Below, piece by piece: positions 1 to 64,000 of a stretch of DNA of 64,000 nt. A model generated the notes under the pieces. The model did not search any database. It had not been told where the DNA came from and saw nothing but the letters and a program-made list of their open reading frames with translations. The position numbers and the translations under genes are program-made. This DNA is from Vibrio hyugaensis. Its GTDB lineage: Bacteria > Pseudomonadota > Gammaproteobacteria > Enterobacterales > Vibrionaceae. Within the stretch, counting starts at the first letter, position 1; each line of letters opens with the position of its first letter. The DNA is taken from NCBI RefSeq assembly GCF_002906655.1, contig NZ_CP025795.1, positions 558,001 through 622,000 of the forward strand, read 5' to 3'.

Positions 1-1
1 T

Positions 2-448
2 AAGCAATTTACCCACCAAGTGATTGGTGAAGATGATTTTGTTGGGTTAGTGAAAATCAACCACCCTTTGGCAGGAAAGACTCTGTCTCAAGCTGAAATC
101 AATCAAGCAGAATACGCCAGTTTGGTGGTGCCGGGTTGGAATGATACTCAGCCCTTTATTGCCAAGCATCTTTCAAGTGAAGTGTTGAAAGTAAAAGCGC
201 GAAGCTCCTATCTGCATACCTTACTCGATGTGGTTAAGCAGAGTGAGATCATCTTGCCTTGCTCTCGACAGCTTGCTCATTATCTGCGCGGTGAGTTTGA
301 GTATGTCTCTTTCCCTAATCACACCCCAGATGAGCTTAAAAATATTGTGCTGGTGGAATCGCACAATAAGCGCATGCACCCGATGCATCAGTGGCTCAAA
401 CGAAAAATCATCACCACTTCTCACGCCATCATCCAAGAAAAACAATAA
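2..448 (+). CDS. LysR-family transcriptional regulator, C-terminal part (cut by window edge)
   Basis: The reading frame is open to the first bases of the window, so the true start lies upstream and the DNA-binding N-terminus is missing here. The visible ~148 residues resemble the second half of a LysR substrate-binding domain: a segment like 'LVKINHPLAGK' (the usual 'HPLA' strand), a hydrophobic patch around 'VVKQSEIILPCSRQLAHYL' matching the 'G.GIA.LP' region, and a C-terminal helix ending near 'HQWLKRKI'. A hairpin terminator follows directly. The regulated target cannot be told from this window. The family call is a pattern judgement, moderately sure. Confidence 0.65.
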   Translation, partial: KQFTHQVIGEDDFVGLVKINHPLAGKTLSQAEINQAEYASLVVPGWNDTQPFIAKHLSSEVLKVKARSSYLHTLLDVVKQSEIILPCSRQLAHYLRGEFEYVSFPNHTPDELKNIVLVESHNKRMHPMHQWLKRKIITTSHAIIQEKQ

Positions 449-475
449 GCCTCTCCATCGAGAGGCTTCTTCTTA
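447..475 (+). terminator. Rho-independent terminator of the LysR gene
   Basis: AAGCCTCTC pairs with GAGAGGCTT around a 4-base loop, followed by a pyrimidine-rich TCTTCTT tail. It overlaps the stop codon region of the upstream LysR gene. Confidence 0.7.
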
Positions 476-511
476 GAGGCTTCTTCTTAGAGGTTTGTTC
501 TCAGAGGCTTG
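462..511. repeat. 14-bp tandem repeat (about 3.5 copies)
   Basis: The unit GAGGCTTCTTCTTA occurs perfectly twice (462-475, 476-489), then once degenerate (490-503), then as a partial copy from 504. It begins inside the descending arm of the terminator, so it looks like local slippage duplication of terminator sequence. Confidence 0.75.
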
Positions 512-538
512 GTCTGGGGAGATTAAGCCTGTTCTGCG

Positions 539-919
539 TTATTTTGCCGTCACGTTCGGGAAGTTGTGCATTTCTTCAATCGCTTTGGCTTTGTCACTTG
601 GACGGTAAGCACGCAGGGCGAAGTTCCAGCCCGCATCGTTCACTTCAATTACGTTATTGGCGGCACCACAGGTCTCGCCTTTCGGTGCGAAGTGAATGGT
701 GTAAGAGCCATCTTTGTTTGGTACAGCGGAGGTTGAGTCTGCGCTGTTGTTATCCGTCATCAACCAGCCTTTGCCTGAGTATGCCGTGATAGACCAGTAA
801 CCGCCTTTTTCATAGCTTAGTGACGGTTTATCGAAGGTGATGTCAGCACACTCAACTTTGCCAGTACCTGCTCGTGAAGAGTACACCGCGTACTCTGCTG
901 GTAAGCCAGCCCAGCCCAC
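539..919 (-). pseudogene. DUF1214 C-terminal fragment (decayed DUF1254/DUF1214 gene)
   Basis: The 126-residue frame matches only the last part of a DUF1254/DUF1214 protein: 'GGYWSITAYSGKGWLM', 'DGSYTIHFAPKG' and 'WNFALRAYRPSDKA' parallel the C-terminus of the intact paralogous protein at 2208-3683 ('DGNYTFHFSPTKP', 'WFVYFRAYSPSKA'). The rest (over 300 residues, including signal peptide and DUF1254 domain) is absent; upstream of about 937 the frame no longer looks like family sequence. The apparent start is a GTG inside conserved sequence with no ribosome binding site. I read it as a deletion remnant, not a functional small gene. It lies downstream of the AraC gene on the same strand. Confidence 0.7.
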
Positions 920-1049
920 AGCGGTACCAACCTTGACACTAATGGAATGACAGAAATGAATTGATGTGATTCAAATAATAACCAAACCGAATTGTAAGGT
1001 TTGATTTAACCTAAGCCTAAGTTATTGGAAGTTCGTTGCTAGTTAGTCA

Positions 1050-2075
1050 TCACAGGCTATGCTGCTTACGATATTGCAAAGGCGTTGTGCCATTGGTGCG
1101 TTTGAACTGGCGGATAAAGGAATCGGCAGAGGCGTAGCAAAGCATGTCTGCAATTGTGCCTATTGGGTATTCACTACTGATGAGTAGCTTTTTGCTCTCA
1201 GAGTCTCGAACTGCATTCACGATATCGCGGTAGGTGAGTCCATTTTTATTCAATAAGTTTTGCAGTGTTCTCGGATGTATACCCAACATTTTACTGACCA
1301 AGGTTTTGCTGATATCGCCAAGAGGGAACAACAGCAGAATGGAGTTGGTTGTGATTTCGAGCAGGGTGTTGTGATGTTGAAGGCCGTGAGAAATCTTGCG
1401 CCGCATTTGGTAGGTAATGGCCATCTCCAAGCTGGGCTTTTCTGCGAGCAGTGTTTTTGGAAACTCAAAACCATCGAACTGGCTACCCAATATCACCTTA
1501 CATCCGAAGAAGTGTTCGAGCCGTTCAATCTGAGTTTGTTGTTGTGATCCCGATTCGCCTTGGTAGCGAGCTTTAAAGTGGACTTGATGTAACTTTAGCC
1601 GATCACCCAACACCATTTTAAAAGTTGTAATGATGCCACCGATGGAGAGTAGAGCGTGCTGGCTGGTGTCTACCTCGGTTTCAAACAAGAATTGAGTAAG
1701 GTGGCGGGCAATGTCGTCACGAATATTGAGTTGATGGCGTGATGCACGTTGTTGATAGCGGTAAAGACCAAACAGAACAGGATAGATATTCGCGAGTGAT
1801 TCCTGATTGGCAATCAATAACATGGCGATATCCAAAGACTGGTAATCAATTAAGGTGCTCAGTTCTAGAGCGAATAGTGGGTCTTGAGTTTCGTTGGCTG
1901 CTAAGTTCAGAAGTTCAGCAAACTGCTGGTGGCTAAGTTCTTGGTTTTCATCATGCAAGGTTGAGATCTGAATGTTGAGTTGTGAAGTCAATATCTGCGG
2001 CTCAATACCATATCTTCTGCACAATTCAGGAAAGGCCGATAGATATAACGCGCTCAATCGATATTCGTTTTTCAC
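1050..2075 (-). CDS. AraC-family transcriptional regulator with arabinose-binding-like N-domain
   Basis: This 341-residue protein has the layout of the OruR/ToxT-like AraC group: an N-terminal ligand-binding region (about residues 20-205, the 'Arabinose_bd' type) and a C-terminal double helix-turn-helix. The first HTH lies near 'LGIHPRTLQNLLNKNG' and the second near 'IADMLCYASADSFIRQFKR', ending in the family's 'GTTPLQYRKQ' signature. It diverges from the DUF1254/DUF1214 gene starting at 2208, with 132 bases between them, so it is the likely regulator of that gene; this is inference from position. The ligand is unknown. Confidence 0.88.
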   Translation of the reverse strand: MKNEYRLSALYLSAFPELCRRYGIEPQILTSQLNIQISTLHDENQELSHQQFAELLNLAANETQDPLFALELSTLIDYQSLDIAMLLIANQESLANIYPVLFGLYRYQQRASRHQLNIRDDIARHLTQFLFETEVDTSQHALLSIGGIITTFKMVLGDRLKLHQVHFKARYQGESGSQQQTQIERLEHFFGCKVILGSQFDGFEFPKTLLAEKPSLEMAITYQMRRKISHGLQHHNTLLEITTNSILLLFPLGDISKTLVSKMLGIHPRTLQNLLNKNGLTYRDIVNAVRDSESKKLLISSEYPIGTIADMLCYASADSFIRQFKRTNGTTPLQYRKQHSL

Positions 2076-2207
2076 TAAAATATTCTCAAAATGTCAATTT
2101 TCAATCGTAGCTTGTTTTTATACTGCGTCACATTGAGTTGGTCAAGATATGGCTGACTTCACCTTCATCATCCTGATTTCGCCTGAAACGACGAGTAGAG
2201 AATAGAC

Positions 2208-3683
2208 ATGAAAAAAGTAGCGAAAACCCTTATCTCTGGTTTGATATTTGCGGCTCTAACCGGCACCGCTTACGCGCAAAGCAACATCAAGATTGAGAAC
2301 ATGCACACCCGCTCTGGTGATTTTGCTTTTGAAACCAGCGTGCTTAACGGCATTCCAACAGAGGAAAGCTCCAAGAAATTGTTTAACTTGATGGATTTTC
2401 AACGTTCGACGCAAGCTTACATCTGGTCTATTCCGCTGACGTCTAGCTACGCGTGGAAAGCAGCGTATGAAAAAATGGGCTCAGAAGATGGCCAAATTAC
2501 GTATGTAGAATCGCACCAATCGAAGTTGGGCGGTCTGACTTACAACACCTCAACGCCGTATGCGATTACGTGGTTCAACGTAGAAAAAGAACCAGTCGTG
2601 GTAAACATTCCGACCGATGAACTGCGTGGTGCTGTGCATACCATGTGGCAGATTGGCATTGCACAAATGACCAAACCAGGCACATACGTGATAAAAGCAA
2701 AGGGCAGCGAAACGCCGAAGAACCTACCAAAAGATGCGGTGGTACTTGAATCGGATACTAACTATGTCTTCTTTGGTGTGCGCTTAATGGCGAAAACAGA
2801 GAAACAACGCATGACGGACTTGGAGTCGATGTCAATCACGCATCTGGATGGCAAACCACTCAGCGATCGAGGTGTTAACTTCCCGAAAAAAGGTCTCGAT
2901 GCGAAACACCCACGTGGTATGGAGTTTTGGCAAGTGCTCAACGAAGCCATTCAAACAGAACCTGTTGCAGAGCGCGATCGCATGATGCATGACATGTTGC
3001 GTCCATTGGGTATTGAGAAGGGTAAACCTTTCGAACCAAATGCCGAACAAGTGAAGATCATGCAAGAAGCGGTAGTGCTTGGTGAGGCCATGACTAAGAA
3101 TATCGACTTCAACAAAACGGGGCGTTTACATCAATCAGAATATGGGCCTGAAGGGAACCGTTGGGAAGTTGCAACAGCATCAACACCAAACCAAGATCGA
3201 GCTTATGGCATGGATCTCGATGGTCGCGCTGCATGGTTTTATGAAGCGGTGACGAACGATATTGCGATGCATGGTTTTGAAAATGGTGGCTGGGGTCAGA
3301 TTTACCTTGATAACTACCGTGATGGCGAAGGCTATGGCCTAAATGGTAGCAATCACTACACACTGACTTTAGATGGCGATGTGAATTACGCCGATTTGTT
3401 CTGGACCATTACGGTGTACAACGTGGAAAACCGCGCCATCATCGATAACGACATTCAACGTGCCGATGTGGGCTCAAACGTTCCGGGCACAGTAAAAGAC
3501 GCGGATGGTAACTACACTTTCCACTTCTCGCCAACCAAGCCAGAAGGTGTGAATGAAGCGAACTGGGTACAAACTCGACCAGATGAAAACTGGTTTGTGT
3601 ACTTCCGTGCTTACTCACCAAGCAAAGCGTTTGTGGAGCAAAAGCCAGAAACGATTCTGCCAAACTTTAAACACGTGAAATAA
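2208..3683 (+). CDS. Secreted DUF1254/DUF1214 domain protein
   Basis: A 491-residue protein with a clear Sec signal peptide (residues 1-23, ending 'GTAYA'). The DUF1254 domain occupies roughly residues 70-200 and the DUF1214 domain roughly 370-475, ending with 'WFVYFRAYSPSKAFVEQK'. The family is widespread in bacteria and exported; the biochemical role is not established. Length fits full-length members. The divergent AraC gene (1050-2075) probably controls it. A C-terminal remnant of a related gene sits on the far side of that regulator (539-919), suggesting an older duplication around araC. A strong hairpin terminator follows. Confidence 0.85.
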   Translation: MKKVAKTLISGLIFAALTGTAYAQSNIKIENMHTRSGDFAFETSVLNGIPTEESSKKLFNLMDFQRSTQAYIWSIPLTSSYAWKAAYEKMGSEDGQITYVESHQSKLGGLTYNTSTPYAITWFNVEKEPVVVNIPTDELRGAVHTMWQIGIAQMTKPGTYVIKAKGSETPKNLPKDAVVLESDTNYVFFGVRLMAKTEKQRMTDLESMSITHLDGKPLSDRGVNFPKKGLDAKHPRGMEFWQVLNEAIQTEPVAERDRMMHDMLRPLGIEKGKPFEPNAEQVKIMQEAVVLGEAMTKNIDFNKTGRLHQSEYGPEGNRWEVATASTPNQDRAYGMDLDGRAAWFYEAVTNDIAMHGFENGGWGQIYLDNYRDGEGYGLNGSNHYTLTLDGDVNYADLFWTITVYNVENRAIIDNDIQRADVGSNVPGTVKDADGNYTFHFSPTKPEGVNEANWVQTRPDENWFVYFRAYSPSKAFVEQKPETILPNFKHVK

Positions 3684-3689
3684 ACCAAA

Positions 3690-3725
3690 AGCCACCATGA
3701 TGAAGTTCTTCATGGTGGCTTGTTA
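3690..3725. terminator. Bidirectional terminator between the DUF1254 gene and tyrS
   Basis: AGCCACCATGA pairs with TCATGGTGGCT (11-bp perfect stem, 9-base loop), then TTGTTATT on the plus strand; A-rich sequence upstream gives a T-tract for the minus strand. The two genes converge here. Confidence 0.8.
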
Positions 3726-4982
3726 TTAGTTAGCTATTCTCTTCACCAAGTAGAAATGCTTTTTACCTCGTTGAAGCAACCAGTATTGATCGAACAACGG
3801 GAAGTTCAAACTTGGGTTTTCTGCATCAATTTTCTCGCCGTTCACACTGATGGCGTTGTTGCCAATCAGCTCACGAGCAATGCGTTTTGAGTTGGCTAAG
3901 CCCGATTCAACCAGTAGTTCTACCAAGTCTTGCTCAGCACTTTGCATGCTCGGTAAGCCATCGAGTTCCAACTGCTTTAGCTCGCTCAAACTTAGTTGCT
4001 GCACATTGCCGCTAAATAGCGCTTGAGTGATTCGCTCCGCACTTGCTAAGCCTTCTTCACCATGGACAAAACGCGTCATTTGCTCTGCTAAGATACGCTG
4101 TGCTTGTGGTTTGCCTTTGCTCTCTTTGTCTTGTGCTTCAATCGCAGCAATCTCATCGCAACTCAAGAAGGTGTAGTAGCGCAGGAAGTGGTAAACATCG
4201 GCATCTTCCGCAGACAACCAGAATTGGTAGAAAGCGTAAGGTGAGGTCTTACTTGGATCTAACCACACAGCGCCGCCTTCGGTTTTACCAAATTTAGTGC
4301 CGTCAGATTTGGTGATCAAAGGTAGGGTTAGACCGAAGACCTGCTCACCATTTTGACGGCGAGTAAGGTCAATGCCGCTAACAATGTTGCCCCATTGGTC
4401 ATTGCCACCGATTTGTAGGCGGCAACCGTACTGACGGTTTAGTTCTGCGAAGTCGTAAGATTGCAGCAGTGCGTAACTGAACTCGGTAAATGAGATGCCT
4501 TGATCTGGACGTTGTAAGCGTTGCTTCACCGACTCTCGGCTGATCATGGTGTTCACGGAGAAATGCTTACCTACGTCGCGGAAGAAGTCGATCACGTTAA
4601 TCTGCTTCACCCAATCCGCATTGTTTACCATGATCATTGGCTTGCTGACTTGGTTATTCATCAACTGTTGAATTTGATTCGACAGATCTTGTACCCAACC
4701 CGTTACGGTCTCTTCTGAGTTTAAGCTTCGCTCTGTGGCTTTAAAGCTCGGGTCACCAATCATACCGGTCGCACCACCAATCAGAGCGATGGCTTGATGT
4801 CCTGCATCTTGAAAGCGCTTGAGCATAATCAGTGGAACAAGGTGGCCAATGTGCAAGCTACCTGCGGTTGGATCGAAACCGCAGTACAAGGTTTGTGGCT
4901 CAGATAGCAGTTGTTGAACTTGGTCTAAATCGCTCGCTTGGGCAATCAAACCGCGAGCTTGTAAATCTTCAATCAGTGTCAT
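3726..4982 (-). CDS. tyrS: Tyrosyl-tRNA synthetase
   Basis: A 418-residue class I aminoacyl-tRNA synthetase that charges tRNA-Tyr. The HIGH motif is seen as '[14 protein letters not shown]', tyrosine-pocket residues in '[15 protein letters not shown]' and '[11 protein letters not shown]', and the KMSKS-equivalent loop as 'KFGKTEGG'. A C-terminal S4 RNA-binding domain starts near '[19 protein letters not shown]'. The sequence follows the E. coli TyrS type closely in length and motifs. Vibrios can carry two tyrS genes; whether this is the only copy cannot be seen here. It lies 81 bases downstream of a LuxR-type gene on the same strand, so it may have its own promoter in that gap. Confidence 0.95.
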
Positions 4983-5063
4983 CGTCTTATCTTTGTCTGG
5001 TTTGGTTGTATTCAGATTAAAAGGCGATGTGGAATCGAGATATATCCCTAAAGGGACAGTTTG

Positions 5064-5885
5064 TTATCTTGATTGAGTGATCAGGTGGTTGAGAAACAAC
5101 TGAAAGAACTCGCTCAACGACGCCACATTCAGCTGCGCGTAGATGCGTTTACGGTGATTCTTAACTGTGCCTTCTGCCACATCTAGCTGCGTTGCTATCT
5201 CTTTGCTGTCATAGCCTTGCGCGATCAATGCTGCGATTTCCTGTTCTCGTTTGGTGAGGACAGTTTCGCCAAAAGACGCCAGTGCGGATTCAATCGCTGC
5301 ACGCATGTGCCCTGAATATGCGTTAGGGCTGAATACTGGTTCGGCGAGTGTAAACTCGGTCTGTTTCCAGTGTTGTTGGCACAAAGACTGAATAATCGCG
5401 AAGTAAGATTTGAGCTTGGTGACTTGAGCCTTGGTGAAGCGTTTATCGTCTTGCATAAATCCAAAGTAGAGCATCACCCAACGCGTCGATTCGATTTCGA
5501 TCAGCATACTGAGTTCATCCTTCCAGCCCGTTTGATGGTAAAACTGCTCACAGTAGGCTTGGTAATCGAGATCGTTACGCGCGACGTCTTTGCCTACGAC
5601 ATCTTTGAGCGTAAAAATGCCTTGCTCTTTGTTGGCGTTAAGCTTCTGGTAAAACGGGTCGTTTTGAAAAGAGGTGGTGAGGTAACGCTGGAACAAAAGC
5701 TCGCGTTCATTCTCAATCGAATCATACAGATAGATAGGGTGTTTGCCTTCGCGGTAGCCAAGGATCACCGCGCAATCAAAACTCAATAACGAAGCAATAA
5801 CGCGCATGAGTTTAGGCGTAAAGCTTGGTGAGTTAAGGGCAGAAATTGTTTCTGCAAGTTGAGTGTTGAATGCGTCGTTAGGCAT
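5064..5885 (-). CDS. LuxR-type (GerE HTH) transcriptional regulator
   Basis: The C-terminus carries a textbook LuxR/GerE helix-turn-helix: 'LTKREQEIAALIAQGYDSKEIATQL' then 'VAEGTVKNHRKRIYAQLNV'. The N-terminal ~200 residues show no receiver-domain motifs and I do not recognise a ligand domain. The frame is open to 5981, but I place the start at the ATG at 5885 ('MPNDAFNTQ') because a good terminator for the preceding SYLF gene (5950-5976) falls inside the longer version, whose first residues look non-native. Result: 273 residues. Target genes unknown. Confidence 0.8.
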   Translation of the reverse strand: MPNDAFNTQLAETISALNSPSFTPKLMRVIASLLSFDCAVILGYREGKHPIYLYDSIENERELLFQRYLTTSFQNDPFYQKLNANKEQGIFTLKDVVGKDVARNDLDYQAYCEQFYHQTGWKDELSMLIEIESTRWVMLYFGFMQDDKRFTKAQVTKLKSYFAIIQSLCQQHWKQTEFTLAEPVFSPNAYSGHMRAAIESALASFGETVLTKREQEIAALIAQGYDSKEIATQLDVAEGTVKNHRKRIYAQLNVASLSEFFQLFLNHLITQSR

Positions 5886-5949
5886 GGGAATTCGAGCGTG
5901 CGATAAAGGTTGAGATAAGCATAACGCAACAGACTGATATCCCAAAGTG

Positions 5950-5976
5950 ATCAAAAAGGGGAGCGTTGTGCTCCCC
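5950..5976 (-). terminator. Terminator of the SYLF-domain gene
   Basis: On the minus strand GGGGAGC-ACAAC-GCTCCCC is followed by TTTTTGA. It lies just after the SYLF gene stop and argues for the shorter start of the downstream LuxR-type gene. Confidence 0.75.
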
Positions 5977-6002
5977 ATCAATAAATCCTTGTCACTAAGC
6001 GA

Positions 6003-6782
6003 TTACTGCGAATCGGTCAGCTCTTTGTTGACCCAGTATTTCGAACCAGAAACGTTCGCATCAACCAACAAGCCTGTGGTGTTTAACTGATATACCGCTA
6101 CGCCGCTGTTGAATTGGGCTGTCATTTCTTCGCCATCCTCACCCGCAACTAAAGAGGCTTCGCTTGATGCTTCCCAACCTTCTTCGACAAAAGTGTTGAA
6201 GTCTTTTTCATGTTCGAACAACACCACTTGTTGGTAGAACTTACCGCCAACACCAAGGGCAACACCCGCGCCAAACATATTCATGTAAGTGCGCTTATCC
6301 GTCGATTTGTTCACTGCAACACCGGAGCCTGAGTTGGTGTGGAACATCAGCGACAGTTTACGTGAATCAAACACGGCATAACCGTAAGCTTTGTCGTAAA
6401 GATCTTTCGCTTCTGGTTTCTCGTTGAAGAGTTTTAGTAAAGTGCTATCCGCCATTAAATCAATCGCTTGGCGTGCTTCTTCTGGCGTATCGCCTTCCAT
6501 CAATTCATCGATTTTCTTATCGGCGTCGTCGATCCACTTTTTACTGGTCTCAATGCTGGCGTCGGTCCATTCACCAGCGGTGTTGATCGCATCTTCAGAC
6601 CAGTTAGTGAAATCTTGCCAAGCTTGTTTAGAGAACGCCTTGGTGTCATCCCAAGTGTCTTTTGCAGTATCAGAGACGGCGTCACCAAGGTCTGAGAGAC
6701 TGTTAGAAATGTCGTCCCAGTCCGCATAAGCCGGAGAGGCGAGTAGCGTTAAAGCGGTAACAAGTGCAAGTGGCTTTTTCAT
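6003..6782 (-). CDS. Exported SYLF (YSC84-like) lipid-binding domain protein
   Basis: A 259-residue protein with a Sec signal peptide (residues 1-20, ending 'SPAYA'). Residues ~22-95 are an acidic helical stretch rich in W/D repeats ('DTWDDTKAFSKQAWQDF'), followed by the SYLF domain (about 105-255) with 'AYGYAVFDSRKLSLMF', 'GSGVAVNKSTDKRTYMNM' and the glycine-rich 'FGAGVALGVGGKFYQQVV'. SYLF/YSC84 domains bind phosphoinositides in eukaryotes; the bacterial exported members are uncharacterised, so the role here is unknown. It is transcribed alone, between the ppsA terminator and its own terminator at 5950-5976. Confidence 0.8.
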   Translation of the reverse strand: MKKPLALVTALTLLASPAYADWDDISNSLSDLGDAVSDTAKDTWDDTKAFSKQAWQDFTNWSEDAINTAGEWTDASIETSKKWIDDADKKIDELMEGDTPEEARQAIDLMADSTLLKLFNEKPEAKDLYDKAYGYAVFDSRKLSLMFHTNSGSGVAVNKSTDKRTYMNMFGAGVALGVGGKFYQQVVLFEHEKDFNTFVEEGWEASSEASLVAGEDGEEMTAQFNSGVAVYQLNTTGLLVDANVSGSKYWVNKELTDSQ

Positions 6783-6901
6783 AGGTCCATTCTTTTATGA
6801 AATCAGATTCTTTCATTCTAGGTGAAAAATCTCAGAGGGGAAATTAGCACGCCGTTTAGGTTGGGATTGTCGTCACGAACTCACAGAGCTTTGACATGAT
6901 A

Positions 6902-6940
6902 GACAAAGAAAAAGCCCTCAAACCGAGGCTTGAGGGCTTA
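6902..6940 (-). terminator. ppsA terminator
   Basis: On the minus strand AAGCCCTCAA pairs with TTGAGGGCTT (10-bp perfect stem), followed by TTTTCTTTGTC. It lies 26 bases after the ppsA stop. Confidence 0.85.
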
Positions 6941-6965
6941 GCATTGCGAGTTGGAAACGAGCGTA

Positions 6966-9335
6966 TTACTTGCTCACTTTACCTAGCTTCAACCATGTAT
7001 CGATAACCGTATCTGGGTTCAATGACACAGAGCTGATGCCTTGTTCCATCAACCATTCCGCTAGGTCATCGTGGTCTGATGGGCCTTGGCCACAGATACC
7101 GACGTATTTGCCTGCTTTGGTTGCCGCATCAATGGCCATTTGCAGCATGGCTTTCACTGCTGGGTTACGCTCATCGAATAGGTGTGCAACATCGCCAGAG
7201 TCACGATCCAGACCAAGTGTAAGCTGAGTCATGTCGTTTGAGCCGATAGAGAAACCATCGAAGTACTTCAAGAACTCTTCAGCAAGTACTGCGTTTGACG
7301 GTAGCTCACACATCATGATGACTTTCAGACCTTGGTCGCCGCGGCGTAGGTCGAACTTAGCTAGTAGGTCGATAACCGATGCCGCTTCGCTTGGTGTACG
7401 TACGAATGGGATCATGATTTCAACGTTCTTCAGACCCATCTCGTTACGAACGCGTTTGATTGCTTGAGTTTCTAGCTCGAAACAGTCTTCAAACACTGGA
7501 GAAATGTAGCGAGACGCACCACGGAAGCCCAGCATTGGGTTCTCTTCATGCGGTTCGTAACCTTTACCACCAACTAAGTTGCTGTACTCGTTCGATTTGA
7601 AGTCAGACATACGCACGATCACGCGTTTTGGCCAGAATGCCGACGCGATAGTCGCGATGCCTTCGGTTAGCTTGCTAACGTAGAAATCGATTGGATCGTT
7701 GTAACCACGAATACGCTCAGTGATTTCCGCTTTTAGCTCATCGCTCTGCGCATCGAAGTTCAGTAGTGCTTTCGGGTGAATACCAATCATCTTGTTGATG
7801 ATGAATTCAAGACGCGCAAGACCCACACCTTCGTTCGGGATTTGAGCGAAGTCGAACGCACGGTCTGGGTTACCCACGTTCATCATGACTTTGGTTGGAA
7901 GCAGTGGAAGCTCATCGACCGCAGAGCGTTTGATTTCGAAATCCAGCTCGCCTTGGTAAACGTAGCCCGTTTCACCTTCTGCACAAGACACAGTCACTGT
8001 CTCGCCGTCTGTTAGCTTGCTGGTGGCGTCACCACAACCAACGATTGCAGGAATACCTAGCTCACGTGCGATGATGGCTGCGTGACAAGTACGACCGCCA
8101 CGGTTCGTGACAATCGCAGACGCCTTCTTCATTACTGGTTCCCAATCTGGGTCAGTCATGTCTGTCACCAGCACATCACCATCTTGCACCAATGACATTT
8201 GGTCTAGAGAGTCGACTAAGCGCACTGGGCCTTTGCCGATACGTTGACCAATCGCACGACCTTCAACCAAAACATCTGCTTTGTTGCTTAGCTCGTAACG
8301 CTCAATCACGTTTTGCTCGCTTTGAGAACATACTGTCTCTGGGCGTGCCTGTACGATGTAAAGCTTGCCGTCGATGCCATCTTTTGCCCACTCAATATCC
8401 ATAGGACGTTTGTAGTGCTTTTCGATGATCATCGCTTGTTTGGCTAGCTCTTTGATCTCTTCATCATTCAGAGAGAAGGCGTTGCGCTCTTCTACTGAAG
8501 TATCGATGATCTCAACTTGCTTACCGATCTCTTGACGGTCTGAGTAGATCATTTTGATCTGCTTAGAGCCAAAGGTCTTCTTAACAATTGGGTGTTGACC
8601 CGCTTCTAGCATTGGTTTGTGAACGTAGAATTCATCAGGGTTAACCGCTCCCTGAACCACCATTTCACCCAAGCCCCAAGAAGAGGTGATGAATACGACT
8701 TGGTCGAAGCCAGATTCCGTATCGAGGGTGAACATAACGCCAGAAGAGGCTTTGTCCGAGCGCACCATGCGTTGAATACCTGCCGATAGCGAAATGCCGC
8801 GGTGGTTAAAGCCTTGGTGTACACGGTATGAAATTGCACGGTCATTGAACAAAGAAGTGTAAACGTGTTTGGTCGCTTCTAGTACTGCATCAATGCCTTT
8901 TACGTTTAGGAACGTCTCTTGCTGACCAGCAAATGACGCATCCGGTAGATCCTCTGCAGTTGCAGAAGAGCGAACGGCAACAGAAATCTCAGGATGATTG
9001 TCTGTCAGTTCTTTGTAGTTATCGCGGATGTCTTGTTCAAGATCCGCAGGGAATGGCGCTTCTAATACCCATTGACGGATCTTTGCACCTGTCTCACGCA
9101 GTGCTTCTACATCCTCAACGTCTAGTTCATCAAGTAGTTGGTGAATACGTTCATCCAAACCTTCGTGGTCTAGGAATTGATTAAACGCATAAGAGGTGGT
9201 CGCAAAACCGTTTGGTACTGATACGCCAACATTGGCTAGGTTAGAAACCATTTCGCCAAGTGAAGCATTTTTACCGCCGACTTTGTCGACATCATCCATG
9301 GATAGGCCATTGAACCAGAGGGTGTTCTTTTGCAT
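6966..9335 (-). CDS. ppsA: Phosphoenolpyruvate synthase
   Basis: Makes PEP from pyruvate and ATP, releasing AMP and phosphate, for gluconeogenesis. The N-terminal ATP-binding domain begins '[15 protein letters not shown]'; the swivelling phosphohistidine domain shows '[18 protein letters not shown]' with the catalytic His; the C-terminal TIM-barrel domain has '[11 protein letters not shown]'-like sequence and the active-site Cys in 'GICGQGPSD'. The ORF extends to 9383, but the ATG at 9335 ('[10 protein letters not shown]') is preceded by GGAGAAAGAC and gives 789 residues, matching the family's ~792. It diverges from ppsR, which regulates it by phosphorylation. Confidence 0.96.
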
Positions 9336-9515
9336 GTCTTTCTCCAGAAACATTGCAGCAATTGTAGGGGGACTTAAAGGCAAACGATTACGTATTGGCT
9401 GAAAAAAATTCTCAAGGAATTTTCAAAGCTGTGGGGAACGTAATTGCAAGCCAAATTGATTTATTAATATTATGTAAACCATCCTACTCAAATGAATTTG
9501 AAAAAATAAACAAAA

Positions 9516-10349
9516 ATGCAAATAAATAGCCAAAGTCGTGATGTATTCTATGTTTCTGACGGAACTGCCATAACATGTGAGACATTAGGGCATGTTGTTC
9601 TGGGTCAGTTTCCCTTCATTGCTAATGAAAAAACCTTTCCTTTTGTCGAAACGCCAGACAAAGTTGCCGATGTTATTAAAGAAATTGAAATTTCCTACCA
9701 GCGAGAAGGCGTTAAACCATTGGTATTCTTCTCAATTGTGGTACCAGAACTTCGTGAATTGCTTCGCAAAGCACCTGCAAATTGTTATGACGTGTTAGAG
9801 AGCATTGTGCAGAAAGTAGGAGACGACATTCAAATGAAGCCACAACCAAAGCTGCAACGTTCACGCAGTGTTGGTAAAGATTCTGATACTTATTTCGACC
9901 GAATCGCTGCGATTGAATACACGCTGGCTCATGATGATGGCATCACTTTAAAAGGCTTAGAAGAGGCCGATATTATTTTGCTGGGTGTGTCGAGAAGTGG
10001 TAAAACGCCCACCAGTCTATACATGGCGATGCAATTTGGTATGCGCGTAGTGAATTACCCGTTTATCGCCGAAGACGTCAAGATGATGCGTTTATTGCCG
10101 GAGTTCGAAATCCATCGTCATAAACTGTTTGGTTTAACCATCAACCCTGAACGGTTGAATGAAATCCGCGAGAACCGCTTATCAGGCAGCGAATACGCCA
10201 GCACTGAGCAGTGTAAGTTGGAGCTTGATACGGTAGAAGCGCTGTTCAGAAGAGAAGCAATTCCTTACATCAACACGTCATCGCTGTCGGTGGAAGAAAT
10301 CACCACGCGTATATTAGAAAGAGCAGGAATGAAACGTCGCCTATTTTAA
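9516..10349 (+). CDS. ppsR: PEP synthase regulatory protein (bifunctional kinase/pyrophosphorylase, DUF299)
   Basis: 277 residues, the usual family length. It switches PpsA off by ADP-dependent phosphorylation of a Thr next to the catalytic His and switches it on again by Pi-dependent dephosphorylation. Visible motifs: '[18 protein letters not shown]' at the N-terminus and the P-loop '[15 protein letters not shown]' near residues 156-170, followed by '[10 protein letters not shown]'. It sits head-to-head with ppsA (180 bases between starts), as in many gammaproteobacteria. No strong Shine-Dalgarno precedes the ATG. A hairpin terminator follows. Confidence 0.95.
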
Positions 10350-10386
10350 GGACATTTCCAGATATTACTTGAGTACAGAACTTAAC

Positions 10387-10420
10387 AAGGTGCCGATAGC
10401 CAATATCGGCACCTTGTTTT
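10387..10420. terminator. Terminator after ppsR, possibly bidirectional
   Basis: AAGGTGCCGATA pairs with TATCGGCACCTT (12-bp perfect stem, 5-base loop), followed by GTTTTCTT. The genes on either side converge. Confidence 0.85.
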
Positions 10421-10490
10421 CTTATGGGTGTGTCTTTTTATGGAGATCTTGTCTCAATTCGTAGCGTTGATGCTAAGTAAGCCGAGAGCC

Positions 10491-11615
10491 TTAACGGGTT
10501 TTGATCATTTGTGGTTTGCCTGCAATGAAAGCGATGCCAGTCCATACCAAGGAAATCGCGAATAGGAAAATCAAAGGCTCTTGCCAAGAATGAAAGGATT
10601 CATGCAAAAAGCCGAAAATCATCGGGCCGGTGGCGGCAAATAAATACCCGCCACCAAGACTAAACCCGATCGCAATGACCCACACCACAGCAAGCTGAGG
10701 CAATAGCATTAACCCGATAAGCCCCAATGCAGCACAAGCTGAAATCATGCTGCTTAAACCGCGTTTGTCTTTCATTCTGGCCATAAGAGGGATAAGAACC
10801 AAAGCAGGAACAGCAGTGGCAAGTTGAAGCACCCCATGTAAGACGCCGGCTTCATTTTCTGAATAACCTTTTTCAAGCAATATGCTTGGTAACCAGCTTA
10901 CGAAGATGTACATCATAAAAGAATTAAGCGCGAGGTAAGCCGTGACCTGCCATGCTGCAAGTGTGCGCCAAAGGTATTGATGGCCTTCCAATGTGGTGGT
11001 ATCTGCCGTTGGTCGAGTATGTTGGTGTACTTGCGGTAGCCACAGCACAATCGCAAGAACTGGGAAAATCAAGACGCTAGCCAATGACAATCCCCAGTGT
11101 GGGATTTGGTCAATATGCCATTTGGTTGCCCAATCCATGATCGGATACGCTGCGCTTGCGCTGAATGTTGATGCGACGCCCATCATCAAGACATACATAG
11201 AGGTGAGTGTCGTGACCTTATGAGGAAAATCTCTTTTCAGTAGGCTGGGTAAAAGTACATTCCCAAAAGCAATGCCAATGCCAATCAACAGAGTGCCAAG
11301 GTAAAGCATAGTAACTGCCCCAAGTGAGCGTAGGATAATCCCGAAAGAGATAACCACGAGCGCAAACATCAATGCTGGTTCTAGCCCTACTTTACGCGCA
11401 ACGCCTGACGACACTGGAGAAAATACTGCAAAGGCGATCAAAGGCAAGGTTGTAATAAAACCAGCGAAAGTGGGGGAAAGTCCTAAGTCTTTAGAGATGA
11501 AATCAAGAATGGGACCAACCCAGGTGATTGGTGCTCTTAGCGTGCTCGCGATAAGCATAATGCCAAGAATCAGGAGCAGAGGATGATTGAGCTTTACTTT
11601 ATTTTTATGTGACAA
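10491..11615 (-). CDS. MFS transporter, CynX/NimT type
   Basis: A 374-residue multi-spanning membrane protein of the CynX/NimT branch of the major facilitator superfamily (cyanate, 2-nitroimidazole and similar export). About 11-12 hydrophobic segments are visible; the first runs through 'HPLLLILGIMLIASTLRAPI' and the conserved 'RAP.T.VGP.L..I' signature of this branch is present as 'LRAPITWVGPILDFI'. It diverges from an AraC gene (11709) whose layout matches E. coli NimR beside NimT. The substrate is not predictable from sequence; a drug-like or organic anion is plausible. Slightly short of the usual ~390 residues but apparently intact. Confidence 0.8.
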   Translation of the reverse strand: MSHKNKVKLNHPLLLILGIMLIASTLRAPITWVGPILDFISKDLGLSPTFAGFITTLPLIAFAVFSPVSSGVARKVGLEPALMFALVVISFGIILRSLGAVTMLYLGTLLIGIGIAFGNVLLPSLLKRDFPHKVTTLTSMYVLMMGVASTFSASAAYPIMDWATKWHIDQIPHWGLSLASVLIFPVLAIVLWLPQVHQHTRPTADTTTLEGHQYLWRTLAAWQVTAYLALNSFMMYIFVSWLPSILLEKGYSENEAGVLHGVLQLATAVPALVLIPLMARMKDKRGLSSMISACAALGLIGLMLLPQLAVVWVIAIGFSLGGGYLFAATGPMIFGFLHESFHSWQEPLIFLFAISLVWTGIAFIAGKPQMIKTR

Positions 11616-11708
11616 AACGTCGCCTCCTAGATAGTGGCGTCATAGTACGTCTTCGATTAGAATCTGAATTTATTGATATTGACATATTATTGCTAAAAAC
11701 AGACAAAT

Positions 11709-12488
11709 ATGGCGAACCCTCTTCCTAGCTCTTATTTTGACTCCGATGACTATCACCAAAAAGTGGTTGCGCTACGGATGCATGAAATCGAGCAAGATGA
11801 AGTGCCTTACCATCAGCATCGCAAGGGGCAATTGATCATGCCTTTGACCGGATTTGTAAAGAGTCAGATAGAAGATGCGATTTGGATGGTGCCAAATCAT
11901 TGCGCGGTGTGGATTCCGAGCCACATTCCCCACAATAATGATATTGCGGCAAATACTGATATTTGCATGCTGTTTGTCGATCCGGTTATTCAAGGTTTAC
12001 CCAATAAAACGTGCACCTTATCGGTTTCTCCTTTATTGCGAGAGTTAGTCATAAAGCTTGCCAGCGAAGAGAAAGATTATGATGAAGCAGGACGAGTTGG
12101 GCGTTTAGCTCAAGTTTTAATCGATGAACTTATTAGCATGCCGACAGAGCGGTTTGATTTTCCAATTCCGAGAGAGTCGAGACTCAATAAATTAGCGTAT
12201 TGGATGATTGATGATCCGAACAATCAAATACACATTGGTCAATGGGCGAAATCATTGGCGATGAGCGAGCGCACTTTAGCAAGGTTGGTTCAACAAGAAT
12301 TGAGTATGACGTTTGGCCAATGGCGAGCGCAATTACATGCGATTGTCGCGATACAAAAACTGTCGAAAGGAGAAAGTGTTCAGCGAATTTCCGAAGATTT
12401 AGGCTATGAGTCGGTTAGTGCGTTCATCACTTTTTTCAAAAAATTATTAGGTAAACCTCCTGCTCAATATATGAAAGATTTCCGTTGA
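11709..12488 (+). CDS. AraC-family regulator with cupin N-domain (NimR-like)
   Basis: 259 residues: an N-terminal cupin sensor domain ('VPYHQHRKGQLIMPLTGFV', 'VWIPSHIPHNN') and a C-terminal AraC DNA-binding domain with HTHs near 'WAKSLAMSERTLARLVQQE' and 'QRISEDLGYESVSAFITFFK', ending 'GKPPAQYMKDF'. E. coli NimR has the same order, length and divergent position relative to an MFS exporter, so this protein probably controls the adjacent permease gene (10491-11615), likely from the ~90-base gap between them. No Shine-Dalgarno is evident. Confidence 0.82.
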   Translation: MANPLPSSYFDSDDYHQKVVALRMHEIEQDEVPYHQHRKGQLIMPLTGFVKSQIEDAIWMVPNHCAVWIPSHIPHNNDIAANTDICMLFVDPVIQGLPNKTCTLSVSPLLRELVIKLASEEKDYDEAGRVGRLAQVLIDELISMPTERFDFPIPRESRLNKLAYWMIDDPNNQIHIGQWAKSLAMSERTLARLVQQELSMTFGQWRAQLHAIVAIQKLSKGESVQRISEDLGYESVSAFITFFKKLLGKPPAQYMKDFR

Positions 12489-12530
12489 TGTCAGAGAGCA
12501 ATTCATATCAACGAGATAGTGAGTAAGCCT

Positions 12531-12557
12531 TGAGGAGGCATAGTATTCGCCTCCTCA
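12531..12557. terminator. Hairpin between the AraC gene and ansB (putative bidirectional terminator)
   Basis: TGAGGAGGC pairs with GCCTCCTCA (9-bp perfect stem, 9-base loop). The T-tract is weak on both strands, but the two genes converge here. Confidence 0.55.
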
Positions 12558-12604
12558 TTGGTTGCCGATTATGTCATGCTTCTATTGACCTTTTACTTAG
12601 GTGA

Positions 12605-13669
12605 TCAGTAAAACTCAAACATCTTTTGCACGGCTTGATAATCTTTAGTTTGTGTCAGAGACAACATCAATAAAATACGAGCTTTCTGCGGGTTCAATGT
12701 ACCAGATGCAACGAAGCCATATTTGTCGTCGTCTATTTCTGCGTCCAAGGTAGTAGACCCAGTAGGCGTGCGGGAACTACGAACAATCAGAATGCCGTCT
12801 TTGCTCGCTTTTTCTAACTCATCAAACACACTATGGTATAAGTTCCCATTGCCCACACCAGCACTGACAATACCATCAAACTTCGCATCAACTAACGCTT
12901 TGACTGGCAAATTAGACGCGTTGGCGTAGTTATAAACAATGCCCACTTGAGGCAGTTTATCAAGTTTAGATACGTCAAAAGTGGTTTCAGTAGTGTGTTT
13001 GCGCTCTGGACTTCTTTGATATTTCGCATCGCTGTTATGAATGTAGCCAAGTGGACCAAAGTTCGGTGATTGGAACGTGCTGACCGAAGTGGTGTTGGTC
13101 TTAGTGACATCACGGGCATCAAATATGGTGTCGTTCATTGCGACTAAAACGCCGCGGCCTTGTGAGTCTTCATCTGTTGCGGTCACAACGGCATTGTAGA
13201 GGTTCACTGGGCCGTCTGCGCTCATCGCGGTAGAAGGTCGCATCGCGCCAACAATGACGACGGGTTTGTCGCTTTTTACGGTGAGGTCAAGAAAGTAGGC
13301 TGTCTCTTCTAATGTATCCGTACCATGAGTAATGACGATACCGTCGACATCATCTTGCGCGAGCAATTCATTGACGCGCTTCGCTAATTTCAACCATACC
13401 TCGTCATTCATATCTTGAGAACCGATACTGACAACCTGCTCACCAGAGATATCTGCAATATTTGTCATGCTAGGCACCGCGTTGATCAGAGAATCTACTC
13501 CGACCTTACCAGCTGTGTAGTTGGATTCAGTGGCTGATTGTCCAGCGCCAGCAATCGTACCACCAGTCGCAAGAATCTTTATATTTGGAAGATCTGACTG
13601 AGCAAATGATAAAGAGCTGAAGCACAAACCAAGTGTTATCGCACTGAGGCGGAAAAGATTTTTCTTCAT
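12605..13669 (-). CDS. ansB: Periplasmic type II L-asparaginase
   Basis: Hydrolyses L-asparagine to aspartate and ammonia in the periplasm. A Sec signal peptide covers residues 1-23. Both catalytic threonine motifs are present: 'ILATGGTIAGAG' (about residues 32-43) and 'THGTDTLEETAYFL' (about 110), with 'VGAMRPSTAMSADGP' following. The start is the ATG at 13669, preceded by AGGTGA at good spacing; the ORF could extend three codons to a GTG at 13678. The mature length matches E. coli AnsB. It is a single gene; the 330-base upstream gap should contain its promoter. Confidence 0.93.
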   Translation of the reverse strand: MKKNLFRLSAITLGLCFSSLSFAQSDLPNIKILATGGTIAGAGQSATESNYTAGKVGVDSLINAVPSMTNIADISGEQVVSIGSQDMNDEVWLKLAKRVNELLAQDDVDGIVITHGTDTLEETAYFLDLTVKSDKPVVIVGAMRPSTAMSADGPVNLYNAVVTATDEDSQGRGVLVAMNDTIFDARDVTKTNTTSVSTFQSPNFGPLGYIHNSDAKYQRSPERKHTTETTFDVSKLDKLPQVGIVYNYANASNLPVKALVDAKFDGIVSAGVGNGNLYHSVFDELEKASKDGILIVRSSRTPTGSTTLDAEIDDDKYGFVASGTLNPQKARILLMLSLTQTKDYQAVQKMFEFY

Positions 13670-13678
13670 AGGGATCAC

Positions 13679-13995
13679 CTGTTTTTGGGTTAGATGTTGG
13701 GGGAAGCGTTATCTATCCTAAAAACAGTACGGTAGATTTTTTGAGCACAACCTCACCAATTTACAGATAAAAATAGTGATCAACCAAGCACTTAAAGAAT
13801 ATCAAATCAGATGGTTAACGTAATCGACGTGCTTGATTAACAAGTGAGCCTTTCCAGTAATCTGGTCAACAATTGATTAATCGTAATTGATTTATTAGTA
13901 AATAAAGAAGCGCCATTGTACCACTGGTCGGGAACAGGAAGTGGTAGGGCAGTTCCGCCTAACCAAAGTTCCGTGTAGTTCTAATGGTCTGTGCT
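13679..13995. other. Intergenic gap upstream of ansB, downstream of the EAL gene
   Basis: About 317 bases, AT-rich, presumably containing the ansB promoter. I see only short imperfect inverted repeats (for example CAATT...AATTG near 13870-13890) and no clear gene, terminator or repeat. Confidence 0.5.
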
Positions 13996-15594
13996 TCAGT
14001 TTAATACAGGTTGAAGTTTTTGCAACTGGGATGACTGGCTTGATTGTACGTACTCAAGGAAGTCTTGTTTTGGTATAGGCTTTGAAAAGTAGAACCCCTG
14101 AATGTTATAGAACCCAAGCTCATGTAACACTCTCAGTTGAGAAGGATCTTCCACACCTTCGACTATGACCGACATATTTAAGGTTTGCGAAAGGGTATGA
14201 ATGGCTTCGAGCAAAGGCTGGATGGTATGTCCGTTACTCAAGTTGTTCACAAAGACACGATCGATTTTTATGATATCAAATGGGTACTGAGTGATGAAAT
14301 CTAAGCCTGAGTAACCGGTACCAAAATCATCAACAGCAATACGGATACCTAGCCTTGATAGGCGGTCCAAGTGTGCACGCAAGGTCAAGAATTCGTCATC
14401 ATTGAATATAGCCTCTTCGGTAATTTCAAACACCAAACGTTCACTAGCTAGATAGTGATACTTCAATCGAGACTCGACTTCATTAATAAAATCTCCTCGA
14501 AGTATCAAAGAGCGACTCACGTTTACACTGATATAGCGCTCACTGAACATGATTTTGTTTTCGCTGATCATGGTGATTGCATTATCTAAAACCAAGTAAG
14601 TGATTTGGTCTATCAAACCGACTTTCTCTGCCAAAGGAATAAAAATACCCGGAGAGATAAACCCTTGTACTGGATCGTTCCAACGGACTAATGATTCTCC
14701 ACCAATTACAGTTCTATCTCGCTGATCGACAATTGGTTGGTAGTGCACGCTCAAATTACGGCCTTTTATAGCTTGTGTTAGCGAGAATTCTAAACTGTTT
14801 TTGGCAAACTTCTTTGATGAAAAAAACAAGTGTATAACCAAAGTACAAGCCATGCCTAAGAGCCCAATCCAGAGTTTGCTTACCAAGTATTGCCAATAAA
14901 ATGGAAAGCCTATTGTTGAGTAGACGGTAAATGGTAATAGTTTGGATGTAGCTTGCTCTTGTCTAAGACCATTTTGAGTTATGGTGTTTATCGCCGTTCT
15001 ATCAATGATGTCGATACGATAATGCATGTCACCAAAACTAAAGACATCGGTGACCAACACTTCCAATATTTGCTTTGGAAACACGACACTGATACCTCGC
15101 CCTTGTTGTTGAGTAAAGAAGAGAATCAAGGCTTGATTATCGGTGAGTGCCCTTTGAGTAAAAGATAAAGTGGCATGTATGTCGCTATCGCCCAAGCGAT
15201 TCAATATGCTGGAATAAATACGAAAAGAGGGGCGACGTTCACTACTGGTACAAAGAGCGTTTCCATTTTGATCGAACGTCGAGATATCTTTCGCCATCCC
15301 TAAATTGAAAATGCTAGTGCGCAAGTCATGGATCAGTTCATCACATGGTTTGAGGAAATACTTGCCATCTAACAAAGGCGCTAGCTGCTGAACATTCTCA
15401 CGCATTTCAGACTCGATCGCTGAAACTGCCTGTTCCGTGAGCTTTTTATGATGCTGATTTGCTAGAGGGATGAATGCCAGCATCGAGATAGTAAATGATA
15501 GAACTCCAACTACGCCCAGTTGAATATTGTTATTCCATTTCTTAGATGTCTTTTTGAGGAATTGATTGGCCACAGAAATAACTAGTGCAAACAA
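13996..15594 (-). CDS. CSS-motif EAL-domain c-di-GMP phosphodiesterase
   Basis: A 532-residue membrane protein that should hydrolyse cyclic di-GMP. A first membrane segment lies near residues 27-48, then a periplasmic CSS-motif domain with conserved Cys in 'KPCDELIHDLRTSIF' and 'GNALCTSSE', a second membrane segment near 243-262, and a cytoplasmic EAL domain (about 275-515). The catalytic signatures look intact: 'GGESLVRW' (EAL variant ESL), 'YISVNVSRSLI', 'FEITEEAIF', 'VDDFGTGYSGLDF', 'IKIDRVFV', 'VEGVED' and 'QGFYFSKPI'. In this family the periplasmic disulfide state, set by DsbA/DsbB, regulates activity. No neighbour suggests a specific output. Confidence 0.9.
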   Translation of the reverse strand: MFALVISVANQFLKKTSKKWNNNIQLGVVGVLSFTISMLAFIPLANQHHKKLTEQAVSAIESEMRENVQQLAPLLDGKYFLKPCDELIHDLRTSIFNLGMAKDISTFDQNGNALCTSSERRPSFRIYSSILNRLGDSDIHATLSFTQRALTDNQALILFFTQQQGRGISVVFPKQILEVLVTDVFSFGDMHYRIDIIDRTAINTITQNGLRQEQATSKLLPFTVYSTIGFPFYWQYLVSKLWIGLLGMACTLVIHLFFSSKKFAKNSLEFSLTQAIKGRNLSVHYQPIVDQRDRTVIGGESLVRWNDPVQGFISPGIFIPLAEKVGLIDQITYLVLDNAITMISENKIMFSERYISVNVSRSLILRGDFINEVESRLKYHYLASERLVFEITEEAIFNDDEFLTLRAHLDRLSRLGIRIAVDDFGTGYSGLDFITQYPFDIIKIDRVFVNNLSNGHTIQPLLEAIHTLSQTLNMSVIVEGVEDPSQLRVLHELGFYNIQGFYFSKPIPKQDFLEYVQSSQSSQLQKLQPVLN

Positions 15595-15947
15595 ATAATG
15601 ATATAAAATTATATTAACTGTCTCAAATTTAGGAAATGGTTAATTCAAACTGTGAGCATGATCTTATAAAATTTCGCTAAGTTGCTATTTTAAAATAAAA
15701 AATATCAAATTAATCCTCGTTGTTTATTTGAACTTAGTTCGAATGTTTATTAATTCTTTCGGTTACTTCCCTGTTTTTGTCTCGCCCATTTAGTACCAAA
15801 ATATGATTTGTTTGAAATGCGGTTGAAACACTCAATTTTCGGTCGTTGATCTGACAGTTTCTTAACGAAGTGTTTCAAGACTTCGTTTACTTTACCCAAG
15901 GCAAACGTTTTCGTTAGTTAGCATTCCACTATTAAGAGGTTAGAGAA
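15595..15947. other. Divergent intergenic region with an 8-bp inverted repeat
   Basis: About 350 AT-rich bases between the EAL gene and the 71-residue gene. The only clear structure is AACGAAGT (15864-15871) inverted as ACTTCGTT (15880-15887) around an 8-base spacer, placed ~60 bases before the small gene, where an operator or leader hairpin could act. Confidence 0.5.
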
Positions 15948-16163
15948 ATGATCGCGAAAATTTACTCTGTTAAAGTGACTTGTCCGTGCTGTGGTGAGCT
16001 GCATACTCAACAATCGAAAGATTGGTTTATTGACCGAACTACACCGTTCTTAGTTGGGGAGGGATATGACTTCCACTGCGGCTGTGGGCAGGAAGTTGAA
16101 TTTTCTTTTTTGGCTCAACAACACGGTTCGATTGTCAGGCCGATGAGTGATTTAGGTATTTGA
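15948..16163 (+). CDS. Small zinc-ribbon-like protein of unknown function
   Basis: 71 residues with four cysteines in two knuckle-like pairs: 'CPCCGELH' (12-19) and 'HCGCGQEVEF' (43-52), which suggests a zinc ribbon. A Shine-Dalgarno-like AGAGG/AGAGA stretch precedes the ATG, and a strong terminator follows, so it looks like a genuine one-gene unit. I do not recognise a family and assign no function. Confidence 0.7.
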   Translation: MIAKIYSVKVTCPCCGELHTQQSKDWFIDRTTPFLVGEGYDFHCGCGQEVEFSFLAQQHGSIVRPMSDLGI

Positions 16164-16231
16164 TACAAGAAACCTACAAGCATTCTTTTCTGCAACACTG
16201 GTTCGATGTATCTAACGATAAATAAGTTAAA

Positions 16232-16275
16232 AAAAAGCGGCTTTACCCCGGAAAAGATAAAAAGCCGCTTGCTAA
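16232..16275. terminator. Terminator between the small zinc-ribbon gene and purA
   Basis: AAGCGGCTTT pairs with AAAAGCCGCTT around a ~16-base loop; an A-run precedes the stem (T-tract for the minus strand). The flanking genes converge. Confidence 0.75.
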
Positions 16276-16325
16276 TATAACCAAGTACTTAATGTGACTT
16301 GGATATAGACGTGTTAATCCACGCC

Positions 16326-17582
16326 TTAACGCATAATCATTTGCTCGCGACCAGGACCAACCGATACCATTTTCACTGGTACACCCATTAGTTCTTCAAT
16401 ACGCAGAACGTATTTTTGTGCCGCAACTGGTAGCTCTTCGAATTTACGACAACCAGTAATGTCTTCGCTCCAGCTTTCCATCTTCTCGTAGATTGGTGCT
16501 AGTGCAGCCGTTTGAGGCCAAATTGGGTTTTCGCTGTGCTCGCCTTCGTAACCAACACAGATTTTTAGATCTTTAAGACCAGTCAGACAGTCTACTTTGG
16601 TCAGAGCGATTTCAGTCGCTGCTTGAAGCTCAACGCCGTTCTTAGTCGCTACTGCATCAAAGTAACCCATGTCACGTGGACGACCTGTTGTTGCGCCGAA
16701 TTCACCCGCAAGTTCACGGAATGCATCTTGCTCTTCCATTGCAGTGATTAGCGTACCAGTACCTACTGATGAGCTGAACGCTTTTGCTACTGCAATAACG
16801 CGCTCTGGACGTAGAGCAGGAAGACCACTACCAATACCTGCGTACATAGACACAACGTTTGAAGATGTAGTCCATGGGTACTCACCGTAAACAAGGTCAC
16901 GGCCCGCACCTAACTGTGCTTCGAACAGTAGAGTTTGGTCTTTTGCTTGCAGCTCTTTTAGCGGCAGCGTTACGTTGCAGATAGCATCACGCCAAGGTGC
17001 TGATACTTCTAGCAACCAGTTCGCCATTTCTTCAGCGGTTTGTTCGAATTCGAACGTTGGGTAAAGGGCACGTAGTTGTGGAAGTTTCCAGTCCATCCAA
17101 AACTTGATGCGTTCTACTAGAACTTCTGGTTGTTTCAGCCAACCAACTAGGATGCCTTTTTTCATCACACGGTCACCGTATGCAGGTGCAATACCTTGAT
17201 GAGTTGAACCGTATGCTTTGTCGCCTAAGCGTTGTTCTTCTAGCGTATCTTCTAGTGCGTGTAGAGGTAGACACAGTGTTGCGCGATCAGAGATGCACAT
17301 GTTCACTTTAACACCCGCTTCCGCGACTTCCGCAATCTCCTCAGACAGCGACGCAGGGCTGATAACCATACCCGGACCTAAAACTGCCAAACAGTCAGGG
17401 TTGAAAACGCCACTTGGTAGCTGGTGCAGCTTGAACGTACCTAGGTCGTTAACTACGGTGTGACCCGCGTTGTTACCACCTTGGAAACGAATGCTTGCAG
17501 AAGCTTGCTCTGCCAAAAAGTCAACGATGCGGCCTTTGCCTTCATCACCCCAGTTTGCACCCACAACAACGATAGACGACAT
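16326..17582 (-). CDS. purA: Divergent adenylosuccinate synthetase paralogue
   Basis: Adenylosuccinate synthetase couples GTP hydrolysis to IMP + aspartate in AMP synthesis. At 418 residues it is near the family size (~430). The P-loop 'WGDEGKGRIVDF' keeps the catalytic Asp13 and 'NNAGHTVV' keeps His41. Other family blocks are altered: 'GSTHQGIAPAYGDRV' for GTTGRGIGPAYEDKV, 'SSVGTGTLITAMEE' for RVGAGPFPTE, and 'TTGRPRDMGYFD' in place of the Arg-rich TTGRRRRTGWLD loop that binds IMP/aspartate. It is probably a second purA copy (the standard one would be elsewhere). A LysR gene diverges from it and may control it. It keeps the Asp, so it is not the phage PurZ type. Confidence 0.88.
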   Translation of the reverse strand: MSSIVVVGANWGDEGKGRIVDFLAEQASASIRFQGGNNAGHTVVNDLGTFKLHQLPSGVFNPDCLAVLGPGMVISPASLSEEIAEVAEAGVKVNMCISDRATLCLPLHALEDTLEEQRLGDKAYGSTHQGIAPAYGDRVMKKGILVGWLKQPEVLVERIKFWMDWKLPQLRALYPTFEFEQTAEEMANWLLEVSAPWRDAICNVTLPLKELQAKDQTLLFEAQLGAGRDLVYGEYPWTTSSNVVSMYAGIGSGLPALRPERVIAVAKAFSSSVGTGTLITAMEEQDAFRELAGEFGATTGRPRDMGYFDAVATKNGVELQAATEIALTKVDCLTGLKDLKICVGYEGEHSENPIWPQTAALAPIYEKMESWSEDITGCRKFEELPVAAQKYVLRIEELMGVPVKMVSVGPGREQMIMR

Positions 17583-17689
17583 AATTCATTCTCCAAAAAC
17601 AGACCGGAAAATCTTAGGATGCTCGCATGAATAAGAGAAATTAATTATACTCATTAACTTGATAAGAAAGTCATATCGGGTAATTTTCT

Positions 17690-18556
17690 ATGTTGGATTT
17701 GAACTGGTTACGTACATTTGTCACCTTGGCAGAAGTGAAACATTTCGGGAAAACAGCGATTGAACTGCACATGACGCAGCCAAATGTCAGTCTTCATATC
17801 AAGCAGTTAGAACAAGCCACTCGTACCAAGTTGATTGAACGCAACCCAGTACAATTGACTCAAGCGGGTAAGCGATTATTAGATACCGCCCAACACATGT
17901 TGAATGAGCTGCAAATTTGCCAATCCGATCTCAATGCCATTAACGATTTAACACAAGGGACGCTCTCGATTGCGGCGAGCGATATTGTCTCGCGTCTGTT
18001 ACTTATCAAGCCGTTTCAACAATTCAAAAACGAATATCCTGGTATCGACTTAGCGCTGTTTAATACCACCTCATCGCAAGCGGTGGATTTGGTAAAAAGT
18101 GCCCGTGCAGACATCGGCTTTGTTATTGCCCAGAAAGAGAGTCAGCCACTGCATTTCACGCCTCTGACGCAAATTCATTGGTGTGCTTTCGGCGATAACA
18201 TCTTCGATTGGCGAGATAACAGTGAAGAGAACCAAACACTGATATTGCTCGGTCACGATACCCGAACGCGCGAGTTGATTGATGCATCGCTACCAGAGCT
18301 AAACCTGCCAAAACATAGAGTCATGGAAGTGGGCAGTGTAGAGGCTCAAATTGATTGGGCAGAAGCCGGATTTGGAACCGCAATTGTGCCGGACTTCTCA
18401 CTCGATCCAAGATTGAAACTATCAAGAAAAGTGACGCCGTTACCCAGCTTCCCCAACACCGATTTTGGCTACATCGTTCGCCAAAACCAAGTGCTGTCCA
18501 AAGCCGCAAAACAGCTTCTTAAATGGGTAGCTGAGAATGTCTCTGTGGTGGGGTAG
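17690..18556 (+). CDS. LysR-family regulator (HdfR-like)
   Basis: 288 residues. The N-terminal winged HTH is typical: 'LNWLRTFVTLAEVKHFGKTA' then 'MTQPNVSLHIKQLEQ', 'LIERNPVQLTQAGKRLL'. The substrate-binding domain follows from about residue 90. It resembles HdfR in its HTH region. It diverges from the purA paralogue with ~107 bases between starts, the classic LysR arrangement, which suggests purA control; its ligand is unknown. Confidence 0.88.
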   Translation: MLDLNWLRTFVTLAEVKHFGKTAIELHMTQPNVSLHIKQLEQATRTKLIERNPVQLTQAGKRLLDTAQHMLNELQICQSDLNAINDLTQGTLSIAASDIVSRLLLIKPFQQFKNEYPGIDLALFNTTSSQAVDLVKSARADIGFVIAQKESQPLHFTPLTQIHWCAFGDNIFDWRDNSEENQTLILLGHDTRTRELIDASLPELNLPKHRVMEVGSVEAQIDWAEAGFGTAIVPDFSLDPRLKLSRKVTPLPSFPNTDFGYIVRQNQVLSKAAKQLLKWVAENVSVVG

Positions 18557-18563
18557 GCAATAG

Positions 18564-19709
18564 TTACTGTAGTGCTTTGAAGACTGAACTATTTAACTTC
18601 TTCAACAATAAGTTAAATACATACTTTATGAACTTAAATGATAGATCAGTAATTTTATGAACTACTTTCCCAGCAAATCGGAGCATATGCCCCAATAACC
18701 CTTCTGTTTGCTCCCTAAACCTATCAGAAATTCGGACGATTTTTTCAATGGATCTTGCTACCAGATCATAGAACGTGAAACTGCCTACAAATGCTCCCTG
18801 TATCGCAATTAAACCAACGTATCCAGCTTCCTTTAATAGAGTCCTCAATGCTGCTGCTATTTTGTCAGCCCAATGACCGTTGAACATGACTTGATGACTG
18901 TTCTGAAACTTTAATCTAACAGATCTATGGAGATGTATTTTCGAAGATCTTCCGATGTGTTGCCAAGAGTCTGAAGTAAGTGTTTTTTGATACCCGATAG
19001 AAGATGCTAACTTGTGAGCATCTCCCAAAATACCTACGGATGAGTCGAGTCTGAACTCTGGTTTATCAATAGGTGCATGTACAAATGGCCACAACGGTAC
19101 CATTGGTATGGGGTCGGCACCATTTGTGCAACGGAAAATTGCAAAGTTTGAGTTGGTTGATTTTTGAGCGTAAGGTTGCAAGCCTACACGAGGTGCTCCA
19201 AAGGTATAAAGTACCACATTGATTTTAAAGTTAACTCTAATCCAGTCTGCACACAATGAGGCTATAGCGCCCCCTAAACTATGACCAACACAATGTACTG
19301 TTTTTATGCTGTTAGCATTGCTTTGTATATAGGTAGAGAGGTGGCCTTTCAAACTATGAAATGTGTTAACAAACCCTGCATGAGCACTAGACCCGTTGCT
19401 ACTTCCTTTTATTCCAATATTCAGGTCGGTTAGTTTATCTGCCGTGTAGTCAAAGTTGGTACCTCGGAATGCAAGTACAAATTGCCCATTTTGATCTCCA
19501 GTCCCCTTTGCACAAAGTACGAAATTAGAGATTCTTTTTGAAACTAACCCTAGAGTTGAGCCAGTTTGTGCTTGGATGGTCGTTTTGCCTACATCAAAAG
19601 AGAACTTTTTAGCTAATCTGCGGTGTGGTTTGAATGTTTTAGTATCAAACTCGATATCGTAAGCTTGCTCTGCAAATGTAAGCGCTTCTTTAGGGGAGAG
19701 TGTTTTCAC
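18564..19709 (-). CDS. Class 3 lipase-family alpha/beta hydrolase
   Basis: 381 residues with a lipase class 3 core: oxyanion region 'FVLAFRGTNFDYTADKLTDL', nucleophile elbow 'CVGHSLGGAIASL' (near residue 141), a likely catalytic Asp in 'TNGADPIPMVP' and a candidate His in 'NSHQVMFNGHW'. After about residue 290 there is a hydrophobic/amphipathic C-terminal tail. No signal peptide is visible. Translation starts at GTG immediately after the stop of the upstream gene (19710-20201), with GAGGAG 12 bases before it, so the two are coupled. Lipases of this class without a signal, paired with a small exported protein, occur as type VI effector/immunity pairs; that role here is only inference. It could instead be a housekeeping lipase. 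Confidence 0.8.
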   Translation of the reverse strand: MKTLSPKEALTFAEQAYDIEFDTKTFKPHRRLAKKFSFDVGKTTIQAQTGSTLGLVSKRISNFVLCAKGTGDQNGQFVLAFRGTNFDYTADKLTDLNIGIKGSSNGSSAHAGFVNTFHSLKGHLSTYIQSNANSIKTVHCVGHSLGGAIASLCADWIRVNFKINVVLYTFGAPRVGLQPYAQKSTNSNFAIFRCTNGADPIPMVPLWPFVHAPIDKPEFRLDSSVGILGDAHKLASSIGYQKTLTSDSWQHIGRSSKIHLHRSVRLKFQNSHQVMFNGHWADKIAAALRTLLKEAGYVGLIAIQGAFVGSFTFYDLVARSIEKIVRISDRFREQTEGLLGHMLRFAGKVVHKITDLSFKFIKYVFNLLLKKLNSSVFKALQ

Positions 19710-20201
19710 TTAGTATAACTCCTCAAACGTGAGCTCACTTTGAGAACAAATACTATAAACCTCATTTGTAACAGGCTCATTTTTTGACTCTGGATATGAG
19801 AATACTTTAAGCGGCTCGACTAGATTACAATTTAGGTTTTGCAACGACTTAATGATCGGTTCTGAAACTTGATACGTGTGAAGTTTGGATTGCCATATGG
19901 TTACTTCATTACCATCAAATATCGTACTAACATCCAATTTTACTCTTATATCTTGCAGAGAATGCTGTTTGTGATCAGGTGGTAGAAGAACTGGGCTAAA
20001 CGAGAAATCTCCGTTTTCATCCGTAACGACAGTATCTGTTTTGACTCCGTTATGAACTATAGTCCTCTCTACTTTCAATCCTCCGATAGGTGTTCCGTTT
20101 TGATTTATAGAGCCTTGAATAATAGGACTTAAAGTAAACTCCATGGGTTTCGCTATTCCTTGAAATGTGAAAAAAACTAGCAACAGTAGGTGGTTACGCA
20201 T
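19710..20201 (-). CDS. Exported beta-sandwich protein coupled to the lipase (DUF6795-like)
   Basis: 163 residues with a signal peptide (MRNHLLLLVFFTFQGIAKP). The centre reads like a carboxypeptidase-regulatory/transthyretin-type beta domain: 'GSINQNGTPIGGLKVERT' then 'TVVTDENGDFSFSPV'. This pattern resembles DUF6795 proteins. Two cysteines near the C-terminus ('LNCNL', 'YSICSQS') could form a disulfide. It directly precedes the lipase with stop and start codons adjacent. An exported partner of a lipase could be an immunity protein, chaperone or targeting factor; the sequence does not decide. Confidence 0.65.
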   Translation of the reverse strand: MRNHLLLLVFFTFQGIAKPMEFTLSPIIQGSINQNGTPIGGLKVERTIVHNGVKTDTVVTDENGDFSFSPVLLPPDHKQHSLQDIRVKLDVSTIFDGNEVTIWQSKLHTYQVSEPIIKSLQNLNCNLVEPLKVFSYPESKNEPVTNEVYSICSQSELTFEELY

Positions 20202-20379
20202 ACGCCACGCTTTATTAGAAAATAATCACCATATTTGTTTTTGCTAGCGTATTTTTCAACAACGCTTGAGAGATTCTCGGCTCGAATCACTTGCTAATGT
20301 AATTAACATTTCTAACGTTGGACTAATTTAATATTGAAAGTACTATTAACGTTGTTTTCGAAGCGTTGAACTCCATAAA

Positions 20380-20772
20380 ATGAATAGTCGCAACCTATCC
20401 ATCCCTCTACCATCTTTGATTCACCGAATTGGTGGCGATCATGCTAAGCGAGCTAAAGCAATAGCGGCTGAGAAGAAGTGCGAAATGAAGCGCATTCGAC
20501 GCTCGCGTAATTGGCAAATCGCTGGAGAGGCTTTGGATTTAAAAGCGTTCCTCGATCATATCAAAGCAGAAGAATCTGAGCCGATGCGATTTGTGATCAA
20601 CAAAATGGAAGTTGGCCTGGCTAAGCACAGCGATAAGCTTGAACCTTTGGAAGCCAAGCTGATTCGATTAGTCTTGGAGAATCCAAACATTACTTTGGCG
20701 GAGCTAATGTCGGAAACCAACTGTACCATCGCCCAAGCTCGAACGGCGCGTTTCGATGCTGAGATGCTATAA
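20380..20772 (+). CDS. RRF_GI family protein (annotated 'ribosome recycling factor family')
   Basis: 130 residues with the family's diagnostic 'IHRIGG' at residues 14-19 and basic 'CEMKRIRRSRNWQIAGE' following, then an acidic helical middle and 'NPNITLAELMSETNCTIAQAR', which looks like a helix-turn-helix. The family is named after ribosome recycling factor but is not the essential Frr and its function is untested. It is a solitary gene upstream of the YHS gene; no terminator separates them. Confidence 0.75.
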   Translation: MNSRNLSIPLPSLIHRIGGDHAKRAKAIAAEKKCEMKRIRRSRNWQIAGEALDLKAFLDHIKAEESEPMRFVINKMEVGLAKHSDKLEPLEAKLIRLVLENPNITLAELMSETNCTIAQARTARFDAEML

Positions 20773-20856
20773 ACCTGAAAGTTTCTTCTCCTATTCCCTG
20801 TCTATATAGGTAAGCGATTGATTATCAAACATCGGATATTGTAGAGAAGGAAGGTT

Positions 20857-21306
20857 ATGAAGCTGATATTGAAACTGTTTAGCGTATTCTTCATTTGGGG
20901 GAGTTTGACGCTTCCTGCTTTCGCTCTTGATCTTGTTTATAGCGACTTTCTCGGTAAAGCGATTCGTGGTTATGACCCTGTCGCCTACTTCACTCAATCA
21001 AAACCAGTCAAAGGTGACAGCGATTTCACTTATCGTTGGAATGATGCCAAATGGTACTTTTCATCAGCTGAAAATCGAGAGGCATTCGTGAAAAATCCTG
21101 AGAAATTTGCTCCGCAATATGGTGGCTATTGTGCTTGGGCAGTGAGCAAAGGCTATACCGCCAAGATAGATCCAAATGCATGGAATATTCACGATGGAAA
21201 ACTCTACCTAAACTACAGCAAATCCGTGCAAGTCACTTGGCAGCAGGATATTCCGGGTAACATTGTCAACGGTGATAAAAATTGGCCGAAACTGCTTGCT
21301 GAATAG
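20857..21306 (+). CDS. Exported YHS-domain protein
   Basis: 149 residues with a signal peptide (residues 1-23, ending 'LPAFA'). The YHS domain is seen as 'AIRGYDPVAYFTQSKPVKGD', 'YRWNDAKWYFSSAENREAF', 'NPEKFAPQYGGYCAWAVSKG'. YHS domains occur in metal-handling proteins; a conserved Cys sits in 'GGYCAWA'. AGGAAGG precedes the ATG at ideal spacing. Function unknown, possibly periplasmic metal binding. Confidence 0.85.
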   Translation: MKLILKLFSVFFIWGSLTLPAFALDLVYSDFLGKAIRGYDPVAYFTQSKPVKGDSDFTYRWNDAKWYFSSAENREAFVKNPEKFAPQYGGYCAWAVSKGYTAKIDPNAWNIHDGKLYLNYSKSVQVTWQQDIPGNIVNGDKNWPKLLAE

Positions 21307-21325
21307 TGGCTACCCTAATAAACAA

Positions 21326-21352
21326 AAGGTCGCTGTTATAGCGACCTTATTC
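21326..21352. terminator. Terminator between the YHS gene and the DUF2058 gene
   Basis: AAGGTCGCT pairs with AGCGACCTT (9-bp perfect stem, 5-base loop), followed by ATTCATTTGTTTTT. The flanking genes converge. Confidence 0.8.
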
Positions 21353-21370
21353 ATTTGTTTTTAGAAAGCC

Positions 21371-21892
21371 TTACCACATCAAATCGTCTGGTACGACGAA
21401 ATCTGCGTACGGGTCATCTTCTGCAGGGATGTCTGCTTCTGGTTCTTTCTGTTCGATGATCACAGACTCGTCACGCTGAGCAATCTTGTTCGCAACAGGA
21501 CGAGGAATTACCACATAGCTTTCACCAACGATGGCGATTGCCAAGATGCCTTTGATCAACTGATCACGGACAAGTGAATCGACATAGAGAGATTTCACTA
21601 GCGTGCCGTGAGTGAAGTTGTATTTGATATCACCATCTTTCAAATCAAGCTTGTTCATTTCGATCAGCTGAATGATTTGCGCCTTGACTTCTTTGCTCAA
21701 ACGTTCGTTGTTTTGCTGCTCGCTAAGTTGCTTGTCACGCTCTAACTGCTGACGTTTGTTCTCTTCAACCGCCGCTTTTACTTCGCGTGCTTGAACGCGT
21801 GATTTTTTAGAGCCTTTCTTAGCTTTCTTCAGTTTTTTCTCGTTAACCAAGCCTGCTTTTAGCATCTGCTCTTGAAGGGTAAGTTTTGCCAT
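21371..21892 (-). CDS. DUF2058 family protein (YaiL-like)
   Basis: 173 residues, matching E. coli YaiL in length and layout: 'MAKLTLQEQMLKAGLVNEKK', a highly basic charged helix (residues ~18-70, 'KKAKKGSKKSRVQAR'), and a C-terminal globular part ('YVVIPRPVANKIAQRD') ending in an acidic tail ('PAEDDPYADFVVPDDLMW'). The family is called nucleoprotein/polynucleotide-associated but no activity is established. Single gene. Confidence 0.88.
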   Translation of the reverse strand: MAKLTLQEQMLKAGLVNEKKLKKAKKGSKKSRVQAREVKAAVEENKRQQLERDKQLSEQQNNERLSKEVKAQIIQLIEMNKLDLKDGDIKYNFTHGTLVKSLYVDSLVRDQLIKGILAIAIVGESYVVIPRPVANKIAQRDESVIIEQKEPEADIPAEDDPYADFVVPDDLMW

Positions 21893-22078
21893 GTTCTATC
21901 CGGTTAGTGCGCAATTTTGTGCATTTTAACCAGTCATTAGCCGCAAAGAAAGAGCGTTTGATGCTTGATTCGAATCTTTGTTAAGCAAAAAAGATGGAAA
22001 TTAATTCAAATAATTCGCGTCTTTTTGAAAGTTCTAACGTCTAAAGTAAATTAGGCCAAACTTTTTTGAAGTGAAACT

Positions 22079-23539
22079 ATGAACACCTCTGAAACCCGAT
22101 ACGTTTCCCAACAAGTGATTGAAGATGCCTGCGAATGGGCAATCATGCATGGAGTGGCTTTTCGTCAAGCCGATAACACGGCTAGGCATTGTCCATTTAG
22201 TATTGTGCCCATGACGATTGAGCGTGATGTTTATGAGCACCTTAAAACGGTTACTCCGTTGATTGCCAAATTGATTAGCCATGTTTCGGAAGATCATGAC
22301 TTCCTACAGACTTCGCTTTCTGAACTTGCGGAAGCAGATGCATTTTTTGGCCGTTTGATGGAATTACATCGTGAAGTTCATGGTGACATTATCAATCGTA
22401 TCCCCCCTGCGCGTCAGCCATTGCTGCTAATGCGAACAGATTTTATGGATGATCGTAAACACGGCGCAAGAGTGATTGAGTTTAATGGCATTGCGGCAGG
22501 GATGGCGCCTTTTGGTCAACGTGCGACGGAACTGCATCAATTCATAAAAACACAATGGGGCAGCGTATACCAAGATTGGTTAGAAGATGAACATGCGATA
22601 CCAGCAGACAATGTAGGTATGGAGCAACTTGCACTAGGAATAGCGACTGCGGCGAAAAAAGTAAAAGCTCACTTCAACGAAGAGGGAACACCGACTTTCC
22701 TTATGGTGGTGCAAAAAAACGAAGGCAATGTTTACGACCAACACTTGCTAGAAATTGAACTGCAAAAGTTGGACGTTAGGACGGTAAGGCGTACTTTTGA
22801 ACAGCTAAGCTCTAAATTGTCTTCGGGAGAGCGTCAGCGCCTTGTATTGGAAGATATCGGTGGCGTAGATGTGGTGTATTTGCGTGCAGGTTACCAGTAC
22901 ATGGATTACTTTTCACCAGAGCTGAACGAGCCAATTTGCTGCCAGGCATTAAGTCAAACACGTTTGTTTATGGAAAAGCATCACGTAGCGATGAATGCGA
23001 CCATCAGCCAACAGCTCGCGACCAGTAAGTCAATGCAGATGCTGTTAACCATGATGCCAGCGAGCGAGTATCTGCGTTGGGGGCTCAACCCTAAAGAAGC
23101 TGAGTTAGTAAAAAGTGTATTGGCGGATATGAAGCCAATCAACACGGATTCCATTAAATGGTTTGCCGCTTCTGGCAACAAAGACGAATGGGTTCTAAAA
23201 AACCAAGGTGAGGGTGGCGGCCACTGTATCTTTGGTGAAGACATATCAAAACAATTGAGCCGATTACCGAAAGAGCAATATAACGCTTGGGCTTTGATGC
23301 AACGTTTGCATCCGCATGAAAGAGATAAGCCGACTATTGCGGTGCGCGATGGTCAGCAAACACTTGTGAATGATTTGGTGAGTGAAATCGGATTGTTCAC
23401 CGTCCACTACAAAGGTGAGCCTGTCACTGAACTGGATGGTTATGCAGGGTATTTGATTCGCAGCAAGCCCGCCAGTGAAAACGAAGGCGGCATCCACAGT
23501 GGCAAAGGTATCTTGGATTCCCTAGTGCTGGTGGATTGA
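22079..23539 (+). CDS. Eukaryotic-type glutathione synthetase homologue (ATP-grasp)
   Basis: 486 residues, close to human GSS (474). The ATP-grasp features of the eukaryotic GSS fold are visible: a phosphate-binding glycine triad in 'WVLKNQGEGGGHCIFGEDI' (residues ~371-388; GSS has EGGGNN), 'SEIGLFTVHYKGEPV' (GSS 'SELGIFG'), and the C-terminal A-loop 'YLIRSKPASENEGGIHSGKG' (GSS 'HLLRTK...DGGVAAG'). 'VIEFNGIAAGM' corresponds to the 'EINTISAS' substrate region. Bacteria normally use the unrelated-looking GshB; this may make glutathione or ligate a similar gamma-glutamyl peptide. It is a single gene with its own terminator. Confidence 0.8.
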   Translation: MNTSETRYVSQQVIEDACEWAIMHGVAFRQADNTARHCPFSIVPMTIERDVYEHLKTVTPLIAKLISHVSEDHDFLQTSLSELAEADAFFGRLMELHREVHGDIINRIPPARQPLLLMRTDFMDDRKHGARVIEFNGIAAGMAPFGQRATELHQFIKTQWGSVYQDWLEDEHAIPADNVGMEQLALGIATAAKKVKAHFNEEGTPTFLMVVQKNEGNVYDQHLLEIELQKLDVRTVRRTFEQLSSKLSSGERQRLVLEDIGGVDVVYLRAGYQYMDYFSPELNEPICCQALSQTRLFMEKHHVAMNATISQQLATSKSMQMLLTMMPASEYLRWGLNPKEAELVKSVLADMKPINTDSIKWFAASGNKDEWVLKNQGEGGGHCIFGEDISKQLSRLPKEQYNAWALMQRLHPHERDKPTIAVRDGQQTLVNDLVSEIGLFTVHYKGEPVTELDGYAGYLIRSKPASENEGGIHSGKGILDSLVLVD

Positions 23540-23549
23540 AAAAGATAAG

Positions 23550-23587
23550 ACTCTCCGTGAGTGGTGCGCGGAGAGTGTTTTTTCTTT
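23550..23587 (+). terminator. Terminator of the glutathione synthetase-like gene
   Basis: ACTCTCCG pairs with CGGAGAGT around a loop GTGAGTGGTGCG-like, followed by GTTTTTTCTTT. Confidence 0.85.
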
Positions 23588-24017
23588 GATGGGTACAACG
23601 CAACGTATGCTCGTCCAAAGAAACATATCACCAAATATTCCTGCCTATAACGTCGCTACATAGCAAAGCTGATGTGAACAATTATGTCGTTTTTAAACAG
23701 TTAAATTTCGCGCTTAAATATACTCTTAGACAATAATTTGGGGTGATGAATTGCTTTGATCTGACATCTTTGATGAAAATAGGATACTAATTAAATAAAA
23801 CGTTATGTTGTATTTTTATATTGATTAGCCATTTTTAATGTGTTTTTTGTCAGTTTTATCCGTGCATATTGTGATCTTATCAATACTTTATTTTATTGAT
23901 GCAATTATATTTTATTTAATTTGGTTTAAATTTGTCGACGTCAGTCACAAAAGAAAAGGTAAGGAAATAAACTCAATTAATGATCCTTTAACATAGCGCG
24001 ATAATCCTCGTAAGTGA
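23588..24017. other. AT-rich leader region of the flotillin-TelA operon
   Basis: About 430 bases with no convincing ORF, dominated by A/T runs (most AT-rich from 23760 to 23935). It must contain the promoter of the five-gene operon starting at 24018. I see no clear sigma-E, sigma-32 or sigma-54 signature and cannot place a promoter with confidence. Confidence 0.5.
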
Positions 24018-24632
24018 ATGTTGTTGCTAGTAATGACCGATATATTGTTGTCTTTTCCGACCAATGTGTTCTTTGTACCTTTTGTTTTTCTTATCTTGAT
24101 AATGTGCATAGACTTCATATTCAATGTCGTGGATGTCGCCGTCGCTGATATAGACTTATTCGAATCTGGCAATCTATTTAGTGGAGGGTTATTGTTACCT
24201 CCTATATTATCTAAAGTCCCACTAGCGGTGGGCCTGTGCGTGAGCTTCTTCTTCGCCACTATTCTGTCTTTCTATTTGTCTTCTTCTATAGATCAATACA
24301 TTAGTTCTACTGCAGCGATGATTGTGAAAGTCGTTTCTATCCCAGTTAACTTCTATTTGTCTTTGTATATTAGTGCCAAGCTATTAAGCCCATTAGCGCC
24401 ACTCTTCGATAAGAGCAAGGCGTTTGCAAAGGTCGATTTTGTAGGGATGAAAGCAAAAGTGCACAGTGGTGAAGTGAATGCTAAACGCGGTGAAATTATT
24501 GTCCATCATAATGGCAGTGAATTCTTACTGGATGCACGAATATTAGAGTCGGATGCACCCATTGAATATGGAAACGACGTCGTGATCGTTTCTCTAAATA
24601 AACAAAAAAAATATTACATTATTAATCAGTAG
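24018..24632 (+). CDS. YqiJ/NfeD-like inner-membrane protein, flotillin partner
   Basis: 204 residues. Three hydrophobic segments (about 10-38, 65-88, 98-118) precede a C-terminal soluble OB-fold-like domain: 'FVGMKAKVHSGEVNAKRGEI', 'IEYGNDVVIVSLNKQKKYYI'. This is the layout of E. coli YqiJ (a NfeD relative), whose gene precedes the flotillin yqiK, as here. NfeD-like proteins anchor flotillins at the membrane. The start could be the ATG at 24018 or 24033; neither has a good ribosome binding site. It is the first gene of the operon and lies 21 bases before the flotillin gene. Confidence 0.78.
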   Translation: MLLLVMTDILLSFPTNVFFVPFVFLILIMCIDFIFNVVDVAVADIDLFESGNLFSGGLLLPPILSKVPLAVGLCVSFFFATILSFYLSSSIDQYISSTAAMIVKVVSIPVNFYLSLYISAKLLSPLAPLFDKSKAFAKVDFVGMKAKVHSGEVNAKRGEIIVHHNGSEFLLDARILESDAPIEYGNDVVIVSLNKQKKYYIINQ

Positions 24633-24653
24633 CTAGAAAATTAAGGAGCAGCT

Positions 24654-26741
24654 ATGCAGATTTCTCCAAGTCTGATATTCCTTGGAATTGGTATCGGGAT
24701 TTTTTTGATTATTCTTGTGTTTCTTACCACCCGATATAAAAAAGTTCGAGGCGAGGGCGATGCACTCATTGTAAACGGACTGCATGCCACACGCGCTTCT
24801 TTAACGGGTACTTTTGTATGGCCGGTTATCAACAAATTTGAGTTCATGGATATTACTCGTAAAAAAATCTCGGTTGTTCGAAGCGGTCGCAAAGATCAAG
24901 AAGGCGAAGAATATGAGGGCCTGCACTGCCGAGATAATATTCGTGCGGACCTTAAAGTCGATTTCTATATCGGTGTGAATCATGAAGAAGAAGACATTGT
25001 CCGTGTTGCCAAGCTCTTTACTGCCCATGATGCTTCTAACCTAGATCGCCTGAAAGAGCATTTCCAACCTAAGTTTTCTGAAGCACTTAAAACGGCGGTA
25101 AAACAGTTTGAATTCGAAGAACTGTTAACCAATCGTCGAGCGTTCCGTGATGCCGTTGTTGAAGTAATCGGTAGTGAAATGGACGGCTTCAAAATCTATG
25201 ACGTTGTGATCGATAAAGTCGACCAAACGGCTCTAGATGCGCACAGTCCAGGCAACATTCTCGATGTCGAAGGCATTCGTAAAATCTCTGCTATTACCGC
25301 GCAAAAGAACACGGAAACGAATGCGATTCGTCAGGATGAGCAAACGACAATTAAGAAGAAAAACGTTGAGGCTGAAGCGAACCGTCTCCAGCTTGATAAA
25401 CAAGAGAAAGAGAGCATTGCTCGCACTCAGCGTGAAATCGATATTATCAAAGCGCAAGAAGAAGCGTTGGCCGCTGAAAAGCGTGAAGAATATGAGCGAA
25501 TTACTAAGCTAGCGGAACTTGAAACCGAGGAAGAAGTCGCTAAGAAACGCGAGAGTGTCGAGATGGAAGTCGAGATGACACGCATTGCAAACCAGCGTCA
25601 AGTCGCGATTCAACAAGAAGAGCTAAATCGTTCTGTAGAGACTGAGCGAGTTCGCACTTCGTCGGAAGTCGCCGAAAAAGAAATGCAGAAAGAGACGACG
25701 GTCGAAGAAGCGATGAAGTCTGTTGCAGAGACGCGTTCTCAACGTGTTGAAATCGAGCGTAAGATTGCACGTGAAGAGGAAGAAACAGAGAATTTACGTG
25801 TTAATGAACGTGTAAACCGTGAAAAACGCATCAAACTGACGGAGGCTGAAGCCGTCGCTGAAGCCGCTCAAATTGAACTGCTTGTTGCGGCACGAGCTGA
25901 AAAAGATGCAGCTCGCGAGCGTTCTGAACGTATCTTGATTGAAAACGAAGCTGAGCTGAAAGTGAAAACACGCGATGCGGAAAATGAGCTTGCGGTGAAG
26001 ACTCGCCAAGCGGAAGCGGAACAGGTTGTGACGACCAAGCGTGCAGAAGCTGAGTTCGTATCAAAAGATCGCGAAGCGGCAGCGAAAGAGCGAATGGCAC
26101 AAGCTGAGAAAGAAATGATCAGTGCAACAGGCCTAGCTGAAGTGGAAGTGGAACGTGAGCGTGCCCTTGCGATTAAAGAGACAGGGGAAGCAGAAGCTTA
26201 CACCTTGCAAAGTGCGGGTGAAGCGGAAGCGCAAGCACTGCGTGCGAAAGGTTTGGCAGAAGCAGAAGCGCAAACTGCTCGCTTTGAGGCTGCTCAACAA
26301 TACGATGATCACACTCGTGAGCACGACAAGTGGGTTATGCAGCTACAGCAAGAGAAAGACCTTGAAATGGCGCGTATTGACGCTCAGAAAACCGTGGTTG
26401 GGGCGAACGCTCAAGCCTTGGGTGAAGCCTTGTCTAAAGCTGATATCCGTTTGTTTGGTGGTGAAGGGATGGAGCAAATCCGTCGCACTATCATGGATGC
26501 CGCTGTCGTTGATGCGAAGTTTAATGAGTCAGAAGTCCTTAACCCATTGGTTTCAGACTATGTGAATGGAAACCGTAGTCTGCCACAAGACATCAAAGAC
26601 GTGTTAGAGAGTACAGAACTGAAAAGCAGTGATTTGAGCAACGTTGCTTTAGCGGGGTTGCTGAATTCACAAGGTGGCGCCGCGGAGCTGATGAAGAAAA
26701 TTCAAAGCTCATTAGACACAACAACCAGCGATAAATCTTAA
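24654..26741 (+). CDS. YqiK-like flotillin (SPFH domain)
   Basis: 695 residues: an N-terminal membrane segment (5-25, 'LIFLGIGIGIFLIILVFLTT'), the SPFH/band-7 domain (about 30-210, 'TRYKKVRGEGDALIVNG', 'GLHCRDNIRADLKVDFYIGV'), then a very long charged coiled coil (about 210-580, rich in E/K/R/A, with 'GEAEAYTLQSAGEAEAQALR' as in other flotillins) and a globular C-terminus. Flotillins oligomerise on the inner face of the membrane and organise microdomains and protein complexes. AGGAGC precedes the ATG. A strong hairpin (26760-26787) separates it from the next gene. Confidence 0.9.
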   Translation: MQISPSLIFLGIGIGIFLIILVFLTTRYKKVRGEGDALIVNGLHATRASLTGTFVWPVINKFEFMDITRKKISVVRSGRKDQEGEEYEGLHCRDNIRADLKVDFYIGVNHEEEDIVRVAKLFTAHDASNLDRLKEHFQPKFSEALKTAVKQFEFEELLTNRRAFRDAVVEVIGSEMDGFKIYDVVIDKVDQTALDAHSPGNILDVEGIRKISAITAQKNTETNAIRQDEQTTIKKKNVEAEANRLQLDKQEKESIARTQREIDIIKAQEEALAAEKREEYERITKLAELETEEEVAKKRESVEMEVEMTRIANQRQVAIQQEELNRSVETERVRTSSEVAEKEMQKETTVEEAMKSVAETRSQRVEIERKIAREEEETENLRVNERVNREKRIKLTEAEAVAEAAQIELLVAARAEKDAARERSERILIENEAELKVKTRDAENELAVKTRQAEAEQVVTTKRAEAEFVSKDREAAAKERMAQAEKEMISATGLAEVEVERERALAIKETGEAEAYTLQSAGEAEAQALRAKGLAEAEAQTARFEAAQQYDDHTREHDKWVMQLQQEKDLEMARIDAQKTVVGANAQALGEALSKADIRLFGGEGMEQIRRTIMDAAVVDAKFNESEVLNPLVSDYVNGNRSLPQDIKDVLESTELKSSDLSNVALAGLLNSQGGAAELMKKIQSSLDTTTSDKS

Positions 26742-26759
26742 CCCTTCATTCTCTCTAAG

Positions 26760-26787
26760 AAATCCCGCTTCCTCGCAAGCGGGATTT
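26760..26787 (+). terminator. Intra-operon hairpin after the flotillin gene (attenuator or partial terminator)
   Basis: AAATCCCGCTT pairs with AAGCGGGATTT (11-bp perfect stem, 6-base loop). There is no T-run after it (ATAGGT follows), so it is more likely an mRNA-stabilising or attenuating structure than a full terminator. It ends 12 bases before the ATG of the downstream ATPase gene. Confidence 0.65.
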
Positions 26788-26799
26788 ATAGGTATTAGC

Positions 26800-29700
26800 A
26801 TGTCAGATATGACTCAAAAAGCGGTGAGTGATGCTGGTGCATACGATGTTTTAAAGACGCGTTTGTTGCAGCAAGGCAGCCAGCTAAAGTCTCTCTCCCA
26901 ATCCTTCAATCAGCAACGTCAAGAAACGTTTGGCGGTCAAGATTTTAACTTGATCGGCAAGGTCAATGTTCAAACCGATGCCAAGTGTATTCCGATCGAC
27001 ATGGCTCAGGTAAACCAGCATTTACTGTTCGGTTATCATGTCCAAGTCGGGATGAAAGCGACGCCTTCATTGGATGATGTCTTCGGGCTTTATCTCCTCC
27101 ATGAAAATGAAGGTACATTTCGTGTAGAACGTCTCCCACTTGAATCCAGTTTTTTATCGGATTCTCGTTTTACCCATGAATTGTCGGAACTGTTTACTTA
27201 CTACCGAGACGCGAGGCTTTCTCAAATCTCTCGTCAAGAAAGCACGCTTTACCTCGCCTTCCAAATCGGAATGCGCCCGGAAGACAGGAAAGTATTTCGT
27301 TTTCAGATCAACGCCCACTCTATCGAGTACATTGATTCTTTGGGGCAAAATGCGCTAACCAGTGTTCCTCAACATGATTTTGATTGGATCCCAACAACGC
27401 GAGATGATCATGTGCTTGGCGATCACCCGCATGTATCTCTTCAAGATAAGCTGTTTGTTGAATGTGTGGGTGGGGACTTAACCATCAAGGTGGAAGACAA
27501 CACCAAAGATGGCAAAGGTATCTACAGAGAGGAAGTTGAAGATCCTCATCAAAGCGTTGCTGATGCACAGATCGACTACGCGTTTGTCGGAGACTTAATC
27601 GCGCTACGAGTAAAGCCAAACCGAGAAAAACACGCTCGATACTTCCTCTACAATTCAGTGAATCAGTCCGTCGTAAGGGCTGATGCATTAAGGGCAAGTG
27701 CAAAAACGTTACCTGAAGATCATGGTGTGCTTTACGCTAATGGTTATGTTTTATCAAATGGCGAAGACAAACAGTTCGCCTTTGAAGCTGACCAGCTCAA
27801 GTTTTTCCAACAGATCACGTCACCGAATGGTGAAGACATTCTTTATATCTTTTTCAACGCCGTTGAAGGTTATTACATCGCCTACACCTACAACTTGATT
27901 GAAAAGAAATTTGAAGCGCCAATGGAAAGCCACGGTTACAGCTTATACCCAGATGGCCGCTGGTTAGTGTTTCAACTGTCAGAAAATGAAGAAGCGTCTA
28001 CCATCCACCCAATGAGAATTTGGGATACGCCATTTTCTACACCAGAGCACTATGCGAAGGTCAATGCGCAAACTCAAGGCAGTAGTCCGCTTTTCAATCT
28101 TGGTAATACTGAGCTAGTGCGAGCACTGTCTTCTGTACTCTCGATTTGCCAATTAGCACAGAGTGAAGAGGTGACTCAAGCGGCCTATGAGGTACTGATA
28201 AAGCAGTGTCGTTCAACGCTCGATCACTACACCTGGCTCAATCATGATTACGCTTGTGGAATAGGCAGTGCGATCAATGAACTCATGGGGACTACCGATA
28301 AGATCATCGATGAGTTTGCCAAAGTTCAACAGCTACAAAAACATGCAGCAAGCAGTCTTGATGAGCAAAAATCTGCGGTTTCCGAGCTTATCGGGAAAAT
28401 CAAACTGGCACCCAAAGAGCAAGCGAACACGCTACTGAGTTTACTTAGTGAGGTAAAAGGGCAAGTTGGCGTGACTATGTCGCTCCGTCAGCAGCATTAT
28501 ATTGATGAGGTTCAAGTCGACCGTTTGCTTGAAGAATTACAGGCACAGCGTGAGTCACTTAACCTACACTTGCTCACTCTTCTTCAGGACGAAAAAGCGT
28601 ACGTCCCGTTCAAGAAGCAAATTCAGAAAATCGAGTTACAACTCGAAGAAGTGAGCAAAACGGCGGAGATTCAGAAACTCAGCGAAGAAGTGGAAACACT
28701 TCGTCATGAGCTTCAAATAGTGACGGAAGAAGTTACAGACATCGAAACCGAAGACCCGACACAAGCGACTCGAATTTTAGACCTTACGACAGAAGTAACG
28801 TCTTTACTTAATACTGTTTCAGCGAAGCTAAGAGCAAAATCTCAAGGCTTACAAAGTGAAGAAGCTCAAGCGGAATTTAGTGCTCAATTTAAGCTGCTCA
28901 GCCAATCGGTGAGCAGTGCAATGGAGCAAGCATTAACGCCAGATGATTGTGATACTCAACTTGCTAAGCTTGTTGGGCAACTTGATAAGTTAGAGTCGCG
29001 TTTTGCAGATTTCGACCAGTTTTTGACCGAAATATATTCAAAGCGTGATGAGATCCAATCGACACTGGATAACCACAAGCAACAGCTCATAGCGGGTCAA
29101 CAACGTCGAGTTCAAAACTTGCTCCAAGCGGCGAATGTCACTATGAGCAGTGTAGAAAAGCGCGTTGAACGATTTGATGATGTCGCAGGGCTAAATAGTT
29201 ACTTTGCTACTGATGCAATGGTACTTAAGCTACAACAGTTGTCTCAGACTATTCGTGACCTTGGCGATAGTGTGAAAGCTGATAGTGTTGACGCAAAATT
29301 GAAATCGCTTCAAGACCAATCTTTGCGAGCGTTACGAGATAACCAAGACATCTTCGAGAAAGGTGGAACCGTTCTGCGTTTGGGCAAGCATCGGTTCAGT
29401 GTGAACCAGCAACCACTTGACCTTAGTTTGGTCGATCAAAGTGGTGAATTGGCGTTACACATTTCCGGAACGGATTTTTACCAAGCGGTAGAAGACCAAG
29501 CATTCCTCGACTTGCAAACCGTTTCTCGTTTAGACGTAGCCTCAGAAAGTGAAGATGTCTATCGAGCGGAATATCTGGCGTATTTGATATTGCATCAAGC
29601 TTCTATCAATCAAGATGGGCAGAGCCTAGAAACGCTTTATGAAGCTTTGAAAGAAGATAAGTTGAATGAACTCGTCCAACGCTTTGCGGCACCACGTTAT

Positions 29701-31662
29701 CGAGAAGGGTACGTCAAAGGTATCCACGACCACGATGCAGTCAACATTTTACTTAAAGTGCTGCCTGTTTATCAGCAAGCGGGTTTACTACGTTACAGCC
29801 AAACTGCTCGCTCAAAAGCCATCTTGTGGTTATTGGAGCAAGATGCTGAACGAATAGAGCATTATCAACAACAGGCACAAAACGCTAAGTTATTACGAGA
29901 GCATTTAAATGCATCGCAAGCGTATCAAGAGCTGCAAAAACAACTGGTTGATTCCCTAAATGATGATCAACATGAAGCCGCTGACTACCTTGCGCAGCTA
30001 TTGAGTGAGCAAGATTGGCAAATCGAAGTGAGTCAGGATTCTCTTTCTCTCTGTGAAGATTATTTGCAATTCAGACGCAGTTTGGGCTGGCAACCTCAAC
30101 CGCTCAGCTTTACTGAATCATTTAACGATCACCACCAGTGGCTCAGTGCGTACACTACTAAAAAGCAATACGGTCAGGCATTCGCGTGTGAGGCTGCAAC
30201 GGTTGCTGTCGTGAATACCATGTCTGAGCAAAGGTTAGGTAGTGTCGACTTTTCATTGGTGTGTCATGTCGAGGGGTTATTGGGAGAACACGCTCGAATA
30301 AATAAGGGCAGTGTAGAGCTCGTGTTGGATGACTTTATTCAAAGAAACGAGCATCATCGAAGCTCGGTGGTTCCGAACTTCGAAGCCTATCTATCGCAGC
30401 GTACCCAGTTGCTGAGCTCTGCCAAAGAAGACTTTCGTCTTGGTGAATTCAAACCTCGCCCATTGACGTCATTTGTTCGCAACAAGTTGATCAGTGAGAG
30501 TTACTTACCTCTTATTGGTGACAACTTTGCTAAGCAAATGGGCACGTTAGGCGACAAAAAGCGTACTGATTTGATGGGTATGCTACTTCTTATCTCTCCG
30601 CCTGGTTACGGTAAAACGACGTTAATTGAGTATGTTGCGCACAAATTAGGCTTGGTGTTCATGAAGATCAATGGCCCTTCCATCGGTCATCAAGCGACAT
30701 CCCTCGATCCAGCCGATGCTCCCGATCAAAATGCGGCGCGTGAAATTGAAAAAATTAACCTCGCGTTCGAGATGGGCAACAACGTGTTGCTGTACTTGGA
30801 TGATATTCAACATACCCATCCTGAGTTTTTACAGAAATTCATCTCACTCTGTGATGGCACGCGTCGAATAGAGGGAACATGGAAAGGGAAAACGAAAACC
30901 TACGACATGCGTGGCAAAAAGTTTGCCGTCGTGATGGCGGGTAACCCGTACACCGAGAGTGGTGAAGCGTTCCGAATCCCGGATATGTTGGCTAACCGTG
31001 CGGACATCTACAACCTCGGTGATATGCTGTCTGACCAAAAAGCGATCTTCGATTTAAGCTTCATCGAAAACTCGCTCACATCCAACAATGTTCTTGCGCC
31101 TTTAGCGACACGAGATCTGAATGATTTGTACCGCTTTGTCAGAATGGCTGAGGGGGAAAACATCGCGCTGAGTGAGATGAGCCATTCTTACTCTGCTATT
31201 GAATCTGGCGAGATCGTGACGACCCTACAAAAACTGATCATGGCGCAGCAAATTGTCTTGAAGGTGAACCAGCAGTACATCAAGTCAGCCGCAACAGCGG
31301 ACCAGTATCGCGTTGAACCGCCGTTTAAGCTGCAAGGCTCGTATCGAAACATGAATAAACTGGCGGAGAAAATATCGTCAGTGATGACCGACCAAGAGAT
31401 GAACACGCTGCTTCAAGATCACTATCAGGGTGAAGCGCAAACGCTGGCTGCGGGCACTGAAGAGAACCTACTCAAACTTGCAGAGTTACGCGGTGACATG
31501 ACGGATGAACAGCAAGCTCGTTGGTCTGAAATCAAAGAAGGGTATCAGCGTCAGCAAATGATGGGTGATTCCGAAGACCGAGCAGGACAGGTGGTGCAGC
31601 AACTTGCGATGCTGAATCAACATGTTGCTCGATTTGGTCGTCATGATCAGGAGGGAAGCTAA
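26800..31662 (+). CDS. DUF3686-type giant AAA+ ATPase ('DNA repair ATPase' family)
   Basis: 1620 residues. The N-terminal third (about 20-480) fits DUF3686, found on very large proteins annotated as DNA-repair ATPases. Residues ~515-850 are predicted coiled coil ('KIELQLEEVSKTAEIQKLSE'). The AAA+ module is at about 1255-1500: Walker A 'LLISPPGYGKTTLIEY' (near 1265), Walker B 'NVLLYLDDIQHTHPEF' (near 1330), a sensor-like 'FAVVMAGNPYTESGE' and 'PDMLANRADIYNL', which resembles MoxR-type ATPases. The 'DNA repair' name is inherited and untested. Next to flotillin and TelA, a membrane-remodelling or complex-assembly role is equally plausible. Confidence 0.82.
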   Translation: MSDMTQKAVSDAGAYDVLKTRLLQQGSQLKSLSQSFNQQRQETFGGQDFNLIGKVNVQTDAKCIPIDMAQVNQHLLFGYHVQVGMKATPSLDDVFGLYLLHENEGTFRVERLPLESSFLSDSRFTHELSELFTYYRDARLSQISRQESTLYLAFQIGMRPEDRKVFRFQINAHSIEYIDSLGQNALTSVPQHDFDWIPTTRDDHVLGDHPHVSLQDKLFVECVGGDLTIKVEDNTKDGKGIYREEVEDPHQSVADAQIDYAFVGDLIALRVKPNREKHARYFLYNSVNQSVVRADALRASAKTLPEDHGVLYANGYVLSNGEDKQFAFEADQLKFFQQITSPNGEDILYIFFNAVEGYYIAYTYNLIEKKFEAPMESHGYSLYPDGRWLVFQLSENEEASTIHPMRIWDTPFSTPEHYAKVNAQTQGSSPLFNLGNTELVRALSSVLSICQLAQSEEVTQAAYEVLIKQCRSTLDHYTWLNHDYACGIGSAINELMGTTDKIIDEFAKVQQLQKHAASSLDEQKSAVSELIGKIKLAPKEQANTLLSLLSEVKGQVGVTMSLRQQHYIDEVQVDRLLEELQAQRESLNLHLLTLLQDEKAYVPFKKQIQKIELQLEEVSKTAEIQKLSEEVETLRHELQIVTEEVTDIETEDPTQATRILDLTTEVTSLLNTVSAKLRAKSQGLQSEEAQAEFSAQFKLLSQSVSSAMEQALTPDDCDTQLAKLVGQLDKLESRFADFDQFLTEIYSKRDEIQSTLDNHKQQLIAGQQRRVQNLLQAANVTMSSVEKRVERFDDVAGLNSYFATDAMVLKLQQLSQTIRDLGDSVKADSVDAKLKSLQDQSLRALRDNQDIFEKGGTVLRLGKHRFSVNQQPLDLSLVDQSGELALHISGTDFYQAVEDQAFLDLQTVSRLDVASESEDVYRAEYLAYLILHQASINQDGQSLETLYEALKEDKLNELVQRFAAPRYREGYVKGIHDHDAVNILLKVLPVYQQAGLLRYSQTARSKAILWLLEQDAERIEHYQQQAQNAKLLREHLNASQAYQELQKQLVDSLNDDQHEAADYLAQLLSEQDWQIEVSQDSLSLCEDYLQFRRSLGWQPQPLSFTESFNDHHQWLSAYTTKKQYGQAFACEAATVAVVNTMSEQRLGSVDFSLVCHVEGLLGEHARINKGSVELVLDDFIQRNEHHRSSVVPNFEAYLSQRTQLLSSAKEDFRLGEFKPRPLTSFVRNKLISESYLPLIGDNFAKQMGTLGDKKRTDLMGMLLLISPPGYGKTTLIEYVAHKLGLVFMKINGPSIGHQATSLDPADAPDQNAAREIEKINLAFEMGNNVLLYLDDIQHTHPEFLQKFISLCDGTRRIEGTWKGKTKTYDMRGKKFAVVMAGNPYTESGEAFRIPDMLANRADIYNLGDMLSDQKAIFDLSFIENSLTSNNVLAPLATRDLNDLYRFVRMAEGENIALSEMSHSYSAIESGEIVTTLQKLIMAQQIVLKVNQQYIKSAATADQYRVEPPFKLQGSYRNMNKLAEKISSVMTDQEMNTLLQDHYQGEAQTLAAGTEENLLKLAELRGDMTDEQQARWSEIKEGYQRQQMMGDSEDRAGQVVQQLAMLNQHVARFGRHDQEGS

Positions 31663-32367
31663 ATGAATCGACAGAAATGGTCAGCGTGGTTAGAGGCCTC
31701 GATACAAGATTACCGCCTAGATGATAGTGAGCGAAGAGAACTTCAATCGGAGCTGCAGGATTCGGTATTAAGTCATGAAGACCGCTCATACCTGCGGAAT
31801 TTGAGCTTTAAGCTTGTACAACAAGAAATACAAAACCAGGGCGATGCTGCTGCTCTGGTTCGCTGGTTAGAGCGAGTGGTCAAAGTCTTAGATAATGTAA
31901 TGAGTGCGAACTTAGCAGATACCGCGTCAAGTTGGTTTTCACCGGGTAGAGCGTGCGCGTCCGGCATCATTGAACAGCTGAAACTGGCTCGTCATTCAGT
32001 GGATATCTGCGTTTTCACTATTGCAGATAATGACCTAACCGATCAGATCCTTTCGGCGCATAAAAGAGGTGTGGCGGTCCGAATCGTGACCGACAACGAC
32101 AAAATGTACGATAAAGGTAGTGATGTTGAATATCTTGCAGCACAAGGTGTCGCGGTTAAAATTGATACCACTCGATACCATATGCACCATAAGTTCGCGA
32201 TATTCGATCAACAACGGTTGATCAATGGCAGCTTTAACTGGACGCGCAGTGCTTCTAAATACAATCAGGAAGATATCACGCTTACCGACGATCGCAGGTT
32301 TGTTTCTGCGTTCTCAAGACAATTTGAAACGTTATGGCAAAAGTTCCCTTGCCATAAGCCGTCATAA
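31663..32367 (+). CDS. Single-HKD phospholipase D-like protein
   Basis: 234 residues. A PLDc_2-type domain covers about residues 85-230 with one HKD motif, 'HHKFAIFDQQRLINGSFNWT' (residues ~171-190), so an active enzyme would need a homodimer, as in Nuc or mitochondrial PLD. The N-terminal ~80 residues are charged and helical and I recognise no domain there. Such enzymes cut phosphodiester bonds in lipids or nucleic acids; the substrate cannot be told. The gene starts directly after the ATPase stop (TAA then ATG), with GGAGG upstream inside the preceding gene, so translation is coupled. Confidence 0.85.
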   Translation: MNRQKWSAWLEASIQDYRLDDSERRELQSELQDSVLSHEDRSYLRNLSFKLVQQEIQNQGDAAALVRWLERVVKVLDNVMSANLADTASSWFSPGRACASGIIEQLKLARHSVDICVFTIADNDLTDQILSAHKRGVAVRIVTDNDKMYDKGSDVEYLAAQGVAVKIDTTRYHMHHKFAIFDQQRLINGSFNWTRSASKYNQEDITLTDDRRFVSAFSRQFETLWQKFPCHKPS

Positions 32368-32382
32368 ATATAGGGAGATCCC

Positions 32383-33441
32383 ATGACCGAATTGATGAAT
32401 TCTGAACATCAGGTACTTGAGGTGGACGCTACTCCTCAAATCGTCGCGCTAGCAGAGCAATTTGATGCGTTTGACAGTGTGGCGACGATCACTTTTGGTA
32501 AAGAAGCACTAGAAAAAATCACCGCTTTCTCTGACGAAGTATTAGAGCAAGTTCGTGTTCGAGATAGTGGTGAAGCTGGCGATATCCTGCATGCCATGGT
32601 GTCGTCCATGGACAGCGCTGAATTCTCTAATTTAGGCAAAACCAGCTTGTTATCGAGACTTCCTCTAGTCGGTGAGCTTTTTGATTCATTCAAAAAATTC
32701 TCGGCTAGTTTTGATTCAGTGAAGAGCCAACTGGAACAGCTTTCAGGGCGTTTAGAAGCGCAAGAAATGAAGTTGGCTCATGATATTACCCAACTCGATA
32801 CGCTCTATGACCACAACTTAGATCTACTTGGCGGATTAGAACAGTACATTGCCGCTGGTAAGTATAAGTTAAATCAGCTTACTCAGAATGTGTTACCAAG
32901 CTTACTGGCACAATCTGAGCAAAGTGGTGACGCGTTGGATGCCCAGAAATATCGTGATGCGACCCAAGCCGTTGCGCGTTTAGAGAAGCGCGTGCATAAC
33001 CTTGAGCTTACTCGCCTTGCTGCCATCCAAACCGCGCCCCAGATTCGATTGTCTCAAGAAGGCAATAAAATGCTGATGGAAGACATTCAAGATATCGTTC
33101 ACAACACCTTCCCGTTGTGGAAGCGCCAATTCTTGATTGCGATTTCCAATTACGAAAAAGAGAAAGCGTTGAAGGTAACGCGCGCGGTGAAGGATTACAC
33201 CAATAAGCAATATGTACAAAACGCGGAGAAACTGAAGGCGTTAGAAGAACAAATTGCAGAAAACTACCAGCGTGGCATTCTCGACCTCGATTCTCTAGAG
33301 ACCGTGAATCAACTGACGATAGAAACGCTGAACAATACGCTATCGCGAGTGAAGGAAGGCAGAGCGCAACGTGAGCAGGCTCAGCAAGTGATTGAGCGAG
33401 CAGAGGCGGAACTTAAACAAGCGCTTCAGCAAACCTTGTAA
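32383..33441 (+). CDS. TelA-family protein (toxic anion resistance family)
   Basis: 352 residues, full family length. TelA signatures: 'SLLSRLPLVGELFDSFKKF' (about 86-104), 'DTLYDHNLDLLGGLEQYIAA', 'ARLEKRVHNLELTRLAAIQT' followed by 'APQIRLSQEGNKML', 'NTFPLWKRQFLIAISNYEKE' and the C-terminal coiled coil. TelA proteins are linked to tellurite, envelope and general stress resistance, often in Ter-type gene sets; the mechanism is unknown. AGGGAG precedes the ATG. Last gene of the operon, 15 bases after the PLD gene. Confidence 0.9.
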   Translation: MTELMNSEHQVLEVDATPQIVALAEQFDAFDSVATITFGKEALEKITAFSDEVLEQVRVRDSGEAGDILHAMVSSMDSAEFSNLGKTSLLSRLPLVGELFDSFKKFSASFDSVKSQLEQLSGRLEAQEMKLAHDITQLDTLYDHNLDLLGGLEQYIAAGKYKLNQLTQNVLPSLLAQSEQSGDALDAQKYRDATQAVARLEKRVHNLELTRLAAIQTAPQIRLSQEGNKMLMEDIQDIVHNTFPLWKRQFLIAISNYEKEKALKVTRAVKDYTNKQYVQNAEKLKALEEQIAENYQRGILDLDSLETVNQLTIETLNNTLSRVKEGRAQREQAQQVIERAEAELKQALQQTL

Positions 33442-33455
33442 GGTGAATCATCAAG

Positions 33456-33523
33456 AAATCACTCCCTTACTCGTTTTTTATATACTTTTAACTAGTAATA
33501 GAAAATAGGGAGTGATTTTTTTG
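33456..33523 (+). terminator. Candidate terminator of the flotillin-TelA operon
   Basis: AAATCACTCCCT pairs with AGGGAGTGATTT (12-bp perfect stem) and is followed by TTTTGG, but the loop is long (39 bases, AT-rich). It lies 15 bases after the telA stop. Confidence 0.6.
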
Positions 33524-33582
33524 GTAAAAGAGACAGCGTGGTTTTATGCCGAGTTTACAGAACCACATCAGCGGTGATGCGC

Positions 33583-33780
33583 TTACATGTGACCAGAACC
33601 ATGGAACATGCCACCGAACATTCCGCCAAATATCATCCCTAAAATGCTGAAGATGATCCCTAGAATGATCATTGCAGGGATTGAAGCGATAGCGAACTTG
33701 ACCATAAAGATCACCATCGACATAAATGGCATCTTAATATCAACAACAGTCACTTCTTGTTTTGTAGTTTCATCAGACAC
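33583..33780 (-). CDS. Small membrane protein, glycine/methionine-rich C-terminus
   Basis: 65 residues from a GTG start at 33780, chosen because GGAG lies 7 bases upstream at good spacing and the longer ATG version adds residues of unlikely composition. A 16-residue soluble head ('SDETTKQEVTVVDIKMP') leads into one or two membrane segments, then 'GMIFGGMFGGMFHGSGHM', which is glycine zipper-like with terminal His. No family recognised. It converges on telA, so it is not part of that operon. Confidence 0.6.
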   Translation of the reverse strand: MSDETTKQEVTVVDIKMPFMSMVIFMVKFAIASIPAMIILGIIFSILGMIFGGMFGGMFHGSGHM

Positions 33781-33943
33781 GAGCGTTCTCCTAAATTTGC
33801 ATTCTGAATATGCAGCCAGTTTATTACACTCCAACTTAAGAAAACGTTGAGCTGCGTTGCGCTTTTCCCTTTATGGGATAGCAACTGATTAATCTGAGAA
33901 ATACGGCACGCTATGAATCGCTATCGGAAGCGGGTAAAGCCTT

Positions 33944-35035
33944 TCAACCAAGCGCCGGATAATCCGTATAGCCGTGTTCATTGCCACCAAATAATGTAGA
34001 GCCGTCCAGTTCAGCCAGAGGTTGGTGGTGCTTTAAGCGCGCCACCAAATCTGGGTTAGAAACAAACGGGCGTCCAAACGCCACTAAATCCGCATAACCC
34101 TTCTCAAGTACCTCGTCAGCACGATCTTGGGTATAACTGCCAGCGACGATAATCGTGTTAGTGAAGTATTCGCGCAGTTCGATGCGGAAACTTTCTGGAA
34201 TCACTGGTGCGTCGTCCCAATCGGCTTCAGACAGGTGCAAGTACGCAATATCACGAGCTTGAAGTTGTTTCGATGCATCGAGGATGGTTGGCACAATGTC
34301 TGGGCAGTTCATGTCCTTGAAAGTGATGAAAGGTGCGAGTCGTACTCCCACTTTGTTGGCACCAATGGCTTCGCTCACCGCATCGACCACTTCTAATAAA
34401 AAGCGAAGTCGGTTTTCGCGAGTACCGCCGTAGTTGTCGGTTCTGTGATTTGAATTGGTACGTAGGAACTGGTCAATCAGGTAACCATTACCGCCGTGGA
34501 TTTCAACGCCATCGAAGCCTGCTTCAATCGCACGTTTTGCTGCATGGGCGAAATCACTCACTACACGGTCAATATCCGATTGAGTCATGGCTCGAGGCTT
34601 TACACAATCGACCATGTTGCCATTGCCTTGTTCGTCGGCAATCCACACTTGGGTTTCTACAGGTTTTAGTGCTGATGGGGCAATAGGCTGTTCGCCTTTT
34701 TGGAATGTCGGGTGTGATACACGGCCAACATGCCATAACTGACAAAACATAGCTGCGCCTTGCTCTTTTGCTGCTTGAGTGACGGTTTTCCAGCCTGCCA
34801 CTTGCTCATCAGTGTAGACGCCTGGTGTGAATGAGTAACCCTGCGAATCGTCTGAAATCTGGGTGGCTTCAGAGATAATTAAGCCCGCGGTTGCGCGCTG
34901 CTTGTAGTAAGTCGCCATTATTTGGTTTGGAATGTTGCCCGGTTGGCTGGTGCGCGCTCGGGTCATTGGAGCCATGACTACGCGGTTTTGTAGATTCAGT
35001 TGTTTCAACTGTGTTGGTTCAAATAGTTTGCTCAT
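33944..35035 (-). CDS. Old Yellow Enzyme-family flavin oxidoreductase (NemA-like)
   Basis: 363 residues, an FMN-dependent ene-reductase that reduces activated alkenes, nitro compounds or N-ethylmaleimide-like electrophiles with NAD(P)H. Motifs: 'NRVVMAPMTRARTSQPGNIP' at the N-terminus, 'ATYYKQRATAGLIISEATQI', 'CQLWHVGRVSH' and 'GFDGVEIHGGNGYLIDQFL', and 'LVAFGRPFVSNPDLVARL' near the end. The substrate-binding 'His/Asn' region is the 'HGGNGYL' stretch. It is the last gene of a four-gene set (SDR, MFS, glutaredoxin, this) and starts 10 bases after the glutaredoxin gene. Confidence 0.9.
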   Translation of the reverse strand: MSKLFEPTQLKQLNLQNRVVMAPMTRARTSQPGNIPNQIMATYYKQRATAGLIISEATQISDDSQGYSFTPGVYTDEQVAGWKTVTQAAKEQGAAMFCQLWHVGRVSHPTFQKGEQPIAPSALKPVETQVWIADEQGNGNMVDCVKPRAMTQSDIDRVVSDFAHAAKRAIEAGFDGVEIHGGNGYLIDQFLRTNSNHRTDNYGGTRENRLRFLLEVVDAVSEAIGANKVGVRLAPFITFKDMNCPDIVPTILDASKQLQARDIAYLHLSEADWDDAPVIPESFRIELREYFTNTIIVAGSYTQDRADEVLEKGYADLVAFGRPFVSNPDLVARLKHHQPLAELDGSTLFGGNEHGYTDYPALG

Positions 35036-35045
35036 GATTGGTTCC

Positions 35046-35675
35046 TTACTTAAGTAGTGGTACTTGGGTTTTGTTGCTTACAGATTCCATCCAATCTTTC
35101 ACGGCGTTGTCCCATTGGATTTCTGCGGCACTGAAGAACCCGCGCAAAATAGAAAATAAGATCGCTTCGTCTATCAAAGTCACATGCTGGTAGGAATCGA
35201 GATTCAACACACTTTTCGCACGTTCGATGAGCGCTTCTACCTCTTTGGCAATGTTTGGTGTGTCTTGCAAAAGTGCGTCAAAATTGAGTGCGTCAGTTTC
35301 CTTTTTCGCGCGCCAAGCGAGCTGTGCAGACTGAGTGGCAAACTCTGGCAAATCCATGTTTGACCAACGCGGGTAACCCACTTTTTGTAGTGGAAGGAAC
35401 GCGATTTTTTGCCAATCCAGCGCTTGTTGAGATGGCTGGCTTGTTTCACTTGATGTTGCCAGCTCAAGGAAGTAAGCGATGATATCTAGGCTTTCTGCCA
35501 TCGCTTCACTGTTGTCTTTGATAAGAAGTGGTACTTGTTTGGTTCCAATCAGGTCTGTTGTGGTTTTGTCATCGTCATAAGCAATATTGATGACGTCGAG
35601 TTGGATATTCAGCATGCCAGCAATGTAGCGGACGCGAGCACTGAATGGGCAATGTTCGTAAATGTAGAGTTTCAT
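35046..35675 (-). CDS. Glutaredoxin-2 (GrxB)-like protein with monothiol site
   Basis: 209 residues, GST-like two-domain layout: an N-terminal thioredoxin fold ('MKLYIYEHCPFSARVRYIAG', 'KQVPLLIKDNSEAMAESLDI') and an all-helical C-terminal domain. E. coli Grx2 has CPYC; here the site reads CPFS, so only the first Cys remains. A monothiol site can still support glutathione-dependent transfer. In a cluster with an ene-reductase and a glutathione-independent SDR it may take part in electrophile or quinone detoxification; that is inference. Confidence 0.85.
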   Translation of the reverse strand: MKLYIYEHCPFSARVRYIAGMLNIQLDVINIAYDDDKTTTDLIGTKQVPLLIKDNSEAMAESLDIIAYFLELATSSETSQPSQQALDWQKIAFLPLQKVGYPRWSNMDLPEFATQSAQLAWRAKKETDALNFDALLQDTPNIAKEVEALIERAKSVLNLDSYQHVTLIDEAILFSILRGFFSAAEIQWDNAVKDWMESVSNKTQVPLLK

Positions 35676-35698
35676 AGTGTTTTCCTAGTGATTTAATT

Positions 35699-35740
35699 GG
35701 GTAGCCCCGCCTTTTCGGGAGGCGTTAAGTCAGGGCTACC
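35699..35740 (-). promoter_or_regulatory. Nested hairpin between the MFS and glutaredoxin genes
   Basis: An outer GGTAGCCC/GGGCTACC arm encloses an inner CGCC/GGCG hairpin. There is no T-tract on the minus strand, so it is probably an mRNA structure or weak terminator inside the operon. Confidence 0.5.
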
Positions 35741-35753
35741 AGTAGGGATGAAA

Positions 35754-36941
35754 TTAGTTGTTGAAGCTTGGTGCTAGTTCGGTTTGTTTGCTTTCTTTGC
35801 GGTTCGCCTTGGCGATAAATAGCAAACCAATCAGTGGAACAATGATGGCTGCGTAAGGGATCATGCCTGCGCCCATTTGGCTATCGAGCACCATGCCGCC
35901 TAAGAAACCGCCAAAGGCATTGGCTAAGTTGAACGCTGAGATGTTTGCCGTCGCCGCTAATTCTTGACCTTCACCACCGTGGTTCATTACTCGAAGCTGC
36001 ATTGCTGGCACGTTAGCGAATGACGCAATACCAAATACAAAGGCGGTGGCAATAAACAGAACTTTGCTGTCGACAGTTAGGCCGACCAGTACGAGTGACA
36101 CAATCATCGCGATAGCCCAGAACATGGACGCTTTTTGTAGGCTTTTATCCGATGAACGACCACCCATGGTGTTGCCAACAATCAGACCTACGCCGACGAT
36201 AACCAAAATCCAAGTCACGGCACTTTCACCAAAGCCAGTGATGTGCATGGCGATAGGGGCGATGTAACCATACAAAGTCATAAACCCCGACCAAGCAAAT
36301 ACGGTGATCGCAAGGCTGATAAGTAGCATTGGGTTTTTGAACGCAGCCAATTGCGCTTTGACATCTTTTGCTTCGCCATGACCAGTCGATTTGATCACTG
36401 AAGTGATGAAGAACAGAGCCACTAAACCAAAAGCGGCAACGGTTAAGAAAGTGGTGTGCCAGCCGAATTGCAAGCCAATCCAAGTACCGCCAGGCACACC
36501 TAAAACGTTAGCCAGTGTTAGGCCTGCGAACATCTGTCCGACTGCACGGCCTGCCATTTTTTCTGAAACCAAATTAGTCGCGACCACGGCTCCGATACCG
36601 TAGAAAGGACCTTGAACCAAGCCCGTGATCACTCGGCTGACCATCAACACAAAGTAGTTCGGTGCGAAAGCGGACAATACGTTGCCGAGAATAAACAGCA
36701 CCATTAGCCCAGCTAGTACGGCTTTCTTGTTAAAGCGCGCTAAGTAAATCGTAAGTAGCGGGCCGCCAAACACAATGGCAAGCGCGTAGGCACTGATTAG
36801 ATAACCCGCTTGCCCTTCCGTGATGGACAAAGAGTTGGCAACTTGAGGAAGGATTCCTGCAATAACAAATTCCGCGGTACCGATAGCAAAAGCTGCAAGC
36901 GTTAGGATCCATACCTGCAGCGGCATTTTTTCTTTATTCAT
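35754..36941 (-). CDS. MFS transporter, DHA1 family (AraJ/YdhP-like)
   Basis: 395 residues with about 12 membrane spans. The N-terminus 'LTLAAFAIGTAEFVIAGILP' is the AraJ/YdhP-type signature, followed by 'GQAGYLISAYALAIVFGGPL' and the MFS motif A region 'LARFNKKAVLAGLMVLFILG'. Members of this group export drugs or sugars. It sits 78 bases before the glutaredoxin gene and ~100 after the SDR gene on the same strand, so export of a toxic substrate or product is a reasonable guess. Confidence 0.87.
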   Translation of the reverse strand: MNKEKMPLQVWILTLAAFAIGTAEFVIAGILPQVANSLSITEGQAGYLISAYALAIVFGGPLLTIYLARFNKKAVLAGLMVLFILGNVLSAFAPNYFVLMVSRVITGLVQGPFYGIGAVVATNLVSEKMAGRAVGQMFAGLTLANVLGVPGGTWIGLQFGWHTTFLTVAAFGLVALFFITSVIKSTGHGEAKDVKAQLAAFKNPMLLISLAITVFAWSGFMTLYGYIAPIAMHITGFGESAVTWILVIVGVGLIVGNTMGGRSSDKSLQKASMFWAIAMIVSLVLVGLTVDSKVLFIATAFVFGIASFANVPAMQLRVMNHGGEGQELAATANISAFNLANAFGGFLGGMVLDSQMGAGMIPYAAIIVPLIGLLFIAKANRKESKQTELAPSFNN

Positions 36942-37041
36942 GGGGGAGTCTCTTTTTTTATTTCGTTTGAACCCATTGGTGCCATGTTTTTGTATTGCTC
37001 TGACACCTTGTTTTTATTTGCGGTTAGCTAAGCGTGTGTTG

Positions 37042-37710
37042 TTAGCCAAGCAGTGCGCCACCATCAACATCAATCACGGCGCCAGTCATGTAGCTGTTTT
37101 CAATCAGAAGTCGGTAAGCTTTTGCAACGTCACTGGCTTCACCAACTTTGCCTACGGGCAAGCTATTTTGTGTGCGTTTGAACATGGCATTTCTATCGTC
37201 TTCATTCATGCCTTGATACGCCTCAGTTCTAGCCAAACCTGGGCTGACCGCATTCACTCGGATAGGAGCCAATTCTTTCGCCAGTACTTTCGTGGTCGCT
37301 TCAATAGCCGCGTTGATGGCAGTTTTGACGTAGGTGTTAGCAACAACTTTGCGCGATAACATGCCGGAAGTTAGCGTGATTGAGCCGCCTTTCTTGATGT
37401 AGCGTGCGCCATGTTTTGCCGCGTTGATGGCGCCCCAAAACTTGGTATCGAACGCGTATTTTGCTTGGGAAACTTCTACATCCACCACTTTGCCTGCCGG
37501 AGCATAAGAACCTGCTGTGACGATCAGGTGGTCAAAAGCACCAATGGTTTCGAAGTAGTGGTAAACCGACTGTTCATCACTGATGTCTAACCCTGTTTTG
37601 CGGCTTGCTACGTGGACAACCGCATTGTCGCTTGCAAGTTGTTGGCTAAGTTCAGCACCAATACCTGATGTGCCACCTAGTACGACGTAGACAGTTTTTT
37701 CTGTTTTCAT
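37042..37710 (-). CDS. Atypical short-chain dehydrogenase/reductase
   Basis: 222 residues. NAD(P)-binding 'VLGGTSGIGAELSQQLASD' at the N-terminus and 'PIRVNAVSPGLARTEAYQG' at the C-terminus mark an SDR. The usual catalytic YxxxK is not seen: the region after 'ITLTSGMLSRKVVA' reads 'NTYVKTAINAAIEA', where the Lys is not four residues after a Tyr. Such atypical members may be non-redox or use another residue. Start chosen at ATG 37710, with GGAG nine bases upstream; five extra codons are possible. First gene of the cluster, divergent from the LysR gene. Confidence 0.83.
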   Translation of the reverse strand: MKTEKTVYVVLGGTSGIGAELSQQLASDNAVVHVASRKTGLDISDEQSVYHYFETIGAFDHLIVTAGSYAPAGKVVDVEVSQAKYAFDTKFWGAINAAKHGARYIKKGGSITLTSGMLSRKVVANTYVKTAINAAIEATTKVLAKELAPIRVNAVSPGLARTEAYQGMNEDDRNAMFKRTQNSLPVGKVGEASDVAKAYRLLIENSYMTGAVIDVDGGALLG

Positions 37711-37830
37711 GATTTGTTTCTCCAATCTCGTTTTGTTGGAGCCAGTATATTGATTGGAAGAAATTTGATAATTGGGTAATATTTGAATTGATTATTCAGC
37801 TCAGTCGAACAATGAAATTTCGGAGGTAAT

Positions 37831-38754
37831 GTGGACAAGTTTTCGGATATGACGTTGTTTGTCAGCATAGTGAAGAACCAAGGGCTGGCAGCGGCTGGTA
37901 GAGAGCTTGGCTTATCGCCAGCAACAGTAACGGCAAGATTGCAGTCGCTGGAAGACCGTTATGGGGTGAAATTACTTAATCGCAGTACAAGGCATATTTC
38001 ACTGACGGACTCTGGCGCTATGTACCATCAGGCATGTTTGGAAATCATCGACAGCGTTAAAGAGACGGAAAACTTACTCCAAACTGGCACCAAAGAAGTG
38101 CGCGGCACACTTAAGATCTCGGCTCCTCGTGATATTGGTAAGCAATATATTTCGCCAATACTGTCGGAATTTAGTCAGCTCTATCCCGATGTGATCCCTT
38201 ATCTGTATTTGAACGATAACTTATCCAACTTGGCGGAGTCCGGTTTGGATATTGTTATCCGATATGGGGAGCTAGCCGACAGCAACCTTATCTCTCGCAA
38301 ACTGGCGTCCAGTCGCCGAGTGCTTTGCGCTTCTCCTCAGTATTTGGCAAAGAAAGGCACGCCGATCACGCCACAAGATTTAGCACAGCACGATTGTTTA
38401 GCCATGGTTCGCAGCAATGAAGAGTTGAAAACATGGCACTTTCAAGATGAAGGGCAGCACAATGTAGTTACTGTCGTACCGAAGCGGTTTTCTGATGATG
38501 GCGAAGTGATTCGTCAATGGGCGTTAGATGGGGCCGGTATTGCGTTGAAATCGATTCTCGATGTGCAAGAAGACATCAAACAGCAGCGTTTAGTGACGGT
38601 GTTAAATGGCTATATGAAGAACTTCAACGCATCGACCTCTTCTGCAGGTGCAGATTTGAACGTGATTTACTTGAGCCGCCAGTATCAACCCAAGCGACTT
38701 CGTTTGTTTTTGGACTTCTTGATTGAGCGTTTTCATAGCCAGTTTCCGGAATAA
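37831..38754 (+). CDS. LysR-family regulator of the SDR-MFS-Grx-OYE cluster
   Basis: 307 residues, starting at GTG with GGAGG four bases upstream. HTH: 'DMTLFVSIVKNQGLAAAGRE' then 'LSPATVTARLQSLEDRYGV', 'LLNRSTRHISLTDSG'. The substrate-binding domain follows (about 92-300). The gene diverges from the SDR gene with ~120 bases between starts, so it most likely controls that operon. The effector is unknown. Confidence 0.88.
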   Translation: MDKFSDMTLFVSIVKNQGLAAAGRELGLSPATVTARLQSLEDRYGVKLLNRSTRHISLTDSGAMYHQACLEIIDSVKETENLLQTGTKEVRGTLKISAPRDIGKQYISPILSEFSQLYPDVIPYLYLNDNLSNLAESGLDIVIRYGELADSNLISRKLASSRRVLCASPQYLAKKGTPITPQDLAQHDCLAMVRSNEELKTWHFQDEGQHNVVTVVPKRFSDDGEVIRQWALDGAGIALKSILDVQEDIKQQRLVTVLNGYMKNFNASTSSAGADLNVIYLSRQYQPKRLRLFLDFLIERFHSQFPE

Positions 38755-38761
38755 ACAAGGT

Positions 38762-39055
38762 TTAGACGGCAACCTGCAATTGAGGCCATGTGATTAGCCA
38801 GTTTTTGGATTCTACCCGAGATTGAAACAGCATTAATGTTCGCTTGGGATTGTAAGTAATCTGGCCTTCAAGCAAAGATTCAAACCCGAACGCTGAAATG
38901 CATTCTATCTGGCTATTCTCGTTCAATCTGGCAGCAACCGCCGTCTCTTTTTCTGGCCAGTAACTCATCGCATCCAAGGTACTTTGGTATGGCTTATCAC
39001 CATTCCTTAGGTGCATGTTTGCTTGATTGCGAACTTGCCAATTTAGCTCTGGCAT
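38762..39055 (-). pseudogene. C-terminal half of a nucleotidyltransferase (NTP_transf_6/DUF925) gene
   Basis: The 97-residue frame matches only the distal half of this family: 'PELNWQVRNQANMHL', 'YQSTLDAMSYWPEKETAVAA', 'CISAFGFESLLEGQITYNP', 'SKNWLITWPQ'. The N-terminal half with the nucleotidyl-transfer motif is missing. The remnant begins inside the 3' end of the mmcQ-like gene (overlap 38997-39055), which points to a deletion that fused the two. A translated fragment is possible but unlikely to be active. Confidence 0.7.
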
Positions 39056-39410
39056 TAATGCCCAATTCTTCGCGTTTTCGTTTACTCAAGCCAAGTGCAA
39101 CTAATCGATAAGATTCTGATAAATAGTACTTTAGCTCTTCGTCTAGGCGTCCGGAGGTTTCCGTTTGTTGAATCCACTTCATACCACGGTTTGCGAAATA
39201 AGGGGCAGGAATATAGCCCTCATAATCACTTAAAAAATCGAAGTTTAAAGGAGAAGTCTTAAACGTAAATGCAGGCTGCTTGTCTTTACTCCAGCCTCCG
39301 ATAGCAAATACCTTTCCACCGACTTTCCAAACGTGTGCATCACCCCATTGAACCACATGAGAAGTGGCAGTGAATGAGCCACAGAATTGATTAAATTCAT
39401 CGTATGTCAT
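38997..39410 (-). CDS. MmcQ/YjbR family DNA-binding-like protein, 3' end altered
   Basis: 137 residues. The family core (about 1-115) reads 'HVVQWGDAHVWKVGGKVFAI', 'FKTSPLNFDFLSDYEGYIPA', 'NRGMKWIQ', 'YYLSESYRLVALGLSKRKRE'. MmcQ/YjbR proteins have a CyaY-like/DNA-binding-like fold of unknown role and usually end near 'KKKR.EL'. The last ~20 residues here ('NARAKLASSQSSKHAPKEW') are out-of-frame translation of the nucleotidyltransferase remnant, so the natural stop was lost in a deletion. The protein core looks intact and is probably still made. Confidence 0.78.
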   Translation of the reverse strand: MTYDEFNQFCGSFTATSHVVQWGDAHVWKVGGKVFAIGGWSKDKQPAFTFKTSPLNFDFLSDYEGYIPAPYFANRGMKWIQQTETSGRLDEELKYYLSESYRLVALGLSKRKREELGINARAKLASSQSSKHAPKEW

Positions 39411-39429
39411 TGGGTTACCTCAATAGTGA

Positions 39430-40341
39430 TTAGCTTAAATTTTGGGCTAACTTAGTAATGTGTGCAATCAAAGCCAAGTGAGATTCCGAGGTTTCCCTTC
39501 TATGGCGATAGATGCCGACAGTACCCGGCTTGGGCTGTGAGTCTACGGTTAAGATTTTCAACCCTAACGATTGTAAGTAGTCGCTCAGGTGGCTGGTATA
39601 AGACATTACGGCTATGCCACTTTTTAGTACATCAATACTCGCGAGTAACGAATCGACTTCGTAAGTTGGGCGGTTATCAAGTTGCTGACGTTCCCTTTCG
39701 TTTTGCTTGGGAATTGGGTTGTCTAAAACATGGTTAAACTTTTTTGCATCATAAGTGACGGATAGGGCGGGGTATTCATGGAGCATTTGTTTCGTCACCA
39801 CTTTACCCAAAAGTGGATGATTGGGAGAGACAAAGTAAGCGTCAACAGTTTGAAATAAAGGAATAAAAGTAACATCACACTTTGACGACAACCCTACAAT
39901 TTCATGACCAATGAAGAATTCAATTTGCTCATTAATCAAAGAATCCATTAAGCCTAAATGATTGCCAAATTCGACGTGCGTAGATGCGGATGGTTGATGA
40001 GACAAATGTTCATCTAAGGCTTGCTTTACGAACAAAGGCCACCAAGCGTCCCCGGCTCCTATTTTTATTTTGCCGACTTGATACTGCTTCCTTTCTTCAA
40101 TGCCCTGCATCATTTGATTGTATTCGTGCTGCATCGCATCGCTATGACGATAGAGAATACGACCAAACTCGGTCAGAACCATGCCGCTTTGGTGGCGTTC
40201 AAAGAGTGTGACGCCAAGAGACTCTTCCAGCTTTTTTAAATTACTCGTCATTGTCGGTTGGCTTAGTCCGGCCATCCTTGCGGCGGCACTTATGCTTTGA
40301 CAGCGAGCAATCAGTAAAAATTGCTGTAGAGATTTGTCCAT
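39430..40341 (-). CDS. LysR-family transcriptional regulator
   Basis: 303 residues from the ATG at 40341, preceded by GGAATAAC; the ORF could extend 15 codons upstream without support. HTH: 'LQQFLLIARCQSISAAARMA' then 'LSQPTMTSNLKKLEESLGV', 'LFERHQSGMVLTEFGRIL'. It diverges from the glycosidase lipoprotein gene (40571), with ~230 bases between starts, and is the natural candidate to regulate it. Confidence 0.86.
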   Translation of the reverse strand: MDKSLQQFLLIARCQSISAAARMAGLSQPTMTSNLKKLEESLGVTLFERHQSGMVLTEFGRILYRHSDAMQHEYNQMMQGIEERKQYQVGKIKIGAGDAWWPLFVKQALDEHLSHQPSASTHVEFGNHLGLMDSLINEQIEFFIGHEIVGLSSKCDVTFIPLFQTVDAYFVSPNHPLLGKVVTKQMLHEYPALSVTYDAKKFNHVLDNPIPKQNERERQQLDNRPTYEVDSLLASIDVLKSGIAVMSYTSHLSDYLQSLGLKILTVDSQPKPGTVGIYRHRRETSESHLALIAHITKLAQNLS

Positions 40342-40570
40342 TGTTATTCCATTTTTTAAACAAGGTTTCTTGAAGGTATTGTGCACAATTTCTTTTATAA
40401 ATCACAAATCTGCTATCTGACATAATTGAATTTATTAGTGTTTCATAGATCTAAATCACTATTGGTGAGCAACATATAGATATTGTCTATAAAGCTGGCG
40501 CTGTTACCTATTTTTCTCTGAAGAGCGTGTTCCTTAGACTGTCGCCAAAATAACAATCTAAGGGATGAAC

Positions 40571-43447
40571 ATGAAACCAAGTTTTATTGCGCTTGCTGTT
40601 GCTGCAACGATGGGATTAGTTGGATGTGGTTCAGATTCTGATACCACGGAGATCGTCGATAAACCCATTATTTCGGAAGATCTTTACTTGCGCGGATTGA
40701 ATGGCGATTGGGGGACTGCGGAACACGCGAAGCTGAACTATTTAGGGAACAACGAATATGAGACGGCTCTGCGTGTAGCGCGAGGTAGTAATCAATTCAA
40801 GATTGCCGATCCTGGCTGGCAAATTCAATACACCCATTTTGAACAGCCTGCGATGTTTGATGAAGCTCAGGATTACTTACCAAAACCAGAGACGAATGAA
40901 GCATGTATGAATGATGACTGCAATTCGGAAATCACGTTTGAAGATAAAGGTTACTATAAGTTCTCTGTGAGTTTTGCGGATGAAAGCAGCGCGACGATGA
41001 CCGTAACAAAAGCCACGCAAGAAGAGGCGGAGAAGTACTACTCAGATGCTATTTTGGACCCTGAAATGGTGCATGAGGGGCATCAAAATAAAGAGCTAAA
41101 ACTGTTCCGAAACTACGATGACAGTAATGAAACGGTGACTTTTTCTGTCAAAGATCCTAAAGCAGATCTGCGCGAGTTTGGCATCTCAACCACGACGGAA
41201 CTGCGAGACGCTCTGGATCAAGGCATGGTGATTACGGAGAAAGAAGGGCCTCGTGTTGTTTCTGGCGATCTCGCGTTTGATGCACTGTTCGCTTTGACGA
41301 TGAAAGAGCTCGATCAACTTGCGGTGTCTGAGATCAAAGACGGTAATTACAATTACAACAAACCAATAAAGGCAGAAGTGTTTGAGACAGGTGCCAAGTG
41401 GCATTACGTTTGGACTCGTGATTTGGCATATGCGGCCGACCTTTCCCTTGCGTTGATGAATCCTACGCGTGTTGAAAACGGTTTGGAATTCAAGTTATCA
41501 GCCTTCCGAGAATCAACTGATCAACAATACGATGGTGAGCAAATCGTCCAAGATACAGGCACTGGTGGCAGTTGGCCGATCAGTACCGACCGAACAACTT
41601 GGGCGCTAGGGGCAGAACGTTTACTGTCGGCACTGGATGGCGAAGCTTACAACCAATTCGCAGAGCGCGCTTACAACGCAGTTAGCAACACGCTAGAAGC
41701 CGACCGTTTAGCGGCGTTTGATCAAGATTCAGGTCTCTACACGGGAGAACAGTCGTTCTTGGACTGGCGCGAGCAGACATACTCTACGTGGACGCTTAAT
41801 GATGTTAATGAGATTGGTAGTAGCAAAGCGTTGTCTACTAACGTGGTTCACTATCGAGCAATGCGCTTAGCGGCGAAGTTGGCAGAACAATTTGACTCAA
41901 AAAACGCAGTGAAATACGCAGATTGGGCTGAGCAATTAAAAACGGCAATCAATACCGAGTTTTGGAATGAACAGCGTGGTATGTACGTGAGTTACTTGTT
42001 CGATAACGGGCAAGATATTGCGGTCGACAAATATGACATGCTTGGTGAAGCGCTGGCGATCATAAGCGGTATTGCAAGCAATGAACAAGCGAAGCAAATC
42101 ATGGAAAACTATCCTCACAGTGAGTTTGGTGTGCCAGTTTATTTCCCTCAACAACCTGATGTTCCTGTGTATCATAACCGTGCTATTTGGCCATTTGTCA
42201 CCGCATATAGCTTGCGCGCTGCACATCAAACTCAAAACGTGGCAGCGGCTAACAATGCGATTCAATCCCTAGTTCGCGGCACCGCAACGAACCTATCAAA
42301 TATGGAAAACTTGGAGTGGTTGTCTGGCAAATCGTTCATTATTCACAGTGATCATGGTGCAGATGCTTCTCTTGATGGCCCTGTAATTAACTCCCAGCGC
42401 CAGTTATGGTCGGTAGGTGGTTACCTCAATATGGTGGTCGAAACTATCTTTGGTATTCACACTGAAACAGGCCAATTGGAAGTGAAACCGTTTATTACCG
42501 CTTTGGTAAGAAACCAGATTTTTGCTCAGTCTGACCAAATCACGTTGGAAAACTTTAGCTTCAAAGGAAAAACGTACTCCGTTACGGTTAATCTTCCTGA
42601 GGCGGATGGAGAACTAAAAGGTTATTACCCCGTTAACGAGGTGAGTGTTGATGCTAACGGTAATTATTCTGTCACACTCGGCAATGTTGTTAATGATGAG
42701 AGCAGCGTCAACGTTATTGAAGGTGTAAAGCCATACGCAACAGAAAGTGCGCAAGTTTACTCTCCGCAAGAGCCTAACTTGGAACTTTCTCGCACGGGAG
42801 ATAACGTCACGATTGATGTCACCAGTGATTACAACATCAACCTCTACCGAAATGGTCAGCTTATCCAAAATAATGTAAACGGTAAGCAGTTCAGCGATAC
42901 GCTCAATGGTTTTTCATGTTACTTAGCTGAAAGCATTAACGAGCAAGGTTTCCGCTCCAACCCAAGTGAGCCAATGTGTATCGGCCAAGAAATTCGCGTG
43001 AAATTAGAGGGGGAGTATCAACCTTTAACAGACGATGTTGATGTGGTTACGGTGAGCAAAGACAGTGGTGATGTAAATGGTCTGAGTGCTTTCACCGTTC
43101 CTACCAACGGACGATACCAGTTGGCAGCGTGGTATAACAATAACCTAGGCCAACTAAATACCGGTATTACTAACGCAGTTAAAGAGCTCCAAGTTCTTGA
43201 TGAGTCAGGTCAGTCAGTTGGGAAAGGTTACATTCAAATGGGCCATATTGGTGAGAACAAGGGAATGCGTTACTCAACACCGATTGAAGTTCCCTTGGAG
43301 CAAGGCAAATCATACCGATTGGTTCTCAAAGATCATTTCAATATGAGTTATTTGAAATCCAATGAAACCTACATTTATTCAGGTGGCGTGGATGGCGAAA
43401 AGAATGAAGCGCAAATAGCGGATATACGTATCACGCCGCTCCAGTAA
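40571..43447 (+). CDS. Lipoprotein six-hairpin glycosidase (GH15/GH63/MGH-like), with CBM-like N-domain
   Basis: 958 residues from the ATG at 40571, chosen because AAGGG sits 6-7 bases upstream (the ATG at 40565 overlaps it). A lipobox 'MGLVGCGS' places the lipid-modified Cys at ~19. Residues ~38-120 look like a pullulanase-type starch-binding or beta domain ('LYLRGLNGDWGTAEHAKLNY', 'QFKIADPGWQIQYT'). The (alpha/alpha)6 catalytic core (about 240-640) has 'WHYVWTRDLAYAADLSLALM', 'DTGTGGSWPISTDRTTWALG', 'EALAIISGIAS' and 'RAIWPFVTAYSL'. C-terminal beta domains follow. Likely degrades an alpha-glucan or similar sugar on the cell surface. Confidence 0.82.
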   Translation: MKPSFIALAVAATMGLVGCGSDSDTTEIVDKPIISEDLYLRGLNGDWGTAEHAKLNYLGNNEYETALRVARGSNQFKIADPGWQIQYTHFEQPAMFDEAQDYLPKPETNEACMNDDCNSEITFEDKGYYKFSVSFADESSATMTVTKATQEEAEKYYSDAILDPEMVHEGHQNKELKLFRNYDDSNETVTFSVKDPKADLREFGISTTTELRDALDQGMVITEKEGPRVVSGDLAFDALFALTMKELDQLAVSEIKDGNYNYNKPIKAEVFETGAKWHYVWTRDLAYAADLSLALMNPTRVENGLEFKLSAFRESTDQQYDGEQIVQDTGTGGSWPISTDRTTWALGAERLLSALDGEAYNQFAERAYNAVSNTLEADRLAAFDQDSGLYTGEQSFLDWREQTYSTWTLNDVNEIGSSKALSTNVVHYRAMRLAAKLAEQFDSKNAVKYADWAEQLKTAINTEFWNEQRGMYVSYLFDNGQDIAVDKYDMLGEALAIISGIASNEQAKQIMENYPHSEFGVPVYFPQQPDVPVYHNRAIWPFVTAYSLRAAHQTQNVAAANNAIQSLVRGTATNLSNMENLEWLSGKSFIIHSDHGADASLDGPVINSQRQLWSVGGYLNMVVETIFGIHTETGQLEVKPFITALVRNQIFAQSDQITLENFSFKGKTYSVTVNLPEADGELKGYYPVNEVSVDANGNYSVTLGNVVNDESSVNVIEGVKPYATESAQVYSPQEPNLELSRTGDNVTIDVTSDYNINLYRNGQLIQNNVNGKQFSDTLNGFSCYLAESINEQGFRSNPSEPMCIGQEIRVKLEGEYQPLTDDVDVVTVSKDSGDVNGLSAFTVPTNGRYQLAAWYNNNLGQLNTGITNAVKELQVLDESGQSVGKGYIQMGHIGENKGMRYSTPIEVPLEQGKSYRLVLKDHFNMSYLKSNETYIYSGGVDGEKNEAQIADIRITPLQ

Positions 43448-43467
43448 CATTCGATAATTACTTCAAC

Positions 43468-43500
43468 AAAGCCGCCGAAAATTTCAGCGGCTTTCAATTT
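43468..43500. terminator. Terminator of the glycosidase gene
   Basis: AAAGCCGC pairs with GCGGCTTT around a ~12-base loop, followed by CAATTTAAGT. The next gene converges on it. Confidence 0.65.
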
Positions 43501-43549
43501 AAGTAATCATTAGATGTTTGTTGTGACGTGAATAATTTGGAAAGCTAAT

Positions 43550-44443
43550 CTACCAAATTGGTGAGCTCTCTATGCTGTCTGATAAGTGATCGATGAATGC
43601 TCTTAGTACGGGCGTCATTTGCTTGCGAGTGGCATAAATGGCATGTACGCCGAGTGTTTTGGGCTGCCACTCTGGGAGCAAATGAATTAATTTCCCGTCA
43701 TCGAGTAAATGTTTGACCGCGGGAAAAGGCTGTAAGCTCACTCCATTCCCATTCAATGCCGCCGCTAAAAGTACTTCTGGTGTGTTGGCGCTGATGTTCC
43801 CGTTAATCGATACAGACTCTGTTCCATTTGCCCCTTCAAATCGCCATTCAGAACGACCGAAATAGCTAAAGGATAAACAATTGTGATGACCAAGATCTTG
43901 GACGTTTAAAGGCGCGCCATTTTCTTCAATGTATTGAGGTGACGCGCAAATCACCGAGCGGCATTCGCCTAATTGTTTCGCGACGACATTAGAAGGCAAC
44001 TCATTGGTGATGCGTATAGCAAGGTCGATACGAGAATCCACAAGGTTTACTGTTTCATCCGTTGATAAAATATCAATCGATACTTCAGGCCATTGAGCGA
44101 CAAAACTTGTGATTGCATCAATTAAAAAACTGCTGACAATAGAGTAGCTTGCAGTAATGCGCAATTGCCCTTTTAGGCTTGCTCTATCCTTATTTCTGAT
44201 ACCACTCAACGAGTCTTCAAGTGCAAGCAATTCGCGTGCTATTTGCAGTGTTTCTTTCCCTGAACTGGTCAAACTAAGGCTTCGAGTTGTGCGGTGGAGT
44301 AAACGAGTCTCCATCCACTTTTCGAGCTCACCTAAATAACGTGTCACTTTGGTCCGGGACATGTCGAGATGCTCTGCTGCTGCACTTAAACTGCCACGCT
44401 CTACAATTGTGACAAAGACGTTCATTGCCTCAAGTCTATCCAT
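43550..44443 (-). CDS. LysR-family regulator divergent from the MBL-fold gene
   Basis: 297 residues. HTH: 'MDRLEAMNVFVTIVERGSLS', 'LDMSRTKVTRYLGELEKWM', 'LLHRTTRSLSLTSSG'. Effector-binding domain from about residue 90. It diverges from the MBL-fold gene at 44601 with ~157 bases between starts, so it probably regulates it. Closely follows the TrbI/DsdC-unlike 'RLEAM..F' group of orphan LysR proteins common in Vibrio. Confidence 0.87.
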   Translation of the reverse strand: MDRLEAMNVFVTIVERGSLSAAAEHLDMSRTKVTRYLGELEKWMETRLLHRTTRSLSLTSSGKETLQIARELLALEDSLSGIRNKDRASLKGQLRITASYSIVSSFLIDAITSFVAQWPEVSIDILSTDETVNLVDSRIDLAIRITNELPSNVVAKQLGECRSVICASPQYIEENGAPLNVQDLGHHNCLSFSYFGRSEWRFEGANGTESVSINGNISANTPEVLLAAALNGNGVSLQPFPAVKHLLDDGKLIHLLPEWQPKTLGVHAIYATRKQMTPVLRAFIDHLSDSIESSPIW

Positions 44444-44600
44444 TCTGTTGCTTCACCGTAGGAAAATCACTGTCACAGTATATGACCGAATTTCGCAATA
44501 GTGAAAGTTAATTTGCTGTCTATTTCATCTAAAACCAATCAAATAAGATGGCCTCAACATGAAACGAGCCGCATGAGTTGGTTCTCTAACACGGAATAAG

Positions 44601-45473
44601 ATGATGAATAAGCGTTCAATTACTCTACTGGTCACCGCACTAGCGGCATCGAACTATGTGTCGGCTGCGGACTTAGCGATTACCCACTACAACCTCGGTG
44701 AAAATGCGATCTTCCCTGCAAGCTCTGTGCTTGTTTCTGGTGAAAAAGAGCTGATGTTGTTTGACGCACAATTTAGCGTCAAAGACGGAAAAAAACTGGT
44801 GGAACAGATTAAAGAGAGTGGCAAAGAACTGTCGATGATTTACATCAGCAGCGGTGACCCAGACTATTATTTTGGCTTAGAGCCTATTGTTGCGGCATTC
44901 CCAGATGTCAAAGTGGTTGCGAGTGAAGCGGTTGTTAAACATATCGAGCGAACAAAAGACGCGAAACTGGCGTATTGGGGACCGATTTTAGAAGAGGGCG
45001 CACCATCAAAAATTGTTGTGCCTACTGTACTCAATGACACCACTCTGATGCTTGAAGGCAAGCGCATTGAAGTAAAAGAAATCAATACTCATGACGCTTA
45101 CCTTTGGGTGCCTTCGGAGAAGACGGTATTTGGTGGTGTATCGGTTTACAGTGGCGTTCATGTTTGGATGGCGGACACTCAGTCGAAACAAGAGCGTACC
45201 CAATGGTCTCAATCGCTGGAGCGCATGAAAGCACTGAAACCAAAAACCGTGATTCCGGGACACTACCTTGGTGACATGCCGAAAGGTGTGGAAGGTGTTC
45301 AATTCACTATGAACTACATCGCAGACATCGAACAAACGTTAGAAAAATCAAGCAAGCCATCATCAAGCGAGATTTCGGCAGCGATGAAGGCTAAGTACCC
45401 GCAGTTTGCTGCCACAGAAGGCGATCTTGAACTGGGCGCGAAAGTGCTGAGTGGTGAAATGGAGTGGCATTAA
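44601..45473 (+). CDS. Exported MBL-fold protein lacking the HxHxDH metal motif
   Basis: 290 residues with a signal peptide (ending 'NYVSA', ~22 residues). The metallo-beta-lactamase fold is recognisable from 'NAIFPASSVLVSGEKELMLF' and 'DAQFSVKDGKKLVEQIKESG', then 'LSMIYISSGDPDYYFGLEPI', where the canonical THxHxDH is replaced by SSGDPDY. Later ligand regions survive partly: 'INTHDAYLWVPSEKTVFGGV' and 'PKTVIPGHYLGDM'. With most of site 1 missing, hydrolase activity is doubtful, and it may bind a ligand instead. GGAATAAG precedes the ATG pair at 44601/44604. Confidence 0.8.
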   Translation: MMNKRSITLLVTALAASNYVSAADLAITHYNLGENAIFPASSVLVSGEKELMLFDAQFSVKDGKKLVEQIKESGKELSMIYISSGDPDYYFGLEPIVAAFPDVKVVASEAVVKHIERTKDAKLAYWGPILEEGAPSKIVVPTVLNDTTLMLEGKRIEVKEINTHDAYLWVPSEKTVFGGVSVYSGVHVWMADTQSKQERTQWSQSLERMKALKPKTVIPGHYLGDMPKGVEGVQFTMNYIADIEQTLEKSSKPSSSEISAAMKAKYPQFAATEGDLELGAKVLSGEMEWH

Positions 45474-45504
45474 TCTAAGCCTGTTATTCGCCATACTACC
45501 CAAA

Positions 45505-45531
45505 AACAGCCCCTCATTGTGAGGGGCTGTT
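45505..45531 (+). terminator. Terminator of the MBL-fold gene
   Basis: ACAGCCCCTCA pairs with TGAGGGGCTGT (11-bp perfect stem, 3-base loop), followed by TGTCGTAATG. T-tract weak, stem very strong. Confidence 0.75.
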
Positions 45532-45877
45532 GTCGTAATGGCTTTGCCACTTGTCGACGTGGTTTACGATGTGATTGCTGATGAGTAGTAAGTAATTAAA
45601 GGCGTGTTCAAAGCTTCAGAACAATTCTTGCCGAGTTACGTCACATACTGACACATTCAAAATCGGTACATGACCGATTAAATAACCATACAAAAAGTCA
45701 TATTTTTGGTGTCACAGATGATCGGCGTATTTTTCCCCAATAAATACCTAGTCTAACGTGCAAATTATCTGTTAATTCATCACGGTGATGGACGTCATAT
45801 AACTTGATACAGTTTGGCCAATTTAGCGTCTGTAGGGGTGTTTACACACTTCTTCATTGTCATAAGAGTCGAACGGT
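45532..45877. other. vgrG upstream region with a palindromic operator-like site
   Basis: About 345 bases holding the vgrG promoter. AATCGGT (45661-45667) is inverted as ACCGATT (45673-45679) around a 5-base spacer, which resembles an operator palindrome. No ORF of note; I cannot assign a regulator. Confidence 0.5.
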
Positions 45878-48193
45878 ATGGTTAATGATGTAGATTTCAC
45901 CTTTGATGTGGCTGGGTTCTCCGGTGCATTTAAAGTCGAAAGCTTTCGGATTACGGAAACAGTCTCTTCCCCCTTTGAAATGAACCTGACGGTGCTGTCC
46001 GATGACGATGCCATCACGTTTGGAGCCTTAAGCCGAAAAATGGGTGTCCTGAGCCTGTTTGGTCAAGGTGTGGGAACGGCTCGCCAGTTTAACGGCAGTA
46101 TCTCTGAGCTTCGTTACTTAGGCTCTGGTCGCCGCTTCTCGCGCTATCATATTACCTTGGCTCCACACCTTTGGTTTCTCACTCAACGCCAAGACTGTCG
46201 CATCTTCCAGATGCAGGCGGTTCCCGACATCATTCGTCAGGTCTTTGATGATGCAGGAATGAGCGATTACCGCTTTGAGTTGTCAGCGCAATACGAAGCG
46301 AAAGAGTACGTTCTCCAATACCGTGAAAACGACCAGCATTTTGTGCAGCGATTAATGGCAGAGCATGGCCTTTGGTATTACTTTGAGCACGGCACTACTG
46401 GGCATACCATGGTCATTGTCGATAGCAACGATGCGATACCTGAGCTCATCAGTTCACCTACTAATGCTTCTTACCTAGGACCTGTGATTTATCATGCCCA
46501 AGGTGGTGGCACGCCAGATCGAGAACACATCTTCGACCTCGAACAAACGCATCGTACTCGCACTGGCATCGTCAGCTATGGCGATTACAACTATCTCACG
46601 CCGAAAATCCCACAAGGCAAAAGTGCGGATGAAGGCCCAAACTTTGATTTGCAGCGTTACGACTATCTTGGCCGTTATACTTCACCAGACACAGGGCAGC
46701 AACGTGTAACGGAGTGGATGTCCGAATACACGGTGGACAGCCATCAGATTGAAGCTGCGAGCGATATCATGCGTCTTACCTCAGGCTACAGCTTCGATAT
46801 CAGCCAGCATCCTCGCGCAGGCATCAATCGTGATTACCTCATGTTGACGGTGATGCACACGGGCTTTAACCCTCGTGTACATGAGGAAGAGTCGAGTGAT
46901 GAGCCTACAACTTATCACAATCAGTTTATCTGCCTACCACGAGATGTGACATTCCGTGCACCTAAAATGGCGTCACCTGTCGTTGATGGTCCTCAAACTG
47001 CCGTTGTGGTTGGTCCTGCGGGTGAAGAAATCTACACCGATGAATATGGTCGCATTAAAGTTCAGTTCCATTGGGACCGCTACACACAAAGTGATGAACA
47101 TAGTTCATGTTGGTTACGTGTTAGTCAATCAATGGCAGCCCCGAACTGGGGAGCAGTCTATCTACCTCGCATTGGACATGAAGTAATTGTGACCTTCCTC
47201 GAAGGTGACCCAGACCGGCCATTAGTGACGGGTGCGGTGTACAACGGTTTACACACGCCACCATACCCGCTACCAGAGAATAAAACGCGCACTGTGTTTA
47301 GAACCCAAAGCCACAAGGCCGAAGGTTACAACGAAATGTACTTTGAGGATGAGAATGACCAAGAAGAAGTTCATTTCCGCGCTCAAAAAGACATGAAGAC
47401 CAAAGTGCTCAATAACCGTTACCGAGATATCGGTAATGATGAAGAGTTAAAAGTCGGCAACAACCAAGAAAACAACATCTTAGGCGACCGTAAAGAAGTC
47501 ATTGACGGGCATAAAACCTCCATCACTAAGCAAACCTTTATGGAGCAAGTTGAGGAAGATGTTCACGTTACTTACAACGCTAATGAGAAAAAGCAAATCG
47601 CGAATAATCAAACACTATCCATTGATGAAAACCGCCAAACAATGATTGGCAAAAGCACGTCTCTAGACGTTGAAGGAAATGCGACGCTCGCTATTCTAGA
47701 TAGTCGTTCTGTAGATGTCGGAAGTGATGATTTACAACGGATTGGTGCAAACCTCACGGTGGATGTTCAAGGTAATACGTCTATACGCTCAGATGGAGAC
47801 ACGACCTATATTTCTGGAGAGGAAATCAAAGTTCAGGTTGGCTATGCGGGATTAATACTAAAAAGCAGTGGTAAGATTCAGCTCTATGGCTCTTCGATTA
47901 CGATAGATGGTGGATCTGAGAGTATCATCAAAGGTGGTAAAGTCGCTATTAATCCGGGTAAAGGTAAATCTCGCTTTGTAGAAGCTCCGCCATATGAGTC
48001 TTTTATGCGTTATAACCAACGCATTGTATTGAAAGACCAGTCCACAGGTGTTGTACATGCAAACAAGCAATACAAGATAGTGTTTGAGGATGGAAAGGAA
48101 ATTTTTGGTAAAACTAACGACAAAGGTCAAACATCGTTAATAAATACCAAAGATTTAGAGGCTTCGTTTGATGTTTACTGGAGAGAGATTTAA
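45878..48193 (+). CDS. vgrG: Type VI secretion spike protein VgrG with C-terminal extension
   Basis: 771 residues forming the trimeric tip of the T6SS tube. Gp27-like head (about 1-370: 'FTFDVAGFSGAFKVESFRIT', 'LQYRENDQHFVQRLMAEHGL'), gp5 OB-fold (about 380-470: 'EEIYTDEYGRIKVQFHWDRY', 'RVSQSMAAPNWGAVYLPRIG'), then the beta-helix spike with 'EGDPDRPLVTGAVYNG' and repeated 5-residue turns (about 480-690). Residues ~700-771 add a beta domain ('KQYKIVFEDGKEIFGKTND') of transthyretin-like type, a common effector-loading extension. Its stop overlaps the effector start by one base (TAATG). No core T6SS genes lie nearby, so this is an orphan/auxiliary module. Confidence 0.95.
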   Translation: MVNDVDFTFDVAGFSGAFKVESFRITETVSSPFEMNLTVLSDDDAITFGALSRKMGVLSLFGQGVGTARQFNGSISELRYLGSGRRFSRYHITLAPHLWFLTQRQDCRIFQMQAVPDIIRQVFDDAGMSDYRFELSAQYEAKEYVLQYRENDQHFVQRLMAEHGLWYYFEHGTTGHTMVIVDSNDAIPELISSPTNASYLGPVIYHAQGGGTPDREHIFDLEQTHRTRTGIVSYGDYNYLTPKIPQGKSADEGPNFDLQRYDYLGRYTSPDTGQQRVTEWMSEYTVDSHQIEAASDIMRLTSGYSFDISQHPRAGINRDYLMLTVMHTGFNPRVHEEESSDEPTTYHNQFICLPRDVTFRAPKMASPVVDGPQTAVVVGPAGEEIYTDEYGRIKVQFHWDRYTQSDEHSSCWLRVSQSMAAPNWGAVYLPRIGHEVIVTFLEGDPDRPLVTGAVYNGLHTPPYPLPENKTRTVFRTQSHKAEGYNEMYFEDENDQEEVHFRAQKDMKTKVLNNRYRDIGNDEELKVGNNQENNILGDRKEVIDGHKTSITKQTFMEQVEEDVHVTYNANEKKQIANNQTLSIDENRQTMIGKSTSLDVEGNATLAILDSRSVDVGSDDLQRIGANLTVDVQGNTSIRSDGDTTYISGEEIKVQVGYAGLILKSSGKIQLYGSSITIDGGSESIIKGGKVAINPGKGKSRFVEAPPYESFMRYNQRIVLKDQSTGVVHANKQYKIVFEDGKEIFGKTNDKGQTSLINTKDLEASFDVYWREI

Positions 48194-49545
48194 TGAAAGA
48201 TGACCTATGGATTCATGCTGGCAGCTCAAAAACAACAGATGCAAATGATAAAGAGCCAGTAGAACTGAATGTTTCTGCAGGAAATATGTTTTGGGCCGAT
48301 GACCAAAGTGGCCAGGATTTAGATATACAATTTGCTGTAAATGGTAAACGTACTCCCTCCCTACCTAAAGAGTTCACGCCTAAGGCGACGCTGATTCCAA
48401 ATACCATTGAGGGTACGTGTAACTCTCTTGAAGTGTATTTGAATGGGCAAGGCTACAAAATACTAGAAAAAATTCCAACAGATGGCATTAAATCACCAGG
48501 GGATCTAAGAGCAGCGATACTGACTTGTCCTGCTCAGCCCCAGAATCAAAAAACAATTATTAAACCTAATAATAATGGTGATAATGAAGTAATCACTATC
48601 CTTAAAGCAAGTTCTACTTTAGTTCTTCCAGAAAACCTTCTCGGCGAAGTCTTTGATATCGACCAACTATCAGAGGAGGTAGTTTCTGCACTTTATGACA
48701 CTTTAGCAGAAAATGGTTTGCTGGCTCTGGAACAGTACGAGCACTTATCGAATGACAATAGGGATCAAAACATGGTTGCCACCATGCTGGTCCAATCAGT
48801 TGAGCACGGCAGGGTTTATTTACACTTCAAGAATAAATATGGGGCTGATGCTGCATTGGCGTATCTAAAAGAGTTTATATTTGAAGGGAGGTTTACTGTT
48901 AAAAGCATGCCACAATGGGGCGGGAAACTTGGTATTGTGTTTAAGGGAGACCGCAGAAATCGTGCATTTCTTACGGGTATAAACTACGGAATTGATGCTG
49001 ACAAAGTTCAAATGTTTAGCTCCATCATTCAAGCTTCAGAAGATATGGCATCAGGAAGCTGGAGAAATCTTAGAAACAACGTTTCAAGTAATGCAAATCC
49101 GTTTAAGGGAACAAATATTATATCTTTTGTTTTTGTTGCATCTTTTGATGTATATGAGTTTTTTACAAAAGATATTGGAGAGCAAAATATTGCTGAGTTT
49201 TTAGGTGCTTTAGGCATAACTACAGCAAAGCTTTTTATCTCCGGAGTAATTTCTATGCTTGTCTTAGCTTTTGCTGTTATGTATTTAGGTAGTTTTGGGG
49301 TAGTTTTAAGTGCAGGCATTCTTTTTTTAAGTATTGCCGGAGTGTCTTTTTTAGTCGGTTGGGGGATTGACGCTCTTGATACAAAGTATGAGGTTAAAGA
49401 TAAAGTAAAACTATTTTTAAAAGACGCTTTTCCTGGATTGACAATAGAAAATATGATCAATAAAGATATTGATAAAAACAAGCGTGATATTGATAATTAC
49501 ATTGGCTCATCAGCAATGCATGGTTCAGGATTTTTTGGGTTTTAA
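48193..49545 (+). CDS. Putative membrane-disrupting T6SS effector
   Basis: 450 residues, translationally coupled to vgrG (1-base overlap). The N-terminal ~150 residues are soluble ('TCNSLEVYLNGQGYKILEKI') and may dock on the VgrG extension; the middle (about 150-310) is soluble ('KSMPQWGGKLGIVFKGDRRN'); the C-terminus has 2-3 membrane segments (about 313-330, 343-366, 368-392: 'AKLFISGVISMLVLAFAVMY', 'GVVLSAGILFLSIAGVSFLV'). This architecture matches the pore-forming/membrane-disrupting effector class described in Vibrio (Tme-like); membership is inferred from layout and position, not alignment. No nuclease, lipase or amidase motif seen. Confidence 0.7.
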   Translation: MKDDLWIHAGSSKTTDANDKEPVELNVSAGNMFWADDQSGQDLDIQFAVNGKRTPSLPKEFTPKATLIPNTIEGTCNSLEVYLNGQGYKILEKIPTDGIKSPGDLRAAILTCPAQPQNQKTIIKPNNNGDNEVITILKASSTLVLPENLLGEVFDIDQLSEEVVSALYDTLAENGLLALEQYEHLSNDNRDQNMVATMLVQSVEHGRVYLHFKNKYGADAALAYLKEFIFEGRFTVKSMPQWGGKLGIVFKGDRRNRAFLTGINYGIDADKVQMFSSIIQASEDMASGSWRNLRNNVSSNANPFKGTNIISFVFVASFDVYEFFTKDIGEQNIAEFLGALGITTAKLFISGVISMLVLAFAVMYLGSFGVVLSAGILFLSIAGVSFLVGWGIDALDTKYEVKDKVKLFLKDAFPGLTIENMINKDIDKNKRDIDNYIGSSAMHGSGFFGF

Positions 49546-49553
49546 GGGGTACT

Positions 49554-50381
49554 ATGGAAGTTTACTCAGATAATAAAATAAATGAAGGGGCTAAAAGGTT
49601 TTCTATATTAATAGCTTTTTTTTGCTTTGCGCCGTTCCAAATAGGTAATGCTTTTTCTTCTGAATACTATATTCCTCAGATTTTTTGTTGGTCTATGTTT
49701 TTAATAACGTGTATTGTACCGTTGTATACATTTTCTAGTTTTGGGATGAGTTTGATTAAAAAAAGAGTTGAATTTGGTTTGTTGGGACTATTCTACTTGT
49801 TATTTAATATTTCAATGTTAATCATGGAGCCTGTAATTACAAGTTCTAAGGAAATCTTTGATATTAACTTTTATATGTTCATTATTCTGATTTTAACATA
49901 TTTTTTGGGTATTTTTTTTGGCGCTTTTTTTAGTAATGAAAATAAATTCCATAATAAAAATTATATTGTAGTTAGAAGTAATGAAATTGAACTTAGAAAA
50001 GTAGATGTATTTGGTGCTCTAAGCCTTCAAAGAATGCCTTTTCTAAGAGCTCCATTAAAAAAGATGCGAAATGCGTTGTATGTTGTTGCCTTTTTTATCG
50101 GGACAGGTGGTGCTGGTATTGGTATTGGGATAGCAGAACTGCTCAAACGTTCTGATGTTATAAGTCCTGAAGTAGGAGTTCATTCCGTTCTATTTTTCAG
50201 CCTTGGTATGCCTGTACTATTCACATTTGGAGTGTTGATTTACTCGATGGTAGCTTATCTGCTTGAGTGGCGGAAACTGATTGCTGGCATAGAGAAAGAG
50301 TTTGGTGGGCATAAAATCATCTTCAACTCTCAAAAAAAGTCTTATAAGAAGATTAAAGAGATACTAGATTCCAAAGAATAA
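49554..50381 (+). CDS. Multi-spanning putative immunity protein
   Basis: 275 residues with about six membrane segments (roughly 16-35, 39-67, 74-95, 103-127, 173-196, 208-238) and a charged C-terminal tail. It starts 8 bases after the effector stop. A membrane protein after a membrane-active T6SS effector is the expected immunity arrangement. The DNA is conspicuously AT-rich, with long T runs, unlike the flanking housekeeping genes, a sign of acquisition. No homology to a named family is recognised. Confidence 0.65.
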   Translation: MEVYSDNKINEGAKRFSILIAFFCFAPFQIGNAFSSEYYIPQIFCWSMFLITCIVPLYTFSSFGMSLIKKRVEFGLLGLFYLLFNISMLIMEPVITSSKEIFDINFYMFIILILTYFLGIFFGAFFSNENKFHNKNYIVVRSNEIELRKVDVFGALSLQRMPFLRAPLKKMRNALYVVAFFIGTGGAGIGIGIAELLKRSDVISPEVGVHSVLFFSLGMPVLFTFGVLIYSMVAYLLEWRKLIAGIEKEFGGHKIIFNSQKKSYKKIKEILDSKE

Positions 50382-50438
50382 TTCAAAAAACGTATATTAA
50401 GAAACCAGGTAGAGAATTGTTTTCACTGCTGTATAAAA

Positions 50439-50468
50439 CAAAGCCGCTGAGATTATCAGCGGCTTTGT
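50439..50468. terminator. Terminator between the T6SS module and the DEAD-box helicase
   Basis: AAAGCCGCTGA pairs with TCAGCGGCTTT (11-bp perfect stem, 5-base loop). Flanking genes converge; A- and T-rich tracts on both sides allow bidirectional use. Confidence 0.8.
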
Positions 50469-50487
50469 CGTTTTACTCGATATCCAA

Positions 50488-52047
50488 TTATTTAGCAGCT
50501 TGCGGACGTGGCTTACGACGTTGTCCTGACGGTTTACCGTTTGAAGGCTTCGCGTCTGCAGGTTTGCCGCTGTTAGGCTTGCGGTTACCTGATGGTTTGC
50601 CACCGTTACCGTTTTTATTTGCGCCCGGTTTGTTCGCTCCAGACTGGTTGCTATTCGGCTTGTTACCGCTTGGCTTGCCGTTTGAACGAGCTTGACCGTC
50701 ACGATTGCCTTTTGGTTTACCAGCGCCGCCTTTACCTGCTTCACCCTTGCCATTTTTGTTGTCACTGTTGAAACGACGCTTTGGTTTGTAGTTACTGCCG
50801 CTGTTTTTCTTCTCAGCGGTTTGACCGTTTTCACCTTCTGCTTTTGGCTTCTTAGGCTTTTTCGGTTTCTTAGGCTTGATTGGGCGAGTATCCAATTTAG
50901 ATTCTGGAACCACATTGGTTGGTGCAAAGCCCAGCAGCTCTTTACGTGGAAGCAGTTGTTGAATCAAACGTTCAATAGCAAAAAGCTCTGGTGCCTCTAG
51001 TGCGCATACCAACGAGATAGCTTTACCAACTTCACCAGCACGGCCTGTACGACCTATACGGTGAACGTAATCTTCTGCCACTTTTGGTAGCTCGAAGTTA
51101 ACCACTTGAGGAAGCTGAGGAATATCGATACCGCGTGCAGCGATGTCTGTTGCTACCAGTACACGAATCTCGCCAGATTTAAAATCAGCCAACGCTTTAG
51201 TACGAGCACCTTGGCTCTTGTTACCGTGAATCGCTGCCGCTGGTAGCTTTTCGTCCACTAAGAATTTCGCCAGGCGGTTTGCACCGTGTTTAGTGCGAGT
51301 GAAGACCAGTACTTGCTTCCAATCACCATCTTTGATCAGTTTTACCAGCATCGGCGCTTTCTTCTTCACGTCTGATGGGTAAATGCTTTGCTCTACAGTG
51401 CGTGCTGTCGAGTTTGCAGGGTTCACTGAAATCTCAACAGGGTTGTTCACAAGGCCTTTCGCTAGGTCACGAATCTCATTTGAGAATGTCGCAGAGAAAA
51501 GTAGGTTTTGACGTTGCTTAGGCAGCAAATCAAGAATCTTACGAATGTCGCGGATAAAGCCCATATCCAGCATGCGGTCCGCTTCGTCCAATACGAGTAC
51601 TTCTAGTTGGTCGAACTTCACCGCGTTTTGGCTGTAAAGATCCATCAAGCGGCCTGGGGTTGCAACCAATACGTCAGCACCTTTACGTAGACGCTGCATT
51701 TGTGGGTTGATCTTAACACCGCCGAACACAACAGCGCTGTTTAGCGATAGGTGACGGCTGTACATGAACACGTTTTCTTGTACCTGAGCAGCAAGTTCAC
51801 GCGTGGGGGTAAGAATAAGTGCACGAACGTGGTTACTACGAACGCGAGGACCGTTTGACAAACGTTCTAGGATTGGCAGCGTAAAGCCCGCTGTTTTACC
51901 CGTACCAGTCTGCGCTGCTGCCATGACGTCTTTCCCTTCCAGAATTGCAGGAATTGCTTGAGCCTGAATTGGCGAAGGGGTGTCGTAGCCTTTTTCCTGA
52001 ATAGCTTTAAGGATTGGAGCAGATAGACCTAACGAGGTAAAACCCAT
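50488..52047 (-). CDS. RhlE-type DEAD-box ATP-dependent RNA helicase
   Basis: 519 residues from the ATG at 52047 ('[13 protein letters not shown]'); five upstream codons are possible. All helicase motifs are present: Q motif '[17 protein letters not shown]', I '[15 protein letters not shown]', Ia '[11 protein letters not shown]', DEAD '[13 protein letters not shown]', SAT '[11 protein letters not shown]', VI '[12 protein letters not shown]'. After ~385 a long low-complexity basic tail follows ('[18 protein letters not shown]', then Gly/Asn/Lys-rich sequence to the end), which probably binds RNA. Likely role: RNA remodelling, ribosome assembly or mRNA decay, with growth at low temperature as a typical phenotype. 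Confidence 0.92.
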
Positions 52048-52299
52048 ATGTATGATTCTCAATTGTTGAGTTAGATAACAAGGCGTCGAATTTATGTGCG
52101 ACGCGAAAAGTGCGCCATTCTGAGGCTTTTAGGCGTCGGCTTCAACTATTTCTGTCACAGATAAATATTTGAAGTAGATCTCACTTCTCGCGGTATCGTT
52201 AAAATCACTGCTTTACCTAAAGTTAGCTTGAGGTTTTAAAGTGTTTTACAAGCAAAAGGAAAATCACAACGACAAACACAAGAAATAAGGAACAACGTT

Positions 52300-52728
52300 A
52301 TGAAAAGCTATGTAGAACACGCCAATATCTCCGTGGTTGATGCACGTAAAACCATCGAGTTCTTAACAACCGCTATCCCTGAGTGGACGATTCGTGGGAG
52401 TGGAAAAATTGATGATTGGTTTGGTCGTCCAATCGAGTGGTTCCATGTTGGAGATGAGCACTCTTATATTGCCATTTCCGATGGTGGTAATGGGGATGCT
52501 AGTCACTGGACAACACACTTTACTGGCATGAAACATCTTGGTATCGCAGTACCCGATGTAGAGGCGCTAATTACCCGATTAAAAGAAGTGGGCTATGAAC
52601 TTGACCACAGAGGGGCAGATCATCCATTTCGTAAAAATGTCTATTACTTAGAAGATCATGGAATGCAGTTTGAGTTTATTGAGTACTTCTCAGACAAAAA
52701 CAGCGAGCGTAACGATTACACTCAATAG
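52300..52728 (+). CDS. VOC-family (glyoxalase-fold) protein
   Basis: 142 residues, one full vicinal oxygen chelate domain with paired beta-alpha-beta-beta-beta modules. Candidate metal ligands: His in 'YVEHANISVVD', His in 'GMKHLGIAVPDVE' and Glu in 'MQFEFIEYFSD'. This is the pattern of glyoxalase/bleomycin-resistance/dioxygenase proteins. Substrate unknown. AAGGAAC precedes the ATG. Strong terminator after. Confidence 0.82.
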   Translation: MKSYVEHANISVVDARKTIEFLTTAIPEWTIRGSGKIDDWFGRPIEWFHVGDEHSYIAISDGGNGDASHWTTHFTGMKHLGIAVPDVEALITRLKEVGYELDHRGADHPFRKNVYYLEDHGMQFEFIEYFSDKNSERNDYTQ

Positions 52729-52745
52729 CAATCAAATCGAAGAAC

Positions 52746-52787
52746 AAGTGCAAAGCTATCGGTACGTGGTAGCTTTGCACTTTTTTA
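52746..52787 (+). terminator. Terminator of the VOC gene
   Basis: GTGCAAAGCTA pairs with TAGCTTTGCAC (11-bp perfect stem, 11-base loop), followed by TTTTTTATG. Confidence 0.88.
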
Positions 52788-52803
52788 TGTTCTTGGTTTA
52801 TCT

Positions 52804-53505
52804 TTATGCGTGGTCTAAGAAAGCCTGAGTAAGTTTTTGGAACAAGGCATCCACGCTCGGTCTTTCTTTAATATGAGTGAATAAGGGAGTATGAACGTCA
52901 CCGCGAATATGGTCGTCGTGACCGCATATTTGATTGCACAGTTTTACGGGTTCAACGATTTTTTCTACGTCCGTATCAATAAGAATGCAGGCCTGAGAGA
53001 GCACCATTTGCCCACCGCCTTTCTTCAACAACACACGTTGCGCGGTTCCCACCACTTTTTGTCCATTGATGTTTAGGTTGTAGTCCCCGTCACAATAGGA
53101 GTTTGGTGTGGCATGTACATCGACCTTAACACCGAGTTGTTCAAAGAAAACCGTTAGGACAGAACATAAGTCGAGATAGGCTTTTTTGATGTCGTAAGGT
53201 TGTCCGTCGGGCCAATGATAGATATGAGAAAGGTTAACGATGCCTGGTACTTGTGGTACTGGAGCACCGCCTGTTTTACGAGAAAATAACTTCCAACCTG
53301 AATCATTGAGAGCTTGTTCGAGCGGTCCTGAAGTCGGCCACTTTTTTCCAGCGGGTAGAACCAAAGTCGGACTTTTGACTTGCCACAGTAGCAAAACCTG
53401 AGAAAGTTGATCCGCTTGGACTTGCTTGATCAATTCATCTTCTTTACTAAAGACATTTGTAACTTCCGCTGCTTGGTAGCGGATCAGTTTGTTTTTGGAA
53501 GCCAA
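52804..53505 (-). CDS. Lipoate-protein ligase A family protein
   Basis: 233 residues with the BPL/LplA/LipB catalytic fold: 'SRKTGGAPVPQVPGIVNLSH' (the R..GGGAV loop, here RKTGGAPV), 'YCDGDYNLNINGQKVVGTAQ' with the conserved Lys, and 'QMVLSQACILID'. Family members attach lipoate or octanoate to 2-oxoacid dehydrogenase or glycine-cleavage subunits. At 233 residues it lacks the C-terminal accessory domain of E. coli LplA (338), like the shorter lipoyl/octanoyl transferase relatives, so it may be a transferase or a salvage ligase. No partner gene is adjacent. Confidence 0.82.
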   Translation of the reverse strand: MASKNKLIRYQAAEVTNVFSKEDELIKQVQADQLSQVLLLWQVKSPTLVLPAGKKWPTSGPLEQALNDSGWKLFSRKTGGAPVPQVPGIVNLSHIYHWPDGQPYDIKKAYLDLCSVLTVFFEQLGVKVDVHATPNSYCDGDYNLNINGQKVVGTAQRVLLKKGGGQMVLSQACILIDTDVEKIVEPVKLCNQICGHDDHIRGDVHTPLFTHIKERPSVDALFQKLTQAFLDHA

Positions 53506-53746
53506 ATTCAGTTCCTCATTTCAGTGACTCTTCAGTTTTACTCCAATTTAGGAACAAAAGCCAATCGATAAGTAAATCTTGTTTATAATTTATTTACCAT
53601 TTAAAACATGAGGTTAAATCATAATCATGGGTTTACTTTTAGGATAAAAATTTATTTTACAAATGCAACTGTTGTGATTGCAATGGTTGTTGTGTAATCT
53701 TTAAATCATACCCAATAACGAATCATTTTGAAAAGAGAATACTGCT

Positions 53747-54202
53747 ATGAAAAAGAAACTCGCTTTAGTTCATCGACTTGCTTCTATCAGTGCCTATCTA
53801 TTGATCATGAGCTTTTTCACTAGCACCGTACTGGTGGAGTTGTTTGGTAACCACCAAGCCATTTTGGCAGTAAAAACCTATATTTCTTATGCGATTTGGG
53901 CAGTCGTACCATTAATGGCCATCACTGGAATTACTGGTGCGAAGATGGCACCGAATGTGAAAAAAGGGCCTTTAGCTGCGAAGAAAAAACGCATGCCTTT
54001 TGTTGCCTTGAATGGGCTGCTGATTTTGGTTCCTGCTGCAATTTACTTAAAGTACTTAGCGGGAATGGGTCAGTTTGATACCATGTTCTACATTATTCAG
54101 GGGATTGAGTTGCTTGCTGGCTTCATCAATCTTACCTTGATGACGCTGAATATTCGTGATGCTCGCGCATTAAAGGCATCAAGAAAATCAATGCTTGTGT
54201 AA
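53747..54202 (+). CDS. Four-span membrane protein of unknown function
   Basis: 151 residues with four hydrophobic segments (about 10-32, 44-66, 84-106, 112-133) and basic loops ('KKGPLAAKKKRMP'). The first segment contains His in 'LVHRLASISAYLL', and the layout hints at a small cytochrome b561-like bundle, but clear haem ligands are not visible. AAAAGAG precedes the ATG. No family recognised. Confidence 0.65.
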   Translation: MKKKLALVHRLASISAYLLIMSFFTSTVLVELFGNHQAILAVKTYISYAIWAVVPLMAITGITGAKMAPNVKKGPLAAKKKRMPFVALNGLLILVPAAIYLKYLAGMGQFDTMFYIIQGIELLAGFINLTLMTLNIRDARALKASRKSMLV

Positions 54203-54281
54203 AGCATAAAAAATTTTTGTTGTTCATTGCTTAAACGATAAATAGAATCCGCAGTCTATTTAATTCTAAGGCGATGAAATT

Positions 54282-54608
54282 ATGAAAAAGTTAATGACTG
54301 GTGCAGCATTAGCAACGTTATTAACTGGTTGTGTGACGTTCCCAACACAAGAATCAGAGCAAGTAAAAGTGATTTGGGATGATGTAAATGCAATCGAAAA
54401 CTGCCAACACCTTGGTACAGTAATGGGCTCAGAAGGTCACTTCTACGATTACTGGCTCCATGCAGACAAAGACATGGTTTGGGGCACATTAAACCAAATG
54501 CGCATAAAAGCAGTGGAATTGGGTGCAGACACGCTTTACTTGTATCAACCACTGGGTTTCTCAAGCTCGGTCACTATGTTCGCTAACGCGTATCAATGCC
54601 AAAACTAA
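54282..54608 (+). CDS. DUF4156-family lipoprotein
   Basis: 108 residues with a lipoprotein signal ('ALATLLTGCVTFP', Cys ~17). The mature part fits DUF4156: 'QVKVIWDDVNAIENCQHLGT', 'MRIKAVELGADTLYLYQP'; conserved Cys in 'ENCQHLG' and at 'YQCQN' may pair. Function unknown, likely outer-membrane anchored. Start at 54282 follows AAGGCG. Strong terminator after. Confidence 0.85.
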   Translation: MKKLMTGAALATLLTGCVTFPTQESEQVKVIWDDVNAIENCQHLGTVMGSEGHFYDYWLHADKDMVWGTLNQMRIKAVELGADTLYLYQPLGFSSSVTMFANAYQCQN

Positions 54609-54626
54609 GCTTGGAACAAACGAATA

Positions 54627-54657
54627 AAAAGCAGACTGTCGACAGTCTGCTTTTTTG
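54627..54657 (+). terminator. Terminator of the DUF4156 lipoprotein gene
   Basis: AAAAGCAGACTGTC pairs with GACAGTCTGCTTTT (14 bp, essentially no loop beyond the centre), with TTTTTTGCTTT after. It is a near-perfect palindrome. Confidence 0.88.
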
Positions 54658-54719
54658 CTTTATGCCCCCCCAATTTTAAAGGGGCTGTAAGGAACGACAG
54701 GACAGGCCGTTCTTGAATT

Positions 54720-55748
54720 TTAGTTCAAGCTTGCGGTCGCCATAGCAACGGAGTCGGTAAACGATACACTGAATGCGTCATCGGTATTGAGCACTTTGGC
54801 AGGAAATTCCAAGCTTAGCTGAGTTTGAGGCGCCACTTCAGATTCCACACTGGTAATGAACTTCCGAGTTTCTCCAGGAGAAATCTTCAGGTCGCTGTTT
54901 CCCTCTGGACCAAGTTCAGCAATACCAATGGTTGCTAGGCCATTACCTTCACCATCCACCAAACTCAACAGTGATTCGGATTTGTAAATCAACTCGCCTT
55001 TATCGGTTTGGTACGCTCTGAAGGTGTTAAAGCTTGGCTGTAAATCGCCTTCTGTTGCTAAGTTTGTCACAGAGAAAGTGACATTCGAGCCGTCAAATTT
55101 TTCGACTTTGACTAAGACATTCGCGTCTTGGTAACGAGCGGCTGCCGCAGCGGTTGCCAGCTCTTTCTGTCTTTGTTTCTCTCGTTCAACTTCAGCGATA
55201 CGCGCTTCTTCCTCTGCAATACGTGTTTCTGCCAACGCGTAAGACTTATCTACCATCGCCAGTAGGGCAGGGATAGAGTAAGTAGACAAGCCCTCTAAGT
55301 GATCGAAGTCGATCTTCGCGTGAGTGGTCATGTTATTGGTCGAGAACTGACAGTGACCATCAATTAAGCTCACGAATGCGACTTCATATGTACCTTGTAA
55401 CTTGCTTACTTCAACGCCGGCCTTCTCTATGTTGGCACGCACTTGTTTGATTTCTGCCAGCGACTGCTTTGGTAATGGGCCGTTTGGTGATACGTCGTTA
55501 GCCACAGAGACTAATGCTTCGGTCACGAATGGATTGTTTTTCTCTGGAACGACGGTAGTTACAAGGTTAGCTTGAGTAATATCTTCCCCAAGCAACACCG
55601 TCATTTTTTGCGATGCAGCGGTCTTATTACCGGCGAGAACGTCGCTACAGTTCGGTGAGTTGCTTGCATTTGCAGATGTTGCAGCAACGAGTGATAGCAT
55701 GGCGGACAAGCCAGTGATGACGAGTCCTTTCGATGGTCGATTGTTCAT
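54720..55748 (-). CDS. Exported coiled-coil protein of unknown function
   Basis: 342 residues with a signal peptide (ending 'ATSANA', ~28). A folded N-terminal part ('CSDVLAGNKTAASQK', Cys later in 'DGHCQFSTNN') is followed by a short charged coiled coil (about 172-205, 'RIAEEEARIAEVEREKQRQK') and a C-terminal beta domain ('VLVKVEKFDGSNVTFSVTNL', 'ISPGETRKFITSVESEVAP'), which resembles an Ig-like or DUF-type beta sandwich. I do not recognise a family. Single gene, 433-base gap upstream. Confidence 0.7.
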   Translation of the reverse strand: MNNRPSKGLVITGLSAMLSLVAATSANASNSPNCSDVLAGNKTAASQKMTVLLGEDITQANLVTTVVPEKNNPFVTEALVSVANDVSPNGPLPKQSLAEIKQVRANIEKAGVEVSKLQGTYEVAFVSLIDGHCQFSTNNMTTHAKIDFDHLEGLSTYSIPALLAMVDKSYALAETRIAEEEARIAEVEREKQRQKELATAAAAARYQDANVLVKVEKFDGSNVTFSVTNLATEGDLQPSFNTFRAYQTDKGELIYKSESLLSLVDGEGNGLATIGIAELGPEGNSDLKISPGETRKFITSVESEVAPQTQLSLEFPAKVLNTDDAFSVSFTDSVAMATASLN

Positions 55749-56118
55749 CCTGATAACCCCTCTGGAATATGATGCGCTCAGCTAACGTTTGTTGCCCAAC
55801 TTAGTTGGGATAGCGACATTCAGAATGGTTGTAGTTGCGTCCTCGCCACGTTCATCTTCACAAGACTGTTTAGTTGGCTTTTTCTGCCCAACTCTAAATC
55901 GCGATAAGCCGTCACGATCAAAAGTGTTTGAATTCGTCGATGATGCTACAAGGTCGATGTCTTTTTTCTGAAAGATAGACGTAACTTTTCCAAGCTTCAA
56001 ATCCGTGATCGAGATCTATTTTTTGCGATGTTGCGAGGATCAAGAGAAAACAGACACTTAACGTAGAGAGTTGATTTTGAGAGAAAAAAATAAATTTTTT
56101 TTGGAACTTTTTGAAACG
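55749..56118. other. Intergenic region upstream of the exported coiled-coil gene
   Basis: No gene I would support. A 72-codon minus-strand frame (55782-56000) has only a TTG start and no ribosome binding site. A run of A/T around 56080-56100 ('aaaaaaataaattttttttgg') lies before the hairpin at 56119-56153. Confidence 0.5.
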
Positions 56119-56153
56119 CTGCCTTTGAGACTTAATTCGCATCTCAAAGGCAG
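56119..56153 (-). terminator. Hairpin after the aminotransferase gene
   Basis: CTGCCTTTGAGA pairs with TCTCAAAGGCAG (12-bp perfect stem, 11-base loop), 29 bases after the aminotransferase stop on its strand. No immediate T-tract, but AT-rich sequence follows within 15 bases. Confidence 0.65.
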
Positions 56154-56181
56154 GTGTTTGGAAATCAAGGCGTAATTTTGA

Positions 56182-57330
56182 CTACAGTGCGTTTAATACG
56201 TCCGCCAAACGGGTCACGGCAACTGTCAATTCTTCTGGTGTAGCGTTTGTAAAGTTTAAGCGCAGCGCTGCTTTTACTGCTGAGCCCTCTGGGTAGAATA
56301 CAGGACTTGGTACAACGGCAACGCCGTTAGCCAACAATGATTTGGCCAGTTCAAACGTATCGCATTCTGGGATCTCTACCCATACGAACATACCACCATC
56401 AACAGGCTTAAGGACGCAGCTTGCTGGAAGCTGTTTTTCTAGCTCTGCATACATCACATCGTAGCGAGACTTGTACAATTCACAGATGGTGGTGATGTGG
56501 GTGGCAAAGTTGTTATGTTGAAGCAAGCCGTGCAGTAGGGCTTGCATCGGTACGCTTGAGTGCAGATCGGCACCTTGTTTGATTTTAATCAGCGGTTCTA
56601 GGTAGCTAGTTTTACCCGTAACCACACCAATACGAAGGCCTGGCGATGCAATCTTAGAGAATGAACGCAGTACGATAGAGTTCTGTGGACAGAAATCAGA
56701 AACCAAAGGCAAAGCTTCACCAGAGAAACGCAGCTCGCGGTACGGTGCATCTTCGATGAAAGCCACGTTGTATTGAATACAAAGCTCTGCAACCTTTTGA
56801 CGCGTTTCTAGTGCCCAGCATACGCCCGTTGGGTTATGGAAATCTGGCACCGCATAGAACATCTTAGGCTTTTGCTCAGCGAAGCACTGTTCTAGCTCTT
56901 CAAGGTTTGGACCGAACTCTGTTTGAGAAACAGTCACGATGTTTGCTTGAACCAAGCCAAACACCTGCATCGCACCAAGGTAGCTTGGGGCTTCCATTAC
57001 GACTTTGTCACCCGGGTTCACATAAGCGCGTGCAATCAAATCCAAACCTTGCTGAGAGCCAGTGGTGATCATCGCTGTGTGTGTTTCAGGAAGCTGGAAG
57101 TAACCGTTTAGGAAGCTAAGTAGCGGTCCATAACCTGCGGTTGAGCCGTATTGGAACACCTCTGGCATGTTGGCCAAGTTTTCAAGAGTCGGCTTCATTA
57201 AGTCGATTGGAAAGGTCTTCTCGTCTGGCAAACCGCCAGCAAGCGAGATGACGTTTTTATCGCTAGCGGCAGCGAGGATCTCTCGAATGTACGATGACTT
57301 TACTTGTTGTAGTGACTGTGCGATTTCCAT
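56182..57330 (-). CDS. PLP-dependent aminotransferase (LysN/2-aminoadipate type)
   Basis: 382 residues of the fold-type I aminotransferase family, subgroup that includes LysN/alpha-aminoadipate and MocR-like domains. 'VISLAGGLPDEKTFPIDLMK', 'YGSTAGYGPLLSFLNGYF', 'ITTGSQQGLDLIARAYVNPG', 'PDFHNPTGVCW', 'AFIEDAPYRELRF' and the PLP Lys in 'SFSKIASPGLRIGVV' are intact. The amino-acid substrate is unclear. It diverges from an AraC-type gene (57461) with ~130 bases between starts, which may regulate it. Confidence 0.9.
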   Translation of the reverse strand: MEIAQSLQQVKSSYIREILAAASDKNVISLAGGLPDEKTFPIDLMKPTLENLANMPEVFQYGSTAGYGPLLSFLNGYFQLPETHTAMITTGSQQGLDLIARAYVNPGDKVVMEAPSYLGAMQVFGLVQANIVTVSQTEFGPNLEELEQCFAEQKPKMFYAVPDFHNPTGVCWALETRQKVAELCIQYNVAFIEDAPYRELRFSGEALPLVSDFCPQNSIVLRSFSKIASPGLRIGVVTGKTSYLEPLIKIKQGADLHSSVPMQALLHGLLQHNNFATHITTICELYKSRYDVMYAELEKQLPASCVLKPVDGGMFVWVEIPECDTFELAKSLLANGVAVVPSPVFYPEGSAVKAALRLNFTNATPEELTVAVTRLADVLNAL

Positions 57331-57460
57331 GTGTTGTGTTTCTCGTATTTTTTAATTTTGGTTTTATTCAGAAGATAGTACATGGGATTTGCTAACTTAA
57401 GTGTGTCCATTTATGCTGTTAAACATGTCCATTTATGCTATTTCAATCAAACGCTAAATT

Positions 57461-58330
57461 ATGAGTCAGCAACAGGTTTCCAGAATCAATGACGTACTGT
57501 TCTACATTCACCAAGACATTAGCAGAGAATTATCCGCTAAAGAGCTGGCTGACGTAGCGGCGTATTCTGAGCAGCACTTCCATCGAATTTTTAAAGAGGT
57601 GGTTGGCGAATCGATTCATCAATACATTCGACGAACACGAATGGAATACGCAGCCAATCAACTGATGTTTGATACCAAATCCTCCGTGTTAGAGATTGCC
57701 AATAAGTGCGGATTCAGTTCCGTGTCTTCGTTTAGTCGGGCCTTTAAAGCTACGTTTGCCTTGTCGCCAGGAGTATGGCGAAAACACGATTTACAGATCG
57801 CAGAGAAGCCTTATTTAAAAGATCCCGAAGTCGCTGCGGGTTATCATCGCGTCGCCAAGCGTGCTTTACCAGATCCTAAAGTTGTCGAAGTGCCACAGCG
57901 GTTTGCGGCTTATGTTCGTCACGAGGGTTATAACCGTTCGATTCGCAATGCTTGGCTGGTGTTAAAAGCGTGGGCCAACTCAGAGAACCGAGACTTCTCT
58001 ACGCAATATGGTTTGCATCATTCCAACCCGGCTTGGGTTGAGTTGGACAAATGTCGCTATGTGGCGTGCATGGCCATTGATAAACCGCTTAAGTATCGCG
58101 GAGTGGTGAACCAGATGACGATTCCGGGGGGCTTACATGCGGTGTTCAGGTTGACTGGTGTGTATGGTGAGTTGCTGCCTCAAATCAGCATGGTGTTAGA
58201 GAAATGGTTGCCAAACTCGGGCTTTAAGCAACGCTCGACTCCTGCGTATGTGCATTATCATCAAAACCACTTTTTAAATCATGAAGAAGCGTTTGAATTA
58301 GATTTCTACTTGCCTATCAGTTTCTTCTAA
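57461..58330 (+). CDS. AraC-family regulator with GyrI-like effector domain
   Basis: 289 residues with the reversed layout of the Rob/SoxS-GyrI group: N-terminal AraC HTH pair ('AKELADVAAYSEQHFHRIFK', 'VLEIANKCGFSSVSSFSRAF', ending 'FALSPGVWRKHD', about 8-110) and a C-terminal GyrI-like ligand domain (about 135-289, 'EVPQRFAAYVRHEGYNRSIR', 'MTIPGGLHAVFRLTG', 'FELDFYLPISFF'). GyrI-like domains often bind drugs or hydrophobic ligands. Divergent from the aminotransferase, which may be its target. No ribosome binding site is obvious. Confidence 0.88.
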   Translation: MSQQQVSRINDVLFYIHQDISRELSAKELADVAAYSEQHFHRIFKEVVGESIHQYIRRTRMEYAANQLMFDTKSSVLEIANKCGFSSVSSFSRAFKATFALSPGVWRKHDLQIAEKPYLKDPEVAAGYHRVAKRALPDPKVVEVPQRFAAYVRHEGYNRSIRNAWLVLKAWANSENRDFSTQYGLHHSNPAWVELDKCRYVACMAIDKPLKYRGVVNQMTIPGGLHAVFRLTGVYGELLPQISMVLEKWLPNSGFKQRSTPAYVHYHQNHFLNHEEAFELDFYLPISFF

Positions 58331-58435
58331 CAATTTCTTTTAAAAAGCTTTGCTTCACGTTCAATGCTTTACTATTGTGTCAGATGAAAATGCCCGGCAT
58401 TGACGTCGGACTTTATAGAATAAGTTGAAAATGAA

Positions 58436-59350
58436 ATGAATATAGAACATCTCAAGCTTTTCGTTCGTTTGGCATCAACGCACAACATCAGCATGGCAGG
58501 GCAAGAGCTTGGATTATCGCCAGCCGTTGCCAGCGCCCACATCAATAAGTTGGAAGAAGGGCTAGGCGTTCGCCTTGTGCACCGAACCACACGTAAGGTC
58601 TCATTAACGGAAGAAGGTCAGGCATTTTTGCCACACGCAGAAGAAGTGCTTGCAACGGTAGAAGCGGCACGAGGTGCGGTCGGAGTAGGTCATAGCGCAC
58701 CAACCGGCACGCTTAGAGTTACAGCGCCAGCGTCGTTTGGGCGTTTGCATCTTGTGCCTGCACTCAAAGGCTTTATGGCGACTTACCCCGAGCTTACGGT
58801 GGATTTTCGTTTCTCCGATTCCATCATTGATATGGTTGAAGGCGGGTTCGATGTCGCGATTCGTCTTGCAGAGTTGAAAGACTCAACGCTGGTGGCACGT
58901 AAACTAGCACCGGATCGCCGTATCATTGTTGCTTCACCAGAGTATTTAGAAAAGCACGGTACGCCGAAAACACCACAAGAACTTGCTGAGCACGAATGCG
59001 TGACGCTAATGGGGCTAGACAATTGGGTGTTTGAAACCCCAGATGGTCATTATGCGATGCGCGCTTCGGGCAGCTTTAGAACCGATAACGGCGATGCGAT
59101 GCGTGATGCTTGTATCGATGGACTTGGTGTGTCGATCAACTCGATTTGGAGTGTCTACAAACAGCTTCAAGCCGGTGAGTTGGTTGAAATCTTGGAAGAC
59201 TACCCATTGGTGATGAACGCCAGCATTTGGGCTGTTTACCCTAGCTCACGTTTGATCGCACCTAAGGTTCGTGCCTTTATTGATTACTTTGCCGAGCATT
59301 ACGGGCAGCCACCTTACTGGGAAACCGAACTGGCTACCCATCAGAAATAA
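58436..59350 (+). CDS. LysR-family transcriptional regulator
   Basis: 304 residues. HTH: 'LKLFVRLASTHNISMAGQEL', 'LSPAVASAHINKLEEGLGV', 'LVHRTTRKVSLTEEGQAFL'; substrate domain from about residue 90 ('GTLRVTAPASFGRLHLVPAL'). It belongs to the large family of DmlR-like orphan regulators. The adjacent genes converge on or ignore it, so no target is evident. Clear terminator after. Confidence 0.88.
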   Translation: MNIEHLKLFVRLASTHNISMAGQELGLSPAVASAHINKLEEGLGVRLVHRTTRKVSLTEEGQAFLPHAEEVLATVEAARGAVGVGHSAPTGTLRVTAPASFGRLHLVPALKGFMATYPELTVDFRFSDSIIDMVEGGFDVAIRLAELKDSTLVARKLAPDRRIIVASPEYLEKHGTPKTPQELAEHECVTLMGLDNWVFETPDGHYAMRASGSFRTDNGDAMRDACIDGLGVSINSIWSVYKQLQAGELVEILEDYPLVMNASIWAVYPSSRLIAPKVRAFIDYFAEHYGQPPYWETELATHQK

Positions 59351-59352
59351 AC

Positions 59353-59386
59353 AAAAACGCTTTCCAATCGGAAAGCGTTTTTTATT
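59353..59386 (+). terminator. Terminator of the LysR gene, also usable by the converging radical SAM gene
   Basis: AAAACGCTTTCC pairs with GGAAAGCGTTTT around a 4-base loop, followed by TTATTGT. Confidence 0.88.
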
Positions 59387-59413
59387 GTATTTACCTAGCG
59401 AGAAAGAGAATGA

Positions 59414-60286
59414 CTACCAAGAGAAGGTCTGGATGACGTTGTCTTTTGCCATTGGGTTAGATGCAATCGCGTGATTGATGTTTCTCAGAAAATCCTCGCG
59501 TGAATCCAACAACCAACCTTTCTGTGGAACGATGTTGTTACCATGGTCGCCCCAGTAGAAGGTATCAATGTTCAAGTTCTCGAGTAGGTATTTCTCTTCC
59601 TCAAGCACTTGAAGTTGCGTTGGCATAATGAACTCACCATTCTTCACTTCTTGTTCCATTACCGTACCCGGTTGAATCGCAAGTGCCATCGGAGCAATTT
59701 GCTCAGGATTAATTTGGTTCAAGATGTCTGTTGTCGCAATAATGTGTTCTTTTGAACGTTCACGACCACCAAGGCCAAAGATGAAAGACAGCAGAACTTG
59801 AATGCCTGCTTCTTTTGCCATTGCCATGCCTTCGATCGCTTGCTCTGGTGACATACGTTTTTTAATGCGTTCTAGAACAACGCGGTCGCCAGATTCAAGG
59901 CCAGAATAGGCCATATCTAACCCCGCATCTTTTAGCTCTTTCAATTCAGCAATGGTTTTACGGCGGAAATCGTTCAATCCACTGTAAAGAGAAATCTTTT
60001 TGCACTCAGGAAACGTTGAACGCAGTTTGTCGAAGATCTTAAGCAAGTAATCCGTACGTGCCGCCATAACGTTACCATCAATCAAAAAGATCGATTCTAC
60101 ATGCGGGTAGATAAGACGTGCTTCTTCAATGTCTTTAAACACGTCTTCAACAGGGCGTATCTTAAAGCGTTTGTCATCAAACATGCTGCAAAACGTGCAG
60201 GTGTTTATGCTACAACCCAATGTGGTTTGGATTAAGATGCTGCGGTATTCCGGCCATGGTCGGTAAACTTTGCCCTCATAGTTCAT
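59414..60286 (-). CDS. Radical SAM enzyme with CX4CX2C cluster motif
   Basis: 290 residues. The [4Fe-4S] motif appears as 'LGCSINTCTFCSM' (residues ~24-36): C-x4-C-x2-C, one residue longer than the usual C-x3-C-x2-C, as seen in 'GCSxNxCxFC' radical SAM families. SAM-binding features follow: 'IFLIDGNVMAARTDYLLKIF', 'MAYSGLESGDRVVLERIKKR', 'IQVLLSFIFGLGG'. The substrate is unknown; no carrier-protein or peptide gene is adjacent. Single gene. Confidence 0.85.
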   Translation of the reverse strand: MNYEGKVYRPWPEYRSILIQTTLGCSINTCTFCSMFDDKRFKIRPVEDVFKDIEEARLIYPHVESIFLIDGNVMAARTDYLLKIFDKLRSTFPECKKISLYSGLNDFRRKTIAELKELKDAGLDMAYSGLESGDRVVLERIKKRMSPEQAIEGMAMAKEAGIQVLLSFIFGLGGRERSKEHIIATTDILNQINPEQIAPMALAIQPGTVMEQEVKNGEFIMPTQLQVLEEEKYLLENLNIDTFYWGDHGNNIVPQKGWLLDSREDFLRNINHAIASNPMAKDNVIQTFSW

Positions 60287-60540
60287 AGTTGGATCTCCAG
60301 TTAAAAGCGGGATGATTCGATGTCATCACTCGCGAAAGATAATGGGAACGAACGCGTTTGAGTCTGGCGTTTGTCCCGATGGCTGAAGGTTAACAAGAGA
60401 AGGCTTTGTTGATAATTGGCCTTTATATCAAATGAGTTTTTAGATTTTATTGAAAATGAACAATGATGGCAGTTTTAGAAGCACGAGGCGGAAACGTGAG
60501 AAACAGAAACATAGAGACCAGTACACAGAAATCAGTACGT
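60287..60540. other. Intergenic gap upstream of the radical SAM gene
   Basis: About 250 bases, no ORF or repeat that I can support; it should contain the radical SAM gene promoter. Confidence 0.4.
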
Positions 60541-60573
60541 AAAAATAAGAACACCCAGCCGAAGCTAGGTGTT
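60541..60573 (-). terminator. Terminator of the SDR gene (UUCG loop)
   Basis: On the minus strand AACACCTAGC-TTCG-GCTGGGTGTT, a 10-bp stem with one G-U pair and a UUCG tetraloop, followed by CTTATTTTT. Confidence 0.82.
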
Positions 60574-60596
60574 TAATAGGAATCAACCGTGTTGAA

Positions 60597-61400
60597 TTAA
60601 GCGAGTTTGGCAATCACTGCTTCAATCGCGTCTACCACTTGTTGTGATTTGGAGTCATTCAACGCATCACGATGAGGAGCGGCAAAAGCTTCAATGTCGT
60701 TGTCGAAGTACGAACCATGCGCTTGAGCAAATTCATCCGATAGTGCAGCACGAATTAGAATGTCTGCGCCCAAACTAATGTCATTACCCGCGATACCGTA
60801 AGCGTCTTTCACCATTTTGCTGCCAAGGAATGATTTTGGATTGACGGAAACCACCATCGGGCCGACATTTTTCAACTGCAATCCCATAACGCGTGACCAC
60901 ATGGTCAGTGCCAGTTTGCTTTGAGCGTAAGCTTCACCGTCTGACAGTGGTTTTTTGCCCATCAAGGCTTCGATGCTCACTGGTGCTTGTGCCGCAGAAG
61001 ATAGGTTTACGATACGACCTGTGTTACCAAGTAGTGGGAGCAACTCTTTTGTCAGCATGTATGGCGCAATGGTGTTAACGGCAAAGCGCACATCAAGACC
61101 TTCTTGAGTTCTTGAGTTAGGTGTCGCGAATACGCCTGCGTTATTGATGATCACATCCAGTTTGCCAAAGCGCTCTGCCACTTCTGCAACCATCTGTTTA
61201 ACGGCTTTGACTGAAGACAGATCAGCAACGATGCTTTCCACTTTGCCAGCGTTCATCTCAATCAAGCTTTGCTCTACGTTTTGTAGTTTAGCCTCGTTGC
61301 GGCCATGAACAATCACGTGGTGACCATCTGCCACTAACATCTTTGCTGTTTCTAAACCAATGCCGTCTGTAGCGCCAGTAATCAGGATGATTTTTTGCAT
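60597..61400 (-). CDS. Short-chain dehydrogenase/reductase
   Basis: 267 residues, complete classical SDR: 'LITGATDGIGLETAKMLVAD' (cofactor loop), 'DVIINNAGVFATP' (NNAG), Ser in 'RIVNLSSAAQAPVSI', and YxxxK as 'EAYAQSKLALTMW'. It resembles the retinol dehydrogenase/WWOX-like SDR branch in length and the 'AKML..GHHVIVHGRNEAKL' segment, which suggests NADP(H) use (Arg in 'HGRN'). Substrate unknown. Monocistronic. Confidence 0.87.
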   Translation of the reverse strand: MQKIILITGATDGIGLETAKMLVADGHHVIVHGRNEAKLQNVEQSLIEMNAGKVESIVADLSSVKAVKQMVAEVAERFGKLDVIINNAGVFATPNSRTQEGLDVRFAVNTIAPYMLTKELLPLLGNTGRIVNLSSAAQAPVSIEALMGKKPLSDGEAYAQSKLALTMWSRVMGLQLKNVGPMVVSVNPKSFLGSKMVKDAYGIAGNDISLGADILIRAALSDEFAQAHGSYFDNDIEAFAAPHRDALNDSKSQQVVDAIEAVIAKLA

Positions 61401-61631
61401 AATTGAGATTCCTCATGAAGTCGTTATGCAACAATCATAGAGTGAACAGAGTGATTAAACTATCGAGGTAAAGAGGGAAACACTTTATACGCAAAATTGA
61501 AAATCAATTTGTTATCTTTTTGTGGGCGATACGACGAATTAACCGCCCACGAAATGCTATGGTTATTTTAAGCATTGCTCAAGATTTGAGCAGCTTGATT
61601 AACTAAAATACACTCAGCCCAAGAGGTCTTT

Positions 61632-61871
61632 ATGTTAGGCGAAAATCACTCATTAACTCATGAATTCCCAGAACATTTGGATACCATCAATCAGCTGACA
61701 GCAAGTGACGCCTCGTTTGCTGAAAACGCTAAAAGCTACAACTCTCTCGATAAAGAAATCCGCGAACTAGAATTGCGAGGAAACCCACTCGACGACCATG
61801 AAATGAACACACTTAAACATAATCGTGCGGAGCTAAAAGACTGGCTTTACACAAAAATTATGAGCGCATAA
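61632..61871 (+). CDS. YdcH/DUF465-family small helical protein
   Basis: 79 residues: 'SLTHEFPEHLDTINQLTASD', 'FAENAKSYNSLDKEIRELEL', 'LKHNRAELKDWLYTKIM', the two-helix hairpin of the DUF465 (YdcH/SlyX-like) family. AAGAGGT precedes the ATG. Function unknown; family members are small cytoplasmic proteins with possible binding roles. Strong terminator follows. Confidence 0.85.
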   Translation: MLGENHSLTHEFPEHLDTINQLTASDASFAENAKSYNSLDKEIRELELRGNPLDDHEMNTLKHNRAELKDWLYTKIMSA

Positions 61872-61895
61872 TTAAGACTGTGACTCCATGGATGG

Positions 61896-61920
61896 CGGCT
61901 CGAATTTCGAGCCGTTTTTT
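61896..61920 (+). terminator. Terminator of the DUF465 gene
   Basis: CGGCTCGAA pairs with TTCGAGCCG with almost no loop, followed by TTTTTTATG. Confidence 0.88.
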
Positions 61921-61947
61921 ATGCCGTTTTTATACTGGTTCTACACG

Positions 61948-62601
61948 CTACTCGACAGGTAAGTGCCCTGTCTTTACCCAGATGATCGTCTCTTGATCAA
62001 CAAAAGGAAAATGCTCGCTCATGTGTGGGTTGCGTAACCACGTATGCTGGGGGTAGTGACCTAATTCATCATTAAACTCACCAGACAGAACAAAGATCTC
62101 TTCCCCTCCAAAATGGCGATGAGGTTGAAACTTCTCATTTTTGGGCCATTTCACTAACGCCACATGCTCGTGTTCGAAATCGTGCAAGGGCATCACCTGC
62201 AGTCCACCGATGCCTTGCAACCACGGGGCTTCGTTGGTGTCGATGCGCACCGTTTTCAGATCATCGGGAGCGAACTGGTTGAGCTTAACCAAAATTATGC
62301 AGCCTTCTTTGCTAAAGGGCGCGTGTTGGCTTCCTGGCGGATTGCGTAAGTAAGTCCCGGTGGGGTAATCACCATGCTCGTCAGAAAACACCCCTTCGAG
62401 CACCAGTATCTCTTCTCCATATGGGTGAGGGTGGGTCGAAAACTGTGAATTTGGCTCATAACGTACCACGCTAGTGGTGTGCCCAGATTCTTTGGCTTCT
62501 CGTTCTAGTGGCTTTCGCCAAACGCCTAATGCTGGGCTGGCAATCCAATCTTGTTGTGCGGTGTTAATCACCAACCGTTGTGAAAAATCCATGTTTAACA
62601 T
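61948..62601 (-). CDS. ChrR-like double-cupin protein
   Basis: 217 residues made of two tandem cupin domains (about 10-105 and 115-215), each with metal-site-like motifs: 'STHPHPYGEEILVLEGVFSD' then 'PPGSQHAPFSKEG', and 'QPHRHFGGEEIFVLSGEFND' then 'NPHMSEHFPF'. This is the ChrR-cupin domain type, known as the zinc-binding domain of the anti-sigma factor ChrR, but no sigma-binding domain or ECF sigma gene is present here. It is more likely a free cupin enzyme or sensor. No Shine-Dalgarno is evident. Confidence 0.8.
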   Translation of the reverse strand: MLNMDFSQRLVINTAQQDWIASPALGVWRKPLEREAKESGHTTSVVRYEPNSQFSTHPHPYGEEILVLEGVFSDEHGDYPTGTYLRNPPGSQHAPFSKEGCIILVKLNQFAPDDLKTVRIDTNEAPWLQGIGGLQVMPLHDFEHEHVALVKWPKNEKFQPHRHFGGEEIFVLSGEFNDELGHYPQHTWLRNPHMSEHFPFVDQETIIWVKTGHLPVE

Positions 62602-62638
62602 TGCTTGTTACCGGTGTCAGTCATGTTTGGAATAAGTA

Positions 62639-62905
62639 TATACCCAAGTGACTTCAAGATGCAGGATTCAGAGCGTTGTCACTGATTTAAGTTCAAGGAA
62701 AACAACGCAGCGTAATAGCAAGCTCTTTCCAAGTTGTTTGACGATGAAATTGCGTCAGTGACACGCTCCCAAAGGGCGAGTTGCCTTGGCTTGTATGCTT
62801 CGTTAACAATTTTTTATTTAGAGCCACTAGATCTTCAAATTGTTGCCTCGCCTTCAAACCAAGTCATTCTCGCTGAACCTAGCACTTTGAGGTTACTTGG
62901 GTATA
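62639..62905. repeat. MITE-like element, 267 bp, with 24-bp terminal inverted repeats
   Basis: The ends are TATACCCAAGTGACTTCAAG... (62639-62662) and its near-perfect inverse ...CTTTGAGGTTACTTGGGTATA (62882-62905), 20 of 24 positions paired. It has no coding capacity beyond a spurious frame (62734-62949). Vibrio genomes carry scattered short elements with this TATACCCAAG terminus; a mobile, non-autonomous element is the likely explanation, but I see no transposase here. Possible TA-rich target site. Confidence 0.72.
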
Positions 62906-63027
62906 CACAGTTTCAAACTACGCGTGTCTTGTCTGTTTGGCGGCTCTGATTTTTATCGTTTTAGCTCGCTGAACAAACATGAGGTAAGGCGGGGAGATGC
63001 GATGAGCAAACTGGACGTGTGATGGTC

Positions 63028-63052
63028 AATAATCATTAACCTTATGATTATT
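63028..63052. promoter_or_regulatory. Perfect 9-bp inverted repeat upstream of the porin gene
   Basis: AATAATCAT (63028-63036) is inverted as ATGATTATT (63044-63052), spacer TAACCTT. It lies ~80 bases upstream of the Zur-like boxes and may be a second operator. Confidence 0.45.
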
Positions 63053-63114
63053 ATTGATAATGTTCACACAAAATGATTTTACAAATTGTTACATGCTTCG
63101 CTTTTTTTAATTTT

Positions 63115-63163
63115 TGTTATGTTATAACATCCGCGAAATATTTGATGGTGTTATAACATAACA
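63115..63163. promoter_or_regulatory. Two Zur-like boxes in perfect inverted repeat
   Basis: TGTTATGTTATAACA at 63115-63129 and its exact reverse complement TGTTATAACATAACA at 63149-63163; with flanks the inverted repeat is 18 bp on each side (63112-63129, 63149-63166). Each core GTTATgtTATAAC matches the Zur consensus GTTATANTATAAC at 12 of 13 positions (the N free). They end 17 bases before the porin start, covering the likely promoter/leader, as expected for repression in zinc-replete cells. Confidence 0.75.
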
Positions 63164-63180
63164 AAATAAGGAAAAACGTT

Positions 63181-64000
63181 GTGAATAAAAAATTGGTCTC
63201 TTTAGCGGTTGGTAGTTTGTTTGTTTCCCCAGTTTTCGCCGATACGCTTTCGAACCCTCAGATTGGCGTGGTACTAGACGGTTACTATCAAGATGGCCAG
63301 CGTCATAACTCAGAGCGTGAAGAAGGTTTTGGCCTGGGTCATACTGAGCTGAACATGTCTGCAAACATTGATGATAAATTCCACGGTGCACTAACGGCGG
63401 TTCTAGAAAGCCACGGTGATGAAACCGAGCTGATGCTTGAAGAGGCGTTTATTGAGACACTAGCACTACCATACGGCTTAAATGTACGTGCAGGTCGCTT
63501 CCTATCTGACTTTGGTTACCTGAACAACCAACACATGCACACAGACAGCTTTGTTGAGCGTCCAATTGCTTACCGTACTTTCCTTGGCTCGCATTACTAC
63601 GATGACGGTGTGCGTGCAAACATCGTTCTTCCAACTGACCTATATGTGAAGTTAGGTGTAGAAGCATTAAGCGGCAGCAAGATGTCTTCTGTTGAAGATG
63701 GTTCTGAAGTTGGCGTTTACACCACAACACTTAAGCTTGGCAGCGATTTCTCAGAGTCTTCAAGCTGGCAGTTTGGCCTGAGCTACCTACGTAACGAAAA
63801 CGGTAAGGTAACAGAGTTCGAAGATCATGATCACGGCCATGCAGACAAGCACGATCATGACCACAACCACGCAGCTGCGGTAACGGGTGAAAACTTATAC
63901 GGTGCAGACTTTGTATGGAAGTGGGCGCCAGATGGTAACTACAAGTACAGCAACTTCACGCTATCTGCGGAATACATGTTGCTAGACGGAGTGGTAGACA
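63181..64000 (+). CDS. Zinc-type outer-membrane porin with His-rich loop (partial)
   Basis: 273+ codons from a GTG start, with AAGGA eight bases upstream; no stop before the window end. A signal peptide ('LAVGSLFVSPVFA') is followed by alternating beta strands of a porin-like barrel ('GFGLGHTELNMSANIDDKFH', 'LPYGLNVRAGRFLSDFGYLN', 'SWQFGLSYLRNENG') and an exposed loop with 'EDHDHGHADKHDHDHNHAA', eight His alternating with Asp, which is strong evidence for divalent metal binding. With the paired Zur-like boxes upstream, a role in zinc uptake across the outer membrane is likely. It is not a TonB-dependent receptor by any motif I can see, though the C-terminus is missing. Confidence 0.8.
   Translation, partial: MNKKLVSLAVGSLFVSPVFADTLSNPQIGVVLDGYYQDGQRHNSEREEGFGLGHTELNMSANIDDKFHGALTAVLESHGDETELMLEEAFIETLALPYGLNVRAGRFLSDFGYLNNQHMHTDSFVERPIAYRTFLGSHYYDDGVRANIVLPTDLYVKLGVEALSGSKMSSVEDGSEVGVYTTTLKLGSDFSESSSWQFGLSYLRNENGKVTEFEDHDHGHADKHDHDHNHAAAVTGENLYGADFVWKWAPDGNYKYSNFTLSAEYMLLDGVVD

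What the first reader, a model, noticed from the sequence alone, without database searches (positions are those of the whole stretch)
24018..33441. YqiJ-flotillin-DUF3686 ATPase-PLD-TelA operon: a candidate undescribed membrane stress or defence system
Seen directly: five same-strand genes with gaps of 21, 58, 0 and 15 bases. Each has a clear family mark: NfeD/YqiJ-like anchor, SPFH flotillin with a ~370-residue coiled coil, a 1620-residue protein with DUF3686 plus a MoxR-like AAA+ module, a single-HKD phospholipase D-like enzyme and TelA. Known: YqiJ-YqiK pair, and TelA's link to envelope/toxic-anion stress and to Ter-type stress gene sets. Inference: the flotillin makes a membrane scaffold, the giant AAA+ acts as a remodeller, PLD cuts lipid or nucleic acid, and TelA senses or transmits stress. 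I know of no named system with this exact set.
Basis: partly seen in the sequence, partly recalled or inferred. Interest (0 to 1): 0.88.

Follow-up and report, generated by a model that had tools for sequence, protein, structure and literature searches.

The report
Flotillin–AAA+ membrane module with TelA
A five-gene cassette in a marine Vibrio builds a flotillin-and-giant-ATPase membrane machine of a kind already described, but it encodes the poorly understood "tellurite resistance" protein TelA where related bacteria encode the membrane-repair protein PspA, which suggests a testable role for TelA.

Summary
The five genes at 24018-33441 are real, co-directional, followed by a strong terminator-like hairpin, and form a discrete cassette: absent at two relatives' empty sites, in varied flanks across Vibrionaceae, and present with TelA in all 21 of 227 Vibrio genomes that have the giant ATPase. 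The core (YqiJ-like protein, flotillin, AAA+ ATPase with DUF3686, single-HKD PLD) is not undescribed: Ravi et al. 2024 predicted it as a PspA-linked membrane-remodelling operon, and its Pseudomonas form matches the bac operon, whose genes rise on phage infection. What I found in no searched paper is TelA's part. Among 110 distinct ATPase loci, 34 encode PspA and 30 TelA; one encodes both. TelA entered such loci at least twice (Vibrionaceae, Lysobacteraceae), from distant TelA branches. My reading: a PSP-type envelope-maintenance module in which TelA takes the PspA position. TelA has no detectable sequence relation to PspA, the fold comparison was inconclusive, and Vibrio genomes keep PspA elsewhere, so this would be functional, not homologous, replacement and is unproven. 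Dedicated anti-phage defence is possible but unsupported. Verdict: new variant of a known kind.

The parts
23550..23576 (+). Terminator-like hairpin after the upstream glutathione synthase gene; left border of the unit
   Evidence: 10-pair stem and T run; conserved at the empty site of L155 and L156
23583..24017 (+). Upstream region that should hold the promoter; starts at the empty-site junction
   Evidence: junction at 23594 (L155) and 23582 (L156); no convincing promoter by sigma70 or sigma54 scans
24018..24632 (+). YqiJ-like (NfeD-type) membrane protein, 204 aa
   Evidence: profile match to E. coli YqiJ 91.5%; hydrophobic stretches
24654..26741 (+). SPFH/flotillin protein, 695 aa
   Evidence: profile match to E. 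coli YqiK 99.9%
26800..31662 (+). Giant AAA+ ATPase with DUF3686 and DUF7902, 1620 aa; Walker A at 30598-30621, Walker B at 30790-30813
   Evidence: Pfam; motifs
31663..32367 (+). Single-HKD PLD of the Nuc/NucT/MitoPLD type with an N-terminal helical part, 234 aa
   Evidence: Pfam, PDB sequence match E 1.5e-28, model pLDDT 91, fold search
32383..33441 (+). TelA (PF05816), 352 aa
   Evidence: Pfam 264 bits, cut-off 30; model: long helical hairpin, pLDDT 61.7
33456..33522 (+). Terminator-like hairpin with T run after telA; right border of the unit
   Evidence: fold -27.6 kcal/mol, z -6.9, 0 of 200 shuffles as good; coordinates

Best explanation
The cassette encodes an inner-membrane maintenance machine of the PSP-linked kind; it works like the bac operon and Ravi's flotillin-AAA+ operon. 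The YqiJ-like protein and the flotillin form a membrane scaffold (inferred from families). The giant AAA+ ATPase, with intact Walker motifs (shown), is recruited to it and remodels a partner protein on the cytoplasmic face (inferred). In Pseudomonas and other lineages the locus also encodes PspA with its DUF2170/CesT-like chaperone; in Vibrionaceae and part of Lysobacteraceae both are absent from the locus and TelA is encoded (shown). TelA therefore most likely does the PspA-type job of a helical, membrane-associated effector (inferred, about 45%). The PLD, which keeps its catalytic motif (shown), probably acts on phospholipid such as cardiolipin at the damaged patch (inferred, about 50%; nuclease is the alternative) and is optional. 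Core belongs to the described operon family: about 95%. Role in envelope or membrane stress: about 75%.
For: Same core and order in 110 distinct loci: SPFH in 105, YqiJ-like in 100; 4 of the 5 loci without SPFH start near a contig end. Ravi et al. 2024 describe this core with CesT/Tir-PspA; named Pseudomonas loci read DUF2170-PspA-YqiJ-SPFH-AAA, most with PLD. PspA in 34 and TelA in 30 of 110 loci, both in 1. TelA gained at least twice on the ATPase tree, from TelA branches on opposite sides of a 100/100 branch. In Lysobacteraceae the TelA loci nest among PspA loci, with L111 carrying both; the four without local PspA have no PspA_IM30 match in the genome searched. Cassette behaviour: empty sites, varied flanks. 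PA3728-PA3732 rise on phage infection (PMC12041424).
Against: TelA and PspA share no detectable sequence similarity and the fold comparison is inconclusive. All 21 Vibrio genomes with the module keep PspA elsewhere, as do the 4 other Vibrionaceae genomes and 25 of 30 genomes whose locus has neither protein, so PspA may still serve the machine. Lack of PspA is common in Lysobacteraceae anyway: 70 of 198 genomes have it. 47 of 110 loci have neither, so no local partner is obligatory. Only two TelA gains, so a tree-aware test of exclusion has no power. No phenotype is known for this gene set.
Confidence: 0.6

Rival explanations
1. TelA is a co-transcribed passenger: the module works on PspA encoded elsewhere, and TelA answers a separate threat.
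For: PspA is elsewhere in all 21 Vibrio genomes with the module; Ravi et al. suggest abbreviated operons use PspA from elsewhere; L111 carries both.
Against: 21 of 21 association in Vibrio, module moves with TelA, second independent recruitment in Lysobacteraceae, where 4 of 5 TelA genomes show no PspA.
Confidence: 0.2
2. A dedicated anti-phage (or anti-toxin) defence system: the ATPase senses membrane attack and the PLD cuts lipid or nucleic acid.
For: Patchy, cassette-like distribution; PLD has weak likeness to DISARM DrmC; the related P. aeruginosa genes rise on infection by phage (PMC12041424, one passage).
Against: No PADLOC match for the other four proteins and DrmC at 35.6 bits against a cut-off of 133; phage induction is what a general phage-shock response would also show; the PLD is missing in 5 of 25 Vibrionaceae loci.
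Confidence: 0.12
3. A tellurite or toxic-anion resistance cassette named by TelA.
For: TelA family name; other TelAs of the same Vibrio species sit in Ter-like operons.
Against: No TerD-type gene among the 16 window proteins scanned; the rest of the module occurs without TelA in 80 of 110 loci.
Confidence: 0.06
4. A DNA-repair machine, as the Pfam label 'ATPase involved in DNA repair' says, with the PLD as nuclease.
For: Pfam label and plasmid annotations; PLD closest by VIA-align to Nuc and NucT.
Against: Encoded with flotillin in 105 and a YqiJ-like membrane protein in 100 of 110 loci, and with PspA in 34; no paper found names DUF3686.
Confidence: 0.05

Closest known systems
PspA-linked band-7/flotillin + AAA+ + YqiJ (+ PLD) operon of Ravi et al. 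2024 (PMC11237479)
   Same: YqiJ-like protein, TM-band7-flotillin protein, giant AAA+ ATPase, HKD hydrolase in some Proteobacteria (section 19)
   Different: No CesT/Tir-PspA dyad at the locus; TelA instead, which the paper's main text does not mention; its supplementary tables were not readable here
bacABCDEF of Pseudomonas aeruginosa (PMC10948618)
   Same: bacC NfeD-type and bacD SPFH (PMC13086221, passages); PA3728 listed as ATPase (PMC8190622); named Pseudomonas loci have the ATPase next and usually the PLD
   Different: bacA (DUF2170) and bacB (PspA) are lacking here and TelA is added; bacE/bacF identity inferred, not checked on PA14 DNA; the sigma54 site proposed for bac has no counterpart here
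E. coli yqiJ-yqiK
   Same: NfeD-type protein plus flotillin
   Different: No ATPase, PLD or TelA
Mitochondrial PLD6/Zucchini and bacterial Nuc/NucT
   Same: Single-HKD PLD fold, about 22-35% identity over the catalytic part
   Different: Extra N-terminal helical part (residues 1-83); substrate unknown
Ter operons with TelA
   Same: TelA family
   Different: Ter-like operons of other Vibrio loci carry TerD, StiP-PELOTA and a C-C bond lyase (L163), absent here

Membership tests
[quoted passage not shown]
   99.9% profile match to YqiK, N-terminal hydrophobic stretch, charged Ala-rich stretch; coiled coil by composition only
Ravi 2024 / bac-type flotillin-AAA+ operon | AAA+ module with intact Walker motifs on a very large protein | tested here: met
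Ravi 2024 / bac-type flotillin-AAA+ operon | N-terminal beta-propeller and coiled coil on the ATPase | not tested
Ravi 2024 / bac-type flotillin-AAA+ operon | YqiJ/YuaF-type membrane protein | tested here: met
   91.5% profile match to E. coli YqiJ
Ravi 2024 / bac-type flotillin-AAA+ operon | HKD hydrolase in some members | tested here: met
Ravi 2024 / bac-type flotillin-AAA+ operon, full form | CesT/Tir (DUF2170)-PspA dyad in the operon | tested here: not met
   no match in the other 24 Vibrionaceae loci on either strand; no ORF of such kind in the window operon. The paper also describes abbreviated forms without the dyad
PspA/ESCRT-III | sequence homology of TelA to PspA | tested here: not met
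   profile probability 0.5-1% for three TelA groups
PspA/ESCRT-III | ESCRT-III fold in TelA | tested here: inconclusive
   pLDDT 61.7; Vipp1 fourth in Foldseek at E 0.13, not significant
TelA (PF05816) | match above curated cut-off | tested here: met
   264 bits against 30
TelA (PF05816) | tellurite or toxic-anion resistance | not testable with these tools
   needs experiment
Ter stress operon | TerD-type genes beside TelA | tested here: not met
   none among the 16 window proteins scanned with Pfam; not every window gene was scanned
DISARM (DrmC) | PLD above the DrmC cut-off | tested here: not met
   35.6 bits against 133
Nuc/NucT/MitoPLD single-HKD enzymes | one HKD motif in the PLD fold | tested here: met
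   motif in the window and in 37 of 37 other PLDs; fold
Nuc/NucT/MitoPLD single-HKD enzymes | dimer with shared active site | not testable with these tools
   no complex prediction offered

The most novel reading that the evidence does not exclude
TelA, long called a tellurite-resistance protein, is a general non-homologous stand-in for PspA/ESCRT-III-type membrane-remodelling proteins. It has been recruited at least twice by the flotillin-AAA+ machine. It is also the partner in all 8 loci read of an OmpA-VWA-PBP/OmpA-TelA-transporter operon (4 of the 8 were found through TelA itself and are biased; the other 4 through the PBP-OmpA protein) that resembles one which Ravi et al. describe with PspA or Snf7.
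Probability: 0.3. Interest if true: 0.8.

Novelty: new variant of a known kind. Interest (0 to 1): 0.56.

Why it matters
TelA is widespread (matches in Bacillus subtilis, Lactococcus lactis and Methanosarcina acetivorans among 14 control genomes) and has no accepted mechanism that I know of. Its near-exclusive alternation with PspA in a membrane-remodelling operon would give it a concrete, testable one: a helical membrane effector worked by a dedicated AAA+ ATPase. It would also show that bacterial ESCRT-like machines can change their filament component.

Tried and rejected
Upstream glutathione synthase gene (22079-23539) as a sixth member: rejected. A terminator-like hairpin separates it; no match to it at E 1e-5 lay in the stretches fetched around 113 other loci; two relatives without the module have the gene at the same place and L062 has the module there without the gene; 73 of 227 Vibrio genomes have a DNA match to it.

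Sigma54 promoter as proposed for bac: the best site upstream of the first gene is equalled by 30 of 300 simple shuffles and is not conserved. Sigma70 scan: 7 sites against 15.1 in shuffles.

Extra ORF of about 233 aa between ATPase and TelA in Lysobacteraceae as a TelA paralogue: weak hint only (probability 19% to Lysobacteraceae TelA, 5% to the main TelA alignment). PLD N-terminal part as TerB-like (my guess): no Pfam support; the PLD fold-search rows cover only about residues 85-234. Similarity of that extra ORF to the small protein next to TelA in the OmpA-type operon: none.

PMC8926400 (passages) for a link of PA3729 to antagonism defence: it appears only in a pull-down table at about 1.3-fold over control. 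PMC10210962 (one passage): PA3728 only listed as hypothetical. ATPase relatives: none in 50,697 phage records, 12 of 72,556 plasmid records.

Tree-aware test of TelA/PspA exclusion: 2 independent pairs only, so no significance possible.

Not in print: TelA with this gene set was not found in searches of a library of CC0/CC BY/CC BY-SA papers; the supplementary tables of PMC11237479 were not readable here.

Rows dropped or limited: four duplicates (L072, L074, L080, L087) of 113 fetched loci; L068 left out of the ATPase tree (broken gene); L020 and L076 entered it with their largest ORF only. Loci are the best 80 of at least 584 confirmed in a capped scan, so they lean to close relatives. PspA/DUF2170 on the opposite strand (L017, L149) are not counted as members. 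Several loci end near the operon, so 'neither' is an upper bound. PspA was searched in 39 + 7 of the 76 distinct named genomes; TelA was not searched genome-wide in those. TelAs of the OmpA-type operons were not in the TelA tree.
Full report
OBSERVATION. Five + strand ORFs sit at the stated coordinates with gaps of 21, 58, 0 and 15 bases. Pfam confirms DUF3686, DUF7902 and an AAA+ module on the 1620-aa protein, PLDc_2 on the 234-aa protein and TelA on the 352-aa protein; the first two proteins have no Pfam hit at E 0.01. Their names hold through profile comparison: proteins recruited with the window sequence alone match E. coli YqiJ (91.5%, E 8.7e-7) and YqiK (99.9%, E 2.7e-34), E. coli PspA serving as negative control (an earlier comparison that also used E. 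coli seeds gave 83% and 99.9%). The one + strand terminator-like site that the scan finds in 23400-34000 is at 23550-23576, before the first gene. A second hairpin with a T run at 33456-33522, missed by that scan because of its long loop, follows telA and folds better than all 200 shuffles (z -6.9).

A UNIT THAT COMES AND GOES. The window lies on contig 2 of a two-contig 5.6-Mb genome; a Vibrio campbellii record (LJC015) encodes all five proteins at 89-99% identity. DUF3686 occurs in 21 of 227 genomes of the genus and in 10 of 369 gammaproteobacterial genomes drawn evenly, this one included. Two relatives without it (G537, G515) match the window up to 23594 and 23582 and again from 33638 and 33616, with only 49 and 38 bp between: a clean empty site. 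L062 carries the module in the same surroundings without the glutathione synthase gene; L064 matches only 24031-33519. For 25 Vibrionaceae loci the nearest upstream ORF of at least 150 aa falls into 12 clusters and the nearest downstream one (24 loci have one) into 10; 12 loci share one site on both sides, which I recognise from memory as mutS on one side and pncC/recA on the other. Some of these nearest ORFs may be spurious, so the cluster numbers are rough. No ORF other than the five genes stands out in the inserted stretch. Order and direction are the same in the 25 Vibrionaceae loci (genes split in L068 and L076), and gaps are small.

RELATIVES. I annotated 33 loci from whole genomes and 80 named loci (the best 80 of a capped scan) with profiles built from the window, E. 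coli references and first-round hits. After removing four duplicates and adding the window, 110 distinct loci remain. SPFH is found in 105, a YqiJ-like gene in 100. On the ATPase strand 34 have PspA, 30 have TelA, 38 have the PLD, one (L111, Lysobacter xinjiangensis) has PspA and TelA together, and 47 have neither PspA nor TelA. The TelA loci are 25 of Vibrionaceae (Vibrio, Enterovibrio, Photobacterium, Veronia) and 5 of Lysobacteraceae (Luteimonas, Xanthomonas chitinilytica, two Stenotrophomonas, L. xinjiangensis). Walker A is intact in 108 of 110 ATPases, Walker B in 107, and the sensor motif AGNPYTE in 98; the HKD motif is in 37 of 37 other PLDs. The PLD is missing from 5 of 25 Vibrionaceae loci (L051, L054, L055, L066, L077).

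TELA CAME IN TWICE. On a tree of 109 ATPases (quick method, SH-aLRT only, long branches flagged) TelA needs two changes, and starred branches force both. In Lysobacteraceae the TelA loci nest in a clade whose other members carry PspA, and L111 with both is sister to the four with TelA only; gain of TelA followed by loss of DUF2170-PspA is the simplest reading. On a TelA tree of 55 rows the five Lysobacteraceae TelAs form one group (100/99) next to TelAs of Ter-like operons, across a 100/100 branch from all 25 Vibrionaceae locus TelAs. The Vibrionaceae ones are not an exclusive clade: one database protein (P0066) and two long-branched Vibrio TelAs (L168, L170) fall among them. The four Lysobacteraceae genomes with TelA and no local PspA have no PspA_IM30 match at E 0.001, whereas L109, L111 and L138 do (completeness of these genomes is not told). 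But only 70 of 198 genomes of that family have a PspA match, so this alone is weak. All 21 Vibrio genomes with the module keep PspA elsewhere. Of 39 other genomes tested, 34 have PspA: 4 of 4 Vibrionaceae with TelA, 5 of 5 with a local PspA, and 25 of 30 whose locus has neither.

THE PLD. Sequence and fold place the catalytic part with Zucchini/MitoPLD, Nuc and NucT. The model (pLDDT 91) has four N-terminal helices (1-83) that no listed structure covers. Lipid or nucleic acid as substrate is open.

LITERATURE. Ravi et al. 2024 (PMC11237479; [quoted passage not shown] 'TelA' has 0 occurrences in its main text. The bac paper (PMC10948618; passages) shows six co-transcribed genes, bacA being DUF2170 and bacB PspA, with biofilm phenotypes. 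PMC13086221 (passages) reports PA14_16160 as NfeD-type and PA14_16180 as SPFH, with about 20% less biofilm in the SPFH mutant. PMC8190622 (passages) lists PA3728 as an ATPase. PMC12041424 (one passage) reports PA3728-PA3732 up in all phage-infected samples. PMC2636767 (passages) supports the NfeD-SPFH pairing. The 10 named Pseudomonas or Stutzerimonas loci fetched, one a duplicate, have the order DUF2170-PspA-YqiJ-SPFH-AAA, 8 of them followed by PLD, so bacE and bacF are very probably this ATPase and PLD, which I did not check on PA14 DNA. A plasmid of P. fluorescens SBW25 (pQBR103) joins DUF2491, DUF350, DUF1190 and glutathionylspermidine-synthase genes to YqiJ-SPFH-AAA, linking two of Ravi's operon groups.

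OTHER HOMES OF TELA. In three module-bearing Vibrio genomes another TelA sits in a Ter-like operon (L163-L165; Pfam was run on L163 only: two TerD genes, StiP-PELOTA, C-C bond lyase). In four Vibrio genomes TelA sits in an operon of OmpA, VWA, PBP-OmpA fusion, a small protein (hydrophobic stretches by eye), TelA, substrate-binding protein and permease (L166, L167, L169, L171). Searching with the PBP-OmpA protein found strong copies (E 1e-110 or better) in 3 of 369 class genomes and 1 of 249 phylum genomes; all four stretches read (L175, L176, L177, L186) again contain TelA and none a PspA hit. Seven weaker matches in the phylum search were not read. Ravi et al. mention PspA or Snf7 in operons with an ABC ATPase, permease and PBPB-OmpA protein. 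Whether these are the same operon was not compared directly.

JUDGEMENT. The set is a real, mobile, co-inherited module of a described kind in a TelA-bearing variant. Shown: unit, order, intact motifs, two separate TelA recruitments, near-exclusion of PspA at the locus. Inferred: scaffold, remodelling and lipid-trimming roles, and TelA in PspA's role. Not shown: any phenotype of this gene set, or defence.

Noticed in passing
window 45878-50381: VgrG-like protein (Phage_GPD, gp5 domains; 771 aa) followed by two ORFs (450 and 275 aa) without Pfam match in a stretch of low GC (0.349): looks like an orphan type VI secretion cargo cassette.
   Followed up: no
window 22079-23539: Eukaryotic-type glutathione synthase gene (PF03917); a separate accessory gene at the same site, found by DNA in 73 of 227 genomes of the genus.
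   Followed up: partly
window 18564-20201, - strand: Class 3 lipase gene (PF01764) with a 163-aa ORF beside it.
   Followed up: no
L171:3617-11689 and L166, L167, L169, L175, L176, L177, L186: Conserved operon OmpA, VWA, PBP-OmpA fusion, small protein, TelA, substrate-binding protein (not found in L176), permease (L177 is cut by its contig); TelA in 8 of 8 loci read.
   Followed up: partly
L116:15340-16041, L133:15340-16047, L106, L096, L111: ORF of about 233 aa between the ATPase and TelA in the Lysobacteraceae TelA loci, no Pfam family; weak likeness to TelA.
   Followed up: partly
L158 (pQBR103 86440-103356): YjfK-YjfL-YjfM-YjfC-type genes directly followed by YqiJ-SPFH-AAA on a Pseudomonas plasmid.
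   Followed up: no
12 Vibrio loci: L022, L023, L051-L057, L059, L063, L068: Half of the Vibrionaceae copies share one site on both flanks (mutS to pncC/recA, recognised from memory): possible insertion hotspot.
   Followed up: no
L163:4783-11940: Ter-like operon with TelA, a TelA-like second protein (95.9% profile match), two TerD, StiP-PELOTA and C-C bond lyase genes in a module-bearing Vibrio.
   Followed up: partly
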